Below, one piece after another: positions 1 through 64,000 of a DNA stretch of 64,000 nucleotides. Where the stretch lies: assembly GCF_016924755.1 (NCBI RefSeq), contig NZ_JAFFJX010000001.1, positions 310,001 to 374,000 of the forward strand, in the 5' to 3' direction. How positions within the stretch are numbered: the first letter of the stretch is position 1; each line of letters opens with the position of its first letter. The translations under genes were made by a program, and so were the position numbers. The notes beneath the pieces were generated by a model that made no database searches, was not told where the DNA came from, and saw only the letters and a list, made by a program, of their open reading frames with translations. Source of the stretch: Longitalea arenae (GTDB taxonomy: Bacteria; Bacteroidota; Bacteroidia; Chitinophagales; Chitinophagaceae).

Positions 1-107
1 GAAAAAGCCAGCTGCGGAAATTTCTTCAATAAGAAATGGGTGATGGAGGTTTTACCCGCGCCGGAAGGAGCGGTAATGATTATTATCTTATTTTTTGGTT
101 GAAACAT
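1..107 (-). CDS. gmk: Guanylate kinase, N-terminal fragment (cut by window edge)
   Basis: The first 35 codons of guanylate kinase, reading leftwards off the window. The protein starts MFQPKNKIIIITAPSGAGKT, with the P-loop (Walker A) motif APSGAGKTS at residues 13-21, followed by a typical alpha-1 segment ending FPQLAF. The family transfers phosphate from ATP to GMP to give GDP in the cytoplasm. It lies 78 bp downstream of murA on the same strand, so the two may be co-transcribed. The frame is open to the edge and the start is the only ATG ahead of the P-loop. The P-loop context (hydrophobic strand, then APSGAGK) is characteristic of Gmk; another P-loop kinase cannot be fully excluded from 35 residues. 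Confidence 0.87.
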   Translation of the reverse strand, partial: MFQPKNKIIIITAPSGAGKTSITHFLLKKFPQLAF

Positions 108-110
108 GAA

Positions 111-147
111 CGGTTTGTGGTTTGTCGTTTGTGGTTTGTGGTTTGCG
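111..147. repeat. Short tandem word repeat (TTTGTGG-type)
   Basis: Five degenerate copies of a 7-base word of the TTTGTGG type lie between the murA stop and the gmk start. Reverse-complement forms of the same word (CACAAACCATAAAC type) occur at about 9747-9774 and 59832-59857, also between genes. Confidence 0.6.
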
Positions 148-185
148 GCGGCCGTTGGCTCCGTCCGTTTAAACTTCACCGGTTT

Positions 186-1490
186 TTATATTCGTTTTAT
201 ATCTGCTCCCAGCTGTTGCAGGCGTTTGTCGATATACTGGTAACCGCGGTCTATCTGTTCAATATTCTGGATCACGCTTTTTCCGTCGGCACTGAGGGCG
301 GCAATCAGCAGCGATACCCCGGCCCTGATATCGGGGCTGCTCATTTGAATGCCCCGCAGGTTTTGTTCCCGGCCCAGGCCAATTACGGCGGCGCGGTGCG
401 GATCGCAGAGAATGATCTGAGCGCCCATATCAATCAGTTTATCTACAAAGAACAATCGGCTTTCGAACATTTTTTGATGGATCAGCACACTGCCACGGGC
501 CTGGGTGGCAACAACCAGCACAATGCTCAGCAGGTCTGGCGTAAAACCGGGCCATGGATGATCGTAAATGGTGAGCACCGAACCATCGAGGAAGGTTTGA
601 ATTTCATATACTTCCTGGGCGGGCACATGAATATCGTCGCCTTCAAATTGCAGTTGTATGCCCAGCTGCCTGAATTTTTCCGGTATAATGCCAAGGTGTT
701 CGATGCCGGCATTTTTGATGGTTATATCGCTTTGCGTCATCGCCGCCAGTCCAATAAAAGAGCCGATCTCGATCATATCTGGCAACATCCGGTGTTCGGT
801 TCCATGTAATGACTGTACGCCTTCTATGTTGAGCAGGTTGCTGCCGATACCGCTGATCTTTGCACCCATGCGGTTAAGCATTTTGCACAACTGCTGTATA
901 TAGGGTTCGCAGGCGGCGTTATAGATGGTGGTAGTGCCTTTGGCCATGACGGCAGCCATAATGATGTTGGCGGTTCCGGTTACCGAAGGTTCATCGAGCA
1001 TCAGGTAAGTGCCTTTCAGGTTTGGCGCTTGCAGTTCAAAAAAGCCGTCTTCGGGCAGGTAGTTGAATGAGGCGCCCAGTTTTTCGAATCCGATGATATG
1101 AGTATCGAGCCGGCGGCGGCCTATTTTATCGCCACCAGGTTTGGGAATATAGGCTTTTCTGAAGCGGGCCAGCATGGGGCCGGCAAGCATAACGGAGCCT
1201 CGCAGGCGACCGCTTTTCTGTTTATAGGCGTCGCTGCGCAGGTAATCTATGTTCACATCATCGGCCTGAAAGATGCAGGTATCGCGTTGCGGGCGTTCGA
1301 TCTTTACATTCATTTCGCCCAGCAATTCAATAAGCAGGTTTACATCTAAGATGTCGGGTATATTGGTTATGGTAATTTTCTCGGGTGAAAGCAATACGGC
1401 ACTGATGATCTGCAGTGCTTCATTCTTTGCGCCCTGTGGAACAATTTCACCTTTTAATTTTTTGCCGCCGATGACTTCAAAAGAATTCAT
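186..1490 (-). CDS. murA: UDP-N-acetylglucosamine 1-carboxyvinyltransferase MurA (Asp in place of catalytic Cys)
   Basis: First committed step of peptidoglycan synthesis: transfer of enolpyruvate from PEP to UDP-GlcNAc in the cytoplasm. 434 residues, close to the usual family length. The conserved Lys22-Asn23 pair lies in QGAKNEAL, and the active-site loop reads PKPGGDKIGRRRLD. The position that is Cys115 in E. coli MurA (GGCAIG) is Asp121 here. That replacement is known from fosfomycin-insensitive MurA enzymes, so the protein is predicted to be active but fosfomycin-tolerant. The RRRLD and HPWPGFTPD segments are intact. An exact -7 promoter element and a terminator hairpin lie just upstream (1544-1585), so murA appears to start its own transcript even though the DUF4290 gene precedes it on the same strand. 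Confidence 0.97.
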   Translation of the reverse strand: MNSFEVIGGKKLKGEIVPQGAKNEALQIISAVLLSPEKITITNIPDILDVNLLIELLGEMNVKIERPQRDTCIFQADDVNIDYLRSDAYKQKSGRLRGSVMLAGPMLARFRKAYIPKPGGDKIGRRRLDTHIIGFEKLGASFNYLPEDGFFELQAPNLKGTYLMLDEPSVTGTANIIMAAVMAKGTTTIYNAACEPYIQQLCKMLNRMGAKISGIGSNLLNIEGVQSLHGTEHRMLPDMIEIGSFIGLAAMTQSDITIKNAGIEHLGIIPEKFRQLGIQLQFEGDDIHVPAQEVYEIQTFLDGSVLTIYDHPWPGFTPDLLSIVLVVATQARGSVLIHQKMFESRLFFVDKLIDMGAQIILCDPHRAAVIGLGREQNLRGIQMSSPDIRAGVSLLIAALSADGKSVIQNIEQIDRGYQYIDKRLQQLGADIKRI

Positions 1491-1543
1491 AGATACTTAT
1501 GCTTGTTTTTGTTACCCTGGGGTGGCCTGGGAGTATTAAGGTG

Positions 1544-1551
1544 CAAATATA
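1544..1551 (-). promoter_or_regulatory. Bacteroidota-type -7 promoter element for murA
   Basis: Minus-strand TATATTTG, an exact TAnnTTTG match, 54 bases before the murA start codon. It touches the T-tract of the terminator hairpin at 1551-1585, so termination of the upstream gene and initiation of murA are packed back to back. Confidence 0.6.
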
Positions 1552-1585
1552 AAACCCCGACAATAGCTTTTACTGTCGGGGTTTT
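1551..1585 (-). terminator. Intrinsic terminator between the DUF4290 gene and murA
   Basis: Perfect 12-bp stem: AAAACCCCGACA at 1551-1562 pairs with TGTCGGGGTTTT at 1574-1585 across an 11-base loop, with a T-rich end on the minus strand. It lies after the DUF4290 stop and before murA. Confidence 0.8.
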
Positions 1586-1646
1586 ATTTATTCTTTATTT
1601 TACTGTCTTCCCGCCTACTGGCAGGAGCCCTGAATTTCAAATTTCT

Positions 1647-1731
1647 AGTTTTGAGATTTAGCGATTTTGAGATTTCATTTAGGTTCTGCGCTTAAACAAA
1701 TCTCAACGTCCCGAAATCTCAAAATTTCTTC
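1647..1731. repeat. Long imperfect inverted repeat of GAGATTT-type words
   Basis: The left arm (1647-1680) holds repeated TTTTGAGATTT words and the right arm (1693-1731) their complements (AAATCTCAAAAT). Together they can form an imperfect hairpin of over 30 bp. Sister copies lie at 52386-52473 and, as a single arm, near 32015-32035. It sits downstream of the DUF4290 stop. Confidence 0.65.
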
Positions 1732-1781
1732 TCTGTATTCTACAACCAAGATCTCCCAATTGAACTTCTGGCTTACGTTGT

Positions 1782-2507
1782 TTATTTGTATCTCTTTTTG
1801 AACTTGCCGCCCCGGTCGTTGCGGTTATCACGTCCGCCGCCGCCATCGCGGTTATCGCGCCCGCCCCGGCCCTGGAATTTCTGGCCTCTTTTATTGCGGT
1901 AATCGCCATAACCACCACGGTCACGATCCCGTTCACGGCTTTCATTGGGGCGATGCTGCCGTACATACGGCGTATTGGTAAAGGTGAGCTGCCCATCTGT
2001 AATATTGGTGAGCTCGCCCTGAATGGCGTCGTCGTGCACTGTTTCCTTATGCCAGTTATTATAGGCCAGCTTCATATAATAGGCAATAGCGTTGGCAAAG
2101 CCCTGTCTTTTTTCGCTTACGTCTTCTTTCAACGCTTTATTGATAACCAGCTCAAGGTTTTTGCCCAGGTGAGAAAATTTGGGATAGCGCTTGGGATAGG
2201 GCAGCGGTCCTGGTCTTGATTTTAAGGTCTCCCTTGTGGGAATGGGATAGGGCGAATCAACCGCCAGTTTAAAATCAGAGATGAGGAACAGGTGATCCCA
2301 TAGTTTATGTCTGAAATCTTCCACATTTTTCAGGTGAGGGTTCAGAAAGCCCATCAGTTCTATCACCGCGTAGGCATTGCGTTGACGGGTTTCCTGGTCT
2401 TCAATCGTCAGCAGGTACTCGATCATTTTTTGAATATGCCTTCCATATTCACGCATTACCAGGTGGTTCCTGGTAGTGTTATATTCCATTTCTTTAATAC
2501 TATTCAT
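1782..2507 (-). CDS. DUF4290 family protein with RGG-like basic tail
   Basis: 241 residues, matching the Bacteroidota DUF4290 family (function unknown), which I recall commonly adjacent to murA. The N-terminal 170 residues are a helical globular region (EYNTTRNHLVMREYGRHIQK, then KLWDHLFLISDF and a Pro/Tyr-rich PYPKRYPKFSHLG). From about residue 190 the protein changes to a disordered Arg/Gly/Asp/Asn-rich tail (RGGYGDYRNKRG, FQGRGGRDNR, NDRGGKFKKRYK) resembling eukaryotic RGG boxes, which suggests RNA contact; that is inference. The start at 2507 sits 19 bases after an exact -7 element; Met7 (2489) is an alternative. It is followed by an intrinsic terminator before murA. Confidence 0.9.
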   Translation of the reverse strand: MNSIKEMEYNTTRNHLVMREYGRHIQKMIEYLLTIEDQETRQRNAYAVIELMGFLNPHLKNVEDFRHKLWDHLFLISDFKLAVDSPYPIPTRETLKSRPGPLPYPKRYPKFSHLGKNLELVINKALKEDVSEKRQGFANAIAYYMKLAYNNWHKETVHDDAIQGELTNITDGQLTFTNTPYVRQHRPNESRERDRDRGGYGDYRNKRGQKFQGRGGRDNRDGGGGRDNRNDRGGKFKKRYK

Positions 2508-2526
2508 TCTATAAATATAAAGTAAA

Positions 2527-2534
2527 CAAAAGTA
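2527..2534 (-). promoter_or_regulatory. -7 promoter element for the DUF4290 gene
   Basis: Minus-strand TACTTTTG, an exact TAnnTTTG match, 19 bases before the proposed start codon at 2507. Confidence 0.55.
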
Positions 2535-2555
2535 ACAAAGTAAGTTAACAAAAAG

Positions 2556-2579
2556 AAAAGGCCTTTGTTAAGGCCTTTT
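2556..2579 (-). terminator. Perfect hairpin with T-rich flank, probable terminator
   Basis: AAAAGGCCTT (2556-2565) pairs perfectly with AAGGCCTTTT (2570-2579) over a 4-base loop. On the minus strand it is followed by CTTTTTG. It would stop minus-strand transcripts coming from 2600-3000, where I see no clear gene; it may instead insulate the DUF4290 promoter. Confidence 0.6.
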
Positions 2580-3026
2580 CTATAAAGGATTGGTTTTTCC
2601 ACAGGTTAATTATTTAGCCATGCCGCCAACGTTTGTAAAGGGTTGGAGAGGCACGGATTGATAATGGTAGAAATTATTTATCCGGTTTAATAGATAAGCA
2701 CCTGAAATGTTAATGGTGAAAAAGATTTTTCTGGCTGCAAATGAAACCTTACTGGATAGATTAGCTTACAAGTCAATTCATAGATACAGGAAAATACGGG
2801 AAAGGTTTTTTTAAAATTGGAAGAACTTGGAGCATTTTCACCAAATTATCGAATAATGTTGTATTTACCAACGGGTTAGTTCGATATTTTTTAAACCGGT
2901 ACAAAATAGAGTCCCGTATTTTTAAAAACGGTTATATGATTTAACATTTGACACCTGTGGCTGGTTTAATTTGCATTTAGCCGGGCTCCCCAGCCATTCG
3001 GGCGTCAAAAACTATTAAAATCGGTG

Positions 3027-3034
3027 TACTTTTG
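3027..3034 (+). promoter_or_regulatory. -7 promoter element for gldC
   Basis: TACTTTTG, an exact TAnnTTTG match, 36 bases before the gldC ATG. Confidence 0.6.
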
Positions 3035-3070
3035 CGGTTCAAAATATAAAAAACTGATAATCAAAATAAA

Positions 3071-3418
3071 ATGAGGCAATCCACAATAACTATTGATGTA
3101 GCGCTGGACGAAAAAAATATTCCTGATCAAATATTATGGAAAGCTACCGACAGCACCGCCAACCAGGCCCAGAAGGCCAGGGCCATGATGCTGGCTTTTT
3201 GGGATGCAGCCGATAAATCGGCTTTGCGTATGGACCTGTGGACGAAGGATATGATGGTCGACGAAATGGCTGATTTTTATTATCAAACCATGATGACCAT
3301 GGCCGATAGCTTCAACCGGGCTACCCATCAAACCGAACTGGTTGATATGATGAAGAACTTTGCCAGGGATTTTTATAACCGTTTTCGCGAAATTCAACTG
3401 AAGGAAAATAAATTATAA
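3071..3418 (+). CDS. gldC: Gliding motility protein GldC
   Basis: 115 residues, the usual size of GldC, a small cytoplasmic Bacteroidota protein linked genetically to gliding. Family features seen: an N-terminal beta segment (STITIDVALDEKNIPDQILW), the AKARAMMLAFWD-like helix (here QKARAMMLAFWDAADKSALR) and the strongly conserved DLWTKDMMVDEM, followed by a helix with MADSFNRAT. The exact role of GldC is unknown; in flavobacteria it is needed for efficient gliding. It leads a plus-strand cluster, with yqeY starting 17 bp downstream, so the two are probably co-transcribed from the promoter at 3027-3034. No other gld genes are adjacent; gldH is found 45 kb away. Confidence 0.88.
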   Translation: MRQSTITIDVALDEKNIPDQILWKATDSTANQAQKARAMMLAFWDAADKSALRMDLWTKDMMVDEMADFYYQTMMTMADSFNRATHQTELVDMMKNFARDFYNRFREIQLKENKL

Positions 3419-3435
3419 CCCCAAATAGCCGCTGT

Positions 3436-3888
3436 ATGAGTTTAGAACAAAAGATAACGGCCGAGCTGAAAACAGCTATGCTGGCCAAAGATGAAAAAGC
3501 GTTGCGTAGTTTGCGTGCCATTAAAGCCGCCATCCTGCTGGCCAAAACATCAGAGGGGGCAGCCGGCGAGATCAAGGAAGAAGAGGAGATCAAATTATTG
3601 CAAAAGCTGGTAAAACAACGCAAGGATTCACTGGAGATCTATCAGCAGCAGAACCGTTCAGATCTGGCACAAAAAGAGCAGGAAGAAATTGAGGTGATCG
3701 AGAAATTCTTGCCCAGGCAGTTAAGCGGTGAGGAACTGAAGGCTGCGGTTGTCGGCATTATTGCCCAAACCGGCGCCAGTTCACCAGCTGATATGGGTAA
3801 GGTAATGGGCGTAGCCACGAAACAACTGGCAGGTAAAGCCGATGGCAAGGCCATTAGTGCGGTTGTGAAGGAACTGCTGGCTAAGTAG
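3436..3888 (+). CDS. GatB/YqeY domain-containing protein
   Basis: 150 residues, full length for the YqeY family. The fold is the tRNA-binding tail domain also found at the C-terminus of GatB of the amidotransferase. Visible signatures: the N-terminal helix LEQKITAELKTAMLAKDEKALRSLR, a charged middle (EEEEIKLLQKLVKQRKDS) and the C-terminal GKVMGVATKQLAGKADGK segment. A role in tRNA-dependent amidation quality control has been suggested for the family but is unproven. It begins 17 bp after gldC. Confidence 0.9.
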   Translation: MSLEQKITAELKTAMLAKDEKALRSLRAIKAAILLAKTSEGAAGEIKEEEEIKLLQKLVKQRKDSLEIYQQQNRSDLAQKEQEEIEVIEKFLPRQLSGEELKAAVVGIIAQTGASSPADMGKVMGVATKQLAGKADGKAISAVVKELLAK

Positions 3889-3896
3889 AAGCAGCA

Positions 3897-3990
3897 TACA
3901 GGAAGCCGGAAGTCAGCGGCCGGAAGCTGAAGGCCTGGAAGTCAGACATTAGATTCAGCCTCAAACATCACACTTCTGGCTTCAGACATC
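3897..3990. repeat. Intergenic GGAAGTCAG-type word repeat with inverted copy
   Basis: Repeated GGAAGTCAG / GGAAGCTGAAGG words in the left half (3902-3945), and the complementary CTTCTGGCTTCAGACATCAG in the right half (3971-3990), just ahead of the cvpA-like start. It can fold into an imperfect hairpin. Confidence 0.55.
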
Positions 3991-3996
3991 AGAATT

Positions 3997-4533
3997 ATGA
4001 TCATAGATATATTAGTTCTAATATTTCTGGTTATGGCCGTTATCAAAGGATTGCGGCGTGGACTTATTGTTGCAGTATTCTCCATTTTTGCGTTTATTGC
4101 AGGCATAGCGGCTGCCATGAAATTATCAGTTGTTGTAGCAGATTATTTAAAAGATTCCGTTAATATATCTGCGAAGTGGTTGCCATTTATTTCATTTGCA
4201 GTGGTTTTTATAGGGGTGGTGATCTTGGTGCGGTGGGCAGCCAGCTTACTGGAATCAACGGTTGAAATGGCTATGATGGGGTGGGCAAACAAAATAGGGG
4301 GGATTATTTTGTACACTATTTTGTATATGTTTACACTCAGTGTAGTCTTGTTCTTTGTGCAAAAAGTAAAGCTTATCAGTGATGAATCCTTGGCCAGTTC
4401 GGTTACCTGGCCCTGGTTACAGCCCTTAGGCCCCTGGGTGATAGATGGCTTTGGGAAACTGATACCTGCTTTTAAGAATATGTTCACTGAGCTAAGCGAG
4501 TTTTTCGACGGCCTGGCCAGGCGGAAGGCGTGA
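3997..4533 (+). CDS. CvpA family membrane protein
   Basis: 178 residues with four hydrophobic segments (about 3-22, 26-48, 62-84, 100-124), matching the CvpA fold. Family signature seen: an N-terminal IDILVLIFLVMAVIKGLRRG with the conserved KGxxRG turn, then a long hydrophobic helix and the later LESTVEMAMMGWANKIGGI segment. CvpA proteins sit in the inner membrane and affect envelope stress tolerance and colicin V export in proteobacteria; the biochemical function is unknown. It is in the same direction as yqeY, 108 bp downstream, with a word repeat between. Confidence 0.85.
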   Translation: MIIDILVLIFLVMAVIKGLRRGLIVAVFSIFAFIAGIAAAMKLSVVVADYLKDSVNISAKWLPFISFAVVFIGVVILVRWAASLLESTVEMAMMGWANKIGGIILYTILYMFTLSVVLFFVQKVKLISDESLASSVTWPWLQPLGPWVIDGFGKLIPAFKNMFTELSEFFDGLARRKA

Positions 4534-4660
4534 GCTGCAAAAACGTGAAAAAATCAGTAGCTTACATTAAAATTGAAATTGGAAAAACTGCAAGGATGGA
4601 TTATTTGCAGTAAAACGTTTATTTTAGCGATTAATTGACTGACTTGAACAGACATAGCTG

Positions 4661-5437
4661 ATGAATTATACGATCAAACAAGTGGATAAATTCAAGTATA
4701 TTGAAGAAGGCGAAGGCGAACCGCTAATACTTTTGCATGGATTATTCGGTGCCCTCAGCAACTTTGGTGATTTGATCAATTACTTCAAGAACCATAATAA
4801 AGTAGTGGTTCCCATTCTCCCATTGCTTGATATGGACCTCTTGCATACATCAGTAGGAGGGCTGCAGAAGTTTGTACATAAGTTTATTGAATACCACGAT
4901 TTTCAGAATGTACACCTGTTGGGTAATTCGCTGGGTGGTCATGTTGCGATTTTGCATGTGCTGAAACAACCCGAGCGCATTAAATCGCTCATTTTGACCG
5001 GCAGCTCTGGTTTGTTTGAGAACGGTATGGGTGACACTTATCCCAAACGCGGTGATTACGACTATATAAAAAAGAAAACGGAGTTAACCTTTTACGACCC
5101 CAAGATCGCTACCAAAGAACTGGTAGATGAGGTGTACGAAATTGTAAATAACCGTTTGAAAGCCATAAAAATAATTGCACTGGCGAAAAGCGCCATCCGC
5201 AATAATCTGGGCGAGGATATCAATCAAATCAAACAACCCACGTTATTGATCTGGGGTAATAATGATGCCATTACCCCGCCGTTTGTAGGCCGGGAGTTTC
5301 ATCGGTTAATTCCAAACAGCGAACTGCATTTTATCGACAAATGCGGACATGCGCCGATGATGGAAGTGCCTGATGAGTTCAATCGGATACTCCATAAATT
5401 TTTGACAAAATTGAATGAGCCTGCAGCGGTTGCCTAA
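4661..5437 (+). CDS. Alpha/beta hydrolase
   Basis: 258 residues with a complete alpha/beta-hydrolase catalytic set. The oxyanion-hole strand LILLHGLFGALSNF is at about 23-36, the nucleophile elbow GNSLGGHV near residue 90 carries Ser, the acid lies in LLIWGNNDAITPP, and the His in KCGHAPMMEVPDEF. There is no signal peptide, so it is probably cytoplasmic. The substrate cannot be told. The gene stands between the cvpA-like gene and the CBS-domain gene, a position I recall for a conserved alpha/beta hydrolase in many Bacteroidota. Confidence 0.9.
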   Translation: MNYTIKQVDKFKYIEEGEGEPLILLHGLFGALSNFGDLINYFKNHNKVVVPILPLLDMDLLHTSVGGLQKFVHKFIEYHDFQNVHLLGNSLGGHVAILHVLKQPERIKSLILTGSSGLFENGMGDTYPKRGDYDYIKKKTELTFYDPKIATKELVDEVYEIVNNRLKAIKIIALAKSAIRNNLGEDINQIKQPTLLIWGNNDAITPPFVGREFHRLIPNSELHFIDKCGHAPMMEVPDEFNRILHKFLTKLNEPAAVA

Positions 5438-5595
5438 TTACAGTCGTCATAAATGATTATATTTGGTTAAGGTAATTACCTGGCAATTTAATAAGGGTTA
5501 CACCTATTGAATTAATTATTTGGTTTGGTTTTGGTACAAACCGGTTACAGGTTTTTATCGTATAACACTATATTAGGTAGGTAAACTCTGATCAG

Positions 5596-6255
5596 TTGCT
5601 TAACAAAGAATTAATATCAGGCACGATTCCCACACTCAATTTGAGTGATACGGTTATTCAGGCGATGGACCTGATGTCGGAGTTCCATGTTATGCAACTG
5701 CCCGTAGTAAAAGAAGAAAAATACCTTGGCCTGGTATTTGAAGACGACCTGATGAACAGCGACGAACGCGCAACACTCCAATCTCTTGATACTCACTTTT
5801 CAAAGGTAGCCGTACACGCCAATACCCATTTTATTGAGGCGGTACAAATGTTGAATGATTATAATCTTTCCCTGGTACCGGTTGTAGACAAGGAAAATGA
5901 ATTTATCGGCTCTATTGCCGCCATTGACCTGTTAAAAGAATTGGGCAAAACCACAGGAGCGAGTGAGCCCGGCGGGTTGATCGTGCTGGAAATGGAACAA
6001 CGGAATTTCTCATTTTCCGAACTCAGCAAACTGGTTGAGACCAATGATGCCCAAATAACCCAGTTAAATAGTTATTGGGATAATAACACCAGTTCCTTTT
6101 TTGTAGCCATAAAAATCAATAAATTCGAGATTTCCGATATTGTTGCTACATTTCAACGATACGAGTACAATGTGAAATATTATTTTGGGGAAGAGCTATA
6201 CGAGAACGAACTGCGGAACAATTACGACCACTTGATGAATTATCTGAATATTTAG
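5596..6255 (+). CDS. CBS-domain protein with ACT-like C-terminus
   Basis: 219 residues. Two CBS motifs fill residues 1-130 (PTLNLSDTVIQAMDLMSEFHVMQLPVV and then HTHFIEAVQMLNDYNLSLVPVV). The rest (GGLIVLEMEQRNFSFSELSKLVE and onward) resembles an ACT-type regulatory domain. CBS pairs usually bind adenosine nucleotides, so a sensor role is likely; the partner is unknown. The start is TTG at 5596 because the frame has an in-frame stop at 5578-5580 and no ATG before the first conserved residues. The gene opens the CBS - Omp85 barrel - NAD kinase - DUF6089 - uppS - bamA run. Confidence 0.85.
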   Translation: MLNKELISGTIPTLNLSDTVIQAMDLMSEFHVMQLPVVKEEKYLGLVFEDDLMNSDERATLQSLDTHFSKVAVHANTHFIEAVQMLNDYNLSLVPVVDKENEFIGSIAAIDLLKELGKTTGASEPGGLIVLEMEQRNFSFSELSKLVETNDAQITQLNSYWDNNTSSFFVAIKINKFEISDIVATFQRYEYNVKYYFGEELYENELRNNYDHLMNYLNI

Positions 6256-6331
6256 CACAACATCCGGGATCGGCCAGTTTTATTTTTTAAAATTTTTGTA
6301 AACACAAGCAACTGCTTGCCGGGGCATGTGA

Positions 6332-7768
6332 ATGGGAAAGAAATTTTACTGCATATTAGCGAATATGTTGTGTTGCATGGCACTGGTGTATGCCCAACCC
6401 TCCCCTGTGGATTCTTTGCAATCCACCAGTTATGTTACATCAGAGTATAGTAACAATTACTCCACACCTTTTGTTGTAGGCGAAATAATAATTGAAGGAA
6501 ATAAAAGAACGAAGCCTTATATCATTACCCGCGAGCTGCCCTTTAAGCCAGGTGACTCCATTTACCTGCCCGACCTGGTAAAAGCATTCGAGATCTCACG
6601 CCAGCAGTTGATGAACACTACACTGTTCAATGAAGTGATCGTTTCCTTGAAAGCCTTTCGGGGCTATGTGGTCGATATCAACATACAGGTAAAAGAACGT
6701 TGGTACATTTTCCCCATTCCCTACCTGAAACCGGTTGACCGTAATTTAAATGAATGGGCAAAACAGGGCTATGGGCTCGACCGCGTTAACTATGGATTTA
6801 AATTCACCTACAATAACTTTACCGGCAGGAACGACAAACTAAAACTCTGGCTGATCACCGGCTATACGCAGCAAATACAATTTCAATACGATCAGCCTTA
6901 TGCCGATAAAACCCTGAAACATGGTTACCGGCTCGGTTTTTCGTATTCGTTTAACCGGGAGATCAATTATGCAACGATCGACAATCAGCAGCGCTTTGTC
7001 GATTCCCTGAATGACGGGATAAAACAATGGTCGGGCCATATTGATTATACTTACCGTCCGGGTTTGCGAACCGTGCATTCTGTGTCTTTGTCGTATACCC
7101 ATCAGTCGGTAGACGCGCGGATAAACGAGTTGAACCCTAAATACTACGGCTATCAGCGCAATCAGATCAGCTTCCCCGAATTATCCTACAGCGTAAGTTA
7201 TGTGAATGTCGATTACAAGCCTTTCCCGCTTACCGGTTTGCTGGCGGAAGGTAGCATCACCAAAAGGGGGTTTAACAAGGAAATGAACATGTGGCAGGTG
7301 GTAGGAAAAGCCACCAAAGGATTTCAATTGAGCAAAAAAGATTTCTTCAGCTGGCAGTTGCTGGGTACCCTGCGCTTCCCCTTCAGCCAGCCTTATATAA
7401 ACCAGCGGATGTTTGGTTACGGCGATATGTACCTGCGCGGGCTGGAAGATTATGTAATCGATGGGTCGGCCGGCTTTTTATCGCGGCAGAGTTTCCGGCA
7501 TCAGTTCCTGAAGTTCAGTGTACCAACCTATATAAAATCAAAATCGCACGATCGGATCCCATTCCGTGTTTATGCCCGGGTATTTGGTGATGCAGGGTAT
7601 GCTTATAATAAGAACTTTACCCAGAACTCCCTCACGAACCGCATACTGTATACGTATGGTGCAGGGGTAGATATCGTTACATTCTATGACTTCATTCTGC
7701 GGCTCGACTACAGCTTCAACCAATTAGGACAAAACGGATTATTTTTACACATTAAGAACGATTTTTAA
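6332..7768 (+). CDS. Short Omp85/BamA-type outer-membrane protein (one POTRA plus barrel)
   Basis: 478 residues with a signal peptide (cleavage after MALVYAQ, about residue 22). One POTRA-like domain follows at about 48-125 (VGEIIIEGNKRTKPYIITRELPF), and then a long beta-rich barrel with alternating aromatic residues, ending in Phe (FLHIKNDF), as outer-membrane barrels do. It is much shorter than BamA (encoded 3 kb downstream) and has a single POTRA, so it belongs to the small Omp85-like proteins of Bacteroidota of unknown function. The neighbours (NAD kinase, uppS, bamA, skp) suggest an envelope-assembly role. Confidence 0.8.
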   Translation: MGKKFYCILANMLCCMALVYAQPSPVDSLQSTSYVTSEYSNNYSTPFVVGEIIIEGNKRTKPYIITRELPFKPGDSIYLPDLVKAFEISRQQLMNTTLFNEVIVSLKAFRGYVVDINIQVKERWYIFPIPYLKPVDRNLNEWAKQGYGLDRVNYGFKFTYNNFTGRNDKLKLWLITGYTQQIQFQYDQPYADKTLKHGYRLGFSYSFNREINYATIDNQQRFVDSLNDGIKQWSGHIDYTYRPGLRTVHSVSLSYTHQSVDARINELNPKYYGYQRNQISFPELSYSVSYVNVDYKPFPLTGLLAEGSITKRGFNKEMNMWQVVGKATKGFQLSKKDFFSWQLLGTLRFPFSQPYINQRMFGYGDMYLRGLEDYVIDGSAGFLSRQSFRHQFLKFSVPTYIKSKSHDRIPFRVYARVFGDAGYAYNKNFTQNSLTNRILYTYGAGVDIVTFYDFILRLDYSFNQLGQNGLFLHIKNDF

Positions 7769-7795
7769 ACGACAGGTAAATTTTAACCGTATAGT

Positions 7796-8674
7796 ATGAA
7801 GGTAGCTATTTATAGCCGGGTTATTGATGATGACCAGTATGTCAAAGTGCAGCAATTGCTCGATGAGCTGGCCAAAGAGAATATTCAGCCGGTTATATAC
7901 AAACCTTTCTATGAGATGATCCAGAGCTCGGTTCGTTTTTCCGATAAGACCACCGTTTTCTCCGACTCGAGCGACCTCACAGAAGCCATCGACTTTTTAA
8001 TAAGCCTGGGTGGCGATGGTACTTTGCTTGATACTGTTACCCTGGTTCGCAATAAGAACATCCCGATCCTGGGGATCAACTTTGGCCGGCTCGGTTTTTT
8101 GGCCAGCATCGGCAGTAAAGAATTGCACATTGCGGTACAATCACTGGTCAAGCGCACAATACTAATCGACAAGCGATCGTTAATTCATTTGGATGCCAGT
8201 AAACCGTTATTCGGCGATGTTCCATACGGATTAAATGAATTTGCTATTCATAAAACGGATACATCACCCATGATAAAGATTCACACATACCTCAATGGTG
8301 AATTTTTAAATACATACTGGGCTGATGGCGTGATCGTAGCAACACCAACCGGTTCAACCGGGTATTCGTTAAGCTGTAATGGTCCCGTGGTTTTTCCTGA
8401 ATCCTCCAGTTTCGTTATTACCCCCGTAGCCCCACATAACCTGAATGTTCGGCCCATTATAGTGCCCGATGATAATATTATTTCATTTGAAATAGAAGGG
8501 CGTACCGATCATTTCATTTGCGCACTCGACTCGCGCAAAGAACTCGTAGATAAAAAAGTACAACTGGCAGTGCGTCGCGAATCCTTTACCCTGAGCCTCG
8601 TACGGTTAAATGAAAATAATTTCTTGCAAACCCTGCGTAACAAATTATCATGGGGTTTGGATACCAGGAATTGA
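7796..8674 (+). CDS. nadK: NAD kinase
   Basis: 292 residues, normal length for NAD kinase, which phosphorylates NAD to NADP with ATP. The signature GGDGTLL is at residues 72-78, followed by the conserved GINFGRLGFLA segment, NEFAIHK, and the Gly-rich ATPTGSTGYSLSCNGP motif that binds NAD. Cytoplasmic. The start ATG at 7796 is 27 bp after the preceding barrel gene, suggesting one transcript. The DUF6089 gene follows after about 40 bp. Confidence 0.97.
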   Translation: MKVAIYSRVIDDDQYVKVQQLLDELAKENIQPVIYKPFYEMIQSSVRFSDKTTVFSDSSDLTEAIDFLISLGGDGTLLDTVTLVRNKNIPILGINFGRLGFLASIGSKELHIAVQSLVKRTILIDKRSLIHLDASKPLFGDVPYGLNEFAIHKTDTSPMIKIHTYLNGEFLNTYWADGVIVATPTGSTGYSLSCNGPVVFPESSSFVITPVAPHNLNVRPIIVPDDNIISFEIEGRTDHFICALDSRKELVDKKVQLAVRRESFTLSLVRLNENNFLQTLRNKLSWGLDTRN

Positions 8675-8716
8675 CTTTTTAATACAAAAGAAAATAACCG
8701 GTGATTCCGGTTCTTA

Positions 8717-9592
8717 ATGTTTAAATTGCGAATTATGAAGAAATTGGTTGTAACAGCACTCCTGTTTAATGCCGTACTATGTGTGCAAAAGGTTACTGCC
8801 CAATATGAAAGTATTGTTCAGCAAGGTGAGTTTGGGATATCAGCGGGAGCCGCGCATTATTTTGGCGACCTCAATACAAGAGCAAAACTCAACAGGCCTA
8901 AACCTGCCTTCGGGGTGTTCTTTCGTAAACAATTCGGCAACTATACAGCATTACGTGTAGCCGCACATTACGCCCGCATTGGCTATTCTGATATTTATAA
9001 CACCCAAAATGAATATCAGCGCAGACGCAACCTGAGCTTCAACTCCAATATCTTCGAGCTCACACTGCAGGGCGATTTCAACTTCTTTAAATTTGTTCCG
9101 GCAGATCCATATTATAACTGGACCCCATATATAACGCTGGGCGCCGGTATCTTCAGCTATGATCCGTTTGCTTACCTGAATGGCGATAAATATTTTCTGC
9201 GTCCGCTCGGAACAGAAGGCCAGGGTACCGCGGCTTATCCCGACCGGAAGCCCTACAACACGATGGCCATGTGTTTCCCCATTGGCGTGGGCGTAAAGTA
9301 TGCGCTGAACGAGCGCATGAACCTGGGCTTTGAAGTGGTTTACCGCTATACCACTACCGATTACCTCGATGATGTGAGTAAGACCTATGTAGGTTCTGAT
9401 AAGTTTCCGCCATTGCCCGACGGCACACCCTCTGCAGCTCAGTTATTACAGGACCGTTCTTACGAAACGGGCGATATCATTGGCATCGAAGGCCGGCAAC
9501 GGGGTTATTCCAGACAAAGGGATGCCTACGTGCTGGCTGAACTTACTTTGTCGTTCAACCTTACTTCATATCGTTGTCCAACTGCAAATTAG
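8717..9592 (+). CDS. DUF6089 family outer-membrane beta-barrel protein
   Basis: 291 residues. The signal peptide is MKKLVVTALLFNAVLCVQKVTAQ if translation begins at Met7 (8735); ATG 8717 adds six residues. The mature part is a beta-rich OmpW-like barrel: FGISAGAAHYFGDLN at the first strand, repeated aromatic/Gly strands (YITLGAGIFSYDPFA, PIGVGVKYALNERMNLGFEV) and a terminal strand AELTLSFNL. DUF6089 proteins are Bacteroidota-specific and I recall them regularly next to uppS-bamA. Function unknown. A strong terminator follows at 9701-9729, so the transcript that began upstream probably ends here. Confidence 0.85.
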   Translation: MFKLRIMKKLVVTALLFNAVLCVQKVTAQYESIVQQGEFGISAGAAHYFGDLNTRAKLNRPKPAFGVFFRKQFGNYTALRVAAHYARIGYSDIYNTQNEYQRRRNLSFNSNIFELTLQGDFNFFKFVPADPYYNWTPYITLGAGIFSYDPFAYLNGDKYFLRPLGTEGQGTAAYPDRKPYNTMAMCFPIGVGVKYALNERMNLGFEVVYRYTTTDYLDDVSKTYVGSDKFPPLPDGTPSAAQLLQDRSYETGDIIGIEGRQRGYSRQRDAYVLAELTLSFNLTSYRCPTAN

Positions 9593-9700
9593 TTATGGTT
9601 TATTGTTTTCAGTTCATGGTTCTTTAAGTGCAGTTGCCCGTACATGCATTATATAACCACTGATTGACAGATAGTTACAAAATATAGTATTGAAATAAAC

Positions 9701-9729
9701 AAACAGCCCGAATAACATTCGGGCTGTTT
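9701..9729 (+). terminator. Intrinsic terminator after the DUF6089 gene
   Basis: Perfect 13-bp stem (AAACAGCCCGAAT at 9701-9713 and ATTCGGGCTGTTT at 9717-9729) with a 3-base loop and T-rich end. Confidence 0.9.
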
Positions 9730-9746
9730 GCATTCAGGCGTTTAAC

Positions 9747-9774
9747 GACAAACCATAATCCACAAACCATAAAC
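9747..9774. repeat. Short word repeat (ACAAACCATAA-type)
   Basis: Two copies of ACAAACCATAA in tandem, between the terminator and the uppS promoter. It is the complement of the word repeated at 111-147. Confidence 0.5.
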
Positions 9775-9784
9775 TTGTTTTTCG

Positions 9785-9792
9785 TACCTTTG
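9785..9792 (+). promoter_or_regulatory. -7 promoter element for uppS
   Basis: TACCTTTG, an exact TAnnTTTG match, 19 bases before the uppS ATG. It starts the uppS-bamA part of the cluster anew after the terminator at 9701-9729. Confidence 0.65.
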
Positions 9793-9811
9793 TGCCCTTC
9801 AAAAAAAGGGT

Positions 9812-10573
9812 ATGCAAAGCCTAAGGGAGCAAATTAACCTTCAACGACTTCCTCGCCATATAGCAATTATTATGGACGGGAATGGCCGCTGGGCAAAAGA
9901 AAAGGGGCAGGACCGCCTCTATGGCCATTTTCATGGCGTGGAAAGCGTGCGTAATATCGTAGAGGGTTGCGCCGAACTGGGTGTTGAGTACCTTACCCTG
10001 TACGCATTTTCTACCGAGAACTGGGACCGCCCGCAATATGAGGTTACCGGCCTCATAGAACTATTGGTAGAAACCATTCGCAAGGAAACCGAAACACTGA
10101 ATAAGAACAACATCAAACTGCATGTGATAGGCGATGTAAAAATGTTGCCCGAATATGCACAAAAGGAACTGAACGAATCGCTGCAGATAACCAGCCAGAA
10201 CACGGGGTTGAACCTGGTAATGGCCCTCAGTTACAGCAGCCGTTGGGAACTGGTACAGGCCGTACAGCATATTGCCGAAGATGTAAAGGCCGGCAAGATC
10301 GATCCTGCGGCCATCACCCAAAATACCCTGCAACAATACCTGGCTACCAGTAATTTTCCTGATCCCGAATTAATGATTCGCACCAGCGGGGAATACCGCA
10401 TCAGTAACTTTTTATTATACCAATTAGCTTATGCAGAATTGTATTTCACTAATGTTCGCTGGCCCGACTTCCGGAAGGAGAACCTGTATGAAGCCATCCT
10501 CGACTTTCAAAGGCGTGAAAGACGGTTTGGAAAAACCGGTGAGCAGGTACAAAAGGAACAAATAAACGGATAA
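9812..10573 (+). CDS. uppS: Isoprenyl transferase (undecaprenyl diphosphate synthase)
   Basis: 253 residues. It makes the C55 polyprenyl diphosphate that becomes the lipid carrier for peptidoglycan and O-antigen. The cis-prenyltransferase signature IAIIMDGNGRWAK has the catalytic Asp22, followed by the GHFHGVESVR and LYAFSTENWDRP motifs and the C-terminal IRTSGEYRISNFLLYQLAY and FTNVRWPDF motifs. All key residues are present. Cytoplasmic face of the inner membrane. It precedes bamA by about 105 bp and has its own promoter. Confidence 0.97.
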   Translation: MQSLREQINLQRLPRHIAIIMDGNGRWAKEKGQDRLYGHFHGVESVRNIVEGCAELGVEYLTLYAFSTENWDRPQYEVTGLIELLVETIRKETETLNKNNIKLHVIGDVKMLPEYAQKELNESLQITSQNTGLNLVMALSYSSRWELVQAVQHIAEDVKAGKIDPAAITQNTLQQYLATSNFPDPELMIRTSGEYRISNFLLYQLAYAELYFTNVRWPDFRKENLYEAILDFQRRERRFGKTGEQVQKEQING

Positions 10574-10678
10574 TTACGAATTGGTCATGAAGATTTTATG
10601 AATCCGTCGATTAGTGTTCTTTTTAACAAACCCTTTTAATAAATCCCCCTTAATTTGCTCCACTTTAAACTCCCCGGA

Positions 10679-13408
10679 ATGCAGCGTTCGCGTACTTTAG
10701 GTATTTTTTTACTGGTATTTGCATGTTTTACAGTCGGCTCACTACATGCCCAGGTAGTTACCGATACCGTTCCTACGTCTATTGATCCGGAATTAGAGAA
10801 TATTCTCAACTCAAAATCTGCTAAAGAATATATTATAGGTGGTATTACAGTTACCGGTACCAAACGGTACGATCAACAGCTGCTTATTTCCATTGCGGGC
10901 ATCAATGTGGGCGATAAAGTAATGATACCGGGGGGCGATAATTTCAGCAAGGCGCTTAATAATTTATGGAACCAGCACCTGTTCTCCAATGCACAGATCT
11001 ACTTTACCAAACTTGAAGGAAACAAATTATATATAGAAATACAGGTTTTTGAAAGACCTGCGCTTTCCAAATACAATATTATAGGTGTACGTAAAGCCGA
11101 CCAGGATGAGCTAAAGCCTAAAACAGGACTCATCACCGGCCGGGTGGTAACCGAGAACACCAAGCGCACAGCAGAGGAAGCCATTAAAAAATATTATACC
11201 GAAAAAGGGTTTCAAAGTGCACAGGTTCGTATTGAGGAAGTGCAGGATCCTGCTTTACCCAATTCTATTATATTGAACCTGTATGTAGAAAAAGGGCATA
11301 AAGTACGTATTGACAACGTTAGCTTTTTTGGAAATAACGAGGTAAGAGAACAAAGGCTGAAAAAGCAATTGAAGGGTACCAAGGAAATGACCAAGATCAC
11401 GTTGTTTCCTACCAGGGATTCCAGCTCATACGGTGAAACTAAACAACCCTCTTTTAAGGAATACCTGAGCCAGGCCGGCTTTTTGTCGCTTACCCGCACC
11501 AAGGAATTCCTCGATCCTTATTTCCGCTTTAAATTGTTCAGCTCGGCCAAATTCAACGCCAAGAAATACGAAGAAGATAAAGAGAAAGTACTGGAATATT
11601 ACAATTCCCTCGGTTACCGCGACGCGGCCATCGTTAGCGATACCCAGTATTATAATAAGAAGGGAAATCTGAAACTGGACATCAAAGTAGATGAGGGGCA
11701 TCGTTATTATTTCGGTAACGTTACCTGGAAAGGAAATACCAAATATTCCGATTCAGTGCTTACCATGTTATTAGGTATTTCCAAAGGAGATATTTATAAC
11801 CTGGAGATCCTGAACAAAAAACTGGGTAAACAAATGTCGCAGGAAGGCGGTGATATCAGCAGCCTGTATATGGATGATGGTTATCTCTTCTTCCGCATTG
11901 AGCCGGTAGAAACTGCGGTATATAATGATACCATCGATTTCGAGATCCGATTACAGGAGGGTCCGCAGGCTACTATTAAGAACGTTACCATTTCGGGCAA
12001 CGAAAAAACAAAAGAGCATGTTATCCGTCGCGAGTTGCGTACCCTGCCAGGGGAAAAGTTCAGCCGTCAGGACCTGATCCGTTCCCAGCGTGAAATTGCG
12101 CAGCTGAATTTCTTTAACCAGGAAAAGATCGGCATTAACCCGGTTCCCAATCCTGAAGACGGAACAGTGGATATACATTATACGGTTGAAGAAAAATCTT
12201 CTGACCAGCTGGAGCTGAGCGCCGGTTGGGGTGGTGGTATCGGTTTAACCGGTACGCTGGGGGTTTCCTTCAATAACTTCTCTATTAAAAATATATTCAA
12301 CAAAAAGGCATGGGATCCTTTACCTACCGGTGATGGACAAAAACTGAGCATGCGTGTGCAATCGAACGGCCGTGCTTATCAGTCGTACAACTTCTCGTTC
12401 ACCGAGCCCTGGTTAGGTGGCAAGAAAAGGAATTCATTGACCTTTAGCTTATATAAGAGCGTATTCCGTACCGGCGGTATCGACGCCAGCGGAAGATATT
12501 TCTTCAGCGATACGAACAGGCTGAAGAACTTCGGCGCCAGCATTTCAATGGGTAAACAGTTGAAATGGCCCGATGACTTCTTTACCCTGGTATATTCTAT
12601 CAGCTATACACAGTATAAGCTTACGAATTACCGTTTATTCACGGCTGATTTCAACAACGGTACATCCAACAACCTGAGTGTGAAGGTTGCGTTGAACCGG
12701 AACTCTGCCGGTCCCAACCCTATCTTCCCCACCAGCGGTTCTAACTTTTTGCTGAGCGGACAGTTTACGCCACCCTACTCATTATTCAGACCGAATATTA
12801 CCGACCAGGACAGTTATAAATTGCCTGAGTTCCATAAATGGCGATTAAATGCCGAATGGTTCATACCGATCGGTCGTCCCATGGGGGCCGATAAAAGCCG
12901 TCAGTTTGTATTGCGCGCAGCTGCCAAGTATGGCTTTATGGGCCGTTACAGCAACAAGCTGAACTATTCACCGTTTGAACGCTTCCAGGTAGGTGATGCC
13001 GGTCTGGCAAACGGTAGCTTCATCCTGGGTTACGATATCATTGCACATCGCGGTTATCCCGTGTATGAATATTCTGATCCCAAGATCAATCCTGATCAGC
13101 AGAACGCCAGTCAGTTCTTTACCATTTTCAATAAATATACCCTCGAATTGCGGTATCCCTTCACTACCAACCCAAGCAGCACGATATTTGGTATGGTGTG
13201 GTTTGAAGCAGCCAATGGGTGGTATGACTATAAAACATACGATCCTTTCCGCCTGCGTAGAAGTGCCGGTGTGGGTATGCGTTTCTTCCTGCCGATGTTC
13301 GGCTTGTTAGGATTTGACTATGGTGTAGGCTTTGACCGCATTACTCAGGGAGGCCGCTTACGCGATGCGACCCGCTTTACCTTTATGTTAGGGTACGAAC
13401 CTGAATAA
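10679..13408 (+). CDS. bamA: Outer-membrane protein assembly factor BamA
   Basis: 909 residues from ATG 10679, with a signal peptide cleaved after SLHAQ (about residue 25). Several POTRA domains follow (YIIGGITVTGTKRYDQQLL, YNIIGVRKADQ, VRIDNVSFFGNNEVREQRL, YFGNVTWKGNTKY, ATIKNVTISGNEKTKEHVIRR), then an Omp85 barrel ending LGYEPE after FTFM. BamA folds and inserts beta-barrel proteins into the outer membrane. An upstream in-frame TTG at 10655 would lengthen the leader, but the ATG gives a standard signal peptide; a near-consensus -7 element (TTAATTTG) overlaps the TTG region, favouring the ATG. Two Skp-type chaperone genes follow, the classic partner arrangement. Confidence 0.96.
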   Translation: MQRSRTLGIFLLVFACFTVGSLHAQVVTDTVPTSIDPELENILNSKSAKEYIIGGITVTGTKRYDQQLLISIAGINVGDKVMIPGGDNFSKALNNLWNQHLFSNAQIYFTKLEGNKLYIEIQVFERPALSKYNIIGVRKADQDELKPKTGLITGRVVTENTKRTAEEAIKKYYTEKGFQSAQVRIEEVQDPALPNSIILNLYVEKGHKVRIDNVSFFGNNEVREQRLKKQLKGTKEMTKITLFPTRDSSSYGETKQPSFKEYLSQAGFLSLTRTKEFLDPYFRFKLFSSAKFNAKKYEEDKEKVLEYYNSLGYRDAAIVSDTQYYNKKGNLKLDIKVDEGHRYYFGNVTWKGNTKYSDSVLTMLLGISKGDIYNLEILNKKLGKQMSQEGGDISSLYMDDGYLFFRIEPVETAVYNDTIDFEIRLQEGPQATIKNVTISGNEKTKEHVIRRELRTLPGEKFSRQDLIRSQREIAQLNFFNQEKIGINPVPNPEDGTVDIHYTVEEKSSDQLELSAGWGGGIGLTGTLGVSFNNFSIKNIFNKKAWDPLPTGDGQKLSMRVQSNGRAYQSYNFSFTEPWLGGKKRNSLTFSLYKSVFRTGGIDASGRYFFSDTNRLKNFGASISMGKQLKWPDDFFTLVYSISYTQYKLTNYRLFTADFNNGTSNNLSVKVALNRNSAGPNPIFPTSGSNFLLSGQFTPPYSLFRPNITDQDSYKLPEFHKWRLNAEWFIPIGRPMGADKSRQFVLRAAAKYGFMGRYSNKLNYSPFERFQVGDAGLANGSFILGYDIIAHRGYPVYEYSDPKINPDQQNASQFFTIFNKYTLELRYPFTTNPSSTIFGMVWFEAANGWYDYKTYDPFRLRRSAGVGMRFFLPMFGLLGFDYGVGFDRITQGGRLRDATRFTFMLGYEPE

Positions 13409-13535
13409 ACCAACCGGCATAGCCTAATGGCACGGGGGAAGGAGACAAAAATCAGGGAGCAGTTCGCGTATAAGGTAAGATCGGCAGTTATTGACCATTG
13501 ACCATTCACGATAAAACCTTAAGGAGGAATTTACC

Positions 13536-14045
13536 ATGAAAAAGATATTTGCTATTGCCTGTCTTATAATGCTGGCATTTGCCTCACAGGCCCAGCGTTA
13601 TGCGATCGTTGACACTAAATATATTCTGGACAAATTACCGGAGTATAAAGAAGCCCAGAAAAAGCTGGATCAGTTCAGCGAACAGTGGCAAAAAGAAGTG
13701 GACGGCAAACAAAGCGCACTCGATAAAATGTATAAAGATTTTGAGGCTGAACAGGTGATGTTGAGCCCCGAATTAAAGAAAAAACGCGAAGATGAATTGT
13801 TTGTAAGAGAAAAGGAAGTGCGCGACCTGCAGCGCAAACGCTTTGGTTTTGAAGGCGATCTGTTTAAAAAGCGGCAGGAACTGGTGAAACCCATACAGGA
13901 CAAGGTTTACAATGCAATTCAGAAGCTGGCGGTTAACCGTTCACTCGACTTTATTTTAGATAAAAGTGAAGGAATTACCGTTATCTTTGCCGACCCCAAA
14001 CTGGACCGTAGCGAGGATATATTAAAGGAGCTGGGCGTTAAATAA
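13536..14045 (+). CDS. OmpH/Skp family periplasmic chaperone (first copy)
   Basis: 169 residues: signal peptide (cleaved after FASQAQ, about residue 19), then a beta strand YAIVDTKYILDKLPEY and a long charged coiled coil (about 40-115) as in Skp, which holds unfolded outer-membrane proteins in the periplasm for BamA. Unusually for this window it has a full Shine-Dalgarno, AAGGAGG at 13521-13527, 8 bases before the ATG, suggesting strong translation. It lies 127 bp after bamA; a short ATTGACC repeat is in the gap. A paralogue follows immediately. Confidence 0.93.
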   Translation: MKKIFAIACLIMLAFASQAQRYAIVDTKYILDKLPEYKEAQKKLDQFSEQWQKEVDGKQSALDKMYKDFEAEQVMLSPELKKKREDELFVREKEVRDLQRKRFGFEGDLFKKRQELVKPIQDKVYNAIQKLAVNRSLDFILDKSEGITVIFADPKLDRSEDILKELGVK

Positions 14046-14165
14046 AACATAAGACAAAAAGGGGAAAGCAACCAACATCAGGTTTTTTTCAACTTAAATC
14101 AAAATAACCGTTCACCCGAAAGCAACCGATCATGGGCTCAGGGTGTGTAAACAAAATTGAAATCA

Positions 14166-14729
14166 ATGAAAAAGTTTTTTTCCGTAACGTTGTTCGCCCT
14201 GTGCCTGGTAGCGGCTGGTGAAGTAAATGCACAATCTTCTAATAAAATAGGGTATATCAGTTCGCAGGAACTGGTGAGCGTAATGCCCGAAACAAGAAAA
14301 GCCGACACTGCGCTGCAGGAATTCCGCAACGCCCTGGTGCAAAATTACAGCGACAAGCAGAATGCATTTTATGCAGCTGTTGAGAAATACAACAAAGACT
14401 CTGCTACCTTAACCACTTCCGTTAAATCGGTTAAAAGAAATGAGTTAGCTAAAATGGGTCAGGAGCTGAACAGCGAAGAAGAGCGCATTCAGCAGCAATT
14501 GCAACAACGTCAGCAGGAATTGCTGGGTCCCATTAACAAAAAGGCTTATGATGCAGTGCAGGCTGTAGCCAAAGAAGGTGGTTACGGTTATATTTTTGAA
14601 AAGGAAGCCCTGCTGGTAGCTCCTCCTGGTGATGATATTCTGCCGCTGGTTGCCAAAAAGCTGAATATCAAATTGCCAACACCTGGCACAGCTCCTGCTG
14701 CCGCACCAAAGACCGGCGCCAAACCATAA
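14166..14729 (+). CDS. OmpH/Skp family periplasmic chaperone (second copy)
   Basis: 187 residues from ATG 14166; an in-frame TTG lies three codons upstream. The signal peptide is MKKFFSVTLFALCLVAAGEVNAQ. The conserved IGYISSQELVSVMPE strand is followed by a coiled coil rich in Gln/Glu (residues about 55-125) and a Pro/Ala-rich tail (TPGTAPAAAPKTGAKP) absent from the first copy. The duplication bamA-skp-skp is common in Bacteroidota; the two copies are clearly diverged, so not recent. A strong terminator follows at 14755-14787. Confidence 0.92.
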   Translation: MKKFFSVTLFALCLVAAGEVNAQSSNKIGYISSQELVSVMPETRKADTALQEFRNALVQNYSDKQNAFYAAVEKYNKDSATLTTSVKSVKRNELAKMGQELNSEEERIQQQLQQRQQELLGPINKKAYDAVQAVAKEGGYGYIFEKEALLVAPPGDDILPLVAKKLNIKLPTPGTAPAAAPKTGAKP

Positions 14730-14754
14730 AGAATTGACAAGTTGAAAATATCAG

Positions 14755-14787
14755 CCCCGTTTGCAGCCGGCAAACGGGGTTTTTTTA
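14755..14787 (+). terminator. Intrinsic terminator after the second skp gene
   Basis: CCCCGTTTGC (14755-14764) pairs perfectly with GCAAACGGGG (14770-14779) over a 5-base loop and is followed by eight T. This closes the uppS-bamA-skp-skp transcript before murI. Confidence 0.95.
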
Positions 14788-14866
14788 TTGCCCAGGCACA
14801 TGCCCCGGCCGGACAACCCCCGCCATTACCAGCATTCCGCAGGCACAATATTCCCCCTTTAGGAGG

Positions 14867-14874
14867 TATATTTG
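14867..14874 (+). promoter_or_regulatory. -7 promoter element immediately before murI
   Basis: TATATTTG, an exact TAnnTTTG match, ending only 4 bases before the murI ATG (14879). With the usual spacing of Bacteroidota promoters the transcript would begin at or next to the start codon, so the mRNA may be leaderless. Confidence 0.55.
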
Positions 14875-14878
14875 TATT

Positions 14879-15733
14879 ATGGTTACTACTCAGCCAATTG
14901 GCATATTCGATTCAGGATATGGTGGTTTAACGGTAATGAAGGAGATCGTACGAAAGCTGCCCCAATACGATTATATCTACCTGGGCGATAATGCGCGGGC
15001 TCCCTATGGCAACCGTTCTTTTGAAACGGTATACCGGTACACCTTGCAATGTGTGGAGTGGTTCTTCCAAAAAGGTTGTCCATTAGTCATACTGGCCTGT
15101 AATACGGCCTCGGCAAAAGCATTACGTACTATTCAGCAGAATGATCTGCCCCAACTGGCTCCTTCTAACCGCGTGTTAGGCGTTATCAGGCCTACCACAG
15201 AGATCATCGGCAATTTTACCAGGTCGCGCAAGATAGGCGTACTGGCCACCAACGGTACCGTGCAATCGGGTTCTTATCTCATCGAGATAGAAAAATTCTT
15301 CCCCGATATTACCGTTTACCAGGAAGCCTGCCCCATGTGGGTGCCCATTGTTGAGAACAATGAACATACCCAGCCGGGGGCTGATTATTTTGTAAAAAAG
15401 CATGTACAGCAGATCATGCTGGCAAACAAGGAAATTGATACCCTGCTGCTGGCCTGCACCCATTATCCGTTGTTGCGCGATAAGATCACGCAGTTTTTGC
15501 CGGCAGGTGTAAGCGTGGTATCGCAGGGAGAAATTGTAGCCAACAGCCTGGGGGATTACCTGAAACGCCATACTGAGCTGGAGATCCGTTGCAGCAAGAA
15601 CGGCCACCGGGCCTTTTATACAACCGATTCAACCGAAGACTTTGATAACCACGCCAGTATATTTTTTGGACAAGCCATACATTCCAGTCATGTTGACCTG
15701 GATAGTAATATACCCGTAGCGGATCATATTTAA
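14879..15733 (+). CDS. murI: Glutamate racemase
   Basis: 284 residues. It converts L- to D-glutamate for peptidoglycan. Signatures: IGIFDSGYGGLTV with Asp11-Ser12, catalytic Cys74 in LACNTASAKA, and catalytic Cys193 in LACTHYPLL. Cytoplasmic. The ATG at 14879 fits family alignments (short N-terminus before the IGIFDSG motif). It is separated from the skp genes by a terminator and has a promoter element 4 bases before the start codon. Confidence 0.97.
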   Translation: MVTTQPIGIFDSGYGGLTVMKEIVRKLPQYDYIYLGDNARAPYGNRSFETVYRYTLQCVEWFFQKGCPLVILACNTASAKALRTIQQNDLPQLAPSNRVLGVIRPTTEIIGNFTRSRKIGVLATNGTVQSGSYLIEIEKFFPDITVYQEACPMWVPIVENNEHTQPGADYFVKKHVQQIMLANKEIDTLLLACTHYPLLRDKITQFLPAGVSVVSQGEIVANSLGDYLKRHTELEIRCSKNGHRAFYTTDSTEDFDNHASIFFGQAIHSSHVDLDSNIPVADHI

Positions 15734-15779
15734 TGAAACATTTTTGTGCATACCGTTTCATACTTAAGTGATCATTCCA

Positions 15780-15787
15780 TACCTTTG
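15780..15787 (+). promoter_or_regulatory. -7 promoter element for rpmH
   Basis: TACCTTTG, an exact TAnnTTTG match, about 145 bases before the rpmH ATG, implying a 5' leader of roughly 140 nt. Confidence 0.6.
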
Positions 15788-15793
15788 CGGTCC

Positions 15794-15932
15794 TTTCATC
15801 CGCTTATGGCGGGGCGGGTATGGTGACCCGTCTGCGAAAACTGGAACCTGATCCGCTTCTCCCGGATCATATTTCAAACATCGCCTGCGCAATTTGCTTT
15901 GGCGAGAAACAAGTGTAAAAAAGAAATTAAAT
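15794..15932 (+). promoter_or_regulatory. Structured 5' leader of rpmH (candidate cis-acting RNA)
   Basis: The leader between the predicted transcription start and rpmH can form several short hairpins: CGGGT/ACCCG (15815-15819 with 15826-15830), TGATCCG/CGGATCA (15849-15855 with 15863-15869) and CGCC/GGCG near 15882-15904. The sequence is more GC-rich than the neighbouring spacers. It matches no RNA family I recognise; SRP RNA and RNase P RNA were considered and do not fit. Confidence 0.4.
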
Positions 15933-16088
15933 ATGAAACGTACATTTCAGCCGCACCGCCGTCGTCGTAAAACCGTTCATGGTTTCCGTAAACGTATGCA
16001 GGATGCCAATGGCCGTAAAGTACTGGCCAGTCGTCGCAAAAAAGGTCGTAAGAAACTGACTGTTTCCGACGAAAGAAAATTAAAATAA
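15933..16088 (+). CDS. rpmH: 50S ribosomal protein L34
   Basis: 51 residues, [20 protein letters not shown] then the Arg/Lys-rich [22 protein letters not shown]: the full L34 signature, with the usual 44-residue core plus a short C-terminal tail (TVSDERKLK). It is a component of the large ribosomal subunit. The start is fixed by the conserved MKRT. It is followed by a strong terminator and then rnpA, the classic rpmH-rnpA-yidD order, though no yidC is adjacent. Confidence 0.98.
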
Positions 16089-16133
16089 ACCTGTTTACCA
16101 CGCCGCTGGCAATGGGTAACAGTTTAAATATGT

Positions 16134-16169
16134 AATAGTCCCGGTTACACCGGGGCTATTTTTGTTTTT
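16134..16169 (+). terminator. Terminator between rpmH and rnpA
   Basis: A 12-bp stem with one G-U pair (16134-16145 with 16149-16160) and a 3-base loop, followed by TTTGTTTTT. It lies 12 bases before the rnpA ATG, so read-through must control rnpA expression, matching the usual need for far more L34 than RnpA. Confidence 0.85.
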
Positions 16170-16180
16170 GGGCTATCCTG

Positions 16181-16573
16181 ATGGTGAAAAAGTTTACGCT
16201 AAAAAAAGAGGAAAGGCTGAAGCGCCGCAAGATCATTGAGCAGTTGTTCAGTGAAGGCCGTGCTGTGGCTGCTTTTCCCATCAGGGTGCAATATAAACTG
16301 GTTGACCAGCTGTTAACGGTTCCCCTCCAGGCCGGCTTTAGTGTCAGTAGCCGGAACTTCAAAAAGGCAGTAGACCGCAACCGCATAAAGCGACTGATGC
16401 GGGAAGCGTATCGCCTGCAAAAAGCGCCCCTGGAACAGGCTTTGCAAACAAAGCAGCAACAACTGGCGTTATTCCTGATCTATACCGGCAAAGAACTGCC
16501 GGAATTCACTGTGGTAAAAGAAAAGGTGGAGGTGGTGCTGAAAAAGCTGTTGCAAACGGTAACTGCCATGTAG
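16181..16573 (+). CDS. rnpA: Ribonuclease P protein component
   Basis: 130 residues. The protein subunit of RNase P, which matures tRNA 5' ends. It has the basic N-terminus (KKFTLKKEERLKRRKIIEQLF), the GFSVSSRNFKKAV strand and the RNR motif DRNRIKRLMREAYR. Start ATG 16181 gives a typical length. It sits 92 bp after rpmH behind a terminator and 36 bp ahead of yidD. Confidence 0.96.
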   Translation: MVKKFTLKKEERLKRRKIIEQLFSEGRAVAAFPIRVQYKLVDQLLTVPLQAGFSVSSRNFKKAVDRNRIKRLMREAYRLQKAPLEQALQTKQQQLALFLIYTGKELPEFTVVKEKVEVVLKKLLQTVTAM

Positions 16574-16609
16574 TTATATACAAGCCGGGAATTATTAATC
16601 AATTGAGAA

Positions 16610-16840
16610 ATGAAAGTATTGCTTCGTATTTTGGGTTTTCCGTTCATTGCATTGATCAAACTGTATCAATGGATCATTTCTCCGATCCTGGGGCCTAAAT
16701 GCCGCTTCACACCCACCTGTTCACAATATGCAATTGAAGCCCTTAAAAAGCACGGCATATTTAAAGGACTATGGCTTACGGTTAAACGGTTAAGCCGCTG
16801 TCATCCCTGGGGCGGGCATGGGTATGATCCGGTGCCTTGA
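16610..16840 (+). CDS. yidD: Membrane protein insertion efficiency factor YidD
   Basis: 76 residues. Signature: the [20 protein letters not shown] segment, with the Cys-containing continuation [15 protein letters not shown] and the C-terminal [17 protein letters not shown], all canonical for YidD. It is a small amphipathic membrane-associated protein thought to assist YidC insertion. It follows rnpA by 36 bp in the standard order. Confidence 0.97.
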
Positions 16841-16865
16841 AGAAATGCAGTAAGATGTATGGGAA

Positions 16866-17030
16866 CCGGAATTTCGAGCTTCGCATTTCCATAAAAGCGA
16901 AGTATGAAGTAAGAAATATGAAGAACCTGTATTTCGTGCTTTGTGTTTCATATCCAAACTATTAAAGGTTTCGGAATTCGGACCTTCTTACTTCCTACCT
17001 CATACCTCTTACTTCGATCCTCCTACTTTT
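16866..17030. repeat. Intergenic word repeats (GAAGTAAGAA / TTCTTACTTC type)
   Basis: The spacer between yidD and the convergent lipoprotein gene is largely made of words such as GAAGTATGAAGTAAGAA (left part) and CTTCTTACTTCCTACCTC, CATACCTCTTACTTCG (right part), which are mutually complementary and can pair imperfectly. The same word is found in the start of gldH (about 49009-49043). Confidence 0.55.
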
Positions 17031-17622
17031 TCATGCGTTCTATCAGTTCATTCAGCGACTCTCTTTTTTGTTTCGCCGTAAAGAATTTGTAGATCTCGGG
17101 GGCTTTGCCATCCTTATCTACATCTACCGAGTAAGGAATATTTTTGTATGGGTTGATCAACTGCGCATTTGTGTTAGTAGTAAGCTTCTTGATGGTCTTG
17201 GGTACTATGAAATAGGTCTTTTTTTCATCACTGGCATTTTGCCCGTTGATCAGCTGCTGGGTACTGTCGATAATATGTTCCAATTGTTCAGTACTGATAG
17301 ATTTGGGTGCACCGCCATCGCCAAAATTCACCAGGTTGCCAATAAGGGTATCGGTTTTTATGTTCAGGATATACACTCCGCCATCAGGCACTTCGTAGGT
17401 TTGATCGCCTTCGGGGCTTTTTACGGTAATGCCCTTGTCCTTTTCGGTTAGAACGAGATCAGCTTCGTTGTGTTGGGTTCCGGGAGTAAGGGTAATGGTT
17501 TTAGTGGCTTCATCAACCTGGATTTTTCCGCTCGACATCACTTTCACTTTCTTTTGAACGCCGGGAGAGCAGGCGGCAAAGCATGCCATGGCAATCATCG
17601 TACTTAACAAGGTACATTTCAT
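17023..17622 (-). CDS. Putative lipoprotein of unknown function
   Basis: 199 residues with a lipoprotein signal peptide: MKCTLLSTMIAMACFAACSP, lipobox FAAC with Cys18. The mature part is hydrophilic, with a beta-rich first half (VDEATKTITLTPG, TYEVPDGGVYILNIKTDTLIGN) and an acidic/Lys-rich second half; no known domain recognised. It follows the superoxide dismutase gene on the same strand, but a terminator separates them (17645-17673). Probably anchored in the periplasm-facing or outer membrane. Confidence 0.75.
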   Translation of the reverse strand: MKCTLLSTMIAMACFAACSPGVQKKVKVMSSGKIQVDEATKTITLTPGTQHNEADLVLTEKDKGITVKSPEGDQTYEVPDGGVYILNIKTDTLIGNLVNFGDGGAPKSISTEQLEHIIDSTQQLINGQNASDEKKTYFIVPKTIKKLTTNTNAQLINPYKNIPYSVDVDKDGKAPEIYKFFTAKQKRESLNELIERMKK

Positions 17623-17644
17623 TGGGCTATATTTTGAAAGGTTA

Positions 17645-17673
17645 AAAAAAAGAATCCCGGTAAAACCGGGATT
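17645..17673 (-). terminator. Terminator after superoxide dismutase gene
   Basis: AATCCCGGT (17653-17661) pairs perfectly with ACCGGGATT (17665-17673) over a 3-base loop. On the minus strand it is followed by CTTTTTTTT. Confidence 0.9.
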
Positions 17674-17694
17674 GGCTATAGTTGGTAAGCGTAA

Positions 17695-18303
17695 TTATTT
17701 GGCTGCTTTTGTGAAATTTTCAGCTACTTTTTCCCAATTGATCACGTTCCAGATAGCGTTCATGTATTCGGGACGGCGATTTTGGTATTTCAGGTAGTAA
17801 GCATGTTCCCAAACGTCAACCCCTAAAATGGGTGTACCCTTTACTTCGGCTACATCCATCAGCGGATTATCCTGGTTAGGGGTAGAAGTGATCTGGAGCG
17901 TACCATTGTTGATGATCAGCCATGCCCAGCCGCTGCCGAAACGCGTAGCACCGGCCGTATTGAATTTTTCCTTGAAGCTTTCAAAAGAACCGAAAACGTC
18001 GTTAATAGCTGCTGCCAGCGCGCCGGTAGGCTGTCCGCCAGCGTTGGGAGCCAGTAATTCCCAGAAGAAAGAGTGGTTCCAGTGGCCGCCACCATTATTG
18101 CGAACGGCCGGGCTGATAGTGCCTGCAGCTTTTACCAGTTCTTCCAGCGATTTATTTTCATGGGGGGTACCCGCAATAGCTTTGTTCAGGTTATCTACGT
18201 AAGCCTGGTGATGTTTGCCATGGTGGATCTGCATCGTCTGTGCGTCAATATGCGGTTCCAGTGCATCGGGTGCATAAGGAAGCGCCGGTAGTGTAAATGC
18301 CAT
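17695..18303 (-). CDS. Superoxide dismutase (Mn/Fe family)
   Basis: 202 residues. It dismutates superoxide to oxygen and peroxide. Metal ligands seen: His27 (MQIHHGKHH), His77 ([11 protein letters not shown]), Asp163 and His167 ([12 protein letters not shown]). The [10 protein letters not shown] segment with Gln is typical of the manganese-preferring branch. There is no signal peptide, so it is cytoplasmic. Own promoter at 18356-18363 and terminator at 17645-17673, so it is a single-gene transcript. Confidence 0.97.
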
Positions 18304-18355
18304 AACACTAAAATTTTAATTGTTGAAGATTTATGGTTGTTCTTTCAAACGGTAA

Positions 18356-18363
18356 CAAAAGTA
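18356..18363 (-). promoter_or_regulatory. -7 promoter element for superoxide dismutase
   Basis: Minus-strand TACTTTTG, an exact TAnnTTTG match, 52 bases before the start codon. Confidence 0.55.
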
Positions 18364-18489
18364 CAGGTCAATGGTTGATTAACCAATTCATTCTCTTTAC
18401 GAAACGGAAAATTTTGCGGCTGACTATGGCAATTTTATAGTATTTTAGGAAACCAGTGGGCCCTGCAAATCCTTATCAAATCAATCAAT

Positions 18490-19221
18490 ATGTTGAATAC
18501 CATTACAACAAAAAAATTGATGCTGTTTTCTGCAACCATACTATTCAGCGCTTTTTCAGGGGCATTTGAGCCCGAACAGGGAAAAGACAACATACTTACC
18601 GCAGCTGAGAAAAAAGCAGGCTGGGTGCTGCTGTTTAATGGCCAAAATACCGATGGTTGGCGCGGTTATAATAATAAACCCTTCGATAGCTGGCAAGTAA
18701 TAAACGGGCAGTTGTATTGTAAAGTAAAAGACGTTACTCAACGGGCCGACCTCATCACGGTTGATCAATATGATAATTTTGAACTTTCGATAGATTGGAA
18801 GGTCGATAAGGGCGCTAACAGCGGCATTATTTACCGAGTAGAAGAAAGCAGCAGCCCCAGCCATGAAACCGGTCCTGAATACCAGTTAATAGATGATGAA
18901 GGATATGCCCAAAAACTGGAAGCATGGCAAAAGAGCGGTGCAGATTATGCCATGTATCCTCCCTCGGAAATAGCCGCAAAACCAGCCGGTGAATTAAACC
19001 ACACTACCATACTTGTAAATGGAGCCCATGTAGAACATTGGCTGAATGGGAAGAAAGTTGTAGATTATGAATTATGGACCCCCGCCTGGCAAAAGTTGAA
19101 AGCGGAGGGGAAATGGAAGGACGCAAAAGCGTATGGCCTTGCCAAAAAAGGACATATCGCTTTACAGGACCATGGTGGCGGTATCTGGTTCAAGAATGTT
19201 AAGCTCAGGAAACTACACTAA
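18490..19221 (+). CDS. DUF1080 (3-keto-disaccharide hydrolase domain) exported protein
   Basis: 243 residues with an N-terminal hydrophobic signal (LMLFSATILFSAFSGAF). The DUF1080 fold is clear: GWVLLFNGQNTDGWRGY near residues 44-60, FELSIDWKVDKGANSGIIYR, ETGPEYQLIDDEGY and the C-terminal HIALQDHGGGIWFKNVKLR. DUF1080 proteins are concanavalin-like and some hydrolyse 3-keto-glycosides; here the activity is inferred from the family only. It is encoded 37 bp before the sigma factor gene, so it may share regulation with the SusCD locus and be its only candidate hydrolase. Confidence 0.9.
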   Translation: MLNTITTKKLMLFSATILFSAFSGAFEPEQGKDNILTAAEKKAGWVLLFNGQNTDGWRGYNNKPFDSWQVINGQLYCKVKDVTQRADLITVDQYDNFELSIDWKVDKGANSGIIYRVEESSSPSHETGPEYQLIDDEGYAQKLEAWQKSGADYAMYPPSEIAAKPAGELNHTTILVNGAHVEHWLNGKKVVDYELWTPAWQKLKAEGKWKDAKAYGLAKKGHIALQDHGGGIWFKNVKLRKLH

Positions 19222-19258
19222 CGGTTCGCTACCTGCCTTGTAAGCATAATGTACCAGC

Positions 19259-19825
19259 ATGAATGAGAAAGTGTCACATAGAAATGATCACAGTGATGAG
19301 CATGCACTAGAACTGCTCTTCGCCGATATTTTTAAAAAACACGAATACCGGTTACATAGCCTGGTGTTCAAGCTTACCCGTTCGAACCAGTATGCCAGGG
19401 ATATCATCCAGGAAGTGTTTATAAAACTCTGGGAACACCGGCACCATATTAACTCCATTCATAATGTAGAAGCCTGGTTATACCGTTTGACCGAAAATAA
19501 AGTGATCGATTTTCTACGGAAAGTGGCCGCCGACAACCGGCTGAAAGACGCCATATGGAAAAATCAGCCCGATGAATTGAATGAAACCGAAGACAAGGTA
19601 GCCGCAAGGGAGTATAACCAGATCATACAAAAAGCCATAGAACAGTTACCACCCCAGCGCAAATTGATCTATTATCTGAATCGCGAAAAAGGCCTTAATT
19701 ACCAGGAGATAGCGGATCACCTGGCCATCTCAAAACATACGGTGAAGAACCAGTTATCAACGGCCCTGCAATTTATAAGGCTGTTCCTGCTCAAAAGCGC
19801 CCGGTTCTTTTTACTTCTTTTTTAA
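19259..19825 (+). CDS. ECF RNA polymerase sigma-70 factor (FecI-like)
   Basis: 188 residues. The region 2 core is LHSLVFKLTRSNQYARDIIQEVFIKLWEHR at about 30-60, with region 2.3-2.4 in NVEAWLYRLTENKVIDFLRK. Region 4 is AIEQLPPQRKLIYYLNREKGLNYQEIADHLAISKHTVKNQLS with the helix-turn-helix. It is followed after 47 bp by a FecR-type anti-sigma gene and then SusC/SusD pairs, the standard Bacteroidota trans-envelope signalling layout, so its probable targets are the susCD promoters downstream. Confidence 0.93.
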   Translation: MNEKVSHRNDHSDEHALELLFADIFKKHEYRLHSLVFKLTRSNQYARDIIQEVFIKLWEHRHHINSIHNVEAWLYRLTENKVIDFLRKVAADNRLKDAIWKNQPDELNETEDKVAAREYNQIIQKAIEQLPPQRKLIYYLNREKGLNYQEIADHLAISKHTVKNQLSTALQFIRLFLLKSARFFLLLF

Positions 19826-19872
19826 AAAATATCCATTCCGGATAGGAACCTTCCCAGGTTGCTTCGTCTATC

Positions 19873-20895
19873 ATGTATAGGAACAACCATTCTCCAATGG
19901 AAGAGAGGATAAAATATTTATTCAGGCAATACCTGAACAATACCTGTACGAGAAAAGAATTCGAGGAGTTCTTTTCCTATATCAACGAAGCTTCCCATAA
20001 TGAACTGATAAGGGAATTGATCCAGCAAGCATATGAAGAAACCCGGCCTGCCAACCCTTCCCTTACCTATGTAGATGAAAGCGGTAATCTTGTTATACCT
20101 GAGCCTGCCTGGGAAGAAAAGCCTTCTGCCAGAATGTGGTCAATAAGAAAAAAGCGGGTATTCGCTGGCATGGTTGCCGGCCTGCTTGTATTACTGGCAG
20201 GTATTCTTTGGTTAGTTTTCCAACCGTCCCAACCAGCCACCGATAACGACAAACCGGTATTGGCTAAAAAAATAACCAGCCGGTCAGAATATAAATACAT
20301 GCTCTTGCCCGATAGTACCCAGGTATGGTTGAATGCAGCGAGCACGCTGGAATATCCCAAACTGTTTGCTGCCGGCAAAAGAGAAGTGTTCCTTACTGGC
20401 GAAGCCTATTTTGATGTGAAGCATGCTGATAAAATACCATTTCTCATCCATACCGGCAACGTAACTACCTCCGTGCTTGGTACGGCATTCAATATAAAAG
20501 CATATCCGGGCCGGGAAAATATCATTGTTTCAGTAAGCCGAGGCAGGGTGCGGGTACATTATGGCAGCAAAGAGGTGGCCATACTTACCCAGGGGCAACA
20601 GGTGAGAGTAGGCAACGTGAATAAAACGGTAATTCAAAAGAAATTGCCGGTTCATGAAGTGGCGCCCTGGCAACAGGGGAACCTTGTGTATGATGATGAA
20701 ACCATCAGCGACATCGTGGCCGATCTGGAAAGGATCTATGATGTGCATATTCGTTTGGACAACGAAGCGCTGGCAAGGGAAAGAATATCTACATCGTTCC
20801 GCCGCGAGATTGGCATCGAACCGGCACTCCAGGTGTTGTGTAATTTAACCGACACCAGATTACAGCTCATAAACAACGTGTATGTGATCAAATAA
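19873..20895 (+). CDS. FecR family anti-sigma factor
   Basis: 340 residues. The N-terminal cytoplasmic part (1-90) binds the sigma factor and a single membrane helix is at 97-116 (VFAGMVAGLLVLLAGILWLV). The periplasmic FecR domain follows (YKYMLLPDSTQVWLNAASTLEYP, REVFLTGEAYFDVKH, TTSVLGTAFNIKAYPG, VSVSRGRVRVH), then a C-terminal DUF4974-like secretin/STN-type domain (ETISDIVADLERIYDVHIRLDN). It is expected to receive a signal from the STN domain of the SusC proteins and to release the sigma factor. Confidence 0.94.
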   Translation: MYRNNHSPMEERIKYLFRQYLNNTCTRKEFEEFFSYINEASHNELIRELIQQAYEETRPANPSLTYVDESGNLVIPEPAWEEKPSARMWSIRKKRVFAGMVAGLLVLLAGILWLVFQPSQPATDNDKPVLAKKITSRSEYKYMLLPDSTQVWLNAASTLEYPKLFAAGKREVFLTGEAYFDVKHADKIPFLIHTGNVTTSVLGTAFNIKAYPGRENIIVSVSRGRVRVHYGSKEVAILTQGQQVRVGNVNKTVIQKKLPVHEVAPWQQGNLVYDDETISDIVADLERIYDVHIRLDNEALARERISTSFRREIGIEPALQVLCNLTDTRLQLINNVYVIK

Positions 20896-20964
20896 AACAT
20901 AAATACCAAAACTAAACTGTCATGCATACTACCAACTATACACCTCCATAGTAATGTAAACAAA

Positions 20965-20996
20965 GAACCGCCCCAGTTGCGACCTGGAAGCGGTTC
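20965..20996 (+). terminator. Hairpin between fecR and susC1
   Basis: GAACCGC (20965-20971) pairs with GCGGTTC (20990-20996), with an inner CCAG/CTGG pairing. There is no long T-tract (CGAATGTTT follows), so it could be a leaky terminator or attenuator separating the regulator genes from susC1. Confidence 0.5.
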
Positions 20997-21048
20997 CGAA
21001 TGTTTAAAATAATCCCGTTCAAAGAATTACTTAAAACAATTCAAAGCT

Positions 21049-24000
21049 ATGAATTTGTATGTAAAAACGTACAGGCATAGTACGTCATTCATTGCTATTG
21101 GATACCATCACCGGTATTCGCTTTCGAGAAACAAAGCATTGATTATGAGAATTTCTATCCTGGCTATATTACTCACCTTCAGCGGATTGCTGATGGCCCG
21201 GCCGGGCAGTGCACAGGACCTGAACAAGATCATGATCTCTATCGACCTGAAGAACGTAACGCTAAAGCAGGCTTTCAAAAAAATTGAATCGCTCACCCAA
21301 TTAGCCTTTACTTACCGCACCGTTGATGTAGCCGCTTATGAGCGGATCAATTATTCGGCTACCAACACTTCTGTAACGGTCGTACTGCAGGATCTGTTGG
21401 AACATACTGGTTTAAAATACGACCAGGTGAACAGCAATATCATTATAAAAAAGGCCGGGAACAACGTGCAATCTGATGAAATATTTACTCCGGAAGCAAT
21501 TTCTTTTGATGGGGGTATACGAGGCCGGATAAGCGATGAAACCGGTGCGCCTTTGCCCAATGCTTCCATTGTGCTGCTGGGCACCGACAAAGGTACTGCT
21601 GCAGATACCAAAGGAGAATTTACAATAACAGGCATAAAAGCGGGCAGCTATCGCCTGCAGGTATCAGCGATCGGTTTTCAAACGATTATAAGGGATGTAA
21701 CAGTAAGGGATAATGCAGTGGCCGAGGTGAACATCGGTTTGGTCTCAGGCAATAACAAGCTCGATGAAGTGGTAGTGACCGCCCTCGGCATCAAACGCGA
21801 AAAAAGATCATTGGGTTATTCAACACAGGAGATCAGGGGTGAAGACCTGTCGAATACCCGGCAAACAAATGTGTTGAATGCCTTGCGCGGCAAAGTGGCC
21901 GGCGTTCAGATCAATAGTGGCGGCGGCGCGCCGGGACAGGGAACGCGGATCATAATCAGGGGTATTAAATCGCTGGCACCAAATAAAAACAATCAGCCGC
22001 TATTTGTAATTGACGGGATCCTGATCGATAACAGCACCACTGCCATCAACGATGCAGGTTCCTTACGCGGGTTATCGAATCGTGCTTCCGATATCAATCC
22101 CGACGATATTGAATCTATGTCGATCCTCAAAGGCGGAGCTGCAACTGCTTTATATGGTCAGGCCGGTTCAAACGGCGTGGTGGTGATCACCACTAAAACC
22201 GCCAAAGCCGGTAAAATGCGTGTGAACTTCACAACTACCTATGGCATTGACGAAGTGAATAAATTTCCGGAAGTACAAAGGAAATTCAGCCAGGGTTATG
22301 TAGGCGCTACCTCTTTCGTACCGGAATACGATCCAAAAAGCTTCTGGCCCAGTTGGGGACCAACTGTTGAAGAGGCTAAAGCGATCGATCCTACGCATCC
22401 TGATCAGATCTACCATCATTATAAACAGGGTTTCAAAACCGGCAACCAGTTCCGTACCAGCATTAATATGTCGGGTGGTACCGATAAAGCCCTGCTCACT
22501 TCTTCGGTTTCCTATTTCAAACAGAATGGGGTGCTGCCTAATTCTGATTATAAGAACGTCTCTGCCCGCCTGAGCGGTCAGTTCAAGTTCAGTGATAAAT
22601 TAAGGTTCAGCCCGGGCCTTTACTTTATTAACTCAGGCGGTTACCGCGTAAACGCCGACCGCTATAATGAAAGTTTAACCTACTGGTCGCCGCGGTGGAA
22701 TGTAATGGATTATATAAAACCGGATGGTACACAAAATGCATACGGCAATGATAACCCGGTATATGGTACTGCCACCAATAAATTCAAAGACAATGTTAAC
22801 CGGATCATTGGAAATTTAGCCCTTACTTACTCACCATTTACATGGCTCGATGTAGATTATAAATTCGGCATGGATTACTATGCTGATTTTCGCCGCCATG
22901 CAGCGCCTGGTCCTAAAGGCCTGATCGGTGAACAGGTATTTGGCGATAACAGCCTGGGTTTTGTACATGAGTACCGCATCGGCAATCGCATACTGAACTC
23001 AAATGTGATGGCCAGTTTCAAACATGAATGGTTCGGGAAGCTGAATACGGTGCTGCGGATAGGGAATGAAGTGCGCGATCGAAAATCCAGCCGTTTAACT
23101 GCAAGTGGCACCGAGCTGGATATACCGGATATGCTAACATTGAATAACGCTAAAGTGCGTACCAACAGCCAGGCCGAAGAACGATACCGGATCGTAAGCG
23201 CCTATGGGGATCTTACCCTGGGCTGGAATAATTACCTGTTCCTGAACCTTACAGGCCGTAATGAATGGTCATCTACCTTGCCGGTAGCCAATAACTCCTT
23301 CTTTTATCCTTCGGTAAGTTTATCATATGTTTTCTCGGATCATTTTTCACTGCCTGGCTGGATAAATTTCGGAAAAGCACGGGTATCGGTTGCGGAAGTA
23401 GGTAAGGATACCGACCCCTATGAGCTCAGCAGGTACTACAATTCTACCACACTTACCTCGAGCGGCCAGATCATGTGGACACGCAGTGACCAGGTAGGTG
23501 ACTCTTTGCTGAAACCTGAAAGAACCTCAACGGTAGAAGCAGGTGTTGAATTGAAATTATTCAACCGCATCGGCATCGACTTCAGCTGGTATAAACTAAA
23601 CAGCCGCGACCAGATCATTCCGGTTAGTTTATCGCCCACCACTGGCTTTACCAGCTATATTATCAATGCCGGTGAAATTGAAAACAAAGGGATCGAATTG
23701 GTGCTTACCGGTACAGCAGTTAAAACAAAAAATTTCAGCTGGGATCTTACCCTGAATTATACACGCAACAGGAACAAGGTAGTTGGCATTCGTGAGGGGC
23801 TTACTGAAATTGTGGTAGGGTCGCATTTTGGTTATTCAAGTTCCAATGCCACCCTGAAATATGTGCCCGGTTCAGCTGTTGGCAATATGTATGGCACCTC
23901 TTACCAGCGGTATTATGGTTCTAAAACAGATGATGGAGTGACCGTTGATAAAAGCCTGCCGGTGGTAATTGCTACCTCAGGCAGCAATGCCGGCTTCCCG

Positions 24001-24594
24001 GTAAGAGATACCCGGCAGCGTTTGCTTGGTAATTCGCAACCCGACTGGATCGGCGGCATCACCAACACACTTAGCTGGAAAAATATCTCCCTGTCATTTT
24101 TGTGGGAGACCCAACAGGGGCAGGACAGGTATAACCAGTTAGGCAATTTCATGAGTGCTTTTGGTATTGCCAAATACACCGAGAACAGAACCGAGACCAT
24201 TGTTTTCGACGGCGTATTGGCGAATGGTTCTCCCAATACCCAGGCCGTTTATCTGGGCATGGGTAAAGTAAATGGCACGGGCCGTGATTATGGCCAGGGC
24301 TTTTACCGGAATGTGCATCGTGGTGTTACAGAAAATTTTATAGAGGATGCCAGCTGGGTACGTTTGCGGAATGTAAATCTCAGTTATGCGGTGCCTGCAA
24401 AGTTTTTTAAAGGAACACCCATTCAGGGCGCTTCAGTTACCTTCACGGGGAATAATCTTTTATTGTTTACCAATTACACCGGCTATGATCCTGAAACCAG
24501 CAGTTCCAGTGTAGAAAGCAATGCAGATGGCTTTACCGGTTTTACATACCCGGCGCTGCGCTCATACCTGTTTAGTGTAAACATCAACTTTTAA
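21049..24594 (+). CDS. SusC/RagA family TonB-linked outer-membrane receptor with STN domain (copy 1)
   Basis: 1181 residues. The signal segment MRISILAILLTFSGLLMARPGSAQ (33-56) follows a 32-residue N-terminal extension. An STN signalling domain comes next (about 60-130: MISIDLKNVTLKQAFKKIE), then a carboxypeptidase-regulatory-like domain (about 155-235: GRISDETGAPLPNASIVLLG), the LDEVVVTALGIKRE box, a plug (LNALRGKVAGVQINSGGG, INPDDIESMSILKGGAATALYG) and a large barrel ending SVNINF. It imports a bound oligomer with its SusD partner, powered by TonB. The STN domain suggests signalling to the FecR encoded upstream. The substrate is unknown. Confidence 0.96.
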   Translation: MNLYVKTYRHSTSFIAIGYHHRYSLSRNKALIMRISILAILLTFSGLLMARPGSAQDLNKIMISIDLKNVTLKQAFKKIESLTQLAFTYRTVDVAAYERINYSATNTSVTVVLQDLLEHTGLKYDQVNSNIIIKKAGNNVQSDEIFTPEAISFDGGIRGRISDETGAPLPNASIVLLGTDKGTAADTKGEFTITGIKAGSYRLQVSAIGFQTIIRDVTVRDNAVAEVNIGLVSGNNKLDEVVVTALGIKREKRSLGYSTQEIRGEDLSNTRQTNVLNALRGKVAGVQINSGGGAPGQGTRIIIRGIKSLAPNKNNQPLFVIDGILIDNSTTAINDAGSLRGLSNRASDINPDDIESMSILKGGAATALYGQAGSNGVVVITTKTAKAGKMRVNFTTTYGIDEVNKFPEVQRKFSQGYVGATSFVPEYDPKSFWPSWGPTVEEAKAIDPTHPDQIYHHYKQGFKTGNQFRTSINMSGGTDKALLTSSVSYFKQNGVLPNSDYKNVSARLSGQFKFSDKLRFSPGLYFINSGGYRVNADRYNESLTYWSPRWNVMDYIKPDGTQNAYGNDNPVYGTATNKFKDNVNRIIGNLALTYSPFTWLDVDYKFGMDYYADFRRHAAPGPKGLIGEQVFGDNSLGFVHEYRIGNRILNSNVMASFKHEWFGKLNTVLRIGNEVRDRKSSRLTASGTELDIPDMLTLNNAKVRTNSQAEERYRIVSAYGDLTLGWNNYLFLNLTGRNEWSSTLPVANNSFFYPSVSLSYVFSDHFSLPGWINFGKARVSVAEVGKDTDPYELSRYYNSTTLTSSGQIMWTRSDQVGDSLLKPERTSTVEAGVELKLFNRIGIDFSWYKLNSRDQIIPVSLSPTTGFTSYIINAGEIENKGIELVLTGTAVKTKNFSWDLTLNYTRNRNKVVGIREGLTEIVVGSHFGYSSSNATLKYVPGSAVGNMYGTSYQRYYGSKTDDGVTVDKSLPVVIATSGSNAGFPVRDTRQRLLGNSQPDWIGGITNTLSWKNISLSFLWETQQGQDRYNQLGNFMSAFGIAKYTENRTETIVFDGVLANGSPNTQAVYLGMGKVNGTGRDYGQGFYRNVHRGVTENFIEDASWVRLRNVNLSYAVPAKFFKGTPIQGASVTFTGNNLLLFTNYTGYDPETSSSSVESNADGFTGFTYPALRSYLFSVNINF

Positions 24595-24605
24595 ATTGGA
24601 GTAAC

Positions 24606-26036
24606 ATGAGAAGCCTAATATATATTGCGAGTTTTTCTCTATTCGTTGTATCAATAACATCCTGTAAAAAATACCTCGACGTAAATACCAATCCCAATCA
24701 GCCAAACAGGGCAACTATCAATGGCTTACTTACCCGGGTAACAGAGAATACCGCATTGAATGTTTACCGGGTATCAACCAATATCACTTCTTATTACGTC
24801 CAATACCTGGCTTCGTCAAACACCGCTTCGCCATTGGATACCTATGATGATGTCGATGGCAGCACCACCTGGACAAATCTGTATGATAACATGACCGATA
24901 TCTATGACCTGGAAAAGGTAGCAGCCGACAGAGGCGCTATACAATACCGGGGAGTAGCTAAGGTCTTAATGGCCATGAACCTGCAGTATGTTCACAGTCT
25001 CTGGGGCGATGCACCGTATTCAAAAGCATTTAACCTGTCGACCTTAACGCCGGCCTATGACAATGCGCAAAGTTTATTTCAAAGTTGTTTGCAGTTGCTC
25101 GATGAAGGTATTACTTTATTGAATGAACAAAATCCGCCTTACCCTATACCGGGTGAAAGCGGTAGCAGCAGAAGCCCTGACCTTATCCACAAAGGCAATG
25201 CACAGGCCTGGATCCGTACGGCCCATGCATTAAAGGCGCGCTTATTGAACCAATTGAGCAAAACCAATCAATACAACACGAACGTTATTTTCGGCGAACT
25301 GGCTGCTGCCTATACTTCAAATGACCACGACGCTTTTGTCAGCACCTGGGATGTGCGCAATCCATGGAACCAGGTTGCTGTAAACAACAGGAACCTCTTG
25401 CTCGATGGCTGGTTATCGGAGCAGTTCATCGATGCTATGAATGGAAAGACCTATGGGGTTTTTGATCCCAGGCTTCCATTGATGACAGACACTACCAAGT
25501 ATGGCGATTACAGGGGTACACCCAACGGCAAAGGCCGTTCCGGTTCGGGTGTGAGCTTTGAAGAGACCTATATCAATTTAACAGGGTTCTATTCCAGTTC
25601 CAATTCACCGGTGTTTATAATTACTTATGATGAGTTGAAATTCATTGAAGCCGAAGCAGCTTTCAGGGCTAACAATAAACCAAGGGCCTATGCTGCTTAC
25701 CTGGAAGGCATCAATGCCAATATGAATAAAATGAAGGTGGCCGCTGCCAACCGGGATGCTTATGTTAATCATGCATCCGTATCAGTTGGCGAAACAAATC
25801 TTACGCTTGACCATATATTCAAGGAGAAATATAAAGCGCTCTTCCTGAACCCTGAAAGCTGGAACGATGCCCGGCGGTATAATTATCAGTATAAAGATTT
25901 CACGCTGCCTTTGAATGCAGTAGCGGGTAATTTTATCCGCCGCATGGTATATCCCAGTGTTGAAACCAGCCGAAATGGCGCCAATGTACCTCCCGGTATA
26001 ACGGATGTAACCCAGCGCTTCTGGTGGGACCTATAA
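24606..26036 (+). CDS. SusD/RagB-type surface lipoprotein (copy 1)
   Basis: 476 residues with lipoprotein signal MRSLIYIASFSLFVVSITSC (lipobox ITSC, Cys20), followed by KKYLDVNTNPNQPN, the hallmark N-terminus of the SusD-like proteins of the PF12771/PF12741 type. The TPR-like helical body includes LQYVHSLWGDAPYSKAFN and YDELKFIEAEAAFRANN, and the C-terminus FWWDL. It acts as the lid of the SusC1 transporter. It begins 11 bp after susC1, so it is co-transcribed. Confidence 0.94.
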   Translation: MRSLIYIASFSLFVVSITSCKKYLDVNTNPNQPNRATINGLLTRVTENTALNVYRVSTNITSYYVQYLASSNTASPLDTYDDVDGSTTWTNLYDNMTDIYDLEKVAADRGAIQYRGVAKVLMAMNLQYVHSLWGDAPYSKAFNLSTLTPAYDNAQSLFQSCLQLLDEGITLLNEQNPPYPIPGESGSSRSPDLIHKGNAQAWIRTAHALKARLLNQLSKTNQYNTNVIFGELAAAYTSNDHDAFVSTWDVRNPWNQVAVNNRNLLLDGWLSEQFIDAMNGKTYGVFDPRLPLMTDTTKYGDYRGTPNGKGRSGSGVSFEETYINLTGFYSSSNSPVFIITYDELKFIEAEAAFRANNKPRAYAAYLEGINANMNKMKVAAANRDAYVNHASVSVGETNLTLDHIFKEKYKALFLNPESWNDARRYNYQYKDFTLPLNAVAGNFIRRMVYPSVETSRNGANVPPGITDVTQRFWWDL

Positions 26037-26294
26037 AATTGTGCAGTAAGTAATATACGCTCAGACAGTCACCTATACAAGGCTCCAGGGCCGCATGAGC
26101 AACATGAGAAAATCAAGTTGACCGTTAGTTCCGGTTTAAGCCGGCGTCCGGGAGCAGAAAGGATATAAGCTTATTCTTTTCATGCTTCCGGATTTTTTAT
26201 AAAAAGTCCTTACCTGAATAGGACTTCCTGCTGAATGTTTCGTCTATTAAGTATATACATCACCCATATAATACCAAACCAAAACTTAGTTCCT

Positions 26295-29200
26295 ATGTAC
26301 ATGACAACCTTTAGGCCTCCCTGGCAATCGCTCCTGAAGCAAAAGATGCTGATCATGAGAATTGCTGTGTTGGCCATGAGCCTGGCTGTTAGCGGACTGC
26401 TGATGGCCCGGCCAGGCAAGGCGCAGGATCTGAATAAGATCATAATATCCATTAACCTTAAGAACGCCACCTTAAAGCAGGCTTTTAAAAAAATAGAAAC
26501 GCTTACCCAGCTGGCTTTTACCTACCGTACTGCAGATGTAGCCGAAGTTCAAAACATCAATTATGCAGCCAGCAACGCTTCTGTATCCAGCATTTTGAAC
26601 GATCTGTTGCAGCATACCGGTTTAAAGTACAATCAGGTTAATAATAACATAGTTATTAAAAAGATCAAAAAAAACGATACCTATGCTGAAATCACCATTG
26701 GCGATGACTTGCTTTTCGATGGAGGGATACGTGGAAGAGTAACGGATGAAAGCGGTGCACCGCTTGCGAATGCCTCTGTATTCGTGGTTGGAACAGATAA
26801 AGGAACAGCCGCAAATGCCAATGGGGAATTTGTCATAAGCGGTTTAAAAGCGGGAAAATACCAGCTGCAGGTATCTGCCGTGGGCTTTACAACGCAGCTT
26901 AGAGATATTACTGTAAAAGACAACGAATCGTTAGATCTAACGGTGGCCCTTAAAAGCGGTACAGGTAAACTGGAAGAGGTTATTGTTACCGCATTGGGTA
27001 TTACCCGTAAGGAAAGATCAGTTGGTTATTCAACGCAGGAAATAAAAGGCGACAATCTCACGATTGCCAAAGAACAGAATGTAATTGGCAGTCTGGGCGG
27101 AAAGATTGCCGGTGTACAGCTTACCGGATCATCAGGCGCCAGTATGGGCGGCACCCAGAAAATTCAGATTCGCGGAACGAATTTTTTAACTGGCGGTGGG
27201 GAGCCATTGATAGTCGTTGATAATACGCCTGTTTCCAATACAAATTATGCAGGAAGGAACGGCCGCGACTATGGTAACCTGGCCCAGGACATCAATCCTG
27301 ATGATATTGAGTCGATCAATGTATTGAAAGGGCCGGCGGCATCAGCGCTCTATGGTTTACGTGGGCAATTCGGCGTTATATTGATCACTACACGTAAAGG
27401 AAAGAATACCCAAAAACCTGTGGTGAATTTCAGCTCTGCCTTTTCAGTAGAAAAGGCAGGCAATTTTATGCCATTACAGGATATTTACGGGGCCGGATCA
27501 AGCTTGAACTTTCCAACAATAAATATCAATGGGGTTGCTACCAAATATGTAGACGGTGAGTGGGATGAAAGCTGGGGGCCCAAAATGGATGGCACGCCCG
27601 TAAGGCATCAGTACAGCTTTTATCCCGGTGATCCTGATTTTGGAAAAGAAACGCCTTTTGTGCCGCAACCAGACAATATCAAAGATTATTTTGAAACCGG
27701 GCATACCTGGAACAACAGTATATCCTTTGCGGGGGGCAATCAAAATACCTCCTTCCGCTTGTCATATAACAATACCGATATCAAAGGCATTGAACCGAAT
27801 ACCTGGTTAAAAAGAAACAACCTGTCTTTTAACGGGTCATTGAGCGTTACGCCCAAGCTGGTAATAAGCACCAGTTTGAATTACGCCAATAATAAAGGTC
27901 AGCGACCGGCGCAGGGCTATCAAAGCCTGGGTTCGCGCAACATGTACCAATGGTTTCAGCGCAATTTGGATATGAATAAATTAAAGCAATATAAATACGC
28001 CGATGGCACTTTTTACCATTGGAATGTAGGTGCTCCCAATAGCCAGGGGGTTTATACCGGCCGAACAAGTCCTATAGACTGGAACAATCCTTATTTCGAT
28101 GCCTATGAAAACACTTCGCACGATGCCCGCGACAGATTATTTGGCAATGTGGGGGTATCCTATACGATACTGCCAGGTTTGAAGGTGAACGGTTTTATCC
28201 GTCAGGATGGGTTTGTGCAAAACCTCGATGGCAGGAATGCAGAAGGTGGTCGCGGCGTTCCGTCATTCTGGATCGGTAAGTACGAATCAAAAGAAATGAA
28301 TTATGAATTTCTCGCCCAGTATAATAAAGAAATTGGCCGCTTTTCTTTAGCAGCCAATCTGGGTGGAAATATAATGACACAACGTTACAGCTATTTGCGG
28401 GAAGAGACCGTTGGTGGATTTGTTTCTCCCGGCTTTTATAATATTGCCAATTCGCTCGACCGGCCCCGCGTAAGCAATGTATTACGGAGAAAAGAAGTGA
28501 GAAGCGCCTATGGCGCCGTTACCCTGGGCTATAATAATATATATTTTATTGACGCCAGCCTGCGAAGAGATATTTCATCGGCGCTTCCTGAAAATAACAA
28601 TGCGTATTTGTACCCATCGGTTTCCGCCAGTGTTGTATTTAGTGAGTTGTTGAAACTGGCGCCCGTCTCCTATGGTAAATTAAGGGCCAGCTTCGCCCAG
28701 GCAGGTTCAGATATAGATATTTATCAAACCACCAATGCATTTGCATTGCGCGAACCCTATGGTACCAATTTTCCCATGTACGTTCCCGATACTTTGAAGA
28801 ACCCCGACCTCAAACCTTCTTTAGGTACCGCTTATGAAGCCGGTTTGGATATGCGGTTCTTACAGGACCGCGTTGGCTTTAGCTTTACCTGGTATTACCA
28901 GCAAAACGAAAATGCGGTCATGAACCTCGATGTGTCGGGTGTAAGCGGGTACTCAAAATACGTGATCAACGCAGGTAATATTCAGAACAAGGGCTTTGAA
29001 CTAACAATTAGCGGTACACCGCTTAAGATGGCCAACCTGAACTGGACAAGCAGCTTTAATATTGCCAGGAATACCAATAAGATCAAGGAATTATATCCTG
29101 GTATCAATTCCCTGATCCTCGATCAGAACCGCTATGCAAGTGTGGATATGTTCCTGCAGGCCAATGTAAACGAATCGTTTGGTTCGCTGGTAGGAAATGC

Positions 29201-29855
29201 CTATATGAGAGATTCGGCCACAGGAAAGATCTTGCTCGACGCTGCCAATATGCCCATGTACGTTACCAATCACAATTTTGGAACCGTACTGCCTCGCTTT
29301 ACCGGCGGCTGGCAAAATACCATTACCTGGAAGAACTTTGATCTGAGCGCTGTAATTGATTTTCAAAGCGGCGGACAATTCTTCAGCTGGACAAAAATGC
29401 TGGCTGTGAAGAGTGGACAAGCGGCAGAAACGGCTGTTATGAATGAAAATGGCAAAAACATTCGGGATCCCCTGCCAGATGGTGGTGGCATAAAAGTGAC
29501 CGGTATATCAAATGCTTCCAAACAGGAGGTAACTGCCTTTGTGAACGCCAGGAGTTATTACCGCAATGTAGTCGGCACCAGGATCTATGAAGAGTGGCTT
29601 TTTGATGCTTCGTATGTAAGAATGCGTGAGATCAGGCTGGGTTACACTTTTACCAAAGCAAATCTGGCCAAACTGCCGGTAAAAAGCATCAATGTCGCCT
29701 TTATTACCCGGAACCCGTTTATGATCTGGCAAAAGGCGCCGAAAGGATTGAACCCGGCAGAGCTCGCAACCGGCGCTTCCTCTTTAAACTGGCTGGAGAC
29801 CGGTCAGCTGGCTACCACCCGTTCATTTGGTGTAAACCTGAATGTTTCCTTCTAA
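26295..29855 (+). CDS. SusC/RagA family TonB-linked outer-membrane receptor with STN domain (copy 2)
   Basis: 1186 residues from ATG 26295; an in-frame ATG at 26235 would add 20 residues, but 26295 gives an N-terminus like that of copy 1. The signal segment is MRIAVLAMSLAVSGLLMARPGKAQ. STN domain (IISINLKNATLKQAFKKIE), regulatory-like domain (GRVTDESGAPLANASVFVVG), LEEVIVTALGITRK box, plug (IGSLGGKIAGVQLTGSSG, INPDDIESINVLKGPAASALYG), and a barrel ending NLNVSF. The first 220 residues are very like copy 1, while the barrel differs strongly, which points to an old duplication with barrel divergence and a different ligand. Confidence 0.95.
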   Translation: MYMTTFRPPWQSLLKQKMLIMRIAVLAMSLAVSGLLMARPGKAQDLNKIIISINLKNATLKQAFKKIETLTQLAFTYRTADVAEVQNINYAASNASVSSILNDLLQHTGLKYNQVNNNIVIKKIKKNDTYAEITIGDDLLFDGGIRGRVTDESGAPLANASVFVVGTDKGTAANANGEFVISGLKAGKYQLQVSAVGFTTQLRDITVKDNESLDLTVALKSGTGKLEEVIVTALGITRKERSVGYSTQEIKGDNLTIAKEQNVIGSLGGKIAGVQLTGSSGASMGGTQKIQIRGTNFLTGGGEPLIVVDNTPVSNTNYAGRNGRDYGNLAQDINPDDIESINVLKGPAASALYGLRGQFGVILITTRKGKNTQKPVVNFSSAFSVEKAGNFMPLQDIYGAGSSLNFPTININGVATKYVDGEWDESWGPKMDGTPVRHQYSFYPGDPDFGKETPFVPQPDNIKDYFETGHTWNNSISFAGGNQNTSFRLSYNNTDIKGIEPNTWLKRNNLSFNGSLSVTPKLVISTSLNYANNKGQRPAQGYQSLGSRNMYQWFQRNLDMNKLKQYKYADGTFYHWNVGAPNSQGVYTGRTSPIDWNNPYFDAYENTSHDARDRLFGNVGVSYTILPGLKVNGFIRQDGFVQNLDGRNAEGGRGVPSFWIGKYESKEMNYEFLAQYNKEIGRFSLAANLGGNIMTQRYSYLREETVGGFVSPGFYNIANSLDRPRVSNVLRRKEVRSAYGAVTLGYNNIYFIDASLRRDISSALPENNNAYLYPSVSASVVFSELLKLAPVSYGKLRASFAQAGSDIDIYQTTNAFALREPYGTNFPMYVPDTLKNPDLKPSLGTAYEAGLDMRFLQDRVGFSFTWYYQQNENAVMNLDVSGVSGYSKYVINAGNIQNKGFELTISGTPLKMANLNWTSSFNIARNTNKIKELYPGINSLILDQNRYASVDMFLQANVNESFGSLVGNAYMRDSATGKILLDAANMPMYVTNHNFGTVLPRFTGGWQNTITWKNFDLSAVIDFQSGGQFFSWTKMLAVKSGQAAETAVMNENGKNIRDPLPDGGGIKVTGISNASKQEVTAFVNARSYYRNVVGTRIYEEWLFDASYVRMREIRLGYTFTKANLAKLPVKSINVAFITRNPFMIWQKAPKGLNPAELATGASSLNWLETGQLATTRSFGVNLNVSF

Positions 29856-29865
29856 AAAAAAGATC

Positions 29866-31368
29866 ATGAAAAAATTATTTTTTATAATAGTGGCTGCTAC
29901 TGTGCTGGCAATGGCAACTGGTTGTACGAAATTCAGCGATGATATCAACGTTGATCCCAGTGTGCCAACCCGGGCGTCCAATGCACAATTGTTAACCTAT
30001 GCGCTTAACCAGTTGCCCGCGATCATCGAGGCGCCTACCGGACTTTTATACGTTCAGCACTGGTCTGAAAAACCTTATACCGATGCCTCGCGTTATTCGG
30101 TGGTGAATTTTGATTTTTATTCTATTTATACCGAGGCGCTGGAAAATCTACAAACGATATTGAACACGCAGCAATTCAATATCATTGAAGGTTCTGCCAA
30201 TAATCAAAAAGCAGTCGCGCGGATCGTACGGGCATATTTATTCTGGCATATGACCGATCGCTGGGGCGATATTCCGTATTTCAATGCATTGAAGGGAAAG
30301 GAAAATTTTTCTCCTGCCTATGATCGCCAGAAAGATATTTATTATGATCTAATGAAGGAACTGAAAGAGGCAGCCGCGCAGATTGACAATGGCAATGCCG
30401 TTACCGGCGATATATTATACGGCGGTAATATGCAGAACTGGAAACGTTTTGCCAATTCCATGCGCTTACTAATGGCCCTTCGCTTATCGAAAGCGGATGC
30501 GGAAAAAGGAAAACTGGAATTCTCAGAAGCACTGAACGGCGGTGTATTTACCGATAACAGTCAGAACGCTGTATATGTACATCTGGCAGAAGCAGCCAAT
30601 CAGAATTACTGGTATTATGTGGTGAATGTGCAGAACCGCCCATGGTATTGGGCCAGCAAGACCCTGGTCGATTACATGAAGCCTTTGAATGACCCGCGAC
30701 TTAAGATCTATGCCGATGTAAATGGCAGTGGCGATTATAACGGAGTACCTTATGGCCTCGATGGCAATGCTGTAAGCGCAATACCCAATGCCTCCGTTTC
30801 ATTTATCGGCGTGCATGTACGCACCCAGAATGCTCCTACCTATATAACTACCTATGCCCAGGTTTTACTGGCTATTGCCGAAGCCAATAAGTTGGGATGG
30901 TTATCAGGGGGTGATGCAGATGCACAGGCTAAATATACCGCTGCTATCGAAGCATCCATACGGCAATGGAACAGGGTCAGCTTTCAGGCGTACAGAGACA
31001 ATACCGACAAACAGGTGGAAAGAGTTCCTTATTCTGCCACCGATAAAGGTGATACCACCGGGTTGGCGGCCTACCTGGCTCAACCCGAAGTGGTATACAA
31101 TGGCGCTGACGCATTACGAAAAATCGCTTACCAGCGCTGGCTGCATTTATATATGAATGGTTACGAAGCCTGGGCTGAATGGAGAAGAACTGGATATCCT
31201 GTGTTAACACCGGCTCCCAACAATGGAGGCATTCCGATTCCCCGGCGGCAGGCATATCCGTTAAAAGAACAAAATATCAATGGCGAAAATTACCGCACTG
31301 CGATTTCTTCACAGCCGCAGTTAAGTGGTAAAGATGATCTGAACGGACGTGTATGGTGGGATCAATAG
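29866..31368 (+). CDS. SusD/RagB-type surface lipoprotein (copy 2)
   Basis: 500 residues from ATG 29866, giving lipoprotein signal MKKLFFIIVAATVLAMATGC (lipobox ATGC, Cys20). An ATG at 29842 lies inside susC2 and would spoil the signal peptide. Mature start TKFSDDINVDPSVPTRA, then VRAYLFWHMTDRWGDIPYFN, ITTYAQVLLAIAEANKLGW and the final RVWWDQ, as in SusD-like_2 proteins. It pairs with SusC2, starting 10 bp after it. A strong terminator at 31377-31415 ends the locus. Confidence 0.94.
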   Translation: MKKLFFIIVAATVLAMATGCTKFSDDINVDPSVPTRASNAQLLTYALNQLPAIIEAPTGLLYVQHWSEKPYTDASRYSVVNFDFYSIYTEALENLQTILNTQQFNIIEGSANNQKAVARIVRAYLFWHMTDRWGDIPYFNALKGKENFSPAYDRQKDIYYDLMKELKEAAAQIDNGNAVTGDILYGGNMQNWKRFANSMRLLMALRLSKADAEKGKLEFSEALNGGVFTDNSQNAVYVHLAEAANQNYWYYVVNVQNRPWYWASKTLVDYMKPLNDPRLKIYADVNGSGDYNGVPYGLDGNAVSAIPNASVSFIGVHVRTQNAPTYITTYAQVLLAIAEANKLGWLSGGDADAQAKYTAAIEASIRQWNRVSFQAYRDNTDKQVERVPYSATDKGDTTGLAAYLAQPEVVYNGADALRKIAYQRWLHLYMNGYEAWAEWRRTGYPVLTPAPNNGGIPIPRRQAYPLKEQNINGENYRTAISSQPQLSGKDDLNGRVWWDQ

Positions 31369-31376
31369 GGCAGAAC

Positions 31377-31415
31377 GTATAAGGAACAAGGCCAGGACTG
31401 CCTTGTTCCTTATAC
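31377..31415. terminator. Long perfect bidirectional terminator between susD2 and tadA
   Basis: GTATAAGGAACAAGGC (31377-31392) pairs perfectly with GCCTTGTTCCTTATAC (31400-31415) over a 7-base loop. It sits between two convergent genes and begins 8 bases after the susD2 stop; no clear T-tract beyond the stem. Confidence 0.85.
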
Positions 31416-31422
31416 CTCGCGC

Positions 31423-31860
31423 TCATCGTTTGCTTCGGAAAAAACTTTTCATCAGTTCGGCGCATTTTTCTTTCAAAATACCTTTGGTTACTTCCGTTTT
31501 CGGATGAAAGGGCCAATTGGGTTCTGTGATGCGTTTATGTCCGTTCTTTTCATCATCGGCGCCCCAGATGATCCTGCTGATCTTGCTCCAATAGAGGGCT
31601 CCGGCACACATGAGGCAGGGTTCTACAGTAATGTATATCGATGCGTCGGGCAAATATTTACTGCCCAGGAAATTGAAAGCTGAGGTCAGCGCAATGATCT
31701 CCGCATGTGCGGTAGGATCGTTTAACCGCTCTACCTGGTTATGCCCGCGGGCAATAATGCGGTTATTCATTACCACTACCGCACCCACCGGTACTTCCCC
31801 ATCGTCAAAAGCCCGCTGCGCCTCCTTCAGCGCCTGCTGCATATAATGTTCGTCGTTCAT
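31423..31860 (-). CDS. tadA: Nucleoside deaminase / tRNA(adenine34) deaminase TadA
   Basis: 145 residues of the cytidine-deaminase fold. Zinc site: His52-Ala-Glu54 in PTAHAEI and Cys82/Cys85 in EPCLMCAGAL. The N-terminal helix MQQALKEAQRAFDDGEVPVGAVVV is typical. The family makes inosine at the wobble position of tRNA; a guanine/cytosine deaminase role cannot be excluded from sequence alone. Cytoplasmic, apparently monocistronic, convergent with susD2. Confidence 0.9.
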   Translation of the reverse strand: MNDEHYMQQALKEAQRAFDDGEVPVGAVVVMNNRIIARGHNQVERLNDPTAHAEIIALTSAFNFLGSKYLPDASIYITVEPCLMCAGALYWSKISRIIWGADDEKNGHKRITEPNWPFHPKTEVTKGILKEKCAELMKSFFRSKR

Positions 31861-32066
31861 CGTGCTACTTTTAATTAGATCGTTTGTTCTCCGCTGCCCG
31901 ACGAAGGTACAGAATGGTATGCAGAAGATCCATGGTGTAATTGATAGCCCCTTTACAAATAGCCAGCAAGCCCTGCAGGCGCTGAAATTTAAGAATGGTA
32001 ACCGGCATTTAAGATTGGAATTTTGAGATTTGTTATCTTAGATAATAATCACCTAACGATTGTGAT

Positions 32067-33401
32067 ATGACAACATCGTTTGCACAGGTAATGATCTTTT
32101 TGGGCTTGGGCATTGGTATCATTATTCTGCTTACCGCCGTATTCAGGGTCCACGCTTTTTTTGCGCTGCTGATCGCCTGTTTTGTGGTTGGACTGGGCGT
32201 ACAAATGCCGGTAGCCGCGATCATCAATGTAACCAAGCAGGGGTTTGGCCATATCATGCAATCGCTGGGATTTATTATTGTATTAGGCACCACCCTTGGC
32301 GTTGTGCTGGAGCATACAGGAAGCACAAAAGTAATGGCCACCTATATATTGAAAAGGATCGGAGAGAAACATGCGCCGCTGGCCATGAGCATTACCGGCT
32401 TTATCGTGGGGCTTCCCATCTTTTGCGATTCAGGATATATTGTACTGAGCGGATTGAACAAATCCCTGTGCAGGCGAACGGGTATTTCTGTCGTCATCAT
32501 GTCGGTTTCCCTGGCGACGGGTTTGTATTCGGTGCACTGTTTAATTCCGCCCCATCCGGGCGCAGCATCTGCTGCTACCACCATCGGGGTTGATTTTGGC
32601 AGGCTCATCCTGGTAGGTATGGCCGTAGCAGTTCCAGCCACGCTCGTAGGTTATGGTTGGGCACGTTATGCGGGAAGGAAGTTTAACAATGAAGAACCCG
32701 GCCAGGCGCCGGTGGTGGATCTTAGTTTGCCAACCCCTTCTGTGTTATTATCATTTTTACCTGTAATTGTGCCCATACTTTTAATTGGCATAAAATCATT
32801 TATTGGCATCGATGCAAATAAGCCGGTACCTGACTGGGCGGGTTTGTTCATGGTGGTCGGCGATCCGGTAATAGCATTGGCCATTGGTATTATAATGGCA
32901 TTGTTAGCAGTGAGAAGCTGGAAGAAAAGTACAGTGAGTAACCTGCTGCAGGAAGCGGTGGAAAAAGCCGGTGGCATACTGGTAATTATTGGTGCCGGTG
33001 GTGCCTTTGGGGCTATTCTGGCCGCAACCCAGGTAGGGCAGCATGTGAGTAAGGTGGTAAACCTGCAGGCGCTGGGCATTTTTTTTCCGTTCCTGTTAAC
33101 CGCCGTTTTGAAAACTGCCCAGGGCTCTTCTACAGTAGCTATTATCACGGCAGCTTCTATTGTTCAGCCGTTATTACCTGCGTTGGGGCTCGATTCAGAG
33201 ATGGGTAAATTGCTGGCGGTATTGTCCATGGGCGGAGGTTCAATGATGCTTTCTCATGCCAATGATGCCTATTTTTGGGTAATTGCCCGGTTCTCTGGTT
33301 TAGATATGCGGCCCATGTTACAGGTATACACAGTGGCTTCGCTGTTTATGGGCCTGATAACTTTGTTGATGGTGTTTATTTTATCGCTTTTCCTGCTTTA
33401 G
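32067..33401 (+). CDS. GntP-family gluconate (or related sugar acid):H+ symporter
   Basis: 444 residues with about 12 hydrophobic segments from residue 5 to the end, all typical of the GntP family: IIILTAVFRVHAFFALLIAC, IVLGTTLGVVLEHTGSTKVMA, GLPIFCDSGYIVLSGLNKSL, LIPPHPGAASAATTIGVDFG, QGSSTVAIITAASIVQPLLP, and SMMLSHANDAYFWVIARFSGL near the C-terminus. It imports gluconate or a similar sugar acid. No gluconate kinase lies beside it, so the substrate is open. Inner membrane. A single arm of the GAGATTT-word repeat lies just upstream (about 32015-32035). Confidence 0.93.
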   Translation: MTTSFAQVMIFLGLGIGIIILLTAVFRVHAFFALLIACFVVGLGVQMPVAAIINVTKQGFGHIMQSLGFIIVLGTTLGVVLEHTGSTKVMATYILKRIGEKHAPLAMSITGFIVGLPIFCDSGYIVLSGLNKSLCRRTGISVVIMSVSLATGLYSVHCLIPPHPGAASAATTIGVDFGRLILVGMAVAVPATLVGYGWARYAGRKFNNEEPGQAPVVDLSLPTPSVLLSFLPVIVPILLIGIKSFIGIDANKPVPDWAGLFMVVGDPVIALAIGIIMALLAVRSWKKSTVSNLLQEAVEKAGGILVIIGAGGAFGAILAATQVGQHVSKVVNLQALGIFFPFLLTAVLKTAQGSSTVAIITAASIVQPLLPALGLDSEMGKLLAVLSMGGGSMMLSHANDAYFWVIARFSGLDMRPMLQVYTVASLFMGLITLLMVFILSLFLL

Positions 33402-34421
33402 TGCTGCTATGGTACAAACTGATTCGGGTACTGGTTACACAACGTATGGGCAATATCGTTATAAAAAATCGAAATAGTTTTTGGCCGGAGTGCTAACTCA
33501 AAAAATACTATACCGGCCAATTTTGAACCTCTAATGATTAATCAACCTGCCTGTAAACGTTATGTTGCTCACCGTCAGGGAACAATTTGTAATTTTTAAT
33601 TGTGTGTTTAATACGACAACCTAAAGACAAGCCACCACTTTCTCCCGGTCTGCTCCCGGCCAGCGCCAGGACTTCTTCGGGATTTCTTCGGGATTTCCCA
33701 AAGAAAACCGGGTGTTGCCATTGGAGCGCCCCGAAGAAGTCCCGAAGAATTTGAGGTAAAAGCCAGCGCATCCCTGGAGCCATAAATGACGCGCCCAAAA
33801 ATGGAAACAAGTAAATGTGGTAGTCGAAAGGTTTCCACTGGGTATAGGGTAGCAACTGATATAATTGGAAAAGAATTACAAGAACGGATTGTATATAAAG
33901 AGCGCAGAACTGCCGGGGCAAATGCCTGGATCCTTATTTATTTTATGTTGTGTAAACAGGAGATCGAAATTCGAGGATAACAGGTAATTAAAGAACAAGC
34001 TGGCTACCTGCATTTGGAAAATGATTCTTTAGCCTCGCTGCTAAAAGGGAATAGTTGGAAAATGAGAGAAAAAGAGCTTGAAATAATTTGGAAAACCAAA
34101 AGAATTGGATAGCTTAGTGGTGAGAGAGGCATGTTGGTTGCCGTTACGACTTTCATACAACTTACACACTTCACCAGTTACACATTAATCATTTATTGGT
34201 TCGGTTGCAAATTCGGAAACACCGTTATTGTAGTAAACTAAAATTGCTTACTGGTAATATTACCGTTTCATTCATTTAGCAGTTTTTTGTCTTTAACTGC
34301 CCTTAAACGTTTTTTAAAAAGCGGAAGGCAGCTGTATGCTAAAAATAATTTGCGATGATTTACTATATCCGTACACTATGCATGTGGGTGAAATTTTGTT
34401 AACCAGCTTTAAATTGTAAGT
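33402..34421. other. 1-kb stretch without a convincing gene
   Basis: Between the GntP-type permease and the small conserved gene at 34422. Three short open frames (33538-33921 minus, 33608-33838 minus, 33786-33980 plus) overlap a repeat of CTTCTTCGGGA words and are probably spurious. Contents noted: an inverted word repeat at 33655-33755 and a 12-base palindrome GGTAATATTACC at 34253-34264. It may be a decayed region. Confidence 0.55.
33655..33755. repeat. Inverted repeat built of CTTCTTCGGGA words
   Basis: The left half contains CTTCTTCGGGATTTCTTCGG; the right half contains the complement CCCCGAAGAAGTCCCGAAGA. The arms can form a hairpin with a loop of about 30 bases. It explains the apparent short open frames here. 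Confidence 0.6.
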
Positions 34422-34736
34422 ATGCGAACCTGTAATCACCAATTGCAGTGGTGTAATCAACCACTGCGTTTAACTGAAGAAGAAATGAAGGATCCATTAT
34501 TGGTGCTCAAAGATTTTTTCGAATGTTATCATTTAAATGATACCCGCGATCTTTTATGGAAGTGGACCGTCGAGGTGTTAACAAGCCCGGGTAGCATTTC
34601 CAGTGAGCCTCTTGAAAGAAGCAACCATATATATTTTTATGAAAAGCTTGAAACGCTTCTGGAGGCATGTTATCTTATAAAAAATCAAAACCCTGAGCAA
34701 ACACAGGAGTTGCCGTTTGAAGTATCGCCTGTGTAG
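34422..34736 (+). CDS. Small conserved hypothetical protein
   Basis: 104 residues, no signal peptide, acidic and Leu/Trp-rich: EEEMKDPLLVLKDFFECYHL, DTRDLLWKWTVEVLTS and IYFYEKLETLLEACYL. It resembles a small family I recall from Bacteroidota (DPLLV-KDFFE...L--L, then SN-IYFYEK-E-L-EA) of unknown function. A helical, cytoplasmic protein is likely. It is isolated, with large spacers on both sides, but the amphipathic helix pattern and codon use look real. Confidence 0.65.
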   Translation: MRTCNHQLQWCNQPLRLTEEEMKDPLLVLKDFFECYHLNDTRDLLWKWTVEVLTSPGSISSEPLERSNHIYFYEKLETLLEACYLIKNQNPEQTQELPFEVSPV

Positions 34737-35010
34737 GCATCGGGAAACAGGGTATGAATTCATTTAATCACAATCCAGGTTCCAAATCACAATATTAGGT
34801 GCTTCTTATATGCCTTAGCTGGTATTATAATCCGGTTTACAGCTAAACAGCCGGTATGCACTGTTTTTTTTGTAACTTATTACCGTTAACCAGCAATCCT
34901 GATTTTTGTGATTTGGAATTTTTTAAAGCTGAAGCTGTGCTATAGATCTGTCATTTGAATTTTGAGCATTGCGTGTTGACACTTTAATTTGTTTTTGTAA
35001 TTGTAAACAT

Positions 35011-36393
35011 ATGAACCCAGAAATGCTTACCCGGAAATTGCAGGGCTTGCGGGACTTTTACGATAGCGGGGCCACCCGAACCCTTGCGTTCCGTAAACAA
35101 CAATTGCAATTGCTGAAAACAGCGATATTAAAGAATGAACAAGCTTTATATGATGCTTTACACAAAGACCTTAAAAAAAGTGTGGAAGAAAGCTGGGTTA
35201 CCGAATTGGGTGTGGTGGTCACAGAAATAAATAATGCGTTGCGCAAACTGGGGCGTTGGATGCAACCTGAAAAGGTAAAAACCAATCTCGTTAACCTGCC
35301 TTCATCCAGTTATATTTTGCGTGAACCGTTGGGGGTTGTGTTCATCATTAGTCCATGGAATTATCCATTTCAGTTGCTTTTTACACCATTGGTAGGGGCA
35401 CTGGCCGCAGGCAATTGTGTTGTATTAAAACCATCGGAACTGGCGCCTGCCACCGCTGAAATAATGCGCCATATTATCAGGGAAATATATTCAGAAGATC
35501 ATGTTTTATATATTGAGGGCGACGGGAGCCAGGTGGTGCCGGCAATGATGAACAATTTCAGGTTTGATCATGTGTTTTATACTGGCAGCACACAGGTTGG
35601 TAAAAGTATTTATCAAATGGCGGCTGCGCAATTGACGCCAGTGACGCTGGAACTGGGAGGTAAAAGTCCCTGCATAGTGGAAAGTGACGCCAATATTAAA
35701 GTGGCAGCACGCCGCATTGCCCTCACTAAATTTTCCAATGCTGGCCAGATGTGCATTGCACCCGATTATATCCTGGTGCATGCCACGATAAAAAATGAAC
35801 TGGTTAAAGCGTTAAAAGATGCCATTAACTCTTTTTATACCAATAACCCCGCAAGCTGCTACAATTACGGGAAAATAATCAATGAGCGTCAGCTTAACCG
35901 GCTTACCGCTTATTTAAGCCAGGGAACGATTGTGTTTGGTGGGCGTTTTGATATCAGCCAATTATATATTGAGCCTACCATCCTGGAAAATGTTTCAACC
36001 GATACTCCACTTATGAAAGAGGAAATTTTTGGCCCGTTATTACCCGTACTCTCTTTTAATACCTTTGATGAAGCAAAAGCCATTATTCAAAACAATCCTG
36101 ATCCTTTGTCGTTTTACATATATACCTCCGATGTAAAAAAGGAAAAGGAATGGTTAGGGTCAGTTGCTTTTGGTAGTGGCTGTGTTAATAATTCAAGCTG
36201 GCATTTTACCAATCATTATTTGCCTTTTGGGGGGCGTGGAAACAGCGGCATAGGAAAGTATCATGGCAAATTCAGTTTTGATCTGTTCAGCAATACAAAG
36301 GCAGTGATGAAAACACCCACCTGGTTTGATCCGGCGATCAAGTATCCGCCATTTAAAGGACGCTTGAACTTGTTTAAATGGATCATAAAATAG
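35011..36393 (+). CDS. Aldehyde dehydrogenase family protein
   Basis: 460 residues from ATG 35011 (an in-frame TTG further up would add a Cys-rich, non-family leader). Catalytic Cys248 is in SNAGQMCIAPDY, Glu214 in TLELGGKSP, Asn117 in SPWNYPFQ and Lys140 in VVLKPSELAP. Length and the C-terminal membrane-near segment (KYPPFKGRLNLFKWIIK) match the class 3 / fatty aldehyde dehydrogenase branch (YwdH/AlkH-like), which oxidises medium- or long-chain aldehydes with NAD(P). The next gene is a glutathione peroxidase, suggesting a lipid-peroxide/aldehyde detoxification pair; that is inference. Confidence 0.95.
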   Translation: MNPEMLTRKLQGLRDFYDSGATRTLAFRKQQLQLLKTAILKNEQALYDALHKDLKKSVEESWVTELGVVVTEINNALRKLGRWMQPEKVKTNLVNLPSSSYILREPLGVVFIISPWNYPFQLLFTPLVGALAAGNCVVLKPSELAPATAEIMRHIIREIYSEDHVLYIEGDGSQVVPAMMNNFRFDHVFYTGSTQVGKSIYQMAAAQLTPVTLELGGKSPCIVESDANIKVAARRIALTKFSNAGQMCIAPDYILVHATIKNELVKALKDAINSFYTNNPASCYNYGKIINERQLNRLTAYLSQGTIVFGGRFDISQLYIEPTILENVSTDTPLMKEEIFGPLLPVLSFNTFDEAKAIIQNNPDPLSFYIYTSDVKKEKEWLGSVAFGSGCVNNSSWHFTNHYLPFGGRGNSGIGKYHGKFSFDLFSNTKAVMKTPTWFDPAIKYPPFKGRLNLFKWIIK

Positions 36394-36459
36394 GACATAT
36401 TGAACAGGCTGGTCAAATTTGTTTATGGCTCGGTACCGATATAGTATTAATTAAAAGTT

Positions 36460-37056
36460 ATGACTGGCAAACAAAGAATATTAAAAGTGGTGTATCCATT
36501 ATGGATCGCTTTTACCAAATTGATAGGTAAGAATATGAAAATTATAACGAATTCTAAGAATGTAGCTCCTGTTGAATCAATTTATGATCTCAGCGTTTCA
36601 TTGAATAATGGCAGTAGCCTGCCCTTGCAGACTTACAAAGGAAAAAAACTATTACTGGTGAATACCGCCAGCGATTGCGGTTATACCAATCAGTACGAGG
36701 ATCTGCAGAAATTGTATCAGCGGTTTAATGATCAGTTGGTGGTGATCGCCTTTCCAGCCAATGATTTCAAAGAGCAGGAAAAAGGCAGCGACGCTGAAAT
36801 TGCTCAATTTTGTAAGGTGAATTTTGGTGTTAGCTTTCCGCTGGCAAAAAAAACGGTGGTGGTTAAATCAAAGGAGCAGAATGAGATATTCAAGTGGCTT
36901 TCCAGTAAATCGAAGAACGGATGGAATGAGCAACCGCCCAGCTGGAATTTTTCAAAATATTTGATCAATGAGCAGGGAATGCTAACCCATTATTTCGATC
37001 CTTCTATATCACCACTGAGTGAGGAAGTTATAGAGGCCGTGAGCAGTAGGCAATAA
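36460..37056 (+). CDS. Glutathione peroxidase family protein
   Basis: 198 residues. A thiol peroxidase with Cys rather than selenocysteine. The tetrad is visible: Cys73 (NTASDCGYTNQY), Gln106 (FPANDFKEQEKGS), Trp162 and Asn163 (PPSWNFSKYL). The N-terminal 25 residues (RILKVVYPLWIAFTKLIGK) form a hydrophobic/amphipathic extension that may tether it to the membrane; Met26 (36535) would give a soluble version. Many such enzymes in bacteria use thioredoxin. It follows the aldehyde dehydrogenase gene by 66 bp. Confidence 0.94.
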   Translation: MTGKQRILKVVYPLWIAFTKLIGKNMKIITNSKNVAPVESIYDLSVSLNNGSSLPLQTYKGKKLLLVNTASDCGYTNQYEDLQKLYQRFNDQLVVIAFPANDFKEQEKGSDAEIAQFCKVNFGVSFPLAKKTVVVKSKEQNEIFKWLSSKSKNGWNEQPPSWNFSKYLINEQGMLTHYFDPSISPLSEEVIEAVSSRQ

Positions 37057-37075
37057 GTGGTTGGCAATGGAAGGC

Positions 37076-37112
37076 GTGCCACATTTCCTGTTTGCTGCAG
37101 TACCTGTGGCAC
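37076..37112. terminator. Hairpin between convergent gpx-type and DUF4870 genes
   Basis: GTGCCACA (37076-37083) pairs with TGTGGCAC (37105-37112) over a 21-base loop, between the two convergent stop codons. Possible bidirectional terminator; no clear T-tract. Confidence 0.45.
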
Positions 37113-37128
37113 ACCATTATGCTTAATG

Positions 37129-37554
37129 TCATTTAATGAATCTTATCGCAAAGGGATACCTGTAAAACTCGCCGTTGTTGGCTTTCAGGCCGGCAACAAC
37201 GGCTAAGATCAGGGCTGCCACGTTAATGGCTAGCAGGATCATTCCAATGCCAAATCCTCCGCCGACCAGGGAAAATGGGCTGCGCATAAAATGTCCAAAC
37301 CCAAAGGCGGTACCAATAACCCCGGCCAGGATAACAAAAGCTATCAAATTTATGATGAGAATAGTCAGCTGAAAATTTAAGGCTTCTTTGCCATAGGGTT
37401 CAATTTCAGGTAACTCATTCTTTTTTATTTGCCAAACAATCAATGGCCCCAGGATATTTCCTAATCCAAAAAATAATCCGGCTAATGCAGAAATGTGGCA
37501 GAGCATTGACCAGGTGCGTATATTTTGTTCGCGGGTGTTCGTATTGGTGTTCAT
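37129..37554 (-). CDS. DUF4870 domain-containing membrane protein
   Basis: 141 residues with a polar N-terminus, then three hydrophobic segments (about 22-42, 66-88, 104-126). The DUF4870 pattern is clear: WSMLCHISALAGLFFGLGNILGPLIVWQIKK then GKEALNFQLTILIINLIAFV. The family is inner-membrane with unknown function. It is last in the dusB - M28 peptidase - DUF4870 minus-strand series. Confidence 0.88.
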   Translation of the reverse strand: MNTNTNTREQNIRTWSMLCHISALAGLFFGLGNILGPLIVWQIKKNELPEIEPYGKEALNFQLTILIINLIAFVILAGVIGTAFGFGHFMRSPFSLVGGGFGIGMILLAINVAALILAVVAGLKANNGEFYRYPFAIRFIK

Positions 37555-37643
37555 GATGGTTGTTTATGGTAGTAAGAGATTAAGAAATGTCACCGATTTT
37601 ACACAAGGATATCTGTCGAATGATAAAGAGAAATATTACATAC

Positions 37644-38627
37644 TTACTGCAAAATGTCTGGCCGGTCTAACAGCGATGCCACTCCCGTGATCATGGTACA
37701 CACCCGGTAATAAAAGCTTTTATTCACTTTGTCGAAGGTATCGCCGGGGCGATGATAATCCGCATGGTCTTCAACGCCAAAATACAGGTAAGGGATCTGG
37801 TTCTGATGAAATGGAAAATGGTCCGATTGGTTCGTCCAGTCGTGCATTCCTGCCTTTTCGCCATCGTGCCCAAATAGAACATTTACCGGGCTGTAGGGCC
37901 GAATACTATCCACATATTTTTTTAAAAACGGATAATGTCTGGTGCCGGAAGCATAGATCTCGTTACTGTCATTGCGGCTTACCATATCCATATTCACATT
38001 TGCCGCCATAGCCGATATTGGAACGGGGGCATGTGTAATAAAATATTTTGAACCCAGTAATCCTTTTTCTTCTGCATCGAAAGCAACAAAAAGTATAGAG
38101 TGTTTGGGCGGATATTGTTTGAAATACCTGGCCATGGCCAGCAGGGCAGCGGTGCCCGACGCATTATCATCGGCACCGTAATAAATATTGCCATTCCTCG
38201 TGCCCAGGTGATCATAATGAGCCGTAATGACGATGTAGTTATTTTCAAATTGATGCCCTTTTATAAGGCCGATAATATTATTTCCCTGGTGGCCATCATT
38301 GCCAACCGGAAAGGATTGCAGATAGGTATTACTGACCTTGCCAATTTGAAGGGAGTCAAACACGTTCACAATGTAGTCACGAGCCAGTTGGTTGCCTGGC
38401 GTTCCTGTTTCACGGCCGGCCATTTTCGCTGAGGATAAATAAGCAAGGTAGTTGATGAGACTGGCGCTGTCGATATTGATCAGCACATTGGCCTTGCCGG
38501 CATTTTTCTTTTTATGCTCGCCGCCGGCAGGGCAACCCGTCAAGACAATAGCGCTGGCAACGGTTACCATGCAGGCAGTGGCAGCCATGGCTAATTTTTT
38601 CACCCAGGATAAGAAAAGGTTTAGCAT
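37644..38627 (-). CDS. M28 family metallopeptidase lipoprotein
   Basis: 327 residues from ATG 38627, giving a lipoprotein signal (MAATACMVTVASAIVLTGC, lipobox LTGC, Cys32). Zn-aminopeptidase motifs: His138/Asp140 (ITAHYDHLG), Asp153 (YGADDNASGTAALL), Glu186-Glu187 (FDAEEKGLLGSKYF), Asp214 (VNMDMVSRND), and His in NQSDHFPFHQ. All five metal ligands of the M28 family appear present. It probably trims peptides in the periplasm or at the cell surface. It starts 26 bp after dusB ends. A longer frame upstream overlaps dusB but lacks a signal peptide. Confidence 0.93.
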   Translation of the reverse strand: MLNLFLSWVKKLAMAATACMVTVASAIVLTGCPAGGEHKKKNAGKANVLINIDSASLINYLAYLSSAKMAGRETGTPGNQLARDYIVNVFDSLQIGKVSNTYLQSFPVGNDGHQGNNIIGLIKGHQFENNYIVITAHYDHLGTRNGNIYYGADDNASGTAALLAMARYFKQYPPKHSILFVAFDAEEKGLLGSKYFITHAPVPISAMAANVNMDMVSRNDSNEIYASGTRHYPFLKKYVDSIRPYSPVNVLFGHDGEKAGMHDWTNQSDHFPFHQNQIPYLYFGVEDHADYHRPGDTFDKVNKSFYYRVCTMITGVASLLDRPDILQ

Positions 38628-38652
38628 ATATGCTGAATTATATAGTACATGC

Positions 38653-39693
38653 TTAACAGGCGCAGGCAGGCAACTGGTCTTCCGATAAAGGTATGACCTG
38701 TCTTTCGGGAGTAAGACCGGCAAATTTCTCTTTCACTTCGTTCAGGATCTCATCAACTTCCCGCAATGTTTTCACGGTTACGAGCCGGGTACGGTATTCT
38801 TTAACATGGGATAATCCCTTCAGATAATTGGAATAATGTCGCCGCATTTCAAGAATACCGAGTACCTCACCCTTCCATTCAACCGATTTATGGGCATGGG
38901 TACGGCAAACTTCCACGCGCTCCTCCACAGTAGGAAGCTCCAGGAGGGTGCCGGTTTGCAAAAAATGTTTGATCTCCCGGAAGATCCACGGATAACCAAT
39001 GGCTGCCCGCCCGATCATAACACCATCTACACCATAGCGGTTCTTGTAATCGAGCGCTTTTTGCGGAGAATCGATATCTCCATTACCAAATATGGGTATA
39101 TGAATGCGAGGATTATTTTTTACAGCAGCGATCAGGGCCCAATCCGCTTCTCCTTTATACAACTGAGCGCGGGTGCGGCCATGAATGGTGAGGGCTTTTA
39201 TTCCTGCGTCCTGCAGGCGTTCGGCCACTTCTTCAATGTTTTTGCTGTTATCGTCCCAGCCCAGCCGCGTTTTTACCGTTACCGGCAGCGTAGTTGATCT
39301 TACCACAGCAGTTGTTAACCGCACCATGGCATCAATGTCTTTGAGAACGGCAGCGCCGGCGCCCTTGCTCACCACCTTTTTTACCGGGCAGCCGAAATTG
39401 ATATCTACCAGATCGGGTTGAACGGTATCTACAATCTTAGCACTCAGGGCCATAGCTTCTTCATCGCCGCCAAAGATCTGGATACCAAAGGGCCGTTCAA
39501 ATTCGTTGAAGTCAAGTTTTTGTTTGCTTTTGATAGCATCACGGATCAATCCTTCGCTGGAAATGAATTCGCTGTACATCAGATCGGCGCCGTTCTGTTT
39601 ACAAACAAAACGGAATGGTGGGTCGCTAACATCCTCCATGGGTGCCAGAAGCAGTGGGAAATCGGGAAGCGAGATGTTAGCGATTTGAACCAT
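38653..39693 (-). CDS. dusB: tRNA-dihydrouridine synthase DusB
   Basis: 346 residues from ATG 39693; an in-frame TTG at 39708 is less likely. An FMN-dependent reductase that makes dihydrouridine in tRNA. Signatures: PLLLAPMEDVSDPPFR at the start of the TIM barrel, catalytic Cys102 in DINFGCPVKKVV, KTRLGWDD, ALTIHGRTRAQLYKG, IFGNGDID and GVMIGRAAIGYPWIF. The C-terminal helical RNA-binding part is complete (MRRHYSNYLKGL). First gene of the minus-strand series with the M28 peptidase. Confidence 0.95.
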   Translation of the reverse strand: MVQIANISLPDFPLLLAPMEDVSDPPFRFVCKQNGADLMYSEFISSEGLIRDAIKSKQKLDFNEFERPFGIQIFGGDEEAMALSAKIVDTVQPDLVDINFGCPVKKVVSKGAGAAVLKDIDAMVRLTTAVVRSTTLPVTVKTRLGWDDNSKNIEEVAERLQDAGIKALTIHGRTRAQLYKGEADWALIAAVKNNPRIHIPIFGNGDIDSPQKALDYKNRYGVDGVMIGRAAIGYPWIFREIKHFLQTGTLLELPTVEERVEVCRTHAHKSVEWKGEVLGILEMRRHYSNYLKGLSHVKEYRTRLVTVKTLREVDEILNEVKEKFAGLTPERQVIPLSEDQLPACAC

Positions 39694-39879
39694 GATCGTT
39701 TTTGTCAAATATTTGAAGTCTGCCTGTAACAGACTGGTTTATAATTTAAAACCAGATCACAGCGTTTATAATACGCTGTTCTGGTCAATGCTTTGCGCAT
39801 CATTTATCCTTATCTTGCAACTTTTACAAGGATTTGCGCGGCAGCAAATTTACACACTAATCTTTGTTTATACCAGCCT

Positions 39880-40800
39880 ATGAGAGGTCATTTACGTATA
39901 AAATCACCCCTGTCACAATTGGGATTGTTCCTCGGGATCTTTGGTTTGGCGTACATTTTAATCGGGGTAATATCCCTGATCATTTACCAGGCCAGTGGTA
40001 TCAGTGTTACTTCCCTGGAAAACGTAAACTGGAAGGACCCTCACATTATGAGCGTTACCAAATGGGTGCAGGCCATTTCCTCGATCCTGTTGTTCGTGCT
40101 TCCTGCATTTTTATACGCAAGAATTACATTTACAGGGAATTACGGTCATTTCCTGGGCCTCAGGAAGGCCGAAAAGGCAAACATGTACATCCTGGCCGTC
40201 GTGGCTATTTTGCTGGCCATGCCTTTTGTATTCTGGTTAGGTAAACTCAATGAAGCCATTCCTTTACCAGAGTCGTTGACCCGACTGGAGCAGCAGGCTG
40301 CCATGCAAATGGCCGCTTTTCTGAAGGTGAACAGTACCGTCGATATCCTGGTAAATGTATTTATCATCGCCTTGTTGCCGGCGATTGGGGAAGAATTGTG
40401 TTTCAGGGGCGCACTGCAACGGATACTGATCCATGCCACCCGCAATGCCTGGGTTGGAATTATCATAACAGCCGTATTATTTTCGTCGCTTCATATGCAG
40501 TTCATGGGATTTTTGCCAAGGATGTTCCTCGGCATCCTTCTGGGCGCATTTTACTGGTACAGTGGCAGTATTTATACAAGTATGATCGCTCATTTCGTAA
40601 ATAATGCGGTGCAGGTGATAGCGGCTTCCTATGCGCCGAAGTATATTGACAAAAATCCTGAAACGCCGGTTCTGGCAGCTATTGTGAGTGGCATTGTTGT
40701 TTGGGCCATCCTTTGGTATTTTCAAAAACAATCTACAGTTACTTATTCCAAAGAGTATAATATCGATGAGCTGACGCCTACCAATCAGTTCATGGCTTAA
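39880..40800 (+). CDS. CPBP family intramembrane glutamic endopeptidase
   Basis: 306 residues from ATG 39880. Multi-spanning membrane protein with the Abi/CAAX-protease motifs: Glu171-Glu172-x3-Arg176 in GEELCFRG, His205 in FSSLHMQFMGFLPRMFLGIL and His238-x2-Asn in AHFVNN. The family cleaves within the membrane or acts in prenyl-protein processing and bacteriocin immunity. It precedes cdsA by 20 bp, so it is probably part of the phospholipid operon; the link is positional. Confidence 0.92.
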   Translation: MRGHLRIKSPLSQLGLFLGIFGLAYILIGVISLIIYQASGISVTSLENVNWKDPHIMSVTKWVQAISSILLFVLPAFLYARITFTGNYGHFLGLRKAEKANMYILAVVAILLAMPFVFWLGKLNEAIPLPESLTRLEQQAAMQMAAFLKVNSTVDILVNVFIIALLPAIGEELCFRGALQRILIHATRNAWVGIIITAVLFSSLHMQFMGFLPRMFLGILLGAFYWYSGSIYTSMIAHFVNNAVQVIAASYAPKYIDKNPETPVLAAIVSGIVVWAILWYFQKQSTVTYSKEYNIDELTPTNQFMA

Positions 40801-40820
40801 AAAACTATTTGCTTTCGCCT

Positions 40821-41717
40821 ATGGCGCTCAATGTAAACACATTAAAGACCCGGTCGCTTACTGCAGTAGTATTCGTGGCAGTGATGCTTTTAGGCTTATT
40901 ATGGAACCACTGGAGTTTTTTTATATTATTCAGCATTATTCATTTTGGTTGCTGGACGGAGTTCCAGAAACTGGTAGGATCAATTGATCCTGACTATACG
41001 ACAATTACGCCTTTTCATAAATATGGCGTGAAATTGGCAGGCTGGTGCATCATGTTGTATTTCACCAATGACCGGTTTCAGCTTTTCGGAATTCCATTGC
41101 ATGAAATAGGCTGGTTCCTTGGTTTATTGTTCATTTTCATTCTGCCCATCATTGAATTATTATTTGCGCGGGAAATAAAACCCAGGAACATCGGTTATTC
41201 GGCCATAGGTTTGCTGTATATTTCTTTATCCTGGGGTTTAATGATGGACCTTCGCACATCATTTATCCCGCCCGATAAGGATAATATCCTCTTGTCGCTC
41301 GACAATTGGGGAAAAGTGATCCCCTGCGGCCTTATTTTCTCCATCTGGATAAACGATACCATGGCCTACATTGTAGGTTCATTAATAGGCAAAACACCCT
41401 TTTCAAAGATATCGCCCAAGAAAACCTGGGAAGGAACTGTAGGTGGTGCTATACTATGCGTGGTGGTGATTGCGTTACTGGGTTACTTTGTTCCACCTGC
41501 CAATGGCTATTTTGTAATACACTGGATTGCCATTGCCGCTATTGCTGCTATCGTGGGTACGGTTGGGGATCTGGCGGAAAGCAAGTTGAAACGGATGGCC
41601 AATGTGAAAGACAGTGGGCATATAATGCCGGGGCACGGCGGGTTTTTAGACCGGTTCGACTCATTACTGTTAGCAATTCCATTTGTTTGGTTATATATTC
41701 AACTGGTACTCAAATGA
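40821..41717 (+). CDS. cdsA: Phosphatidate cytidylyltransferase
   Basis: 298 residues from ATG 40821 (an in-frame TTG lies four codons upstream). It makes CDP-diacylglycerol from phosphatidate and CTP at the inner membrane. About eight hydrophobic segments are followed by the CdsA signature near the C-terminus: SPKKTWEGTVGG, then GTVGDLAESKLKRMANVKDS and HIMPGHGGFLDRFDSL. Its stop overlaps the next start by 4 bp (ATGA at 41714), which indicates translational coupling. Confidence 0.96.
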   Translation: MALNVNTLKTRSLTAVVFVAVMLLGLLWNHWSFFILFSIIHFGCWTEFQKLVGSIDPDYTTITPFHKYGVKLAGWCIMLYFTNDRFQLFGIPLHEIGWFLGLLFIFILPIIELLFAREIKPRNIGYSAIGLLYISLSWGLMMDLRTSFIPPDKDNILLSLDNWGKVIPCGLIFSIWINDTMAYIVGSLIGKTPFSKISPKKTWEGTVGGAILCVVVIALLGYFVPPANGYFVIHWIAIAAIAAIVGTVGDLAESKLKRMANVKDSGHIMPGHGGFLDRFDSLLLAIPFVWLYIQLVLK

Positions 41718-42349
41718 AACACCAACTACTGATCATTATCCTGTTAACCACCCTGTTAAGCTGTACCGCCGCACCTGATGACAAACCGGTGCCCATGCTG
41801 GCATTTAATGCCGGTATGATCAGCAAGAAATTATACAAAGGCCAGATACAAGCGGGTAAGCGATGGAAAGATAAAAGGGGCGAGAACATCGTGATACTCA
41901 CCCAAACCGGCGTTTACTGGTCGAGTGTGCATGACGCTACCCGCGGGGCGCGTTTATATGCATATCATTTTGTAAAAACGGCCGACAATTCTTTCACCGA
42001 AGTATGGAAGATCAGCGAAGTGGTGAATGAATGCGCCTGGGATGTGCGGTGTAATTTTTTCAACAATTCTTTAACCGTGACGGATCTCGATGGCGATGAC
42101 ATTGCGGAAGTAGGCTTTGCCCTCGCAAAGGGCTGCAGATCGGAACCGGGCCCGGATGAAAAGAAACTGGTGTTTTATGAAGGAAAAGAGCTTTACCTGA
42201 TAAAAGGAACCACAACAGTGGTAAAAGGATCGCAACAACTGGGCGGCGAAAAAGAAGTGGAAAAGAAGTTTGACGATGCGCCGGAAGCTTTCCGGGAATT
42301 TGCCAACAAACAATGGAATAAATTTGGCGTTGCCCATACCGCCAAATAA
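41714..42349 (+). CDS. Putative lipoprotein between cdsA and psd
   Basis: 211 residues from ATG 41714, overlapping the cdsA stop by 4 bp. Lipoprotein signal MKHQLLIIILLTTLLSC, lipobox LLSC, Cys17. The body is beta-rich, with a calcium-loop-like DLDGDDIAEVGFAL, and FVKTADNSFTEVWKISEV and GENIVILTQTGVYWS. It resembles a Bacteroidota family annotated M949_RS01915-type (surface polysaccharide biosynthesis), which I recall only loosely. Coupled translation with cdsA and psd 56 bp downstream suggest a link to membrane lipids, but no function can be assigned. Confidence 0.8.
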   Translation: MKHQLLIIILLTTLLSCTAAPDDKPVPMLAFNAGMISKKLYKGQIQAGKRWKDKRGENIVILTQTGVYWSSVHDATRGARLYAYHFVKTADNSFTEVWKISEVVNECAWDVRCNFFNNSLTVTDLDGDDIAEVGFALAKGCRSEPGPDEKKLVFYEGKELYLIKGTTTVVKGSQQLGGEKEVEKKFDDAPEAFREFANKQWNKFGVAHTAK

Positions 42350-42404
42350 AGAAATAAGCTTGGTGCGATACTATTTTGTAATTTTAACCCCTCAAAATTT
42401 TTAA

Positions 42405-43061
42405 ATGACCATTCATAGAGAAGGCTACAGGAGTATATTGATCAGCGCGATATTGTTTGCGGTAATAAACCTGGCATCATTTTCATTCATCAGCGCCTAC
42501 TTTGCCTGGATCAGCTGGCTGATATTTATTGTTACGTTGGGCTTGTTGTTGTTCATGATCTCTTTTTTCCGGGTTCCCCGCCGCAAGTTGATGCTGGGCA
42601 GCAACCTGATCATTGCTCCTGCCGATGGCAAGGTAGTGGTTATTGAAGAAGTATATGATGAAGAGTATTTCAAGGATAAAAGATTGCAGGTTTCTATATT
42701 TATGAGTCCGGCAAACGTGCACCAGAACCGTAACCCGGTTACCGGTGAAGTGGTTTATAACCAGTATCATAAAGGCAAATACCTGGTTGCATGGCATCCT
42801 AAATCATCAACCGAAAATGAGCGGCACTCTGTGGTGATCCGCCATCCGAAAGGCGAGATCCTCGTAAAACAGATTGCCGGCGCACTGGCCAAACGTATTG
42901 TAAACTATCTGAGCGTAGGACAAAAGGTTGAACAATGTGGTGAATTGGGATTCATTAAATTCGGCAGCCGCGTAGACCTGTTGCTACCGCTGGATGCCAA
43001 GATCAGTGTAAAGTTGAACGAAGTGGTGAAAGGCGGTGTAACCGTACTCGGCTCATTATAA
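42405..43061 (+). CDS. psd: Phosphatidylserine decarboxylase family protein (short type)
   Basis: 218 residues. It converts phosphatidylserine to phosphatidylethanolamine with a pyruvoyl group made by self-cleavage. Two N-terminal hydrophobic segments (about 10-30, 35-54) anchor it. Then come APADGKVVVIEEVYDE, FMSPANVHQNRNP (key His), NERHSVVIRHPKGEILVKQIAG and the cleavage motif FGSR, with Ser188 as the predicted pyruvoyl precursor. It is the short form typical of many Bacteria. It ends the CPBP-cdsA-lipoprotein-psd run. Confidence 0.95.
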   Translation: MTIHREGYRSILISAILFAVINLASFSFISAYFAWISWLIFIVTLGLLLFMISFFRVPRRKLMLGSNLIIAPADGKVVVIEEVYDEEYFKDKRLQVSIFMSPANVHQNRNPVTGEVVYNQYHKGKYLVAWHPKSSTENERHSVVIRHPKGEILVKQIAGALAKRIVNYLSVGQKVEQCGELGFIKFGSRVDLLLPLDAKISVKLNEVVKGGVTVLGSL

Positions 43062-43135
43062 CGTGAGGTGCCGGCCAGCCGAGCTGGCAAACGGGCAACC
43101 GATACGGGCGCAATCAGTAACACAAAATATTAAAC

Positions 43136-43166
43136 AAGGTGAGCTTCTTATCAAGGCTCACCTTTT
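43136..43166. terminator. Terminator hairpin between psd and the convergent HAD gene
   Basis: AAGGTGAGC (43136-43144) pairs with GCTCACCTT (43156-43164) over an 11-base loop, followed by TT. It serves psd and possibly the convergent yjjG-type gene. Confidence 0.7.
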
Positions 43167-43206
43167 CATTTATAGTGTGCCAGCTTTACCGGTGGCAAAT
43201 TTCATC

Positions 43207-43902
43207 TTAAAATATATTCTCCAGCTCTTTCAGTGAATAAACCGTATAGGTGGGCTGTATGGAAGGGGCAATGTTCAAATGATTCATGTACACCTGGTCG
43301 ATGCCGGCGTTAATGGCGCCCTGGATATCTACTTCTACATTATCACCGATCATGATGCTTGTTTCGGGTAATGCTTTTGTTTTTTCAAATGCATAATGGA
43401 ATATTTCTTTGTTCGGTTTTATATAACTGCTTCCTTCTGATGTGATCACTTCGCCGAAAAAGCTGTGGATACCCGCATTTCTTAATTTGTAATGCTGTGT
43501 TTGTTCAAACCCGTTAGTGATGAGGTGCAGCTTATATCCCTTACCGGTTAAATATGTTAATATTTCTACAGTGTGCGGAAACAATGTTTTGCGCGTGGGT
43601 AAAAGGTCGAGGAAACGTTTTGCCATATCCATGGCCAGGTTCTGGTCGCCTATTTTAAAATCGAGCAGGGTGAGCCACATACGCTTCCAGCGCAGGTCGT
43701 CTATTTTGATAAATCCTTTTCTGAACCGGTCCCACAGTTTTTCATTGTGCAGAAAATAACCTTTGTAGAACAATTCGAAGCTATGAACACCTTTTGAGGA
43801 CAGGTCATAGGAGTGATAGAGGTCTTCAAGGGTTTGGCGACTATTGGTTTCGAAATCCCACAAAGTATGGTCGAGGTCAAAAAAGATGTGCTGGTACTTC
43901 AT
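43207..43902 (-). CDS. YjjG family HAD-type nucleotide phosphatase
   Basis: 231 residues of the HAD superfamily: motif I FFDLDHTLWDFETNS (nucleophile Asp10), motif II Thr in LHLITNGFEQTQ, motif III Lys in EGSSYIKPNKEIF and motif IV MIGDNVEVDIQGAINAG. The TLWDFETNSR segment and length fit YjjG, a house-cleaning 5'-nucleotidase acting on non-canonical pyrimidine nucleotides. Cytoplasmic, monocistronic, divergent from the SDR gene. Confidence 0.93.
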   Translation of the reverse strand: MKYQHIFFDLDHTLWDFETNSRQTLEDLYHSYDLSSKGVHSFELFYKGYFLHNEKLWDRFRKGFIKIDDLRWKRMWLTLLDFKIGDQNLAMDMAKRFLDLLPTRKTLFPHTVEILTYLTGKGYKLHLITNGFEQTQHYKLRNAGIHSFFGEVITSEGSSYIKPNKEIFHYAFEKTKALPETSIMIGDNVEVDIQGAINAGIDQVYMNHLNIAPSIQPTYTVYSLKELENIF

Positions 43903-44028
43903 GACGCAAGTTACGAAATCGTGTCGTTTTCACCTGATGCAGCAGACCGCTCTATACATCTGGCAAACGCTCTATGTACCAGCTAATAGTGCTTTGTGCT
44001 GACCTGTTTTGTAATTAATTTAGCAATT

Positions 44029-44730
44029 ATGAATGTTATAATTACCGGTGCTTCAAGAGGATTAGGCAAAGCAATTGCCCATGTATTTGCACAGAACGGC
44101 CATGATCTGGTACTTACTTCCCGTAGTGAAGTGGCTTTGTATAATGCAGTGCAGGAACTGATGACCATGTATCCGGATGTTAAGGTAAAAGCCAAAGCAT
44201 TCGATCTTTCGGTAAAAGGGCAGGCGATTGAATTTGGCCAATGGATCTTGAGTCTGGACCTTTCCATTGATGTACTGGTTAATAATGCCGGTTTATTCGA
44301 TCCTGGCAGCGTGCACAATGAGCCTGATGGTACGCTGGAGCATATGCTGGCGGTGAACCTGTACAGCGCCTATCATGTGACCCGGTCGGTGATCAATCGC
44401 ATGATTGAACAAAAAGGCGGACATATCTTCAACATGTGTTCCATTGCTTCACTGAAAGCTTACCCGAATGGAGGCGCATACAGCATCAGTAAATATGCCC
44501 TGGCCGGCTTTTCAACCAACCTGCGGGAAGAAATGAAACCGCATGGTATCAAAGTCACTGCAGTTTATCCCGGCGCTGCCTATACCGATTCCTGGGAGGG
44601 CAGCGGTGTAAGCCGCAAACGCATTATGGAAGCGAATGATATTGCGAAAATGGTTTATATGGCTGCTCAATTATCGCCACAGGCCTGTGTGGAAGAGATC
44701 GTACTGCGTCCTCAGCTGGGCGACCTGTAA
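44029..44730 (+). CDS. Short-chain dehydrogenase/reductase
   Basis: 233 residues from ATG 44029, placed directly before the NAD(P)-binding strand MNVIITGASRGLGKAIAHVF (TGASRGLG motif). It has the NNAG motif (VLVNNAGLFDPG), catalytic Ser in MCSIASLKAYP, and Tyr-x3-Lys in GAYSISKYALAGF. Classical SDR, NADP-type by the Arg after GAS. The substrate cannot be told. It is similar to the YqjQ/ketoacyl-reductase-like group. Cytoplasmic. Confidence 0.92.
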   Translation: MNVIITGASRGLGKAIAHVFAQNGHDLVLTSRSEVALYNAVQELMTMYPDVKVKAKAFDLSVKGQAIEFGQWILSLDLSIDVLVNNAGLFDPGSVHNEPDGTLEHMLAVNLYSAYHVTRSVINRMIEQKGGHIFNMCSIASLKAYPNGGAYSISKYALAGFSTNLREEMKPHGIKVTAVYPGAAYTDSWEGSGVSRKRIMEANDIAKMVYMAAQLSPQACVEEIVLRPQLGDL

Positions 44731-44734
44731 TTCA

Positions 44735-44890
44735 ATTGGTAATCACAATTGACAATCGGCAAAGATCAATAGACTGTTGGCGCTTAGTTGTTTAGGATTG
44801 ATGATCCCAATTTGACTGTACAGGCAATGACTTTTTTTAATGCCTTTACCATTCAACCTTGTCTATTGCCTGTTGTCCTTTGCCTATTGG
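44735..44890. repeat. Intergenic CAATTGAC / ATTGCCTG word repeat
   Basis: Between the SDR gene and batD. The left part has CAATTGACAATCGGCAAAG and CAATAGAC; the right part has GTCTATTGCC and CTTTGCCTATTGG, so the halves are complementary and can fold. The rest of the 233-317 bp spacer up to the batD promoter holds nothing else I recognise. Confidence 0.55.
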
Positions 44891-44941
44891 TTTAACTGTC
44901 CTTTAACGCTTAGATGTTGAGCGGCCTAAACCGGCAAAATT

Positions 44942-44949
44942 TATATTTG
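44942..44949 (+). promoter_or_regulatory. -7 promoter element for batD
   Basis: TATATTTG, an exact TAnnTTTG match. Transcription should start near 44956, so the batD start codon must lie downstream of that. Confidence 0.55.
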
Positions 44950-45047
44950 TTACAGTCATAATCATTGCTGATCCTAAAATAGCAAGCATCAGGAAATATC
45001 TACATATCATTTTATTAACGCTGTTTTGCTGTCTGGCCCCGGGGCTG

Positions 45048-46790
45048 TTGAAGGCGCAGGTAAGATTTTATACGCTGGTCAGCGAGTCAACCATTTCGGT
45101 ACGCCAGACCTTCCAGGTGCAGTATATTGTTGAAGGGGCCAGTAACATCCGCCAGTTTAAAGTACCCCGGTTTAAGGATTTTGAAGTAGCGGAAGAGTTT
45201 GATTACAATTCATCGCATTTGGGCCGCGGCCTCGATACTTATTCCAAAATTATAGTGCTGTTATCTACCCGGAAAGGAAAGTTCACGATTCCCGGCGCTA
45301 CGGCTATCATCCATGGAAAGCCCATGCATTCCAATTCTGTAAAGATCGCGGTAAAACCAGGTGTTCCTGGTATGAACAATATCGATCCTGATGATATTGA
45401 CACGGAAGAAGAATCTGTATTACATCCAGGTGAGGACATAAAAGATAAAATAGAAAAGAATTTATTCCTGCGCGTTGAGACCAGCAAAACGTCCTGTTAT
45501 GTTGGTGAACCATTGATGGTGGTTTATAAAGCCTACTCGCGCCTGAATGCCAATTCACAGGTAGTGAAACGGCCCTCTTTGACCGGCTTTAGTGTAATGG
45601 AAATGGTGGATGCCTATGATGGCCGGCCGGATATTGAGAGGTTGAATGGCCGTTCGTATTATACGAACCTGGTGCGCAAAGTACAATTGTTCCCGTTGCA
45701 GGAAGGTACTTATACCCTTGACCCGGCTGAGATTGAAAGTGTTATTCACTTTATAAAGACCGATGAGCCGATGGGCAAAAAAGGCGGGTCATGGTCGGGC
45801 CGCAATAGCCGGCCCATGTTCCCGACGGCTATCAATCATCGCACTATCTTGCGTACGGAGCCTAAAAAAATTACCGTAAAGCCTTTGCCTACGGCCCATC
45901 AGCCCGCTGATTTCTCAGGCGCGGTTGGTCAGTACACCCTTATGGTTACTGTACCCGATGCTCCCATACACGCGGGTGACCTGGTAAAAATACAGGTAAC
46001 TATCAGCGGTAGTGGTAATCTTTCACTGCTTACACCGCCAGCCATTAAATGGCCTAAGGGCGTAGATACGGCAGAACCTGCTGTAAAGGAAAATGTAAAC
46101 AAATATGTTTTTCCGTTAAGTGGTTCCAAAAGTTTTGAATATTCCTTCGCTGCTCCCGATACCGGGGATTATGTTATTCCTGCTGTACACCTGCCGTATT
46201 ATGATCCCGTTGAGAACAGGTATAAGACCGCTTCCAGCGATTCTATTACACTGCATGTATTACCGGGATTGCCGAAATCAGATACCGGTCGTGTTGCTTC
46301 TGCTGATCCCGTTTCTGCAATTAAACCACATTATTTCTGGTTTGCCGGTATTGTACTGGTTATTATTGCCAGTATTGTATACCAGGTTGTTTCTTTACAA
46401 AGGGCGAAAAAGAAAGCAATGATACAGGCAGCCGCGGCTCCCGTGCAGGAGCCCCCTTCTGCTGAAAAAATGGTGCACGAATTAACGGCGGGCGCCAAAC
46501 AGGCTTTGCAAAACCAGCAGCAACAGGCCTTTTACCGGGAAGTACAGAATGCACTTTGGAAGGTTGTGGCCAATAACTGGCAGGTATTGCCTTCCCGAAT
46601 GAACAAGTACCACATCACTCAATTGTTGATAGAAAAGAATGTAGCGGTGGAAACGAGCCGCCAGTTTTCGGCTATACTTGATGAATGTGAATGGGCGCTG
46701 TACACGCCGGGGCAGTCTGTAAGCAGTATGGAAGCCCTGTTAGACAAAACGGAGCAGCTTTTAAAAGAATTGCTGGCTGTTAAAGCCTGA
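45048..46790 (+). CDS. BatD family protein (oxygen-tolerance / membrane)
   Basis: 580 residues from TTG 45048, but the true start must lie upstream: in frame, the sequence before it encodes RKYLHIILLTLFCCLAPGLLKAQ, a clear signal peptide, yet there is no ATG, GTG or TTG between the promoter at 44942-44949 and 45048. ATT at 44964 is the best candidate. The mature protein has Ig-like BatD domains (VSESTISVRQTFQVQYIVEG, ETSKTSCYVGEPLMVVYKAY, VTVPDAPIHAGDLVKIQVTI), a membrane helix near residue 432 (HYFWFAGIVLVIIASIVYQVV) and a cytoplasmic tail of about 130 residues. batA/batB are not adjacent. Confidence 0.85.
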   Translation: MKAQVRFYTLVSESTISVRQTFQVQYIVEGASNIRQFKVPRFKDFEVAEEFDYNSSHLGRGLDTYSKIIVLLSTRKGKFTIPGATAIIHGKPMHSNSVKIAVKPGVPGMNNIDPDDIDTEEESVLHPGEDIKDKIEKNLFLRVETSKTSCYVGEPLMVVYKAYSRLNANSQVVKRPSLTGFSVMEMVDAYDGRPDIERLNGRSYYTNLVRKVQLFPLQEGTYTLDPAEIESVIHFIKTDEPMGKKGGSWSGRNSRPMFPTAINHRTILRTEPKKITVKPLPTAHQPADFSGAVGQYTLMVTVPDAPIHAGDLVKIQVTISGSGNLSLLTPPAIKWPKGVDTAEPAVKENVNKYVFPLSGSKSFEYSFAAPDTGDYVIPAVHLPYYDPVENRYKTASSDSITLHVLPGLPKSDTGRVASADPVSAIKPHYFWFAGIVLVIIASIVYQVVSLQRAKKKAMIQAAAAPVQEPPSAEKMVHELTAGAKQALQNQQQQAFYREVQNALWKVVANNWQVLPSRMNKYHITQLLIEKNVAVETSRQFSAILDECEWALYTPGQSVSSMEALLDKTEQLLKELLAVKA

Positions 46791-46868
46791 TTTGACCGGC
46801 AGCCTCCGAAGTACTCAATGGTTAAGTTTGTTACTTACACTTTTATTTTTTTTGGCCCTTGCCAATTA

Positions 46869-47570
46869 CTACTCCGTGTATTTATAACCAACACCCCGTA
46901 CAGAATGAAAATAACGGGGATTACGGCTGTCGTGTTCAAAATATTTACGAAAATTCAATATGAAGTTATCGATGGTGCGGGTGGTTGGGTATACGTTGTA
47001 CCCCCATACGGTTTGTAAGATCTTTTCCCTGGGCACCACATCATTTTTGTTTTCGAACAAGAGCTTCAGCAGCATGGCTTCTTTTTTACTGAGTTGAATG
47101 CGTTCCCCTTCTTTGGTGACTGCTTCCTGCGCATTAAAATCAATAGTGTGCCCGCCAAACTGGTAAGTATCACCCACCGTGTCCTTGTCCTGCATCTTTT
47201 TATTCTTTTCAATCAGCTTCTGCACGCGCAGTAACAACTCTTCGAGGTTAAAGGGTTTGGTGAGGTAATCATCGGCGCCTTTCTTTAAGCCAAGTACCCT
47301 GTCTGAGCTCGTGTTTTTCGCGCTGAGGATCAAAATAGGCACCTGATTGTTTTGAACGCGGATGGTTTCGGTTATGCTGATGCCATCAACGTCGGGGAGC
47401 ATTACGTCGAGTATGATGAGATCAAAGTATTCGCTGTGTATTTTTTGCAGGGCTTCACTGCCGGTAAAGGCGGAAGTAATTTCATACCCTTCCAGTTCAA
47501 GGTTCAGCTTGAGCGCTTCATGCAGGTTTTCTTCGTCTTCAACCAGTAATATCGATGGTTTATTGTTCAT
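46869..47570 (-). CDS. OmpR-family two-component response regulator
   Basis: 233 residues: receiver domain 1-120 with acidic pocket Glu11-Asp12, phospho-acceptor Asp55 (LIILDVMLPD) and Lys in DYLTKPF; winged-helix DNA-binding domain 135-233 (LSKKEAMLLKLLFENKNDVVPREKILQTVWG, FHSVRGVGYKYTE). Resembles RprY-like regulators of Bacteroidota. Its start overlaps the end of the histidine kinase gene by 11 bp, so the pair is translationally coupled. Confidence 0.95.
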   Translation of the reverse strand: MNNKPSILLVEDEENLHEALKLNLELEGYEITSAFTGSEALQKIHSEYFDLIILDVMLPDVDGISITETIRVQNNQVPILILSAKNTSSDRVLGLKKGADDYLTKPFNLEELLLRVQKLIEKNKKMQDKDTVGDTYQFGGHTIDFNAQEAVTKEGERIQLSKKEAMLLKLLFENKNDVVPREKILQTVWGYNVYPTTRTIDNFILNFRKYFEHDSRNPRYFHSVRGVGYKYTE

Positions 47571-48552
47571 GGGTATGTTTTACAGTAAAACTTACCATAA
47601 AATTACTGCCTCTGGGTAAATTATCAGTCACCTTGATCTGTCCATTATGATCTTCTACAATCTTTTTACAAAGGTAGAGTCCCAGGCCGGTGCCCTTGGT
47701 GGTGCGGGTGGTTTCATTGCCTATGCGGTAGAACTTTTCGAAGATCTGTTTTTTCTCATTGCCTGGTATGCCGGGCCCTTCATCAATGACCTGGAAGAGG
47801 ATGGTCCTGTTCTTTTGAAGCAGCTTGATAGTAATGGGCGCTTCTTTGGGTGAATATTTGATGGCATTTTCAATGAGGTTGTTCACCAGTATCTGTAACA
47901 GTAAGGGGTCACCGTTAATGTCGATTTCGGATTCTACTTCACATTGCCAGGGACGGTCGGGGAACCGGTTCCTGAATTCGCTGACGGCGGTCTTTACCAG
48001 GTCGCTCAATTCAAGTTCTTCTTTTGCCATGCGGTATCGGCCGCCTTCCAGCTGGGATGATACCAGGATATTGCTTACCAGGGTATTCAGCCGGTTCGTT
48101 TCCTGCAGGGTGGCCTGCAGCATTTTTAGTTTTTTTTCGTCTGACAGGGAATACTTGAGCAGGGTTTCGAGGTTAAGCTTGGCCACCGCAATAGGCGTTT
48201 TCAATTCATGCGTAATGGCCATCATAAAGTTCTCCTGCTGATATTGTAATCGTATTTGTCGCCGTACGGCCTGGTAAACAAATATGGAAGCTATTAATAT
48301 TACGATCAGAAATGTAGCGCCTTCGCCAATGTATTGAACGTCTTTTATATGTTCTTCGTCGGCAATTGCCTGGTATTTAATTTGGAAGGCCGGATCATCG
48401 AGTTTAAGCTCGCTGAACTTATACTGGGCCATGCGGTCGTTCTGTTTTTCGAGGGCAATGAACCACCATACCAGCGCTACTATTATGTAAGCCAGCAGAA
48501 GCCAGTAAACAATACTGGCAATGGCGAGACGCTTTTTAGTAAATATGTCCAT
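47560..48552 (-). CDS. Sensor histidine kinase (partner of the OmpR-type regulator)
   Basis: 330 residues: two membrane helices (about 9-33 and 76-93) with a short periplasmic loop of about 45 residues between them, then the HisKA H-box with His115 (MAITHELKTPIA), N-box (LIENAIKYSP), G1 (DEGPGIPG) and G2 (TTKGTGLGLYLCKKIV). It lacks a HAMP or PAS domain, so sensing must lie in the small loop or the membrane. RprX-like. Encoded 18 bp after gldH on the same strand. Confidence 0.95.
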   Translation of the reverse strand: MDIFTKKRLAIASIVYWLLLAYIIVALVWWFIALEKQNDRMAQYKFSELKLDDPAFQIKYQAIADEEHIKDVQYIGEGATFLIVILIASIFVYQAVRRQIRLQYQQENFMMAITHELKTPIAVAKLNLETLLKYSLSDEKKLKMLQATLQETNRLNTLVSNILVSSQLEGGRYRMAKEELELSDLVKTAVSEFRNRFPDRPWQCEVESEIDINGDPLLLQILVNNLIENAIKYSPKEAPITIKLLQKNRTILFQVIDEGPGIPGNEKKQIFEKFYRIGNETTRTTKGTGLGLYLCKKIVEDHNGQIKVTDNLPRGSNFMVSFTVKHTHEQ

Positions 48553-48570
48553 GAGCCAACATATGATTGC

Positions 48571-49062
48571 CTAAAGTACTTTTTCAAGGCGGATCCCTAC
48601 ATTCATAACGTTCTTCAAAGGGTCTTCCCGCATGATGTTTTCCAGCTTGAAGCGGTAAATGCCTGCGCTTAGCCTTTCGGGAGAATTCGGGGGAGTGATC
48701 ATGATACGGTGTTCGAAAATATCGTCCATACCACTGGCCAGCCAGCCTTTGTCGTCGGTTGCCAGTTGCAGGTTAAGCGGCTGGTTATTGATAACCCCCT
48801 TGGGGCTTTCGGTATGAACATTGATCCAGATATTCTTATAGCGATAGGCGTCGGTATGCCGGATCACAATATAAATATTGAACCGGGCCGTGGTGTCTTT
48901 GGGTTCTATATTGAATGCTATTTCGGGTTTATAGCTACTGGCCCAGGATTGCCGGGGAATGGTGGCGTGCTTTTCAAAAACATCTACAGTACCACAACCC
49001 GGGAGAACGAGGTACGAAGTAAGGAGGAGGAAGAAGTAAGAAATAAACTTGCTCTTATTCAA
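48571..49062 (-). CDS. gldH: Gliding motility lipoprotein GldH
   Basis: 163 residues. Lipoprotein signal SKFISYFFLLLTSYLVLPGC with the lipobox Cys in LPGCG (Cys23). The mature part matches GldH: FEKHATIPRQSWASSYKPEI, AFNIEPKDTTARFNIYIVIRHTDAY, KNIWINVHTESP, FEHRIMITPPNSPERLSAGI and NIMREDPLKNVMNVGIRLEK. GldH is required for gliding and chitin use in flavobacteria; its molecular role is not well defined. It lies directly upstream of a two-component system on the same strand, probably one transcript. The codons for the signal peptide are built of TTCTTACTTC-like words, the same word found in the intergenic repeat at 16866-17030. Confidence 0.88.
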   Translation of the reverse strand: MNKSKFISYFFLLLTSYLVLPGCGTVDVFEKHATIPRQSWASSYKPEIAFNIEPKDTTARFNIYIVIRHTDAYRYKNIWINVHTESPKGVINNQPLNLQLATDDKGWLASGMDDIFEHRIMITPPNSPERLSAGIYRFKLENIMREDPLKNVMNVGIRLEKVL

Positions 49063-49089
49063 GGGACACTGTTTTTACAAAGATAAGGA

Positions 49090-49215
49090 TCAGGTTATAA
49101 GGGTGCAAGCGCTCGGGGCCGCAGGTGTAAGGCTCAGGTTAGAGGTGAAAAGCGCAAGGCTGAAGGCACAAGGCTTGCATGATAGCGGGTATTCCTTGTA
49201 CCTTGGGCGCTTGTA
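49090..49215. repeat. Intergenic GTGCAAGG/AAGGTACAAGG-type word repeat
   Basis: Between yicC and gldH: GGGTGCAAGCG, GTGTAAGGCTCAGG, GCGCAAGGCTGAAGGCACAAGG on the left, and CCTTGTACCTTGGGCGCTTGT on the right. The halves are complementary and can pair imperfectly. Confidence 0.55.
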
Positions 49216-49218
49216 CCT

Positions 49219-50094
49219 TTAAAGAACGTTCAGTACCTGTTCTTTTGCTTTTTCCAGCTCATCTTTCATAAGTACCACGCACTTTTGAATGGATGAATCG
49301 TAAGCTTTGGCGCCGGTGGTATTGATCTCCCGGCCGATCTCCTGCAGTACAAATGATAGTTTCTTGCCTTTACTGTCTTCCGGCTCACTTAAAATGTTCT
49401 TGAAATATTCACAGTGGGTCTTTAAACGCACCTGTTCTTCGCTGAGGTCGATCTTTTCGATGTAGTAGATCAGTTCCTGTTCCAGGCGGTTCGGATCGTA
49501 GTTCTCTTTCCCCACATTTTCTTCCAGCACTTTGGTCAATCCTTCCCTGATCTTTTGTTTGCGCAAAGGTTCCAGGGTAGCAATGATCTCCTGTTGTTTT
49601 TGAATATTGCTTATGCGCAACAGCAGGTCGCCTTCCATGATCTTGCCTTCTTCTAGGCGGTGCGTGGTGAGGTTCTCTATTGCCGCTTCAATGACCTTCT
49701 GGAAATGGTCCCATTCTTCGTCGGTCAGGGTTTCACCGGTAGGGGTGATCACCTCCGGTAATTTGATAAGGGTGCTTAAGATATGTGAGGGATCGAGGTT
49801 CAATGCCTGTGATAGTTCTGCAATCGGCTGATAATAGGCTTTTGCCAGGTCGGTGTTTATGCTTACCGGTTTTGCAGCGCCGCTTTCCTTGAGGCTGATC
49901 GTACAATCTATGGTTCCGCGGCCCAGTTTTTTAGATAACAGTGTTCTTATATCAAATTCGAAAGGCTTCAAAAAAGCCGGTATTTTTAATGAGAGTTCAA
50001 ATTGTTTTCCATTCAGCGATTTAATGTCAACCAGGAAGGTCTTATCTCCCACGGTTTGTTCACTTCGTCCAAAGCCGGTCATTGATTTCAACAT
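49219..50094 (-). CDS. YicC family endoribonuclease
   Basis: 291 residues from ATG 50094, which puts the conserved start MLKSMTGFGRSE at the N-terminus; longer frames exist upstream but are not family-like. Contains the N-terminal YicC domain (1-160) and the DUF1732-type C-terminal domain with KTHCEYFKNILSE, GKKLSFVLQEIGREINTTGAKAYDSSIQKCVVLMKDELEKAKEQVLN. YicC proteins have been shown to be ribonucleases involved in RNA turnover (E. coli YicC and the family). Cytoplasmic. Confidence 0.94.
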   Translation of the reverse strand: MLKSMTGFGRSEQTVGDKTFLVDIKSLNGKQFELSLKIPAFLKPFEFDIRTLLSKKLGRGTIDCTISLKESGAAKPVSINTDLAKAYYQPIAELSQALNLDPSHILSTLIKLPEVITPTGETLTDEEWDHFQKVIEAAIENLTTHRLEEGKIMEGDLLLRISNIQKQQEIIATLEPLRKQKIREGLTKVLEENVGKENYDPNRLEQELIYYIEKIDLSEEQVRLKTHCEYFKNILSEPEDSKGKKLSFVLQEIGREINTTGAKAYDSSIQKCVVLMKDELEKAKEQVLNVL

Positions 50095-50193
50095 AACGTA
50101 CCTTTTTTTAGCAAGGTAATGAATAAGTTGCAAGTAAAGCCACAAGATTCAGGGGCCTGGGCGCCCCTGAATCTTGCGGTAAAGCATGCGCCT

Positions 50194-50778
50194 TTATCCA
50201 AATAAGCGGGTATAGATGTCGTTTTTATTCATTTCGCGCATGTCGCCTGGTAATAATCCTTCCAGACTGATTCCACCAATGCGGTAACGGATCAAACGCA
50301 GGGTAGGGAAGCCGGTTTGAGCAGTCATTTTTCTAACCTGCCGGTTTTTACCTTCTGTTAATACCAGTTTGATCCAGCTGGTTGGAATGTCTTTCCGGAA
50401 TCGAATGGGTGGATGGCGATCCGGAACAGGCGGTGTGTTAGTGAAACGCGTTGCTTTACAAGGCCGGGTCTTATATTTCTTACCGTCGATGGTTATTGAA
50501 ACCCCCGATCGCAATTCCTGCAATGCTTGTTCATGTATATCACCATCCACCTGTACCCAGTATTCCCTTTCGTGTGCAAAAGATGGATTTAACAGCCGGT
50601 GATTCAATGAGGCATCATTGGTAAGCAGAAGCAATCCTTCACTATCGTAATCTAAACGGCCAACAGCATATACATCAGTTGGCACGTTAAAGAATGTTTT
50701 CAATGTTTGCTTTCCTTCTTCAGAAGTGAACTGCGATAGTACCTGGTATGGTTTGTAGATAATGAAATAGCGATGCAT
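50194..50778 (-). CDS. rRNA pseudouridine synthase (RsuA/RluE-like, short form)
   Basis: 194 residues from ATG 50778, which begins directly with the catalytic domain (MHRYFIIYKPYQVLSQF); there is no S4 domain, as in RluE. Catalytic Asp is in GRLDYDSEGLLLLTND. Other motifs: KLVLTEGKNRQVRKMTAQTG and LRLIRYRIGGISLEGL. Makes pseudouridine in ribosomal RNA; the exact site is unknown. The start codon lies 9 bases downstream of a terminator-like hairpin (50788-50811) on its own leader, which may attenuate expression. Confidence 0.92.
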   Translation of the reverse strand: MHRYFIIYKPYQVLSQFTSEEGKQTLKTFFNVPTDVYAVGRLDYDSEGLLLLTNDASLNHRLLNPSFAHEREYWVQVDGDIHEQALQELRSGVSITIDGKKYKTRPCKATRFTNTPPVPDRHPPIRFRKDIPTSWIKLVLTEGKNRQVRKMTAQTGFPTLRLIRYRIGGISLEGLLPGDMREMNKNDIYTRLFG

Positions 50779-50787
50779 ACAAAAGAA

Positions 50788-50811
50788 AATCTCCCGGTGA
50801 GCCGGGAGATT
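50788..50811 (-). terminator. Terminator-like hairpin just before the pseudouridine synthase start
   Basis: AATCTCCCGG (50788-50797) and CCGGGAGATT (50802-50811) pair perfectly over a 4-base loop. On the minus strand this is followed by TTCTTTTG and then the ATG at 50778. Possibly an attenuator, or a terminator for transcripts arriving from the spacer. Confidence 0.6.
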
Positions 50812-51422
50812 CATTATGTGGATGGGTTAGTAAGTACCGGGAAATAAATTTCCCTCCACAATATTAAAAATAATTTTTTCTATCTAAAAAAATTTTCTAA
50901 TAAATTTTATTCACATTTTTTTTATGTAATGGGGAAAAGCGAAGCCGTAATTCATCGTTAAGTGCAATGCTGAGTACAAATTTATAACCTCTTCATGTTA
51001 TCTGCAATGCTACTCACTGTTTTTTCATTCGCTGAAACATGCATGTACAGCGGGTTCTATGCAATGCGTTGTGAAAGAGATATTATAACACGTAATCAAT
51101 TGCAGGTTTGATGAACAACATGACTAAACATACATCGCAGTAAAAAAATCCATTGATGAAGCCGGTAAGCGTCCTTCTTTTTTTGGCAAAAAGATGATGG
51201 AAAAGGATAAATACTGCCGGCAATGGCTGTTCTGAATGATGTAACCGGTTGTTGAAGCGGGTATGAAGTACCCGGATGAGTAATAAACGGATGGTGTTAT
51301 AGAAAATTCACGATGACAATGATTACCTGAACCGGTAATATATCAGAAAACATGAAACTGATGGGAATAATTACCCGATCGGTGTGCGTAACGTGCGTTA
51401 CTTTTGCCAAAATTCATTGGAT
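50812..51422. other. Intergenic stretch between the pseudouridine synthase gene and lpxD
   Basis: About 610 bp without a gene. Very AT-rich near 50860-50925. Contains a small palindrome GGGAAATAAATTTCCC at 50839-50854 and the lpxD promoter at 51399-51406. A 35-codon open stretch near 51140-51235 (KKSIDEAGKRPSFFGKKMM) has no start codon and may be a remnant. Confidence 0.5.
51399..51406 (+). promoter_or_regulatory. -7 promoter element for lpxD
   Basis: TACTTTTG, an exact TAnnTTTG match, 16 bases before the ATG at 51423. Its position shows that longer frames starting at 51384 cannot be the true start. Confidence 0.6.
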
Positions 51423-52370
51423 ATGAAATTTCCTGCTCCCGTTTCGGTAAAATGGATAGCCAATTTGATAGGCGCTGAGCTTACAGGCAATACAGAAGGA
51501 ATAGCTACAGGTATAAATGAGATCCATAAAGTAGAACCCGGTGACCTGGTATTTGTAGATCATCCCAAATATTACGATAAGTGTTTGCAATCTGCAGCCA
51601 CTTTTATCATTATCAACCAGAAAACAGATTGTCCTGCAGGAAAAGCATTGCTGATCGTTGACAAACCTTTCGATGCGTATCAAACCATTGTACGACATTT
51701 CCGGCCTTTCAAACCTGCCGATAAACCGGTGAGCGACTCGGCTACTATTGGTGAAGGAACCTATATTGCGCCCAACGTTTATATCGGGCACGAAGTAATT
51801 ATTGGCAGGGATTGTTTCATCGGTCCCAATGTTACCATATTAGACCACTGTGTTATAGGCGATAACGTGATCATACAATCGGGTACGGTAATAGGATCAG
51901 ACGCTTTTTACTACAATACCAGGAAGGACCGTGAGGTTTGGTATAAGAAGATGGAAAGCTGTGGCCGGGTGATCATTGAAAATGATGTGGAGATCGGTGC
52001 AGGTTGTACCATCGACCGGGGGGTATCGCACGATACCCGCATAGGCCGGGGCAGTAAACTCGATAATATGGTTCATATTGGTCATGATACTGTTTTGGGC
52101 ACAAACTGTTTACTGGCTGCACAGGTGGGCATAGCGGGCGCCACAACGCTTGGCAATGGGGTTATTTTGTGGGGGCAGGTTGGGGTTTCCAAAACACTTA
52201 CCATTGGTGATAATGCGGTACTGCTTGCCCAAAGCGGGGTGCCTTCATCCCTGGAAGGTGGTAAGGTATATTTTGGAACGCCGGCTGAGGATGCTGTTGC
52301 CAAAAAAAGAGAGCTGGTGTGGGTGAAGCGGATACCTGAGATCTGGGAAAAAATCAAAGCACTCAAATAG
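51423..52370 (+). CDS. lpxD: UDP-3-O-(acyl)glucosamine N-acyltransferase LpxD-like
   Basis: 315 residues from ATG 51423. An N-terminal uridine-binding domain ([38 protein letters not shown]) is followed by a left-handed beta helix of hexapeptide repeats (about 105-290: [40 protein letters not shown]), and catalytic His in [12 protein letters not shown]. It adds the second acyl chain to UDP-glucosamine in lipid A synthesis. The protein is somewhat shorter than the usual 340 residues at its C-terminus. It stands alone without lpxA/lpxC, so it could be a second copy of the family. Confidence 0.9.
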
Positions 52371-52385
52371 TGATCTGTAATTTTT

Positions 52386-52473
52386 GATTTCGAGATCTTG
52401 AGATTTGGTGATTTGTTCCAATTCGAACAGTCCGGTAAATCGCAAAATCGCAAAATCTCAAAATCTCGAAATC
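52386..52473. repeat. Long imperfect inverted repeat of GAGATTT-type words
   Basis: Left arm (52386-52415) GATTTCGAGATCTTGAGATT and onward, right arm (52441-52473) CGCAAAATCGCAAAATCTCA and onward; they pair over about 30 bases with a few mismatches. It lies between convergent lpxD and the LytTR regulator gene, so it may act as a bidirectional terminator. Sister of the element at 1647-1731. Confidence 0.7.
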
Positions 52474-52491
52474 CCTGAAACGCCTGCTTAG

Positions 52492-53235
52492 TCATTTAAA
52501 TTTGGAGAGAAACTCATCCTTCTTACGCATAGAAACCTCTATCATAGTCCCATCTTCCATTTCAATGGTTCCTCCTCTGCCCCGGTTATATTTTTTTATA
52601 AAAGAGTGATTGATGATATAGGATTGGTGTATCCGGGAAAAGGTTTCAACGGGTAGGATGTCTTCAAATTCTTTTAATGTACGTGACACCATTATCTTTT
52701 GCTGATCGTGCATATATACAAATGTGTAGCTGCCTCTTGCTTCCAGCCAAACCAGTTCATTGATGTTTACAAAGACCAACCCGTCGAGCGTAGGCAACGC
52801 TACTTTTTGCAAAACAGGTTTGCTTACCGACAGGTTGAACAGCAACGTATCAATTTTCGTGGTAATATTTTTTGTCTTAATACGTTCGGCAGCTTTCTGC
52901 ACCGCTGCCTGAAGCTCTTTTATATTAACTGGTTTCAATAAATAATCAAGGGCCGAATATTTAATGGCATTGATGGCGTAATTATCGAAGGCTGTAACAA
53001 ATATTATTTCAAAATTAACCGGCGAGAGGTTATTCAGCAGTTCAAAAGCATTGCCAAATGGCATTTCAATATCGAGAAATACCAGGTCGGGTTGCGTATG
53101 CAGGATCAGGGCCTGCCCGGTACGGATATTTTCAGCCTGGCCGATCAGTTCTATGAGCGGGCAGTATTTCGTTAAGAGCTGTTTAAGCGCCTCGATATTA
53201 TTGGGTTCATCGTCAATAATGATGGTGCGTATCAT
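52492..53235 (-). CDS. LytTR-family response regulator
   Basis: 247 residues: receiver 1-120 with Asp55 (LVFLDIEMPF), Lys in YLLKPVNIKELQ; LytTR DNA-binding domain about 145-247 (VALPTLDGLVFVNINELVWLEARGSYTFVY, TFSRIHQSYIINHSFIKKYNRGRGG, MEDGTMIEVSMRKKDEFLSKFK). It overlaps its partner sensor kinase gene by 4 bp (ATGA), so the two are coupled and form a LytS/LytR-type system. Regulated genes are not evident; the neighbour at 56264 is a candidate. Confidence 0.95.
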   Translation of the reverse strand: MIRTIIIDDEPNNIEALKQLLTKYCPLIELIGQAENIRTGQALILHTQPDLVFLDIEMPFGNAFELLNNLSPVNFEIIFVTAFDNYAINAIKYSALDYLLKPVNIKELQAAVQKAAERIKTKNITTKIDTLLFNLSVSKPVLQKVALPTLDGLVFVNINELVWLEARGSYTFVYMHDQQKIMVSRTLKEFEDILPVETFSRIHQSYIINHSFIKKYNRGRGGTIEMEDGTMIEVSMRKKDEFLSKFK

Positions 53236-56132
53236 TTTTTCACAGGTTTTAAAGTAATGGTATGGGGAAAACGTATGGTAACGCTAGTGCCTGTGGCCTG
53301 GCCGTTTTCATTGGTCAGATCGTTTATTTCAATGGTTATGGGATCAGTTAACTGACGATTTAAAATGTTTATTCTTTCTGCGGTCAGCGTCATACCTTTT
53401 GATTGATACTCAACATGCATTTGTGATCTATAGGCCTGGGCTTTTTTACGTCCGATGCCATTGTCCTGAATAATACATACAAAGCCGTCGTTGCTTTTCA
53501 GGAAGCTGATATCTATGCGCCCGGCCCCGTTTTCCTTATATCTGATGCCATGCCGGATGCTGTTCTCAATATAGGGTTGCAAGATCATTGTGGGAATATG
53601 AACCATATCGGCATCTATCCCGGGATCTGTTTCAATGGTATAATGGAATGAGTGCCCAAAGCGCATCATTTCCAGCTCGAGGTATCGCTTCAGGTATTTT
53701 ATTTCGTTAGTAATGGAGATCGTGCTTTTTTCTGAATTATCGAGCGTTTGCCTGATCAAATGGGCGAACTCCGACAGGTACCAGTTTGATGACTCCAGGT
53801 CGTTTGTTATTATAAAATTCTGAATACTGTTTAGGCAGTTAAATATAAAATGCGGGTTCATTTGCGCCCGTAATGCCATTTGTTCCAGTTCATTCAGTTT
53901 TTGCTGTATGGAAGTTCTTTCCTGTTCTTCCCTGCGCAGGATGCTGAAGCGCCAGGCAACCAGCATCCAGGTGATCAGCACCGCAGCCGCAATGACCAGA
54001 ACCTGGAAGGGCAGTGTTTGCCAGAATGGGGCTTCTATTATAAAGGCAATTTTTACGGGATTGCTGATAATGCCTTTCTTATTTACGGCGATCAACTCAA
54101 ACTCGTACCTGCCGGGTGGGATGGAAGGATACTCGAGCATGGTTTGAACCGTGGAATCCCAGTTATTCGTTAAACCCTTCAGCCGGTAGCGGTACCAGAT
54201 ACTGCCGCCTGATTTAAAGGAAATGCCGGCATAGGAGATCTTTAAGCTGTTTTCGAGGTAACTGAGCTTGTAACTGTCCTGCAGTGGCTGCGCTTTATTC
54301 CCTACTGAAATCTCGAGGATGCGCAAATTGCATTTGGAGAAATCGGCTACTTTGGTTTCGTCGAACCAGGTAAGCCCGGCAGGAGAACCCACATAAATAG
54401 TATTACCGTCAACATATATGGCATTTATAATGTCGGTGGGCAAGCCGTCGGAAGTACTGTAGGTGGTAACAGGATATGGGGTCTGACTGATATTAATTTT
54501 GTTGAGTCCTTTGTCGGTGCCTACCCACAGGAAATTATTATTTACGAACAGGGTTCTGCAGATATTACTTGAAAGACCTTCCTGGGTAGTGATCTGGTTG
54601 ATCACCCGGCCATCTTTCATGCAAACGACACCGGCGCCATAAGTAGCAATCCAAAGCCGTCCGTCGGTTGATCTGGCAAAATAACTGATCCGTTGGCGTA
54701 ATGGTGCACATTCATCGCCCAGGTAGCGAACCTGTTTGGTTTTTGTTACAATGTATAATCCGTTTATGGTTCCTATATAATAATCGTTATAATAACAGCA
54801 AACGCTGGTTGTACGATTGTTCCAGATGGTGTCCCTTACTTCCAGTTTATCCGGATCAACCAGTACGGTCCTTTTAGCGGTACCTACCAACAACAAGCCA
54901 TTTTCCAGCTCGTCGATTGATTTTAATGCATAAGTGCGGGAGCAGCTTTCGATCCCTTTAGGCGTTTTGTTTATCAATAGTCCATCAGAGCCAATTAACA
55001 GGGTGCCTTTTTTTGTTCGTTTGAGGCAGGTTACCCGGTTGCTTGAATTGGCGTTAGAAGATCGTTCAAACTCGGGATTCAGGTTCAGGGTATCTATGCC
55101 GCTTCCCTGCCTAACATACACCCGGCCGAACGCGGCGCCAGCATATAACCTGTCATTTACTTTTGTGAGCGAAAAGATCTCTGAGTTCCGGTTCTCCCGA
55201 AAGTAATAGGTTTTAAATGCCCGGGATGCCAGTTTATAAACACCTTCCCCCAGGGTAGCGAACCAGATATTCTTTTCTCTGTCGATCAGGCAGTGGCTGA
55301 TCTTTTTATCTTTCAGAAATCGTTCCTCATAATGATCGAATGTGGTGGTGTCTACCATCCACGCACCGCTCCATGTATTAGTAAACAACAAATTATCAAC
55401 GTTCCTGGTATAATCCTCGCTTGTGAATTTTAAACGGAGCCGGGCCTCTTGCAGTTTTGGGTGCCATGCCACTGGGCGGGCAAGCGTACTGCAGGGTACT
55501 TTATTCATCTTTCCGTCGCTAACGATAAAGCACTGGGTGTTTACGTTCAGTTGAAAACCCCTGCCCAGCGGGTTAGGCCTAAGAAAAACGCGGTTTCCCT
55601 CTAAACTCGCGTTATATACTTTAACGTCGTTGCGGGGAGAAATGATGATGACCCCATTATCTGTTACAAACCCAATTTCCTGTTCTGAGCTTTCATGAAA
55701 TATACTGATAACAGATGTGAGGTGGATCTTTTTAAGCAGCGGGTCGTTTTCCTGGTTATATATTTTTCCGTTATAATAATAGCAGACGTTATTTTTAAAG
55801 GGAGCCATCCAGATCCTTCCTTTTGAGTCGGCAAACAGTTTTATAATTTCTGTTTCGGGCAAGCCGTCGCTGGTAGTAAAGTTCTTAAAATTGGTGCCAT
55901 CAAAGCGGCTGATGCCGGCTTCTGTGGCAAACCAGATGAAGCCTTGATTATCCTGGCAAAGGTCATACACGGTAGAGCCCGCCAGCCCGTCCTTTACATC
56001 ATAATGAATGAAACTATTTTCCTGGGCAAAAGAGGTATGAACAGTTAATAAACCGGCGACTATCAAAAGGCATGCGATAAAGCGTTTGATGATCACAGCG
56101 TGTGTAAGTGCTATGATGGCAAGGGTCCCCAT
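53232..56132 (-). CDS. Propeller-type sensor histidine kinase (two-component, LytS-like)
   Basis: 966 residues. Signal region near the start (IACLLIVAGLLTVHTSFAQ; a GTG at 56096 would give a shorter leader). Then a long Reg_prop beta-propeller sensor (HYDVKDGLAGSTVYDLCQDN, GFIWFATEAGISRFDG, repeats to about 600), a Y_Y_Y domain (about 625-700), a membrane helix at about 711-729, a coiled coil, and the His_kinase domain with His761 in QMNPHFIFNCLNSIQ and an ATPase part ending near 950 (NSIRHGIRYKENG, QDNGIGRKKA). Unlike hybrid HTCS proteins it has no receiver or AraC domain; the receiver is the separate LytTR protein. Its ligand may be a periplasmic glycan or peptide, unknown. Confidence 0.95.
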   Translation of the reverse strand: MGTLAIIALTHAVIIKRFIACLLIVAGLLTVHTSFAQENSFIHYDVKDGLAGSTVYDLCQDNQGFIWFATEAGISRFDGTNFKNFTTSDGLPETEIIKLFADSKGRIWMAPFKNNVCYYYNGKIYNQENDPLLKKIHLTSVISIFHESSEQEIGFVTDNGVIIISPRNDVKVYNASLEGNRVFLRPNPLGRGFQLNVNTQCFIVSDGKMNKVPCSTLARPVAWHPKLQEARLRLKFTSEDYTRNVDNLLFTNTWSGAWMVDTTTFDHYEERFLKDKKISHCLIDREKNIWFATLGEGVYKLASRAFKTYYFRENRNSEIFSLTKVNDRLYAGAAFGRVYVRQGSGIDTLNLNPEFERSSNANSSNRVTCLKRTKKGTLLIGSDGLLINKTPKGIESCSRTYALKSIDELENGLLLVGTAKRTVLVDPDKLEVRDTIWNNRTTSVCCYYNDYYIGTINGLYIVTKTKQVRYLGDECAPLRQRISYFARSTDGRLWIATYGAGVVCMKDGRVINQITTQEGLSSNICRTLFVNNNFLWVGTDKGLNKINISQTPYPVTTYSTSDGLPTDIINAIYVDGNTIYVGSPAGLTWFDETKVADFSKCNLRILEISVGNKAQPLQDSYKLSYLENSLKISYAGISFKSGGSIWYRYRLKGLTNNWDSTVQTMLEYPSIPPGRYEFELIAVNKKGIISNPVKIAFIIEAPFWQTLPFQVLVIAAAVLITWMLVAWRFSILRREEQERTSIQQKLNELEQMALRAQMNPHFIFNCLNSIQNFIITNDLESSNWYLSEFAHLIRQTLDNSEKSTISITNEIKYLKRYLELEMMRFGHSFHYTIETDPGIDADMVHIPTMILQPYIENSIRHGIRYKENGAGRIDISFLKSNDGFVCIIQDNGIGRKKAQAYRSQMHVEYQSKGMTLTAERINILNRQLTDPITIEINDLTNENGQATGTSVTIRFPHTITLKPVKK

Positions 56133-56144
56133 AAGCGAAAGGTT

Positions 56145-56181
56145 TTCCGATAGCCGGCTCTCTTTTCAGCGGCTATCGGAA
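56145..56181 (-). terminator. Hairpin before the sensor kinase start
   Basis: TTCCGATAGCCG (56145-56156) pairs perfectly with CGGCTATCGGAA (56170-56181) over a 13-base loop. On the minus strand it lies after the stop of the 56264-57346 gene and 13 bases before the kinase start, without a T-tract. A terminator or a leader structure is possible. Confidence 0.5.
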
Positions 56182-56263
56182 TTCCGTTTGAAGGTATCAA
56201 AAAAAGGTATTAGGCGGGTATTTTAAAATGCAAAGGTTTTATTAAAGAGCGGTAGATATAATG

Positions 56264-57346
56264 TTACTGATATATGTAATCGTAAGGAAGCAGTTCGGCC
56301 AGTTTTTTCCAGGCCCAGTAACCGGTATTAATAACATCGTATTGCTCGTAGAAGTAGCCGTTCTTTTCAATCACAAAGCCATTGGCCACGTCCAGTACCG
56401 TTATCTGAAAGCGTGTATTGGCCGGTAATTTATATTCTTCCAGGAATTGTTTATCGGGGCGAACCCTTTCATAGCTGATGCGGTACTGGCCTGACCAGCC
56501 GATCTCCACATCACCACTATCGGCCAGGTAGTCCTGCTCGTTGTAGAGGTCCGTTATAAATGTACCCTTTACACTTTGCGAGTCCTGATTCAGCTTTTCA
56601 ACAATAAAACCCTCCTTTGTCAGGGTGCTATCGTAGAACGACCGCATAAAATGCAGGCGCGAGCCCAGGTATGTACGTGCCCGGTTCTTTTTCCATTGGG
56701 CTTTAACTTCTTCCGTACTATCCATTTCCTGGAATAATGGCGATCCGGTGTATTGGGTAATATTGCTGGAATAATCGTAGCTGAAAGAGTCGAGCTGGTA
56801 CCTGATCTTATAGCCGAGAGAATAGTTGTTGATAATAAGATCTTCGCGAGCGGTGATCTTTAAGCGATTTCTTTTTTTGCTATAAAAAAAACGTAATACT
56901 TCGGGGTTCTGAATGGTGCACTGGCTGGCAAAGCCGGTATTGCCGATAAAGTTCTGGGTAAAGAATTTCCCGTATTTAGCTAATCCCTCCGGGTCTTCGG
57001 TGCTGGCCACTACGGCTACTTCTGATAAGGATTGATTTACTTTGGCCAGTTCCACGAGCATGGTATCGGCAGTAGCCTGGTTATCGGAAATACGAAATAC
57101 TTTTTTTTCATATCCTGTATAGGTAACTACCATATCGTATCCGCCGTTCGGCAGGCGCATATAAAACAAACCCTGGTTATTGGATACAGTTCCCTGGGTG
57201 GTATTCTGACAATACGCTGAGGCGTTGGGCAATGGCTGTTTGGAGTCTGCGTCGATCACTTTCCCGATTATAGAAAATGATTTTTCCTGTGCTATTGAAA
57301 TGGAATAACAGGTTACGGCTAACAACAGGACGATTAAATTTTTCAT
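56264..57346 (-). CDS. Carboxypeptidase-regulatory-like domain protein, exported
   Basis: 360 residues with a signal peptide (MKNLIVLLLAVTCYSISIAQ). Residues about 23-110 form a CarboxypepD_reg-like Ig-type domain (SIIGKVIDADSKQPLPNASAYCQNT, GGYDMVVTYTGYEKKVFRIS). The rest (115-360) is a beta-rich part of unknown function, with aromatic clusters (YDYIYQ end). It resembles the N-terminal piece of DUF5686/SusC-like proteins but has no barrel. It sits upstream of the sensor kinase on the same strand. Its upstream region carries a 102-bp tandem repeat that includes copies of the start codon (57341-57620). Confidence 0.8.
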   Translation of the reverse strand: MKNLIVLLLAVTCYSISIAQEKSFSIIGKVIDADSKQPLPNASAYCQNTTQGTVSNNQGLFYMRLPNGGYDMVVTYTGYEKKVFRISDNQATADTMLVELAKVNQSLSEVAVVASTEDPEGLAKYGKFFTQNFIGNTGFASQCTIQNPEVLRFFYSKKRNRLKITAREDLIINNYSLGYKIRYQLDSFSYDYSSNITQYTGSPLFQEMDSTEEVKAQWKKNRARTYLGSRLHFMRSFYDSTLTKEGFIVEKLNQDSQSVKGTFITDLYNEQDYLADSGDVEIGWSGQYRISYERVRPDKQFLEEYKLPANTRFQITVLDVANGFVIEKNGYFYEQYDVINTGYWAWKKLAELLPYDYIYQ

Positions 57347-57620
57347 GCGATATCTAATATTGTTAAACTGGCCGCATGTAATTCGCCTTAAAAATTTTCA
57401 TCGCGCTTTAAAATGAAATTGCTCAAAAATTTCTAAGGCTCATTTCATGCGATCTTTAATATTGTTAAACTGGCCGCATGGAATTCGCCTTAAAAATTTT
57501 CATCGCGCTTTAAAATGAAATTGCTCAAAAATTTCTAAGGCTCATTTCATGCGATATCTAATATTGTTACACTGGCCGCATGGAATTCGCCTGCGGCTGA
57601 TTTCATGCGATCTTTAATTT
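57341..57620. repeat. 102-bp tandem repeat spanning the start codon and upstream region
   Basis: Units begin at 57341, 57443 and 57545 (102-bp spacing), with a shortened fourth part at 57601. The first unit overlaps the start codon (57344-57346) of the gene at 56264-57346. Each later unit carries a CAT (minus-strand ATG) followed in that strand by AAA TGA, i.e. a two-codon mini-frame. Within each full unit CCTTAAAAATTTT pairs with AAAATTTCTAAGG, giving a hairpin. Third unit is internally shortened (56 bp). Confidence 0.9.
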
Positions 57621-57831
57621 TGAGGCCGGGCTTTTACGTTGACCCCTATGTGGTTTTTGCTAAACGGTTTGTTTACCCAGGTATAAACCGGCCTATGCAA
57701 ACAGTTGCCCCCTTTACAACGTTTTACCGGCATTGAAAGTATTGAATGGGTTTTGATCGGCATACAGTTCCCGGGTTAAATTTATTTAACATATTAGCCT
57801 GTGCCGGCATGTATAACAAGTATTTTGCCAG
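57621..57831. other. Spacer between the tandem repeat and the epimerase gene
   Basis: About 210 bp, part of the 485-bp gap between 57346 and 57832. No gene, no clear promoter and no strong hairpin seen. Confidence 0.4.
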
Positions 57832-58830
57832 TTATAGTGGTTGCAAATTGGCCAGGTACTGCTGGCAATCTTTCTGAATAGCTTTTTCCAGGGGGGTAAA
57901 GGAGAATCCGGGCAGCGCTTTTAAAATCTTGCTGTTATCGAAGTAGGTAATGCTTTGGGCCACGCGGGCGCTTTGACGGGTAAGCAATGGTCTTTTTCCT
58001 GAGAACATGGCTTTTAATTTTTCCATCCGCCAGGCAATGCTGCCCATCAGGGGAGTGGCTTCTTTGTGGGGATGTTTCTTGCCAAACCCATCGGCGATGG
58101 TATTCAATAATTGCTGAAAGGTCCAGTTATCGCCGTTCACAATAAATCGTTCGTGAGAATGGTCGCTTTCCATCAGCAATACCGTGGCTTTTGCCACATC
58201 GGTTACTGCTACAAAACCATTTATTCCTTTGGTGAACCAGGGAAATTCCTTGTAAACGCTTTTAAAGATTGCACAGCTCGACAGGTTCCAGTCGCCATAA
58301 CCAATCACCGTGCTCGGGTTTACAATAACCATATCCAGCCCTTCTGCAGCGCCGCGCCATACCTCGAGCTCGGCGTGGTGTTTACTAATGGCATAGGTGG
58401 TGTGCCATTTACCCGGTTGCCATTTTTTTTCTTCTGTAATTGTTTCGCCGGTGGTAGTGCGGCCGATGGCTGCCACTGAACTGATGTGCACAAAACGCCG
58501 GATATTATTCTCCAGCGCGAGGTTCACCACGTTGGCCGTACCTTCTATATTGAGCTTATAGATCGCTTTTCTTTCGCTATCGCTGAACGATACTTTGGCG
58601 GCCGCATGAATAACTGCATCTATTCCTTTCATGGCGTCATCGAGCGATACTACATCGAGTATATCGCCGGCAACCCATTCCACTTTATCATTGATGTGTG
58701 CAGGAATAAAAAAAGGAGTTCCTTTACTATGCCGGATTGCCCGAACAGCATAGCCTTTTTCCACCAGTTCTTTTATGATGTATGCGCCTATAAAGCCGGA
58801 ACCGCCTGTAACGAGTATTTTGGGTAACAA
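57832..58830 (-). CDS. NAD-dependent epimerase/dehydratase family protein
   Basis: 332 residues. Extended SDR: GGSGFIGAYIIKELVEKGY at 9-27, WVAGDILD, AVIHAAAKVSFSD, catalytic Tyr-x3-Lys in YAISKHHAE and VVNPSTVIG after. Resembles dihydroflavonol-4-reductase-like (DFR) SDR proteins of bacteria, which act on NADPH-dependent ketone reduction or sugar nucleotide modification; the exact substrate is unknown. Cytoplasmic. Followed on the same strand, it lies downstream of the 3-hydroxyacyl-CoA dehydrogenase gene. Confidence 0.93.
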   Translation of the reverse strand: MLPKILVTGGSGFIGAYIIKELVEKGYAVRAIRHSKGTPFFIPAHINDKVEWVAGDILDVVSLDDAMKGIDAVIHAAAKVSFSDSERKAIYKLNIEGTANVVNLALENNIRRFVHISSVAAIGRTTTGETITEEKKWQPGKWHTTYAISKHHAELEVWRGAAEGLDMVIVNPSTVIGYGDWNLSSCAIFKSVYKEFPWFTKGINGFVAVTDVAKATVLLMESDHSHERFIVNGDNWTFQQLLNTIADGFGKKHPHKEATPLMGSIAWRMEKLKAMFSGKRPLLTRQSARVAQSITYFDNSKILKALPGFSFTPLEKAIQKDCQQYLANLQPL

Positions 58831-58921
58831 GTGTTATTATTAACAGGGCACGAAGATAACCTTTCTATAACAAAACGGGTCAGTAGAAACACATAATGCC
58901 TGTTCTAAAATGAACTATGAA

Positions 58922-59764
58922 TTAATATTCATAATAACCTTTGCCGGTTTTCCGGCCAAGTTCCCCTTTTTCTACTCTTTCCTGCTGAATGGGGGAAGGT
59001 TGCAGCCGGGCCGGTTGGCCCAGCGCATCATATACCTGGCAGCTGACGGCATAATTGATATCATTGCCAATCAGGTCCATCAGGCGAAAAGGGCCCATTT
59101 TAAAACCAGACGCTTCGAGCAGGGTGTCGATGGTTTGAAAATCGGTTACTCCCTGTTCTGCCAGCCGCAGGGCTTCGAGGTAATAAGGCCGGGCCACGTG
59201 ATTCACAATAAAACCCGGTGCGTCCTGGCAAAGCACGGGGGTTTTTTGCATTTGCCGGGCAGTTTCAACAATGGTATCGATGGTTTGCTGATTGCTGAAA
59301 GGTGTGGCAACAACTTCAACCAGTTTCATGATAGTGGCAGGGTTAAAGAAGTGCATGCCGGCCACCCGTTCAGGATTTCTTACCTGTTTGGCAATAGCTG
59401 TAACCGATAAAGAAGAAGTATTCGTAGCAAAGATTACGTCTGAGTGATTCACCTGGGCCAGTTGATTGAACAGGCCTGCTTTTATTTCGGGCTTTTCAAC
59501 AATGGCTTCAATCACCAGGTCGGCCAGGCAGTCATTGATATCGGAAACAAACTGAATGCGACCCTGAATTGCCGTAGCCGCCTCTGCGGTGATCTTGTTT
59601 TTCTGAACCAGGCTTTGCAGGTTGCTTTCCATAGCCGCTCCGGCTTTTTCAAGCATGCCTTCATTTACATCATACAATATAACATGAAAGTTGTGCTGGG
59701 CCGCTGCCTGGGCAATACTGCTGCCCATGGTGCCTGCACCGCAAACGCAAATAGTTTCTATCAT
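58922..59764 (-). CDS. 3-hydroxyacyl-CoA (3-hydroxybutyryl-CoA) dehydrogenase
   Basis: 280 residues from ATG 59764. Rossmann motif CVCGAGTMGSSIAQAAAQ, Asp of the NAD pocket in HVILYDVNEG, and the catalytic region TNTSSLSVTAIAK and MHFFNPATIMKLVEVV (His). The C-terminal helical domain has GFKMGPFRLMDLIGNDINY and RKTGKGYYEY. It oxidises 3-hydroxyacyl-CoA to the 3-ketoacyl form with NAD. Length fits the single-domain FadB2/Hbd type. Downstream of pheS on the minus strand, after about 100 bp of spacer. Confidence 0.95.
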   Translation of the reverse strand: MIETICVCGAGTMGSSIAQAAAQHNFHVILYDVNEGMLEKAGAAMESNLQSLVQKNKITAEAATAIQGRIQFVSDINDCLADLVIEAIVEKPEIKAGLFNQLAQVNHSDVIFATNTSSLSVTAIAKQVRNPERVAGMHFFNPATIMKLVEVVATPFSNQQTIDTIVETARQMQKTPVLCQDAPGFIVNHVARPYYLEALRLAEQGVTDFQTIDTLLEASGFKMGPFRLMDLIGNDINYAVSCQVYDALGQPARLQPSPIQQERVEKGELGRKTGKGYYEY

Positions 59765-59831
59765 AGTCGTCAATCGTGAATCTGGCAATGGTGAATGGAC
59801 TGCCGTGGTAAGACCGAATGACCGGTAACCA

Positions 59832-59857
59832 CAACCCCTAAACTACAAACCATAAAA
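59832..59857. repeat. Short word repeat (ACAAACCATAA type)
   Basis: CTACAAACCATAAAACC and a nearby partial copy, between pheS and the dehydrogenase gene. A sister of the words at 9747-9774 and 111-147. Confidence 0.4.
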
Positions 59858-59861
59858 CCTA

Positions 59862-60893
59862 TTATGTGGCACTGGTGAATTGCCGCAGGAATCGCACATC
59901 GTTCTCACTGAAAAGCCGGATGTCATTGATACCATATTTAAGCAGGGCTGGCCGTTCGATACCCATGCCGAATGCAAAGCCGCTGTATTTTTCGGGGTCA
60001 ATGTTACAATTCTCCAGCACTTTCGGGTGTACCATGCCGCAACCCAATATTTCGAGCCAGCCGGTGCGTTTGCACACAGCACAACCTTCGCCGCCGCATA
60101 ACTGGCAGCTGATGTCCATTTCGGCACTGGGTTCGGTGAATGGGAAATAAGAAGGGCGGAAGCGCACTTTTACGTCCTTACCATACATCTCCTGCACAAA
60201 GAAATACAGGGTTTGTTTCAGGTCGGCAAAAGATACGTTCTCATCAATGTATAAACCCTCGATCTGATGGAAAAAGCAATGGCTGCGGGCGCTGATCGTT
60301 TCGTTGCGGTATACCCGGCCGGGGCATATAATGCGGATCGGTAACTGCTCTTTTTCCATAGCCCTGATCTGGGTGTTGCTGGTATGGGTGCGCAGCAGCC
60401 AATCGGGATTCTGTTGAATATAGAAAGTGTCCTGCATATCCCGCGCGGGATGATGTTCAGGAAGATTCAGGGCGGTAAAGTTGTGCCAGTCATCCTCAAT
60501 TTCCGGCCCTTCGGCCACAGAGAAGCCCAGGCGGTTGAAAATGCTGATCACATGATTAAGGAAGAGGTTGATTGGATGGCGGGTGCCCAGGGGTAATGGA
60601 TCACCTGGCAGGGTTACATCAATAGTTGCTGCCGTGGCGCCGCCCGATCCTTCCAGCTGCTGTTTCCATTGCTCGTATTTGGCTTCGGCCAGTTGTTTGA
60701 ATTCGTTCAGGATCAAACCGAACTCTTTCTTTTTATCGGCCGGAACATTCCTCATTTCGGTGAACAGGTTCTTTACGATGCCCTTTGTTCCCAGGAATTT
60801 AATACGATAAGCTTCCAATGAATCAGCGCCGTTAGTTGGCTGGTTCTCAATTTCCTGCTTATAGGCTGCAATTTGCTGTAACAATTCATCCAT
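59862..60893 (-). CDS. pheS: Phenylalanyl-tRNA synthetase alpha subunit
   Basis: 343 residues, normal length. Class II synthetase. N-terminal coiled coil (1-80), motif 2 region ISARSHCFFHQIEGLYID and FRPSYFPFTEPSAEMDISC, a Cys cluster (CQLCGGEGCAVCKRTGWLEI), and motif 3 GFAFGMGIERPALLKYGIND. It joins Phe to tRNA(Phe) together with PheT, whose gene is not next to it. A -7 promoter element ends 4 bases before the ATG at 60893, so the mRNA may be leaderless. Confidence 0.97.
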   Translation of the reverse strand: MDELLQQIAAYKQEIENQPTNGADSLEAYRIKFLGTKGIVKNLFTEMRNVPADKKKEFGLILNEFKQLAEAKYEQWKQQLEGSGGATAATIDVTLPGDPLPLGTRHPINLFLNHVISIFNRLGFSVAEGPEIEDDWHNFTALNLPEHHPARDMQDTFYIQQNPDWLLRTHTSNTQIRAMEKEQLPIRIICPGRVYRNETISARSHCFFHQIEGLYIDENVSFADLKQTLYFFVQEMYGKDVKVRFRPSYFPFTEPSAEMDISCQLCGGEGCAVCKRTGWLEILGCGMVHPKVLENCNIDPEKYSGFAFGMGIERPALLKYGINDIRLFSENDVRFLRQFTSAT

Positions 60894-60897
60894 GCGG

Positions 60898-60905
60898 CAA
60901 AGATA
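60898..60905 (-). promoter_or_regulatory. -7 promoter element immediately before pheS
   Basis: Minus-strand TATCTTTG, an exact TAnnTTTG match, ending 4 bases before the pheS start codon. The same spacing is seen at murI. Confidence 0.55.
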
Positions 60906-61102
60906 ATAGTTCTTAGTTCAAAGTGCTGTTACCGGCCGCCAGTTTCCAGTTACCGGTTCTAAAGGATCAGTACAGGTGGCCGGTTTCCAGATGCGGGCCA
61001 TCTGTCTCCCTGTAATCTGTAACAGCTGCCTTTTCATGTATCCGTTCAGCTTTTCCTTTTTTCCATTACCACCTTGTTTCTTATTCATTTATCTTGCATC
61101 GT

Positions 61103-62245
61103 ATGTCGGATTCATTATATATAGGAGATTTTTTGCAGCCTGTTAACCGGTACATGCTATCGGAAGATGAAGGCTATAAAGATGGACAGATCGGCAAAAA
61201 GATCGTGGTGTATGAAGATGAGGAAATACCCGACCTGCGATCGGCAGATATTGTGCTGGTGGGATGCAATGAGACCAGGGGAAACTACCAGGTACAGCCC
61301 GGCCGCATCTCGGCTCCAGATGCCATCCGCCGCCAGTTTTATGCATTATATCAATGGCACTCCGACCTAAACCTGGTAGATATTGGTAATATCATTCCCG
61401 GCGCCGGATTGAACGACACCTATGCTGCACTGAAAACCGTGCTGGCCGAACTGACCGCTATCGGCAAAACGGTGGTGGTGCTGGGTGGTTCACACGATCT
61501 TACGCTGGCGCAATACCACTCCTACACGAGCAAACATCAGATCATAGAGGCCACCTGTGTAGATGCGCTCATTGACCTCAGCATGGAATCACGGAACCGT
61601 TCGGAGAATTTTCTAATGGAAATGCTTACCGGTGAACCGAATTTTATTAAACATTATAATCATATCGGTTTCCAGAGCTATTATGTACATCCGCATATGC
61701 TGGAAACCATGGATAAATTACGGTTCGACTGTTTTCGTGTAGGGCATGTGAAAGAGAATATCGAGGAAATGGAGCCGGTGATCCGCAATTCGCAGCTGTT
61801 CAGTTTTGATATTGCAGCCATTGCCCATGCATTTGCGCCCAGTAACCAGGTTACACCGAACGGACTAACGGGTGAAGAAGCCTGTGTGCTGATGCAGTAT
61901 GCCGGCCTGAGCCCTACCATTAATACCATAGGTATTTACGGGTATGTGCCCGACCGGGACAGAGATGAGCTCACGGCCAAACAGATCAGCCATATGTTGT
62001 GGTACCTGGTGGATGGTTATAACCGCAGCCTGCGCGAAGCCCGGCTCGAAGAGAAAGATTCCTTCAATGAGTTTCATATGGCATTCGCTGAAATAGAAAC
62101 GGTTTTCCTGCAAAGCAAAAAGACCGGCCGCTGGTGGATGCAGTTACCCGATAAAAAATACATTGCCTGTTCGTATAAGGATTACCTGGTGGCCAGCAGC
62201 AATGAGATCCCTGAACGGTGGATGAGGGCGCAGGAAAGGCAATGA
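61103..62245 (+). CDS. Arginase-fold (formimidoylglutamase-like) protein with degenerate metal site
   Basis: 380 residues from ATG 61103. The ureohydrolase fold is recognisable (VVVLGGSHDLTLAQYHSYTSK; CVDALIDLS; LFSFDIAAIAHAFAP). In true arginases the metal ligands are GGDH, DAHxD and SxDxDxxDP. Here the GGSH His is kept, but DAHxD is DALID (His to Leu), and SxDxDxxDP is SFDIAAIAH, with the second Asp replaced by Ala. So two or more metal ligands are missing and hydrolysis is doubtful. Similar degenerate members occur in other Bacteroidota, as I recall. Divergent from pheS; alone. Confidence 0.85.
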   Translation: MSDSLYIGDFLQPVNRYMLSEDEGYKDGQIGKKIVVYEDEEIPDLRSADIVLVGCNETRGNYQVQPGRISAPDAIRRQFYALYQWHSDLNLVDIGNIIPGAGLNDTYAALKTVLAELTAIGKTVVVLGGSHDLTLAQYHSYTSKHQIIEATCVDALIDLSMESRNRSENFLMEMLTGEPNFIKHYNHIGFQSYYVHPHMLETMDKLRFDCFRVGHVKENIEEMEPVIRNSQLFSFDIAAIAHAFAPSNQVTPNGLTGEEACVLMQYAGLSPTINTIGIYGYVPDRDRDELTAKQISHMLWYLVDGYNRSLREARLEEKDSFNEFHMAFAEIETVFLQSKKTGRWWMQLPDKKYIACSYKDYLVASSNEIPERWMRAQERQ

Positions 62246-62415
62246 ATGCACATATGCTAATTGGCTGATGTGCCAATACGATAATGCCCGCTAATGCCGG
62301 AACGAGTAGTGATAAGATTTGATTATCGAATACAATTCCGGAAAATTTCACATTAAAAGGTATTAATACTAACCATTAACGCTACTGCTTGTCAAAATAA
62401 TCTTTAAATTTCAGC

Positions 62416-63819
62416 ATGAGCAAGAGCAGCAGATTCCCTTTTCACTTCAGTTCCATTTTACCTTCTATTCCTGTAAAGGGCTTTCGGCTGGTTGCTTACA
62501 GCCTCATGCTGTTACTGGCTTCCTGTTCAACCCAGCGCCAGATCGGCAAAGCCGCCAATACAGATCTGTTCCTTGATTCCAGTGTGCAACATGCACATGT
62601 AGGCATCAGCCTCTTCGATCCTTCCACTAAAAAATACCTGTATACCCATAACGCAAAAAAGTATTTTGTGCCCGCGTCTAATACCAAGCTCTTCAGCTGT
62701 TACGCTGCCCTGAAATACCTGGGCGACAGTTTGCCGGGCATTCAGTACTGGGAAAATGATACGGCGCTATATCTGGTGGGAACCGGCGATCCCAGCCTGC
62801 TGCATCCGGATTTTAAAAGGAATGCGGTCATCGATTTTCTGCAAAAGACAAATAAATCGATATATATAACAGACGTTAACTGGAAAGAGCATGCCCTGGG
62901 TGCGGGTTGGTCATGGAACGACTACAATGATAACTACATGGTTGAGCGCAGCGCTTTACCTGTGTATGGTAATATCATTCACTGGGTGCAGGAAATGAGC
63001 GATAATGGCGGCAGTGCCGCTTTGCCTGATCAGCCGGCAACGCCGTTTATTTATTCCCTGCCTGAAATTAACTGGAAAGTGCGCTTTAATGCGGGCGTTA
63101 CCCGTAAGGCTTTTTTTGTACAGCGTAACCGCAATGAGAATGTGTTTGTGATCACTGAGGGAACCGAAAAAAAGAAAGAACAGGATGTGCCGTTCGTTAC
63201 TCATGGCATTCAATCGGCCATTGAATTGCTGCCGGATACGGTTGGAAAACAGATCACATATTTGCCGGAGTTAAAACAACTGCCTGCCCGGCTGAACACG
63301 ATCTTTTCACAGCCCACCGATTCGGTATTACAACCCATGATGTACCGCAGCGATAATTTTTTTGCTGAACAGGCGCTGTTAATGGTGAGCCAGATAAAAT
63401 TGGGCGAAATGAACAACCGCAGGATAATAGATACCCTGCTTAAAACCGATCTCCGCGATCTGCCGCAATTGCCCCGTTGGGCCGATGGGAGTGGCTTGAG
63501 CCGGTATAACCTGTTTACACCCAACGACTTTGTGGTGCTTTTGCAGAAAATGGAGCAAGAGTTTGGCATGAAAAGGCTACAGGTGATACTACCTACCGGT
63601 GGTAAGGGTACTTTAGGTAATTTGTACAAACAAGATAGTAATTATATATTTGCCAAGACCGGTACCTTGTCGGGCGTTGTTGCATTGAGCGGATATATTT
63701 ATACGAAGAAGAACAAGCTGCTGATTTTCTCGGTCCTTATCAATAATCACACAGGCAGCGCAGGAACCATCCGTAAAAGAGTTGAAGCATTCCTGAACGG
63801 CATCCGGAACCGGTATTAA
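62416..63819 (+). CDS. dacB: D-alanyl-D-alanine carboxypeptidase/endopeptidase (PBP4 type)
   Basis: 467 residues. Lipoprotein-like leader MLLLASC (lipobox LASC, Cys37). Peptidase S13 motifs: SxxK Ser88-x2-Lys91 in PASNTKLF, SxN in YRSDNFFAEQ and KTG in FAKTGTLSGVVAL. It trims or cleaves peptidoglycan cross-bridges in the periplasm. It is monocistronic, 170 bp after the arginase-fold gene. Confidence 0.94.
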   Translation: MSKSSRFPFHFSSILPSIPVKGFRLVAYSLMLLLASCSTQRQIGKAANTDLFLDSSVQHAHVGISLFDPSTKKYLYTHNAKKYFVPASNTKLFSCYAALKYLGDSLPGIQYWENDTALYLVGTGDPSLLHPDFKRNAVIDFLQKTNKSIYITDVNWKEHALGAGWSWNDYNDNYMVERSALPVYGNIIHWVQEMSDNGGSAALPDQPATPFIYSLPEINWKVRFNAGVTRKAFFVQRNRNENVFVITEGTEKKKEQDVPFVTHGIQSAIELLPDTVGKQITYLPELKQLPARLNTIFSQPTDSVLQPMMYRSDNFFAEQALLMVSQIKLGEMNNRRIIDTLLKTDLRDLPQLPRWADGSGLSRYNLFTPNDFVVLLQKMEQEFGMKRLQVILPTGGKGTLGNLYKQDSNYIFAKTGTLSGVVALSGYIYTKKNKLLIFSVLINNHTGSAGTIRKRVEAFLNGIRNRY

Positions 63820-63925
63820 CAAAGTTTTTAAATTTTCTCTTTCACGCCCCAACCGTAGCGCTACCATACCCCGTATTATTACTAGCAACTGGCAATTGGC
63901 CATTAAACAAAGAGAAAATAAGCAT

Positions 63926-64000
63926 TCAAAAGAAACAAGTCAGTTTATCAAGTTCGGCTACAGAATACCAAATAACATCGGCTTGATTGTCCACCAATGC
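63926..64000 (-). CDS. Possible C-terminal end of a gene cut by the right edge
   Basis: A minus-strand frame ends at TGA (63926-63928) and is open to the edge: 24 residues reading ALVDNQADVIWYSVAELDKL then TCFF. The residue pattern looks protein-like, but it is short and no family can be assigned; the plus strand is also open over part of it. Confidence 0.3.
   Translation of the reverse strand, partial: ALVDNQADVIWYSVAELDKLTCFF

Follow-up and report, generated by a model that had tools for sequence, protein, structure and literature searches.

Dispersed arrays of seven- and eight-base words in the intergenic spacers of Longitalea arenae and its relatives

The spacers between genes in Longitalea arenae and its relatives hold short, imperfect tandem arrays of seven- or eight-base words, often paired as the two arms of a hairpin, and orthologous spacers often carry another word in another species. 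The pattern is real, its key prediction is supported, and a simple local mechanism is insufficient. We read these repeats as dispersed short tandem-repeat arrays that grow and turn over in gene-free DNA, and put the probability of this reading at roughly 0.45; a function as RNA hairpins at gene ends, if there is one, is secondary. For decades heptamer repeats have been described one at a time, each as a single word in a single lineage.

The window, the whole stretch of 64,000 nucleotides that was analysed, belongs to a L. arenae genome of 7.28 Mb in 40 contigs (L. arenae below). Nine further genomes placed in the same genus (G001 to G009) were used as relatives, one of them a single contig of 9.03 Mb and another, G008, only 61% complete. 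Named relatives identified by way of the PheS protein belong mainly to Chitinophagaceae and Sphingobacteriaceae. Orthologous spacers were compared among nine genomes (L. arenae, G007, G003, G005, G004, G001, G006, G009 and G002). Gene order over the window is largely kept in the eight relatives of this set, and median protein identity to L. arenae is 92.3% for G007, 85.6% for G003 and 83.2% for G005. Genes were called with a simple longest-ORF heuristic, and the words were grouped by hand into 13 families.

Arrays in the window and their vocabulary

A sequence-only reading of the window had named at least seven repeated words of 7-11 bases in its spacers, most with complementary copies, and had suggested slippage at hairpins as one process behind them. 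The stretches and their positions were essentially right when the sequence was re-checked. Tested singly against 1000 dinucleotide shuffles, with direct pairs at lags 7 and 8 and inverted 8-mers counted, about half of them stand far above the shuffles and half do not.

The TTTGTGG stretch at 105-150 has 25 direct pairs against 0.8 expected, a count reached by none of the 1000 shuffles. It is a forward-strand array of family A (GGTTTGT/GGTTTAT) at 111..147 with period 7 and 4.9 copies (TRF 112-145, 92% matches), placed just before the 3' end of a murA-like gene on the reverse strand (186-1490), and its 23 further matches elsewhere in the genome all lie within query positions 106-149. GAGATTT occurs twice. 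At 52380-52480 there are 31 direct pairs against 0.6 and an excess of inverted 8-mers (p=0.012), in a family F hairpin (52385..52475) that lies between convergent genes; at 1635-1745 there are 18 inverted 8-mers against 1.9, reached by no shuffle, with p=0.052 for direct pairs, in a family F hairpin of period 8 (1649..1728) with GAGATTTT words on the left (~1649-1675) and their complement on the right (~1698-1728). The GAAGTAAGAA stretch at 16866-17030 has 16 direct pairs against 0.6 (inverted p=0.032) and is a family D hairpin between convergent genes (16897..17028), with GAAGTATGAAGTAAG on the left (~16897-16924) and CTTACTTC...ATACCTC on the right (~16984-17028). The spacer called there, 16573-17023, is partly coding because a short ORF (~16609-16841), conserved in the spacers of all eight relatives, fell below the ORF cut-off; by its look it may be yidD. 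The CTTCTTCGGGA stretch at 33655-33755 has 19 inverted 8-mers against 1.2 (p=0.001) and no direct pairs at lags 7 and 8, because its period is 11; the hairpin, TTTCTTCGGGA / TCCCGAAGAAG, lies at 33669..33755, and a second TTTCTTCGGGA-type locus of period 11 lies on the same contig at 597936-598549.

The remaining stretches are weaker when taken alone. Family A words at 9593..9775 form a weak left arm (~9593-9622) and a right arm (~9748-9775; p=0.061 for TTTGTGG at 9740-9780) that flank a terminator-like hairpin, GCCCGAAT...ATTCGGGC, and the right-type arm of family A on the reverse strand at 59827..59860 (TRF 59827-59856) gives p=1 when 59825-59862 is shuffled. The degenerate family E array of GGAAGTCAG type at 3897..3990 gives p=0.061 and is plainer in the orthologous spacer of G007. 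In the family B hairpin at 44733..44893, with CAATTGACAATC on the left and TTGTCTATTGCC on the right, the CAATTGAC stretch gives p=0.18 for direct pairs and p=0.042 for inverted 8-mers, and the family J words (AAGGTGC/AAGGCTG; the GTGCAAGG stretch) at 49090..49215 are not significant (p=0.23). The spacer at 60894..61093 was labelled with family C words in the nine-genome comparison. Several of the weak stretches become plain in the orthologous spacers of relatives. That most named stretches have complementary copies was too strong a statement, as the three TTTGTGG stretches, GGAAGTCAG and GTGCAAGG yielded no shared inverted 8-mers.

A search of the window against Rfam 15 gave 0 matches above the gathering score. 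The window also contains a 102-base tandem repeat (57336-57592; 2.5 copies, 96% matches) that is not a word array, in a spacer of 485 bases in L. arenae and 178-293 bases in the eight relatives. At 21049-31368 lie two adjacent pairs of TonB-receptor and SusD-like genes, the SusD label being inferred from position. Both pairs are present in L. arenae and G007, the first is well matched in G003 and G006 and the second in G005, G004, G001 and G009, and neither was found within the fetched stretch of G002; they look like alternative cassettes at one place.

The claim of word arrays is strong only beyond the window, because the named stretches are mixed when tested singly whereas the lag excess over 545 spacers (107,789 bases from 850 kb of the window's contig) is far above chance. 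Runs of six or more matches number 165 at lag 7, against 35.2 in shuffles (mean of five) and 31.9 scaled from coding DNA, and 128 at lag 8, against 30.4 and 22.1. Self-matches at these two lags are 4-5 times those of shuffled controls, with an excess also at lags 14, 16 and 21. One period-7 word class was found in up to 23 spacers, against at most 5 in three shuffles, and one period-8 class in up to 14, against 2. Lag 7 is above the local background per kb in all nine genomes and lag 8 in most. In 100-kb samples lag 8 has no excess in G003 (0.37 vs 0.43 background) and a slight one in G001 (0.68 vs 0.58); in 500 kb of G003 the excess is present (47 vs about 22-30 at neighbouring lags). A period of 7 or 8 therefore stands, and the full range of 7-11 bases does not: the 9-mer AGTCAAAAG and the 11-mer TTTCTTCGGGA are rarer, separate types. 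One period-9 AGTCAAAAG array (L200:2398-2456) lies two genes from a RAYT-like gene.

Written in left-arm orientation, the families are A GGTTTAT, B GGCAATA, K GGCAGAA, V GGTCAAT, C GTTACCG, D GAAGTAA, E GAAGTCA, I GAATATT, J AAGGTGC, F GAGATTTT, T GTGCTAAT, H GTTGACAA and M GTTATTGA. Of 984 spacers, 187 could be assigned a family by these words; three shuffles gave 6, 5 and 12 such spacers, and among 1352 coding slices 32 were labelled. Arrays occur in 246 of 1277 spacers across the nine genomes, about a fifth. By the lag-7 and family-word counts, tandem units of about seven bases thus exceed chance mainly in intergenic DNA. A single genome is not limited to one or a few words: the genus has 13 families, and 11 of them occur in 540 L. 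arenae spacers. We rejected a network of words as evidence of common descent, since the 154 of 155 recurrent period-7 classes linked by single substitutions are near random (144 linked on average in random sets of 155 words; 154 reached in 1 of 500 sets). The period-8 classes are more telling, with 34 of 38 linked against a random mean of 2.6 and a maximum of 6, yet this is weakened as evidence of descent because variants within one array also make such links.

Replacement and spread of words among species

The sequence-only reading had proposed checking whether words change while positions stay, and they do: orthologous spacers often carry another word. Over 308 orthologous spacers, the ratio of same to different families in comparison with L. 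arenae is 29:5 for G007, 11:11 for G003 and 9:15 for G005, that is, another word in 5 of 34, 11 of 22 and 15 of 24 spacers. Across the nine genomes, 43 spacers gave 185 labelled orthologous pairs, 77 of the same family and 108 of different families, where 11% sameness is expected by chance. Words are inherited for a while and then change.

Individual spacers illustrate this. Spacer 9592-9812 has TTTATGG-type words in L. arenae, G007 and G003, GGCAATA-type words (family B) in G005, G006 and G002, and GTTACCG-type words (GTTACCGG-type) in G004 by eye, where the automatic label is none. Spacer 52370-52492 carries GAGATTT (F) in L. arenae and G007, GAAGTAA (D) in G003, G004, G001 and G002, and GTTGACA (family H) in G009. 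At 49090..49215 the words belong to J in L. arenae and G001 and to C (GTTACCGG) in G007, G005, G004 and G009, and at 60894..61093 to C in L. arenae, G007 and G005, J in G003 and G004, V in G001 and H in G006 and G002, with no label in G009. The spacer orthologous to 59827..59860 has B words in G003, G005 and G002, and six of eight relatives have B or K words in the spacer orthologous to 44733..44893.

Same-spacer occupancy reaches 585, against a mean of 393 and a maximum of 459 in 2000 length-stratified permutations, a count that includes inherited arrays and the spacer 2507-3071, where the call in nine of nine genomes seems to reflect sequence conservation and not an array. A stricter count, of spacers that hold different families in the two genomes, is above chance for L. 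arenae and G005 (15 vs 7.0, p=0.0005), G007 and G005 (15 vs 8.2, p=0.006) and G007 and G003 (14 vs 9.2, p=0.04), and not significant for L. arenae and G003 (11 vs 7.3, p=0.08), G003 and G005 (11 vs 8.8, p=0.24) or L. arenae and G007 (5 vs 9.2, p=0.98). Alignments show unconstrained spacer sequence to be largely turned over at these distances, so the persistence may be due to permissive places and not to a site-specific machine. The words are thus not unrelated to each other in position and structure, and the shared design that had been proposed can be drawn more sharply, as the same two periods, the same left/right orientation and the same kind of place.

Each species has amplified its own set. 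Exact three-unit matches over whole genomes were counted with overlaps, as matches and not loci, so that one long array weighs much. In the order L. arenae, then G001 to G009, the counts are 4, 182, 39, 12, 54, 1, 13, 6, 7 and 52 for GAAGTAn; 112, 3, 189, 20, 307, 23, 16, 6, 18 and 16 for GGCAATn; 174, 147, 27, 29, 5, 9, 4, 103, 2 and 13 for GTTACNR; 289, 0, 14, 3, 0, 5, 32, 41, 0 and 0 for TGCTRATn; 154, 224, 17, 31, 0, 0, 99, 279, 37 and 2 for GGTSAAT; and 231, 223, 69, 163, 16, 19, 84, 363, 0 and 3 for GATTTNGN. Counts of a word thus vary between species by one to more than two orders of magnitude. Outside the genus, GAAGTAn gave one match each in 2 of 29 genomes, and the other five patterns, tried in four genomes, gave four matches of GGTSAAT in one genome and none otherwise. 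Controls with the reversed pattern give almost no matches, apart from GTTACNR and GGTSAAT (e.g. 124 and 99 in G001), for which the control is not clean because each reversed reads as the other family. Family composition also differs among the fetched sequences of L. arenae, G007, G003 and G005 (chi2 94.8, 27 df, reached in 0 of 5000 permutations).

What recurs is the word. A blastn comparison among the 984 spacers gave 2339 pairs. Only 26 of them join spacers of the same genome over 25 or more bases with under half of the match tandem, and several of these 26 are other repeats; same-word arrays at different places seldom share loops or flanks. With so little sharing outside the words, one copied mobile unit was rejected. 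Two exceptions have a shared core beyond the words: GGAATACAGGTTTTG beside family T in L. arenae and G007, and a G007 element with the core AGTGCGTGCCGCACATAGG in two spacers. In 75 of 87 cases both arms of a spacer are of one family, where 16.7 would be expected. They mirror each other's word variants in one of five testable families, C (31 spacers; reached by 0 of 1000 shuffles), and not beyond chance in B, D, F and T, which are small samples of 7-12 spacers each, and we therefore rejected arm-to-arm templating as a general rule. Given the little non-word sharing and the rare mirroring, the recurring unit is a word and not a fixed element, and one arm is not generally a plain copy of the other. 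A test for a gradient of age along 331 loosely defined arms was uninformative, with 0.705 for both the outer and the inner parts (p=0.94).

These results bear on the earlier suggestion that slippage at hairpins is purely local, each site inventing its own word. Imperfect units, a clean period and paired arms fit such a process, and a preference of slippage for heptamers has been proposed (Mrazek 2007, as described in PMC4679880). As the sole process it is not supported, since the same words recur at many sites in sets that differ by species, and since four of the five families lack mirrored arms, in the small samples given above; we put it at long odds. Slippage probably lengthens arrays and does not explain the shared vocabulary. 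Because arrays of the same word share words and seldom loops or flanks, the words must also spread within genomes.

We favour growth and turnover of dispersed arrays, which would proceed in four steps. An array would become longer or shorter by one word per step through slippage in replication or repair; short copying or template switching between arrays would carry a few words, and not the loop, to other spacers; a word that spreads well would grow common in one lineage; and old arrays would decay and be replaced, so that the word at a site changes and the permissive site stays. Decay and replacement would be expected, as most of the spacer from stop codon to promoter presumably tolerates change. 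Against this reading, no intermediate copying event was caught in these genomes, the closest of which (median protein identity 92%) has diverged too far to let single steps be made out in neutral spacers. The family T core and the G007 element would fit a transposed unit, the variant mirroring in family C would fit hairpin-templated copying, and the reading does not by itself predict the orientation rule described below.

Words would also spread if hairpins were mobilised in trans by a tyrosine (Y1/HUH) transposase, in the way RAYTs move REPINs, and each of the ten genomes of the genus has one strong Y1_Tnp match of 74-82 bits. In L. arenae this gene encodes 142 amino acids within an aromatic-amino-acid operon, between a DAHP-synthase-like gene and aroB-like genes (named from their translations), and the preceding spacer holds a GGTCAAT hairpin; in G003 a GGTSAAT array lies about 130 bases before the Y1 match. 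An array beside a Y1 gene is weak evidence, however, because about a fifth of spacers carry one. The small Y1 gene (L199:1474-1902) is IS200-like at 56.2 bits (cut-off 55), with the word hairpin directly before it (L199:1364-1462). L. arenae has a second, RAYT-like gene (77.2 bits, cut-off 80), but such a match occurs in only 7 of 10 genomes and is missing from the word-rich G001 and G007 (and from the incomplete G008), and among the 984 spacers we found no common palindromic core or end, and little sharing outside the words. We hold transposition of this kind to be quite unlikely.

The facing orientation and its possible causes

Where an array has two complementary arms, the G-richer word is usually on the left and its complement on the right. 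Without use of any vocabulary, 60 of the 1277 spacers in nine genomes have paired complementary arms, 50 G-left, 6 C-left and 4 neutral, and these are not independent because orthologues are included; one-letter shuffles of the same spacers gave no such arms. By gene context the G:C:neutral counts are 21:4:1 (--), 14:1:1 (++), 13:1:1 (+-) and 2:0:1 (-+). L. arenae alone has 9 G-left, 2 C-left and 1 neutral (p=0.065). When spacers are grouped by word class, 29 of 33 classes have a G-left majority, 3 have a C-left one, and 1 is neutral. No such bias separates A from T (28 A, 31 T, 1 equal). Judged by family words, 54 two-arm spacers follow the rule and 5 reverse it, 4 in family B and 1 in family E. 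In other genera, among 80 named loci, all 9 paired-arm spacers are G-left, with words such as GTGAAAG, AGGATTGC and AGTGGAAT. Among the matches listed, neighbouring word sites within about 105 bases, judged by eye, converge in 28 pairs and diverge in one, which sits between two convergent pairs.

A search for terminators (a GC stem followed by a T run) in spacers of at most 600 bases gave 352 hits, against 41 in one shuffle; only 22 of the 352 are in array context, and others sit between arms. Terminator-like stems in array context are G-left (17 G, 3 C, 2 equal), whereas plain stems in the same spacers are not (116 G, 152 C, 62 equal of 330), and an orientation inherited from terminators was therefore rejected. 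Transcription skew alone is weakened as a cause, as the rule also appears in ++, -- and divergent spacers. This objection to skew is limited, and so is the argument from divergent spacers made below, by the vocabulary-free segments: in their right half the divergent spacers are unbiased (C 20, G 18) and the -- spacers weakly biased (C 58, G 44).

The arrays might be RNA elements under selection: bidirectional hairpins at transcript ends, serving as terminators or as stabilisers of the 3' end, in which any sequence will do if it folds. Array spacers of L. arenae do fold better (median z -2.74, n=35) than plain ones (-1.3, n=60), the arrays are close to stop codons (medians 15 and 31 bases) and occur somewhat more often in convergent spacers (42 of 181) than in divergent spacers (28 of 209), and a terminator-like stem often lies at their centre. 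On the other hand, plain terminator stems lack the G-left rule, arrays also occur in divergent spacers, where no transcript enters and family words keep the same direction (28 consistent, 6 reverse), only one type of arm is present in 159 of 246 array spacers, and folding alone requires neither tandem words nor a shared vocabulary. Selection for RNA as the general explanation seems unlikely to us; an RNA role may exist at some sites, and it leaves the tandem words unexplained.

Of all these features the orientation rule is the least well explained; a process that extends facing 3' ends would give it. At a double-strand break the facing 3' ends could gain a G-rich word, by a template or by fold-back priming, and then be joined. 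This predicts exactly the facing G-rich strands seen here, in word classes and in other genera, with the bias in G/C and not in A/T, and it lets both arms share a word without mirrored variants. Yet the two arms seldom adjoin (the gap between them has a median of 39.5 bases and reaches 324), the counts from L. arenae alone are small, and four of the five reversed two-arm spacers are in family B; we regard this putative process as improbable. A more specific form, in which a trans-acting enzyme with a short template or fold-back priming would add G-rich units of 7-8 bases to both sides of a break in the manner of a telomere, with lineage-specific templates, is in our estimate very improbable; were it true, spacers would be rewritten with the current vocabulary while genes stay put. 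Candidate enzymes for word writing that are conserved in the genus are the Y1 protein, with a match in all ten genomes, and a reverse transcriptase resembling those of type XIII retrons (PADLOC 1.1e-186), with open frames of similar length (507-529 amino acids) in 9 of 10. At the retron-like locus (L204:1156-2670 and 2690-2940) a long near-perfect hairpin and flanking inverted repeats tgacagaggg/ccctctgtca lie upstream of the gene. An RNA search beside the Y1 and reverse transcriptase genes gave two matches only, far below the gathering score. If the orientation rule survives independent sampling it constrains the mechanism, because plain terminator stems in the same genomes lack it.

Comparison with known repeat systems

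In most genomes heptamers are described as the most frequent long simple repeats, and a seven-base polymerase contact has been proposed (Mrazek 2007, via PMC4679880). Close parallels are the Xanthomonas GGGAATC and Nostoc GGGGA(C/T)T heptamers, described as intergenic, imperfect, dispersed and close to an ORF, with 70 and 75 paired sites in 'convergent orientation', once per strand (PMC4692102). We take 'convergent' in that text to mean the same facing G-strands as in our 50 of 60 paired-arm spacers. At the same genes, the Xanthomonas arrays of two species are also reported to differ in sequence and length (PMC4692102). Unlike those systems, which as described have one word per genome, the genus studied here has 13 coexisting families and exchanges words at orthologous sites, and period 8 is as typical as 7. 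Their words are presented as G-quadruplex-forming, whereas GAAGTAA, GGCAATA, GTTACCG and GTGCTAAT have runs of one or two G.

Replacement of a word also has a parallel. The P6b stem of the Nostoc tRNA-Leu intron carries seven-base words on both arms, Class I TDNGATT or Class II NNTGAGT, and one class is reported to have replaced the other independently several times (PMC4476775); that account concerns one intron locus and two classes, unlike the many spacers and many words here. Intergenic direct repeats of the heptamer TAACTGA are described from Beggiatoaceae, Cyanobacteria and five Bacteroidetes, and some Bacteroidetes spacers hold other heptamer repeats that relatives lack at the same place (PMC4679880). 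In contrast to our arrays, TAACTGA is described as a single word, mostly just upstream of start codons, with one inverted case in the main genome. REP and REPIN sequences with their RAYTs (PMC3116915, PMC3733652) are likewise extragenic, hairpin-forming and amplified by lineage; we found no fixed palindromic core of the kind described for them, and the recurring unit here is a word of 7-8 bases.

Heptamer arms, facing orientation and word replacement thus each have a published precedent in the sources cited. In the open-licence PMC literature we found no report of their combination with many coexisting words and lineage-specific amplification, and no paper on such arrays in Chitinophagaceae or Niastella. 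A genus with many coexisting words that share period and orientation, are amplified unequally and take each other's place at fixed sites is a comparative system, and comparison within it could separate what is constant, namely the period, the facing orientation and the site, which would reflect the machine, from the word, which is free. Arrays of one or two words are known in other bacteria, and those described here are an unusually varied version of them.
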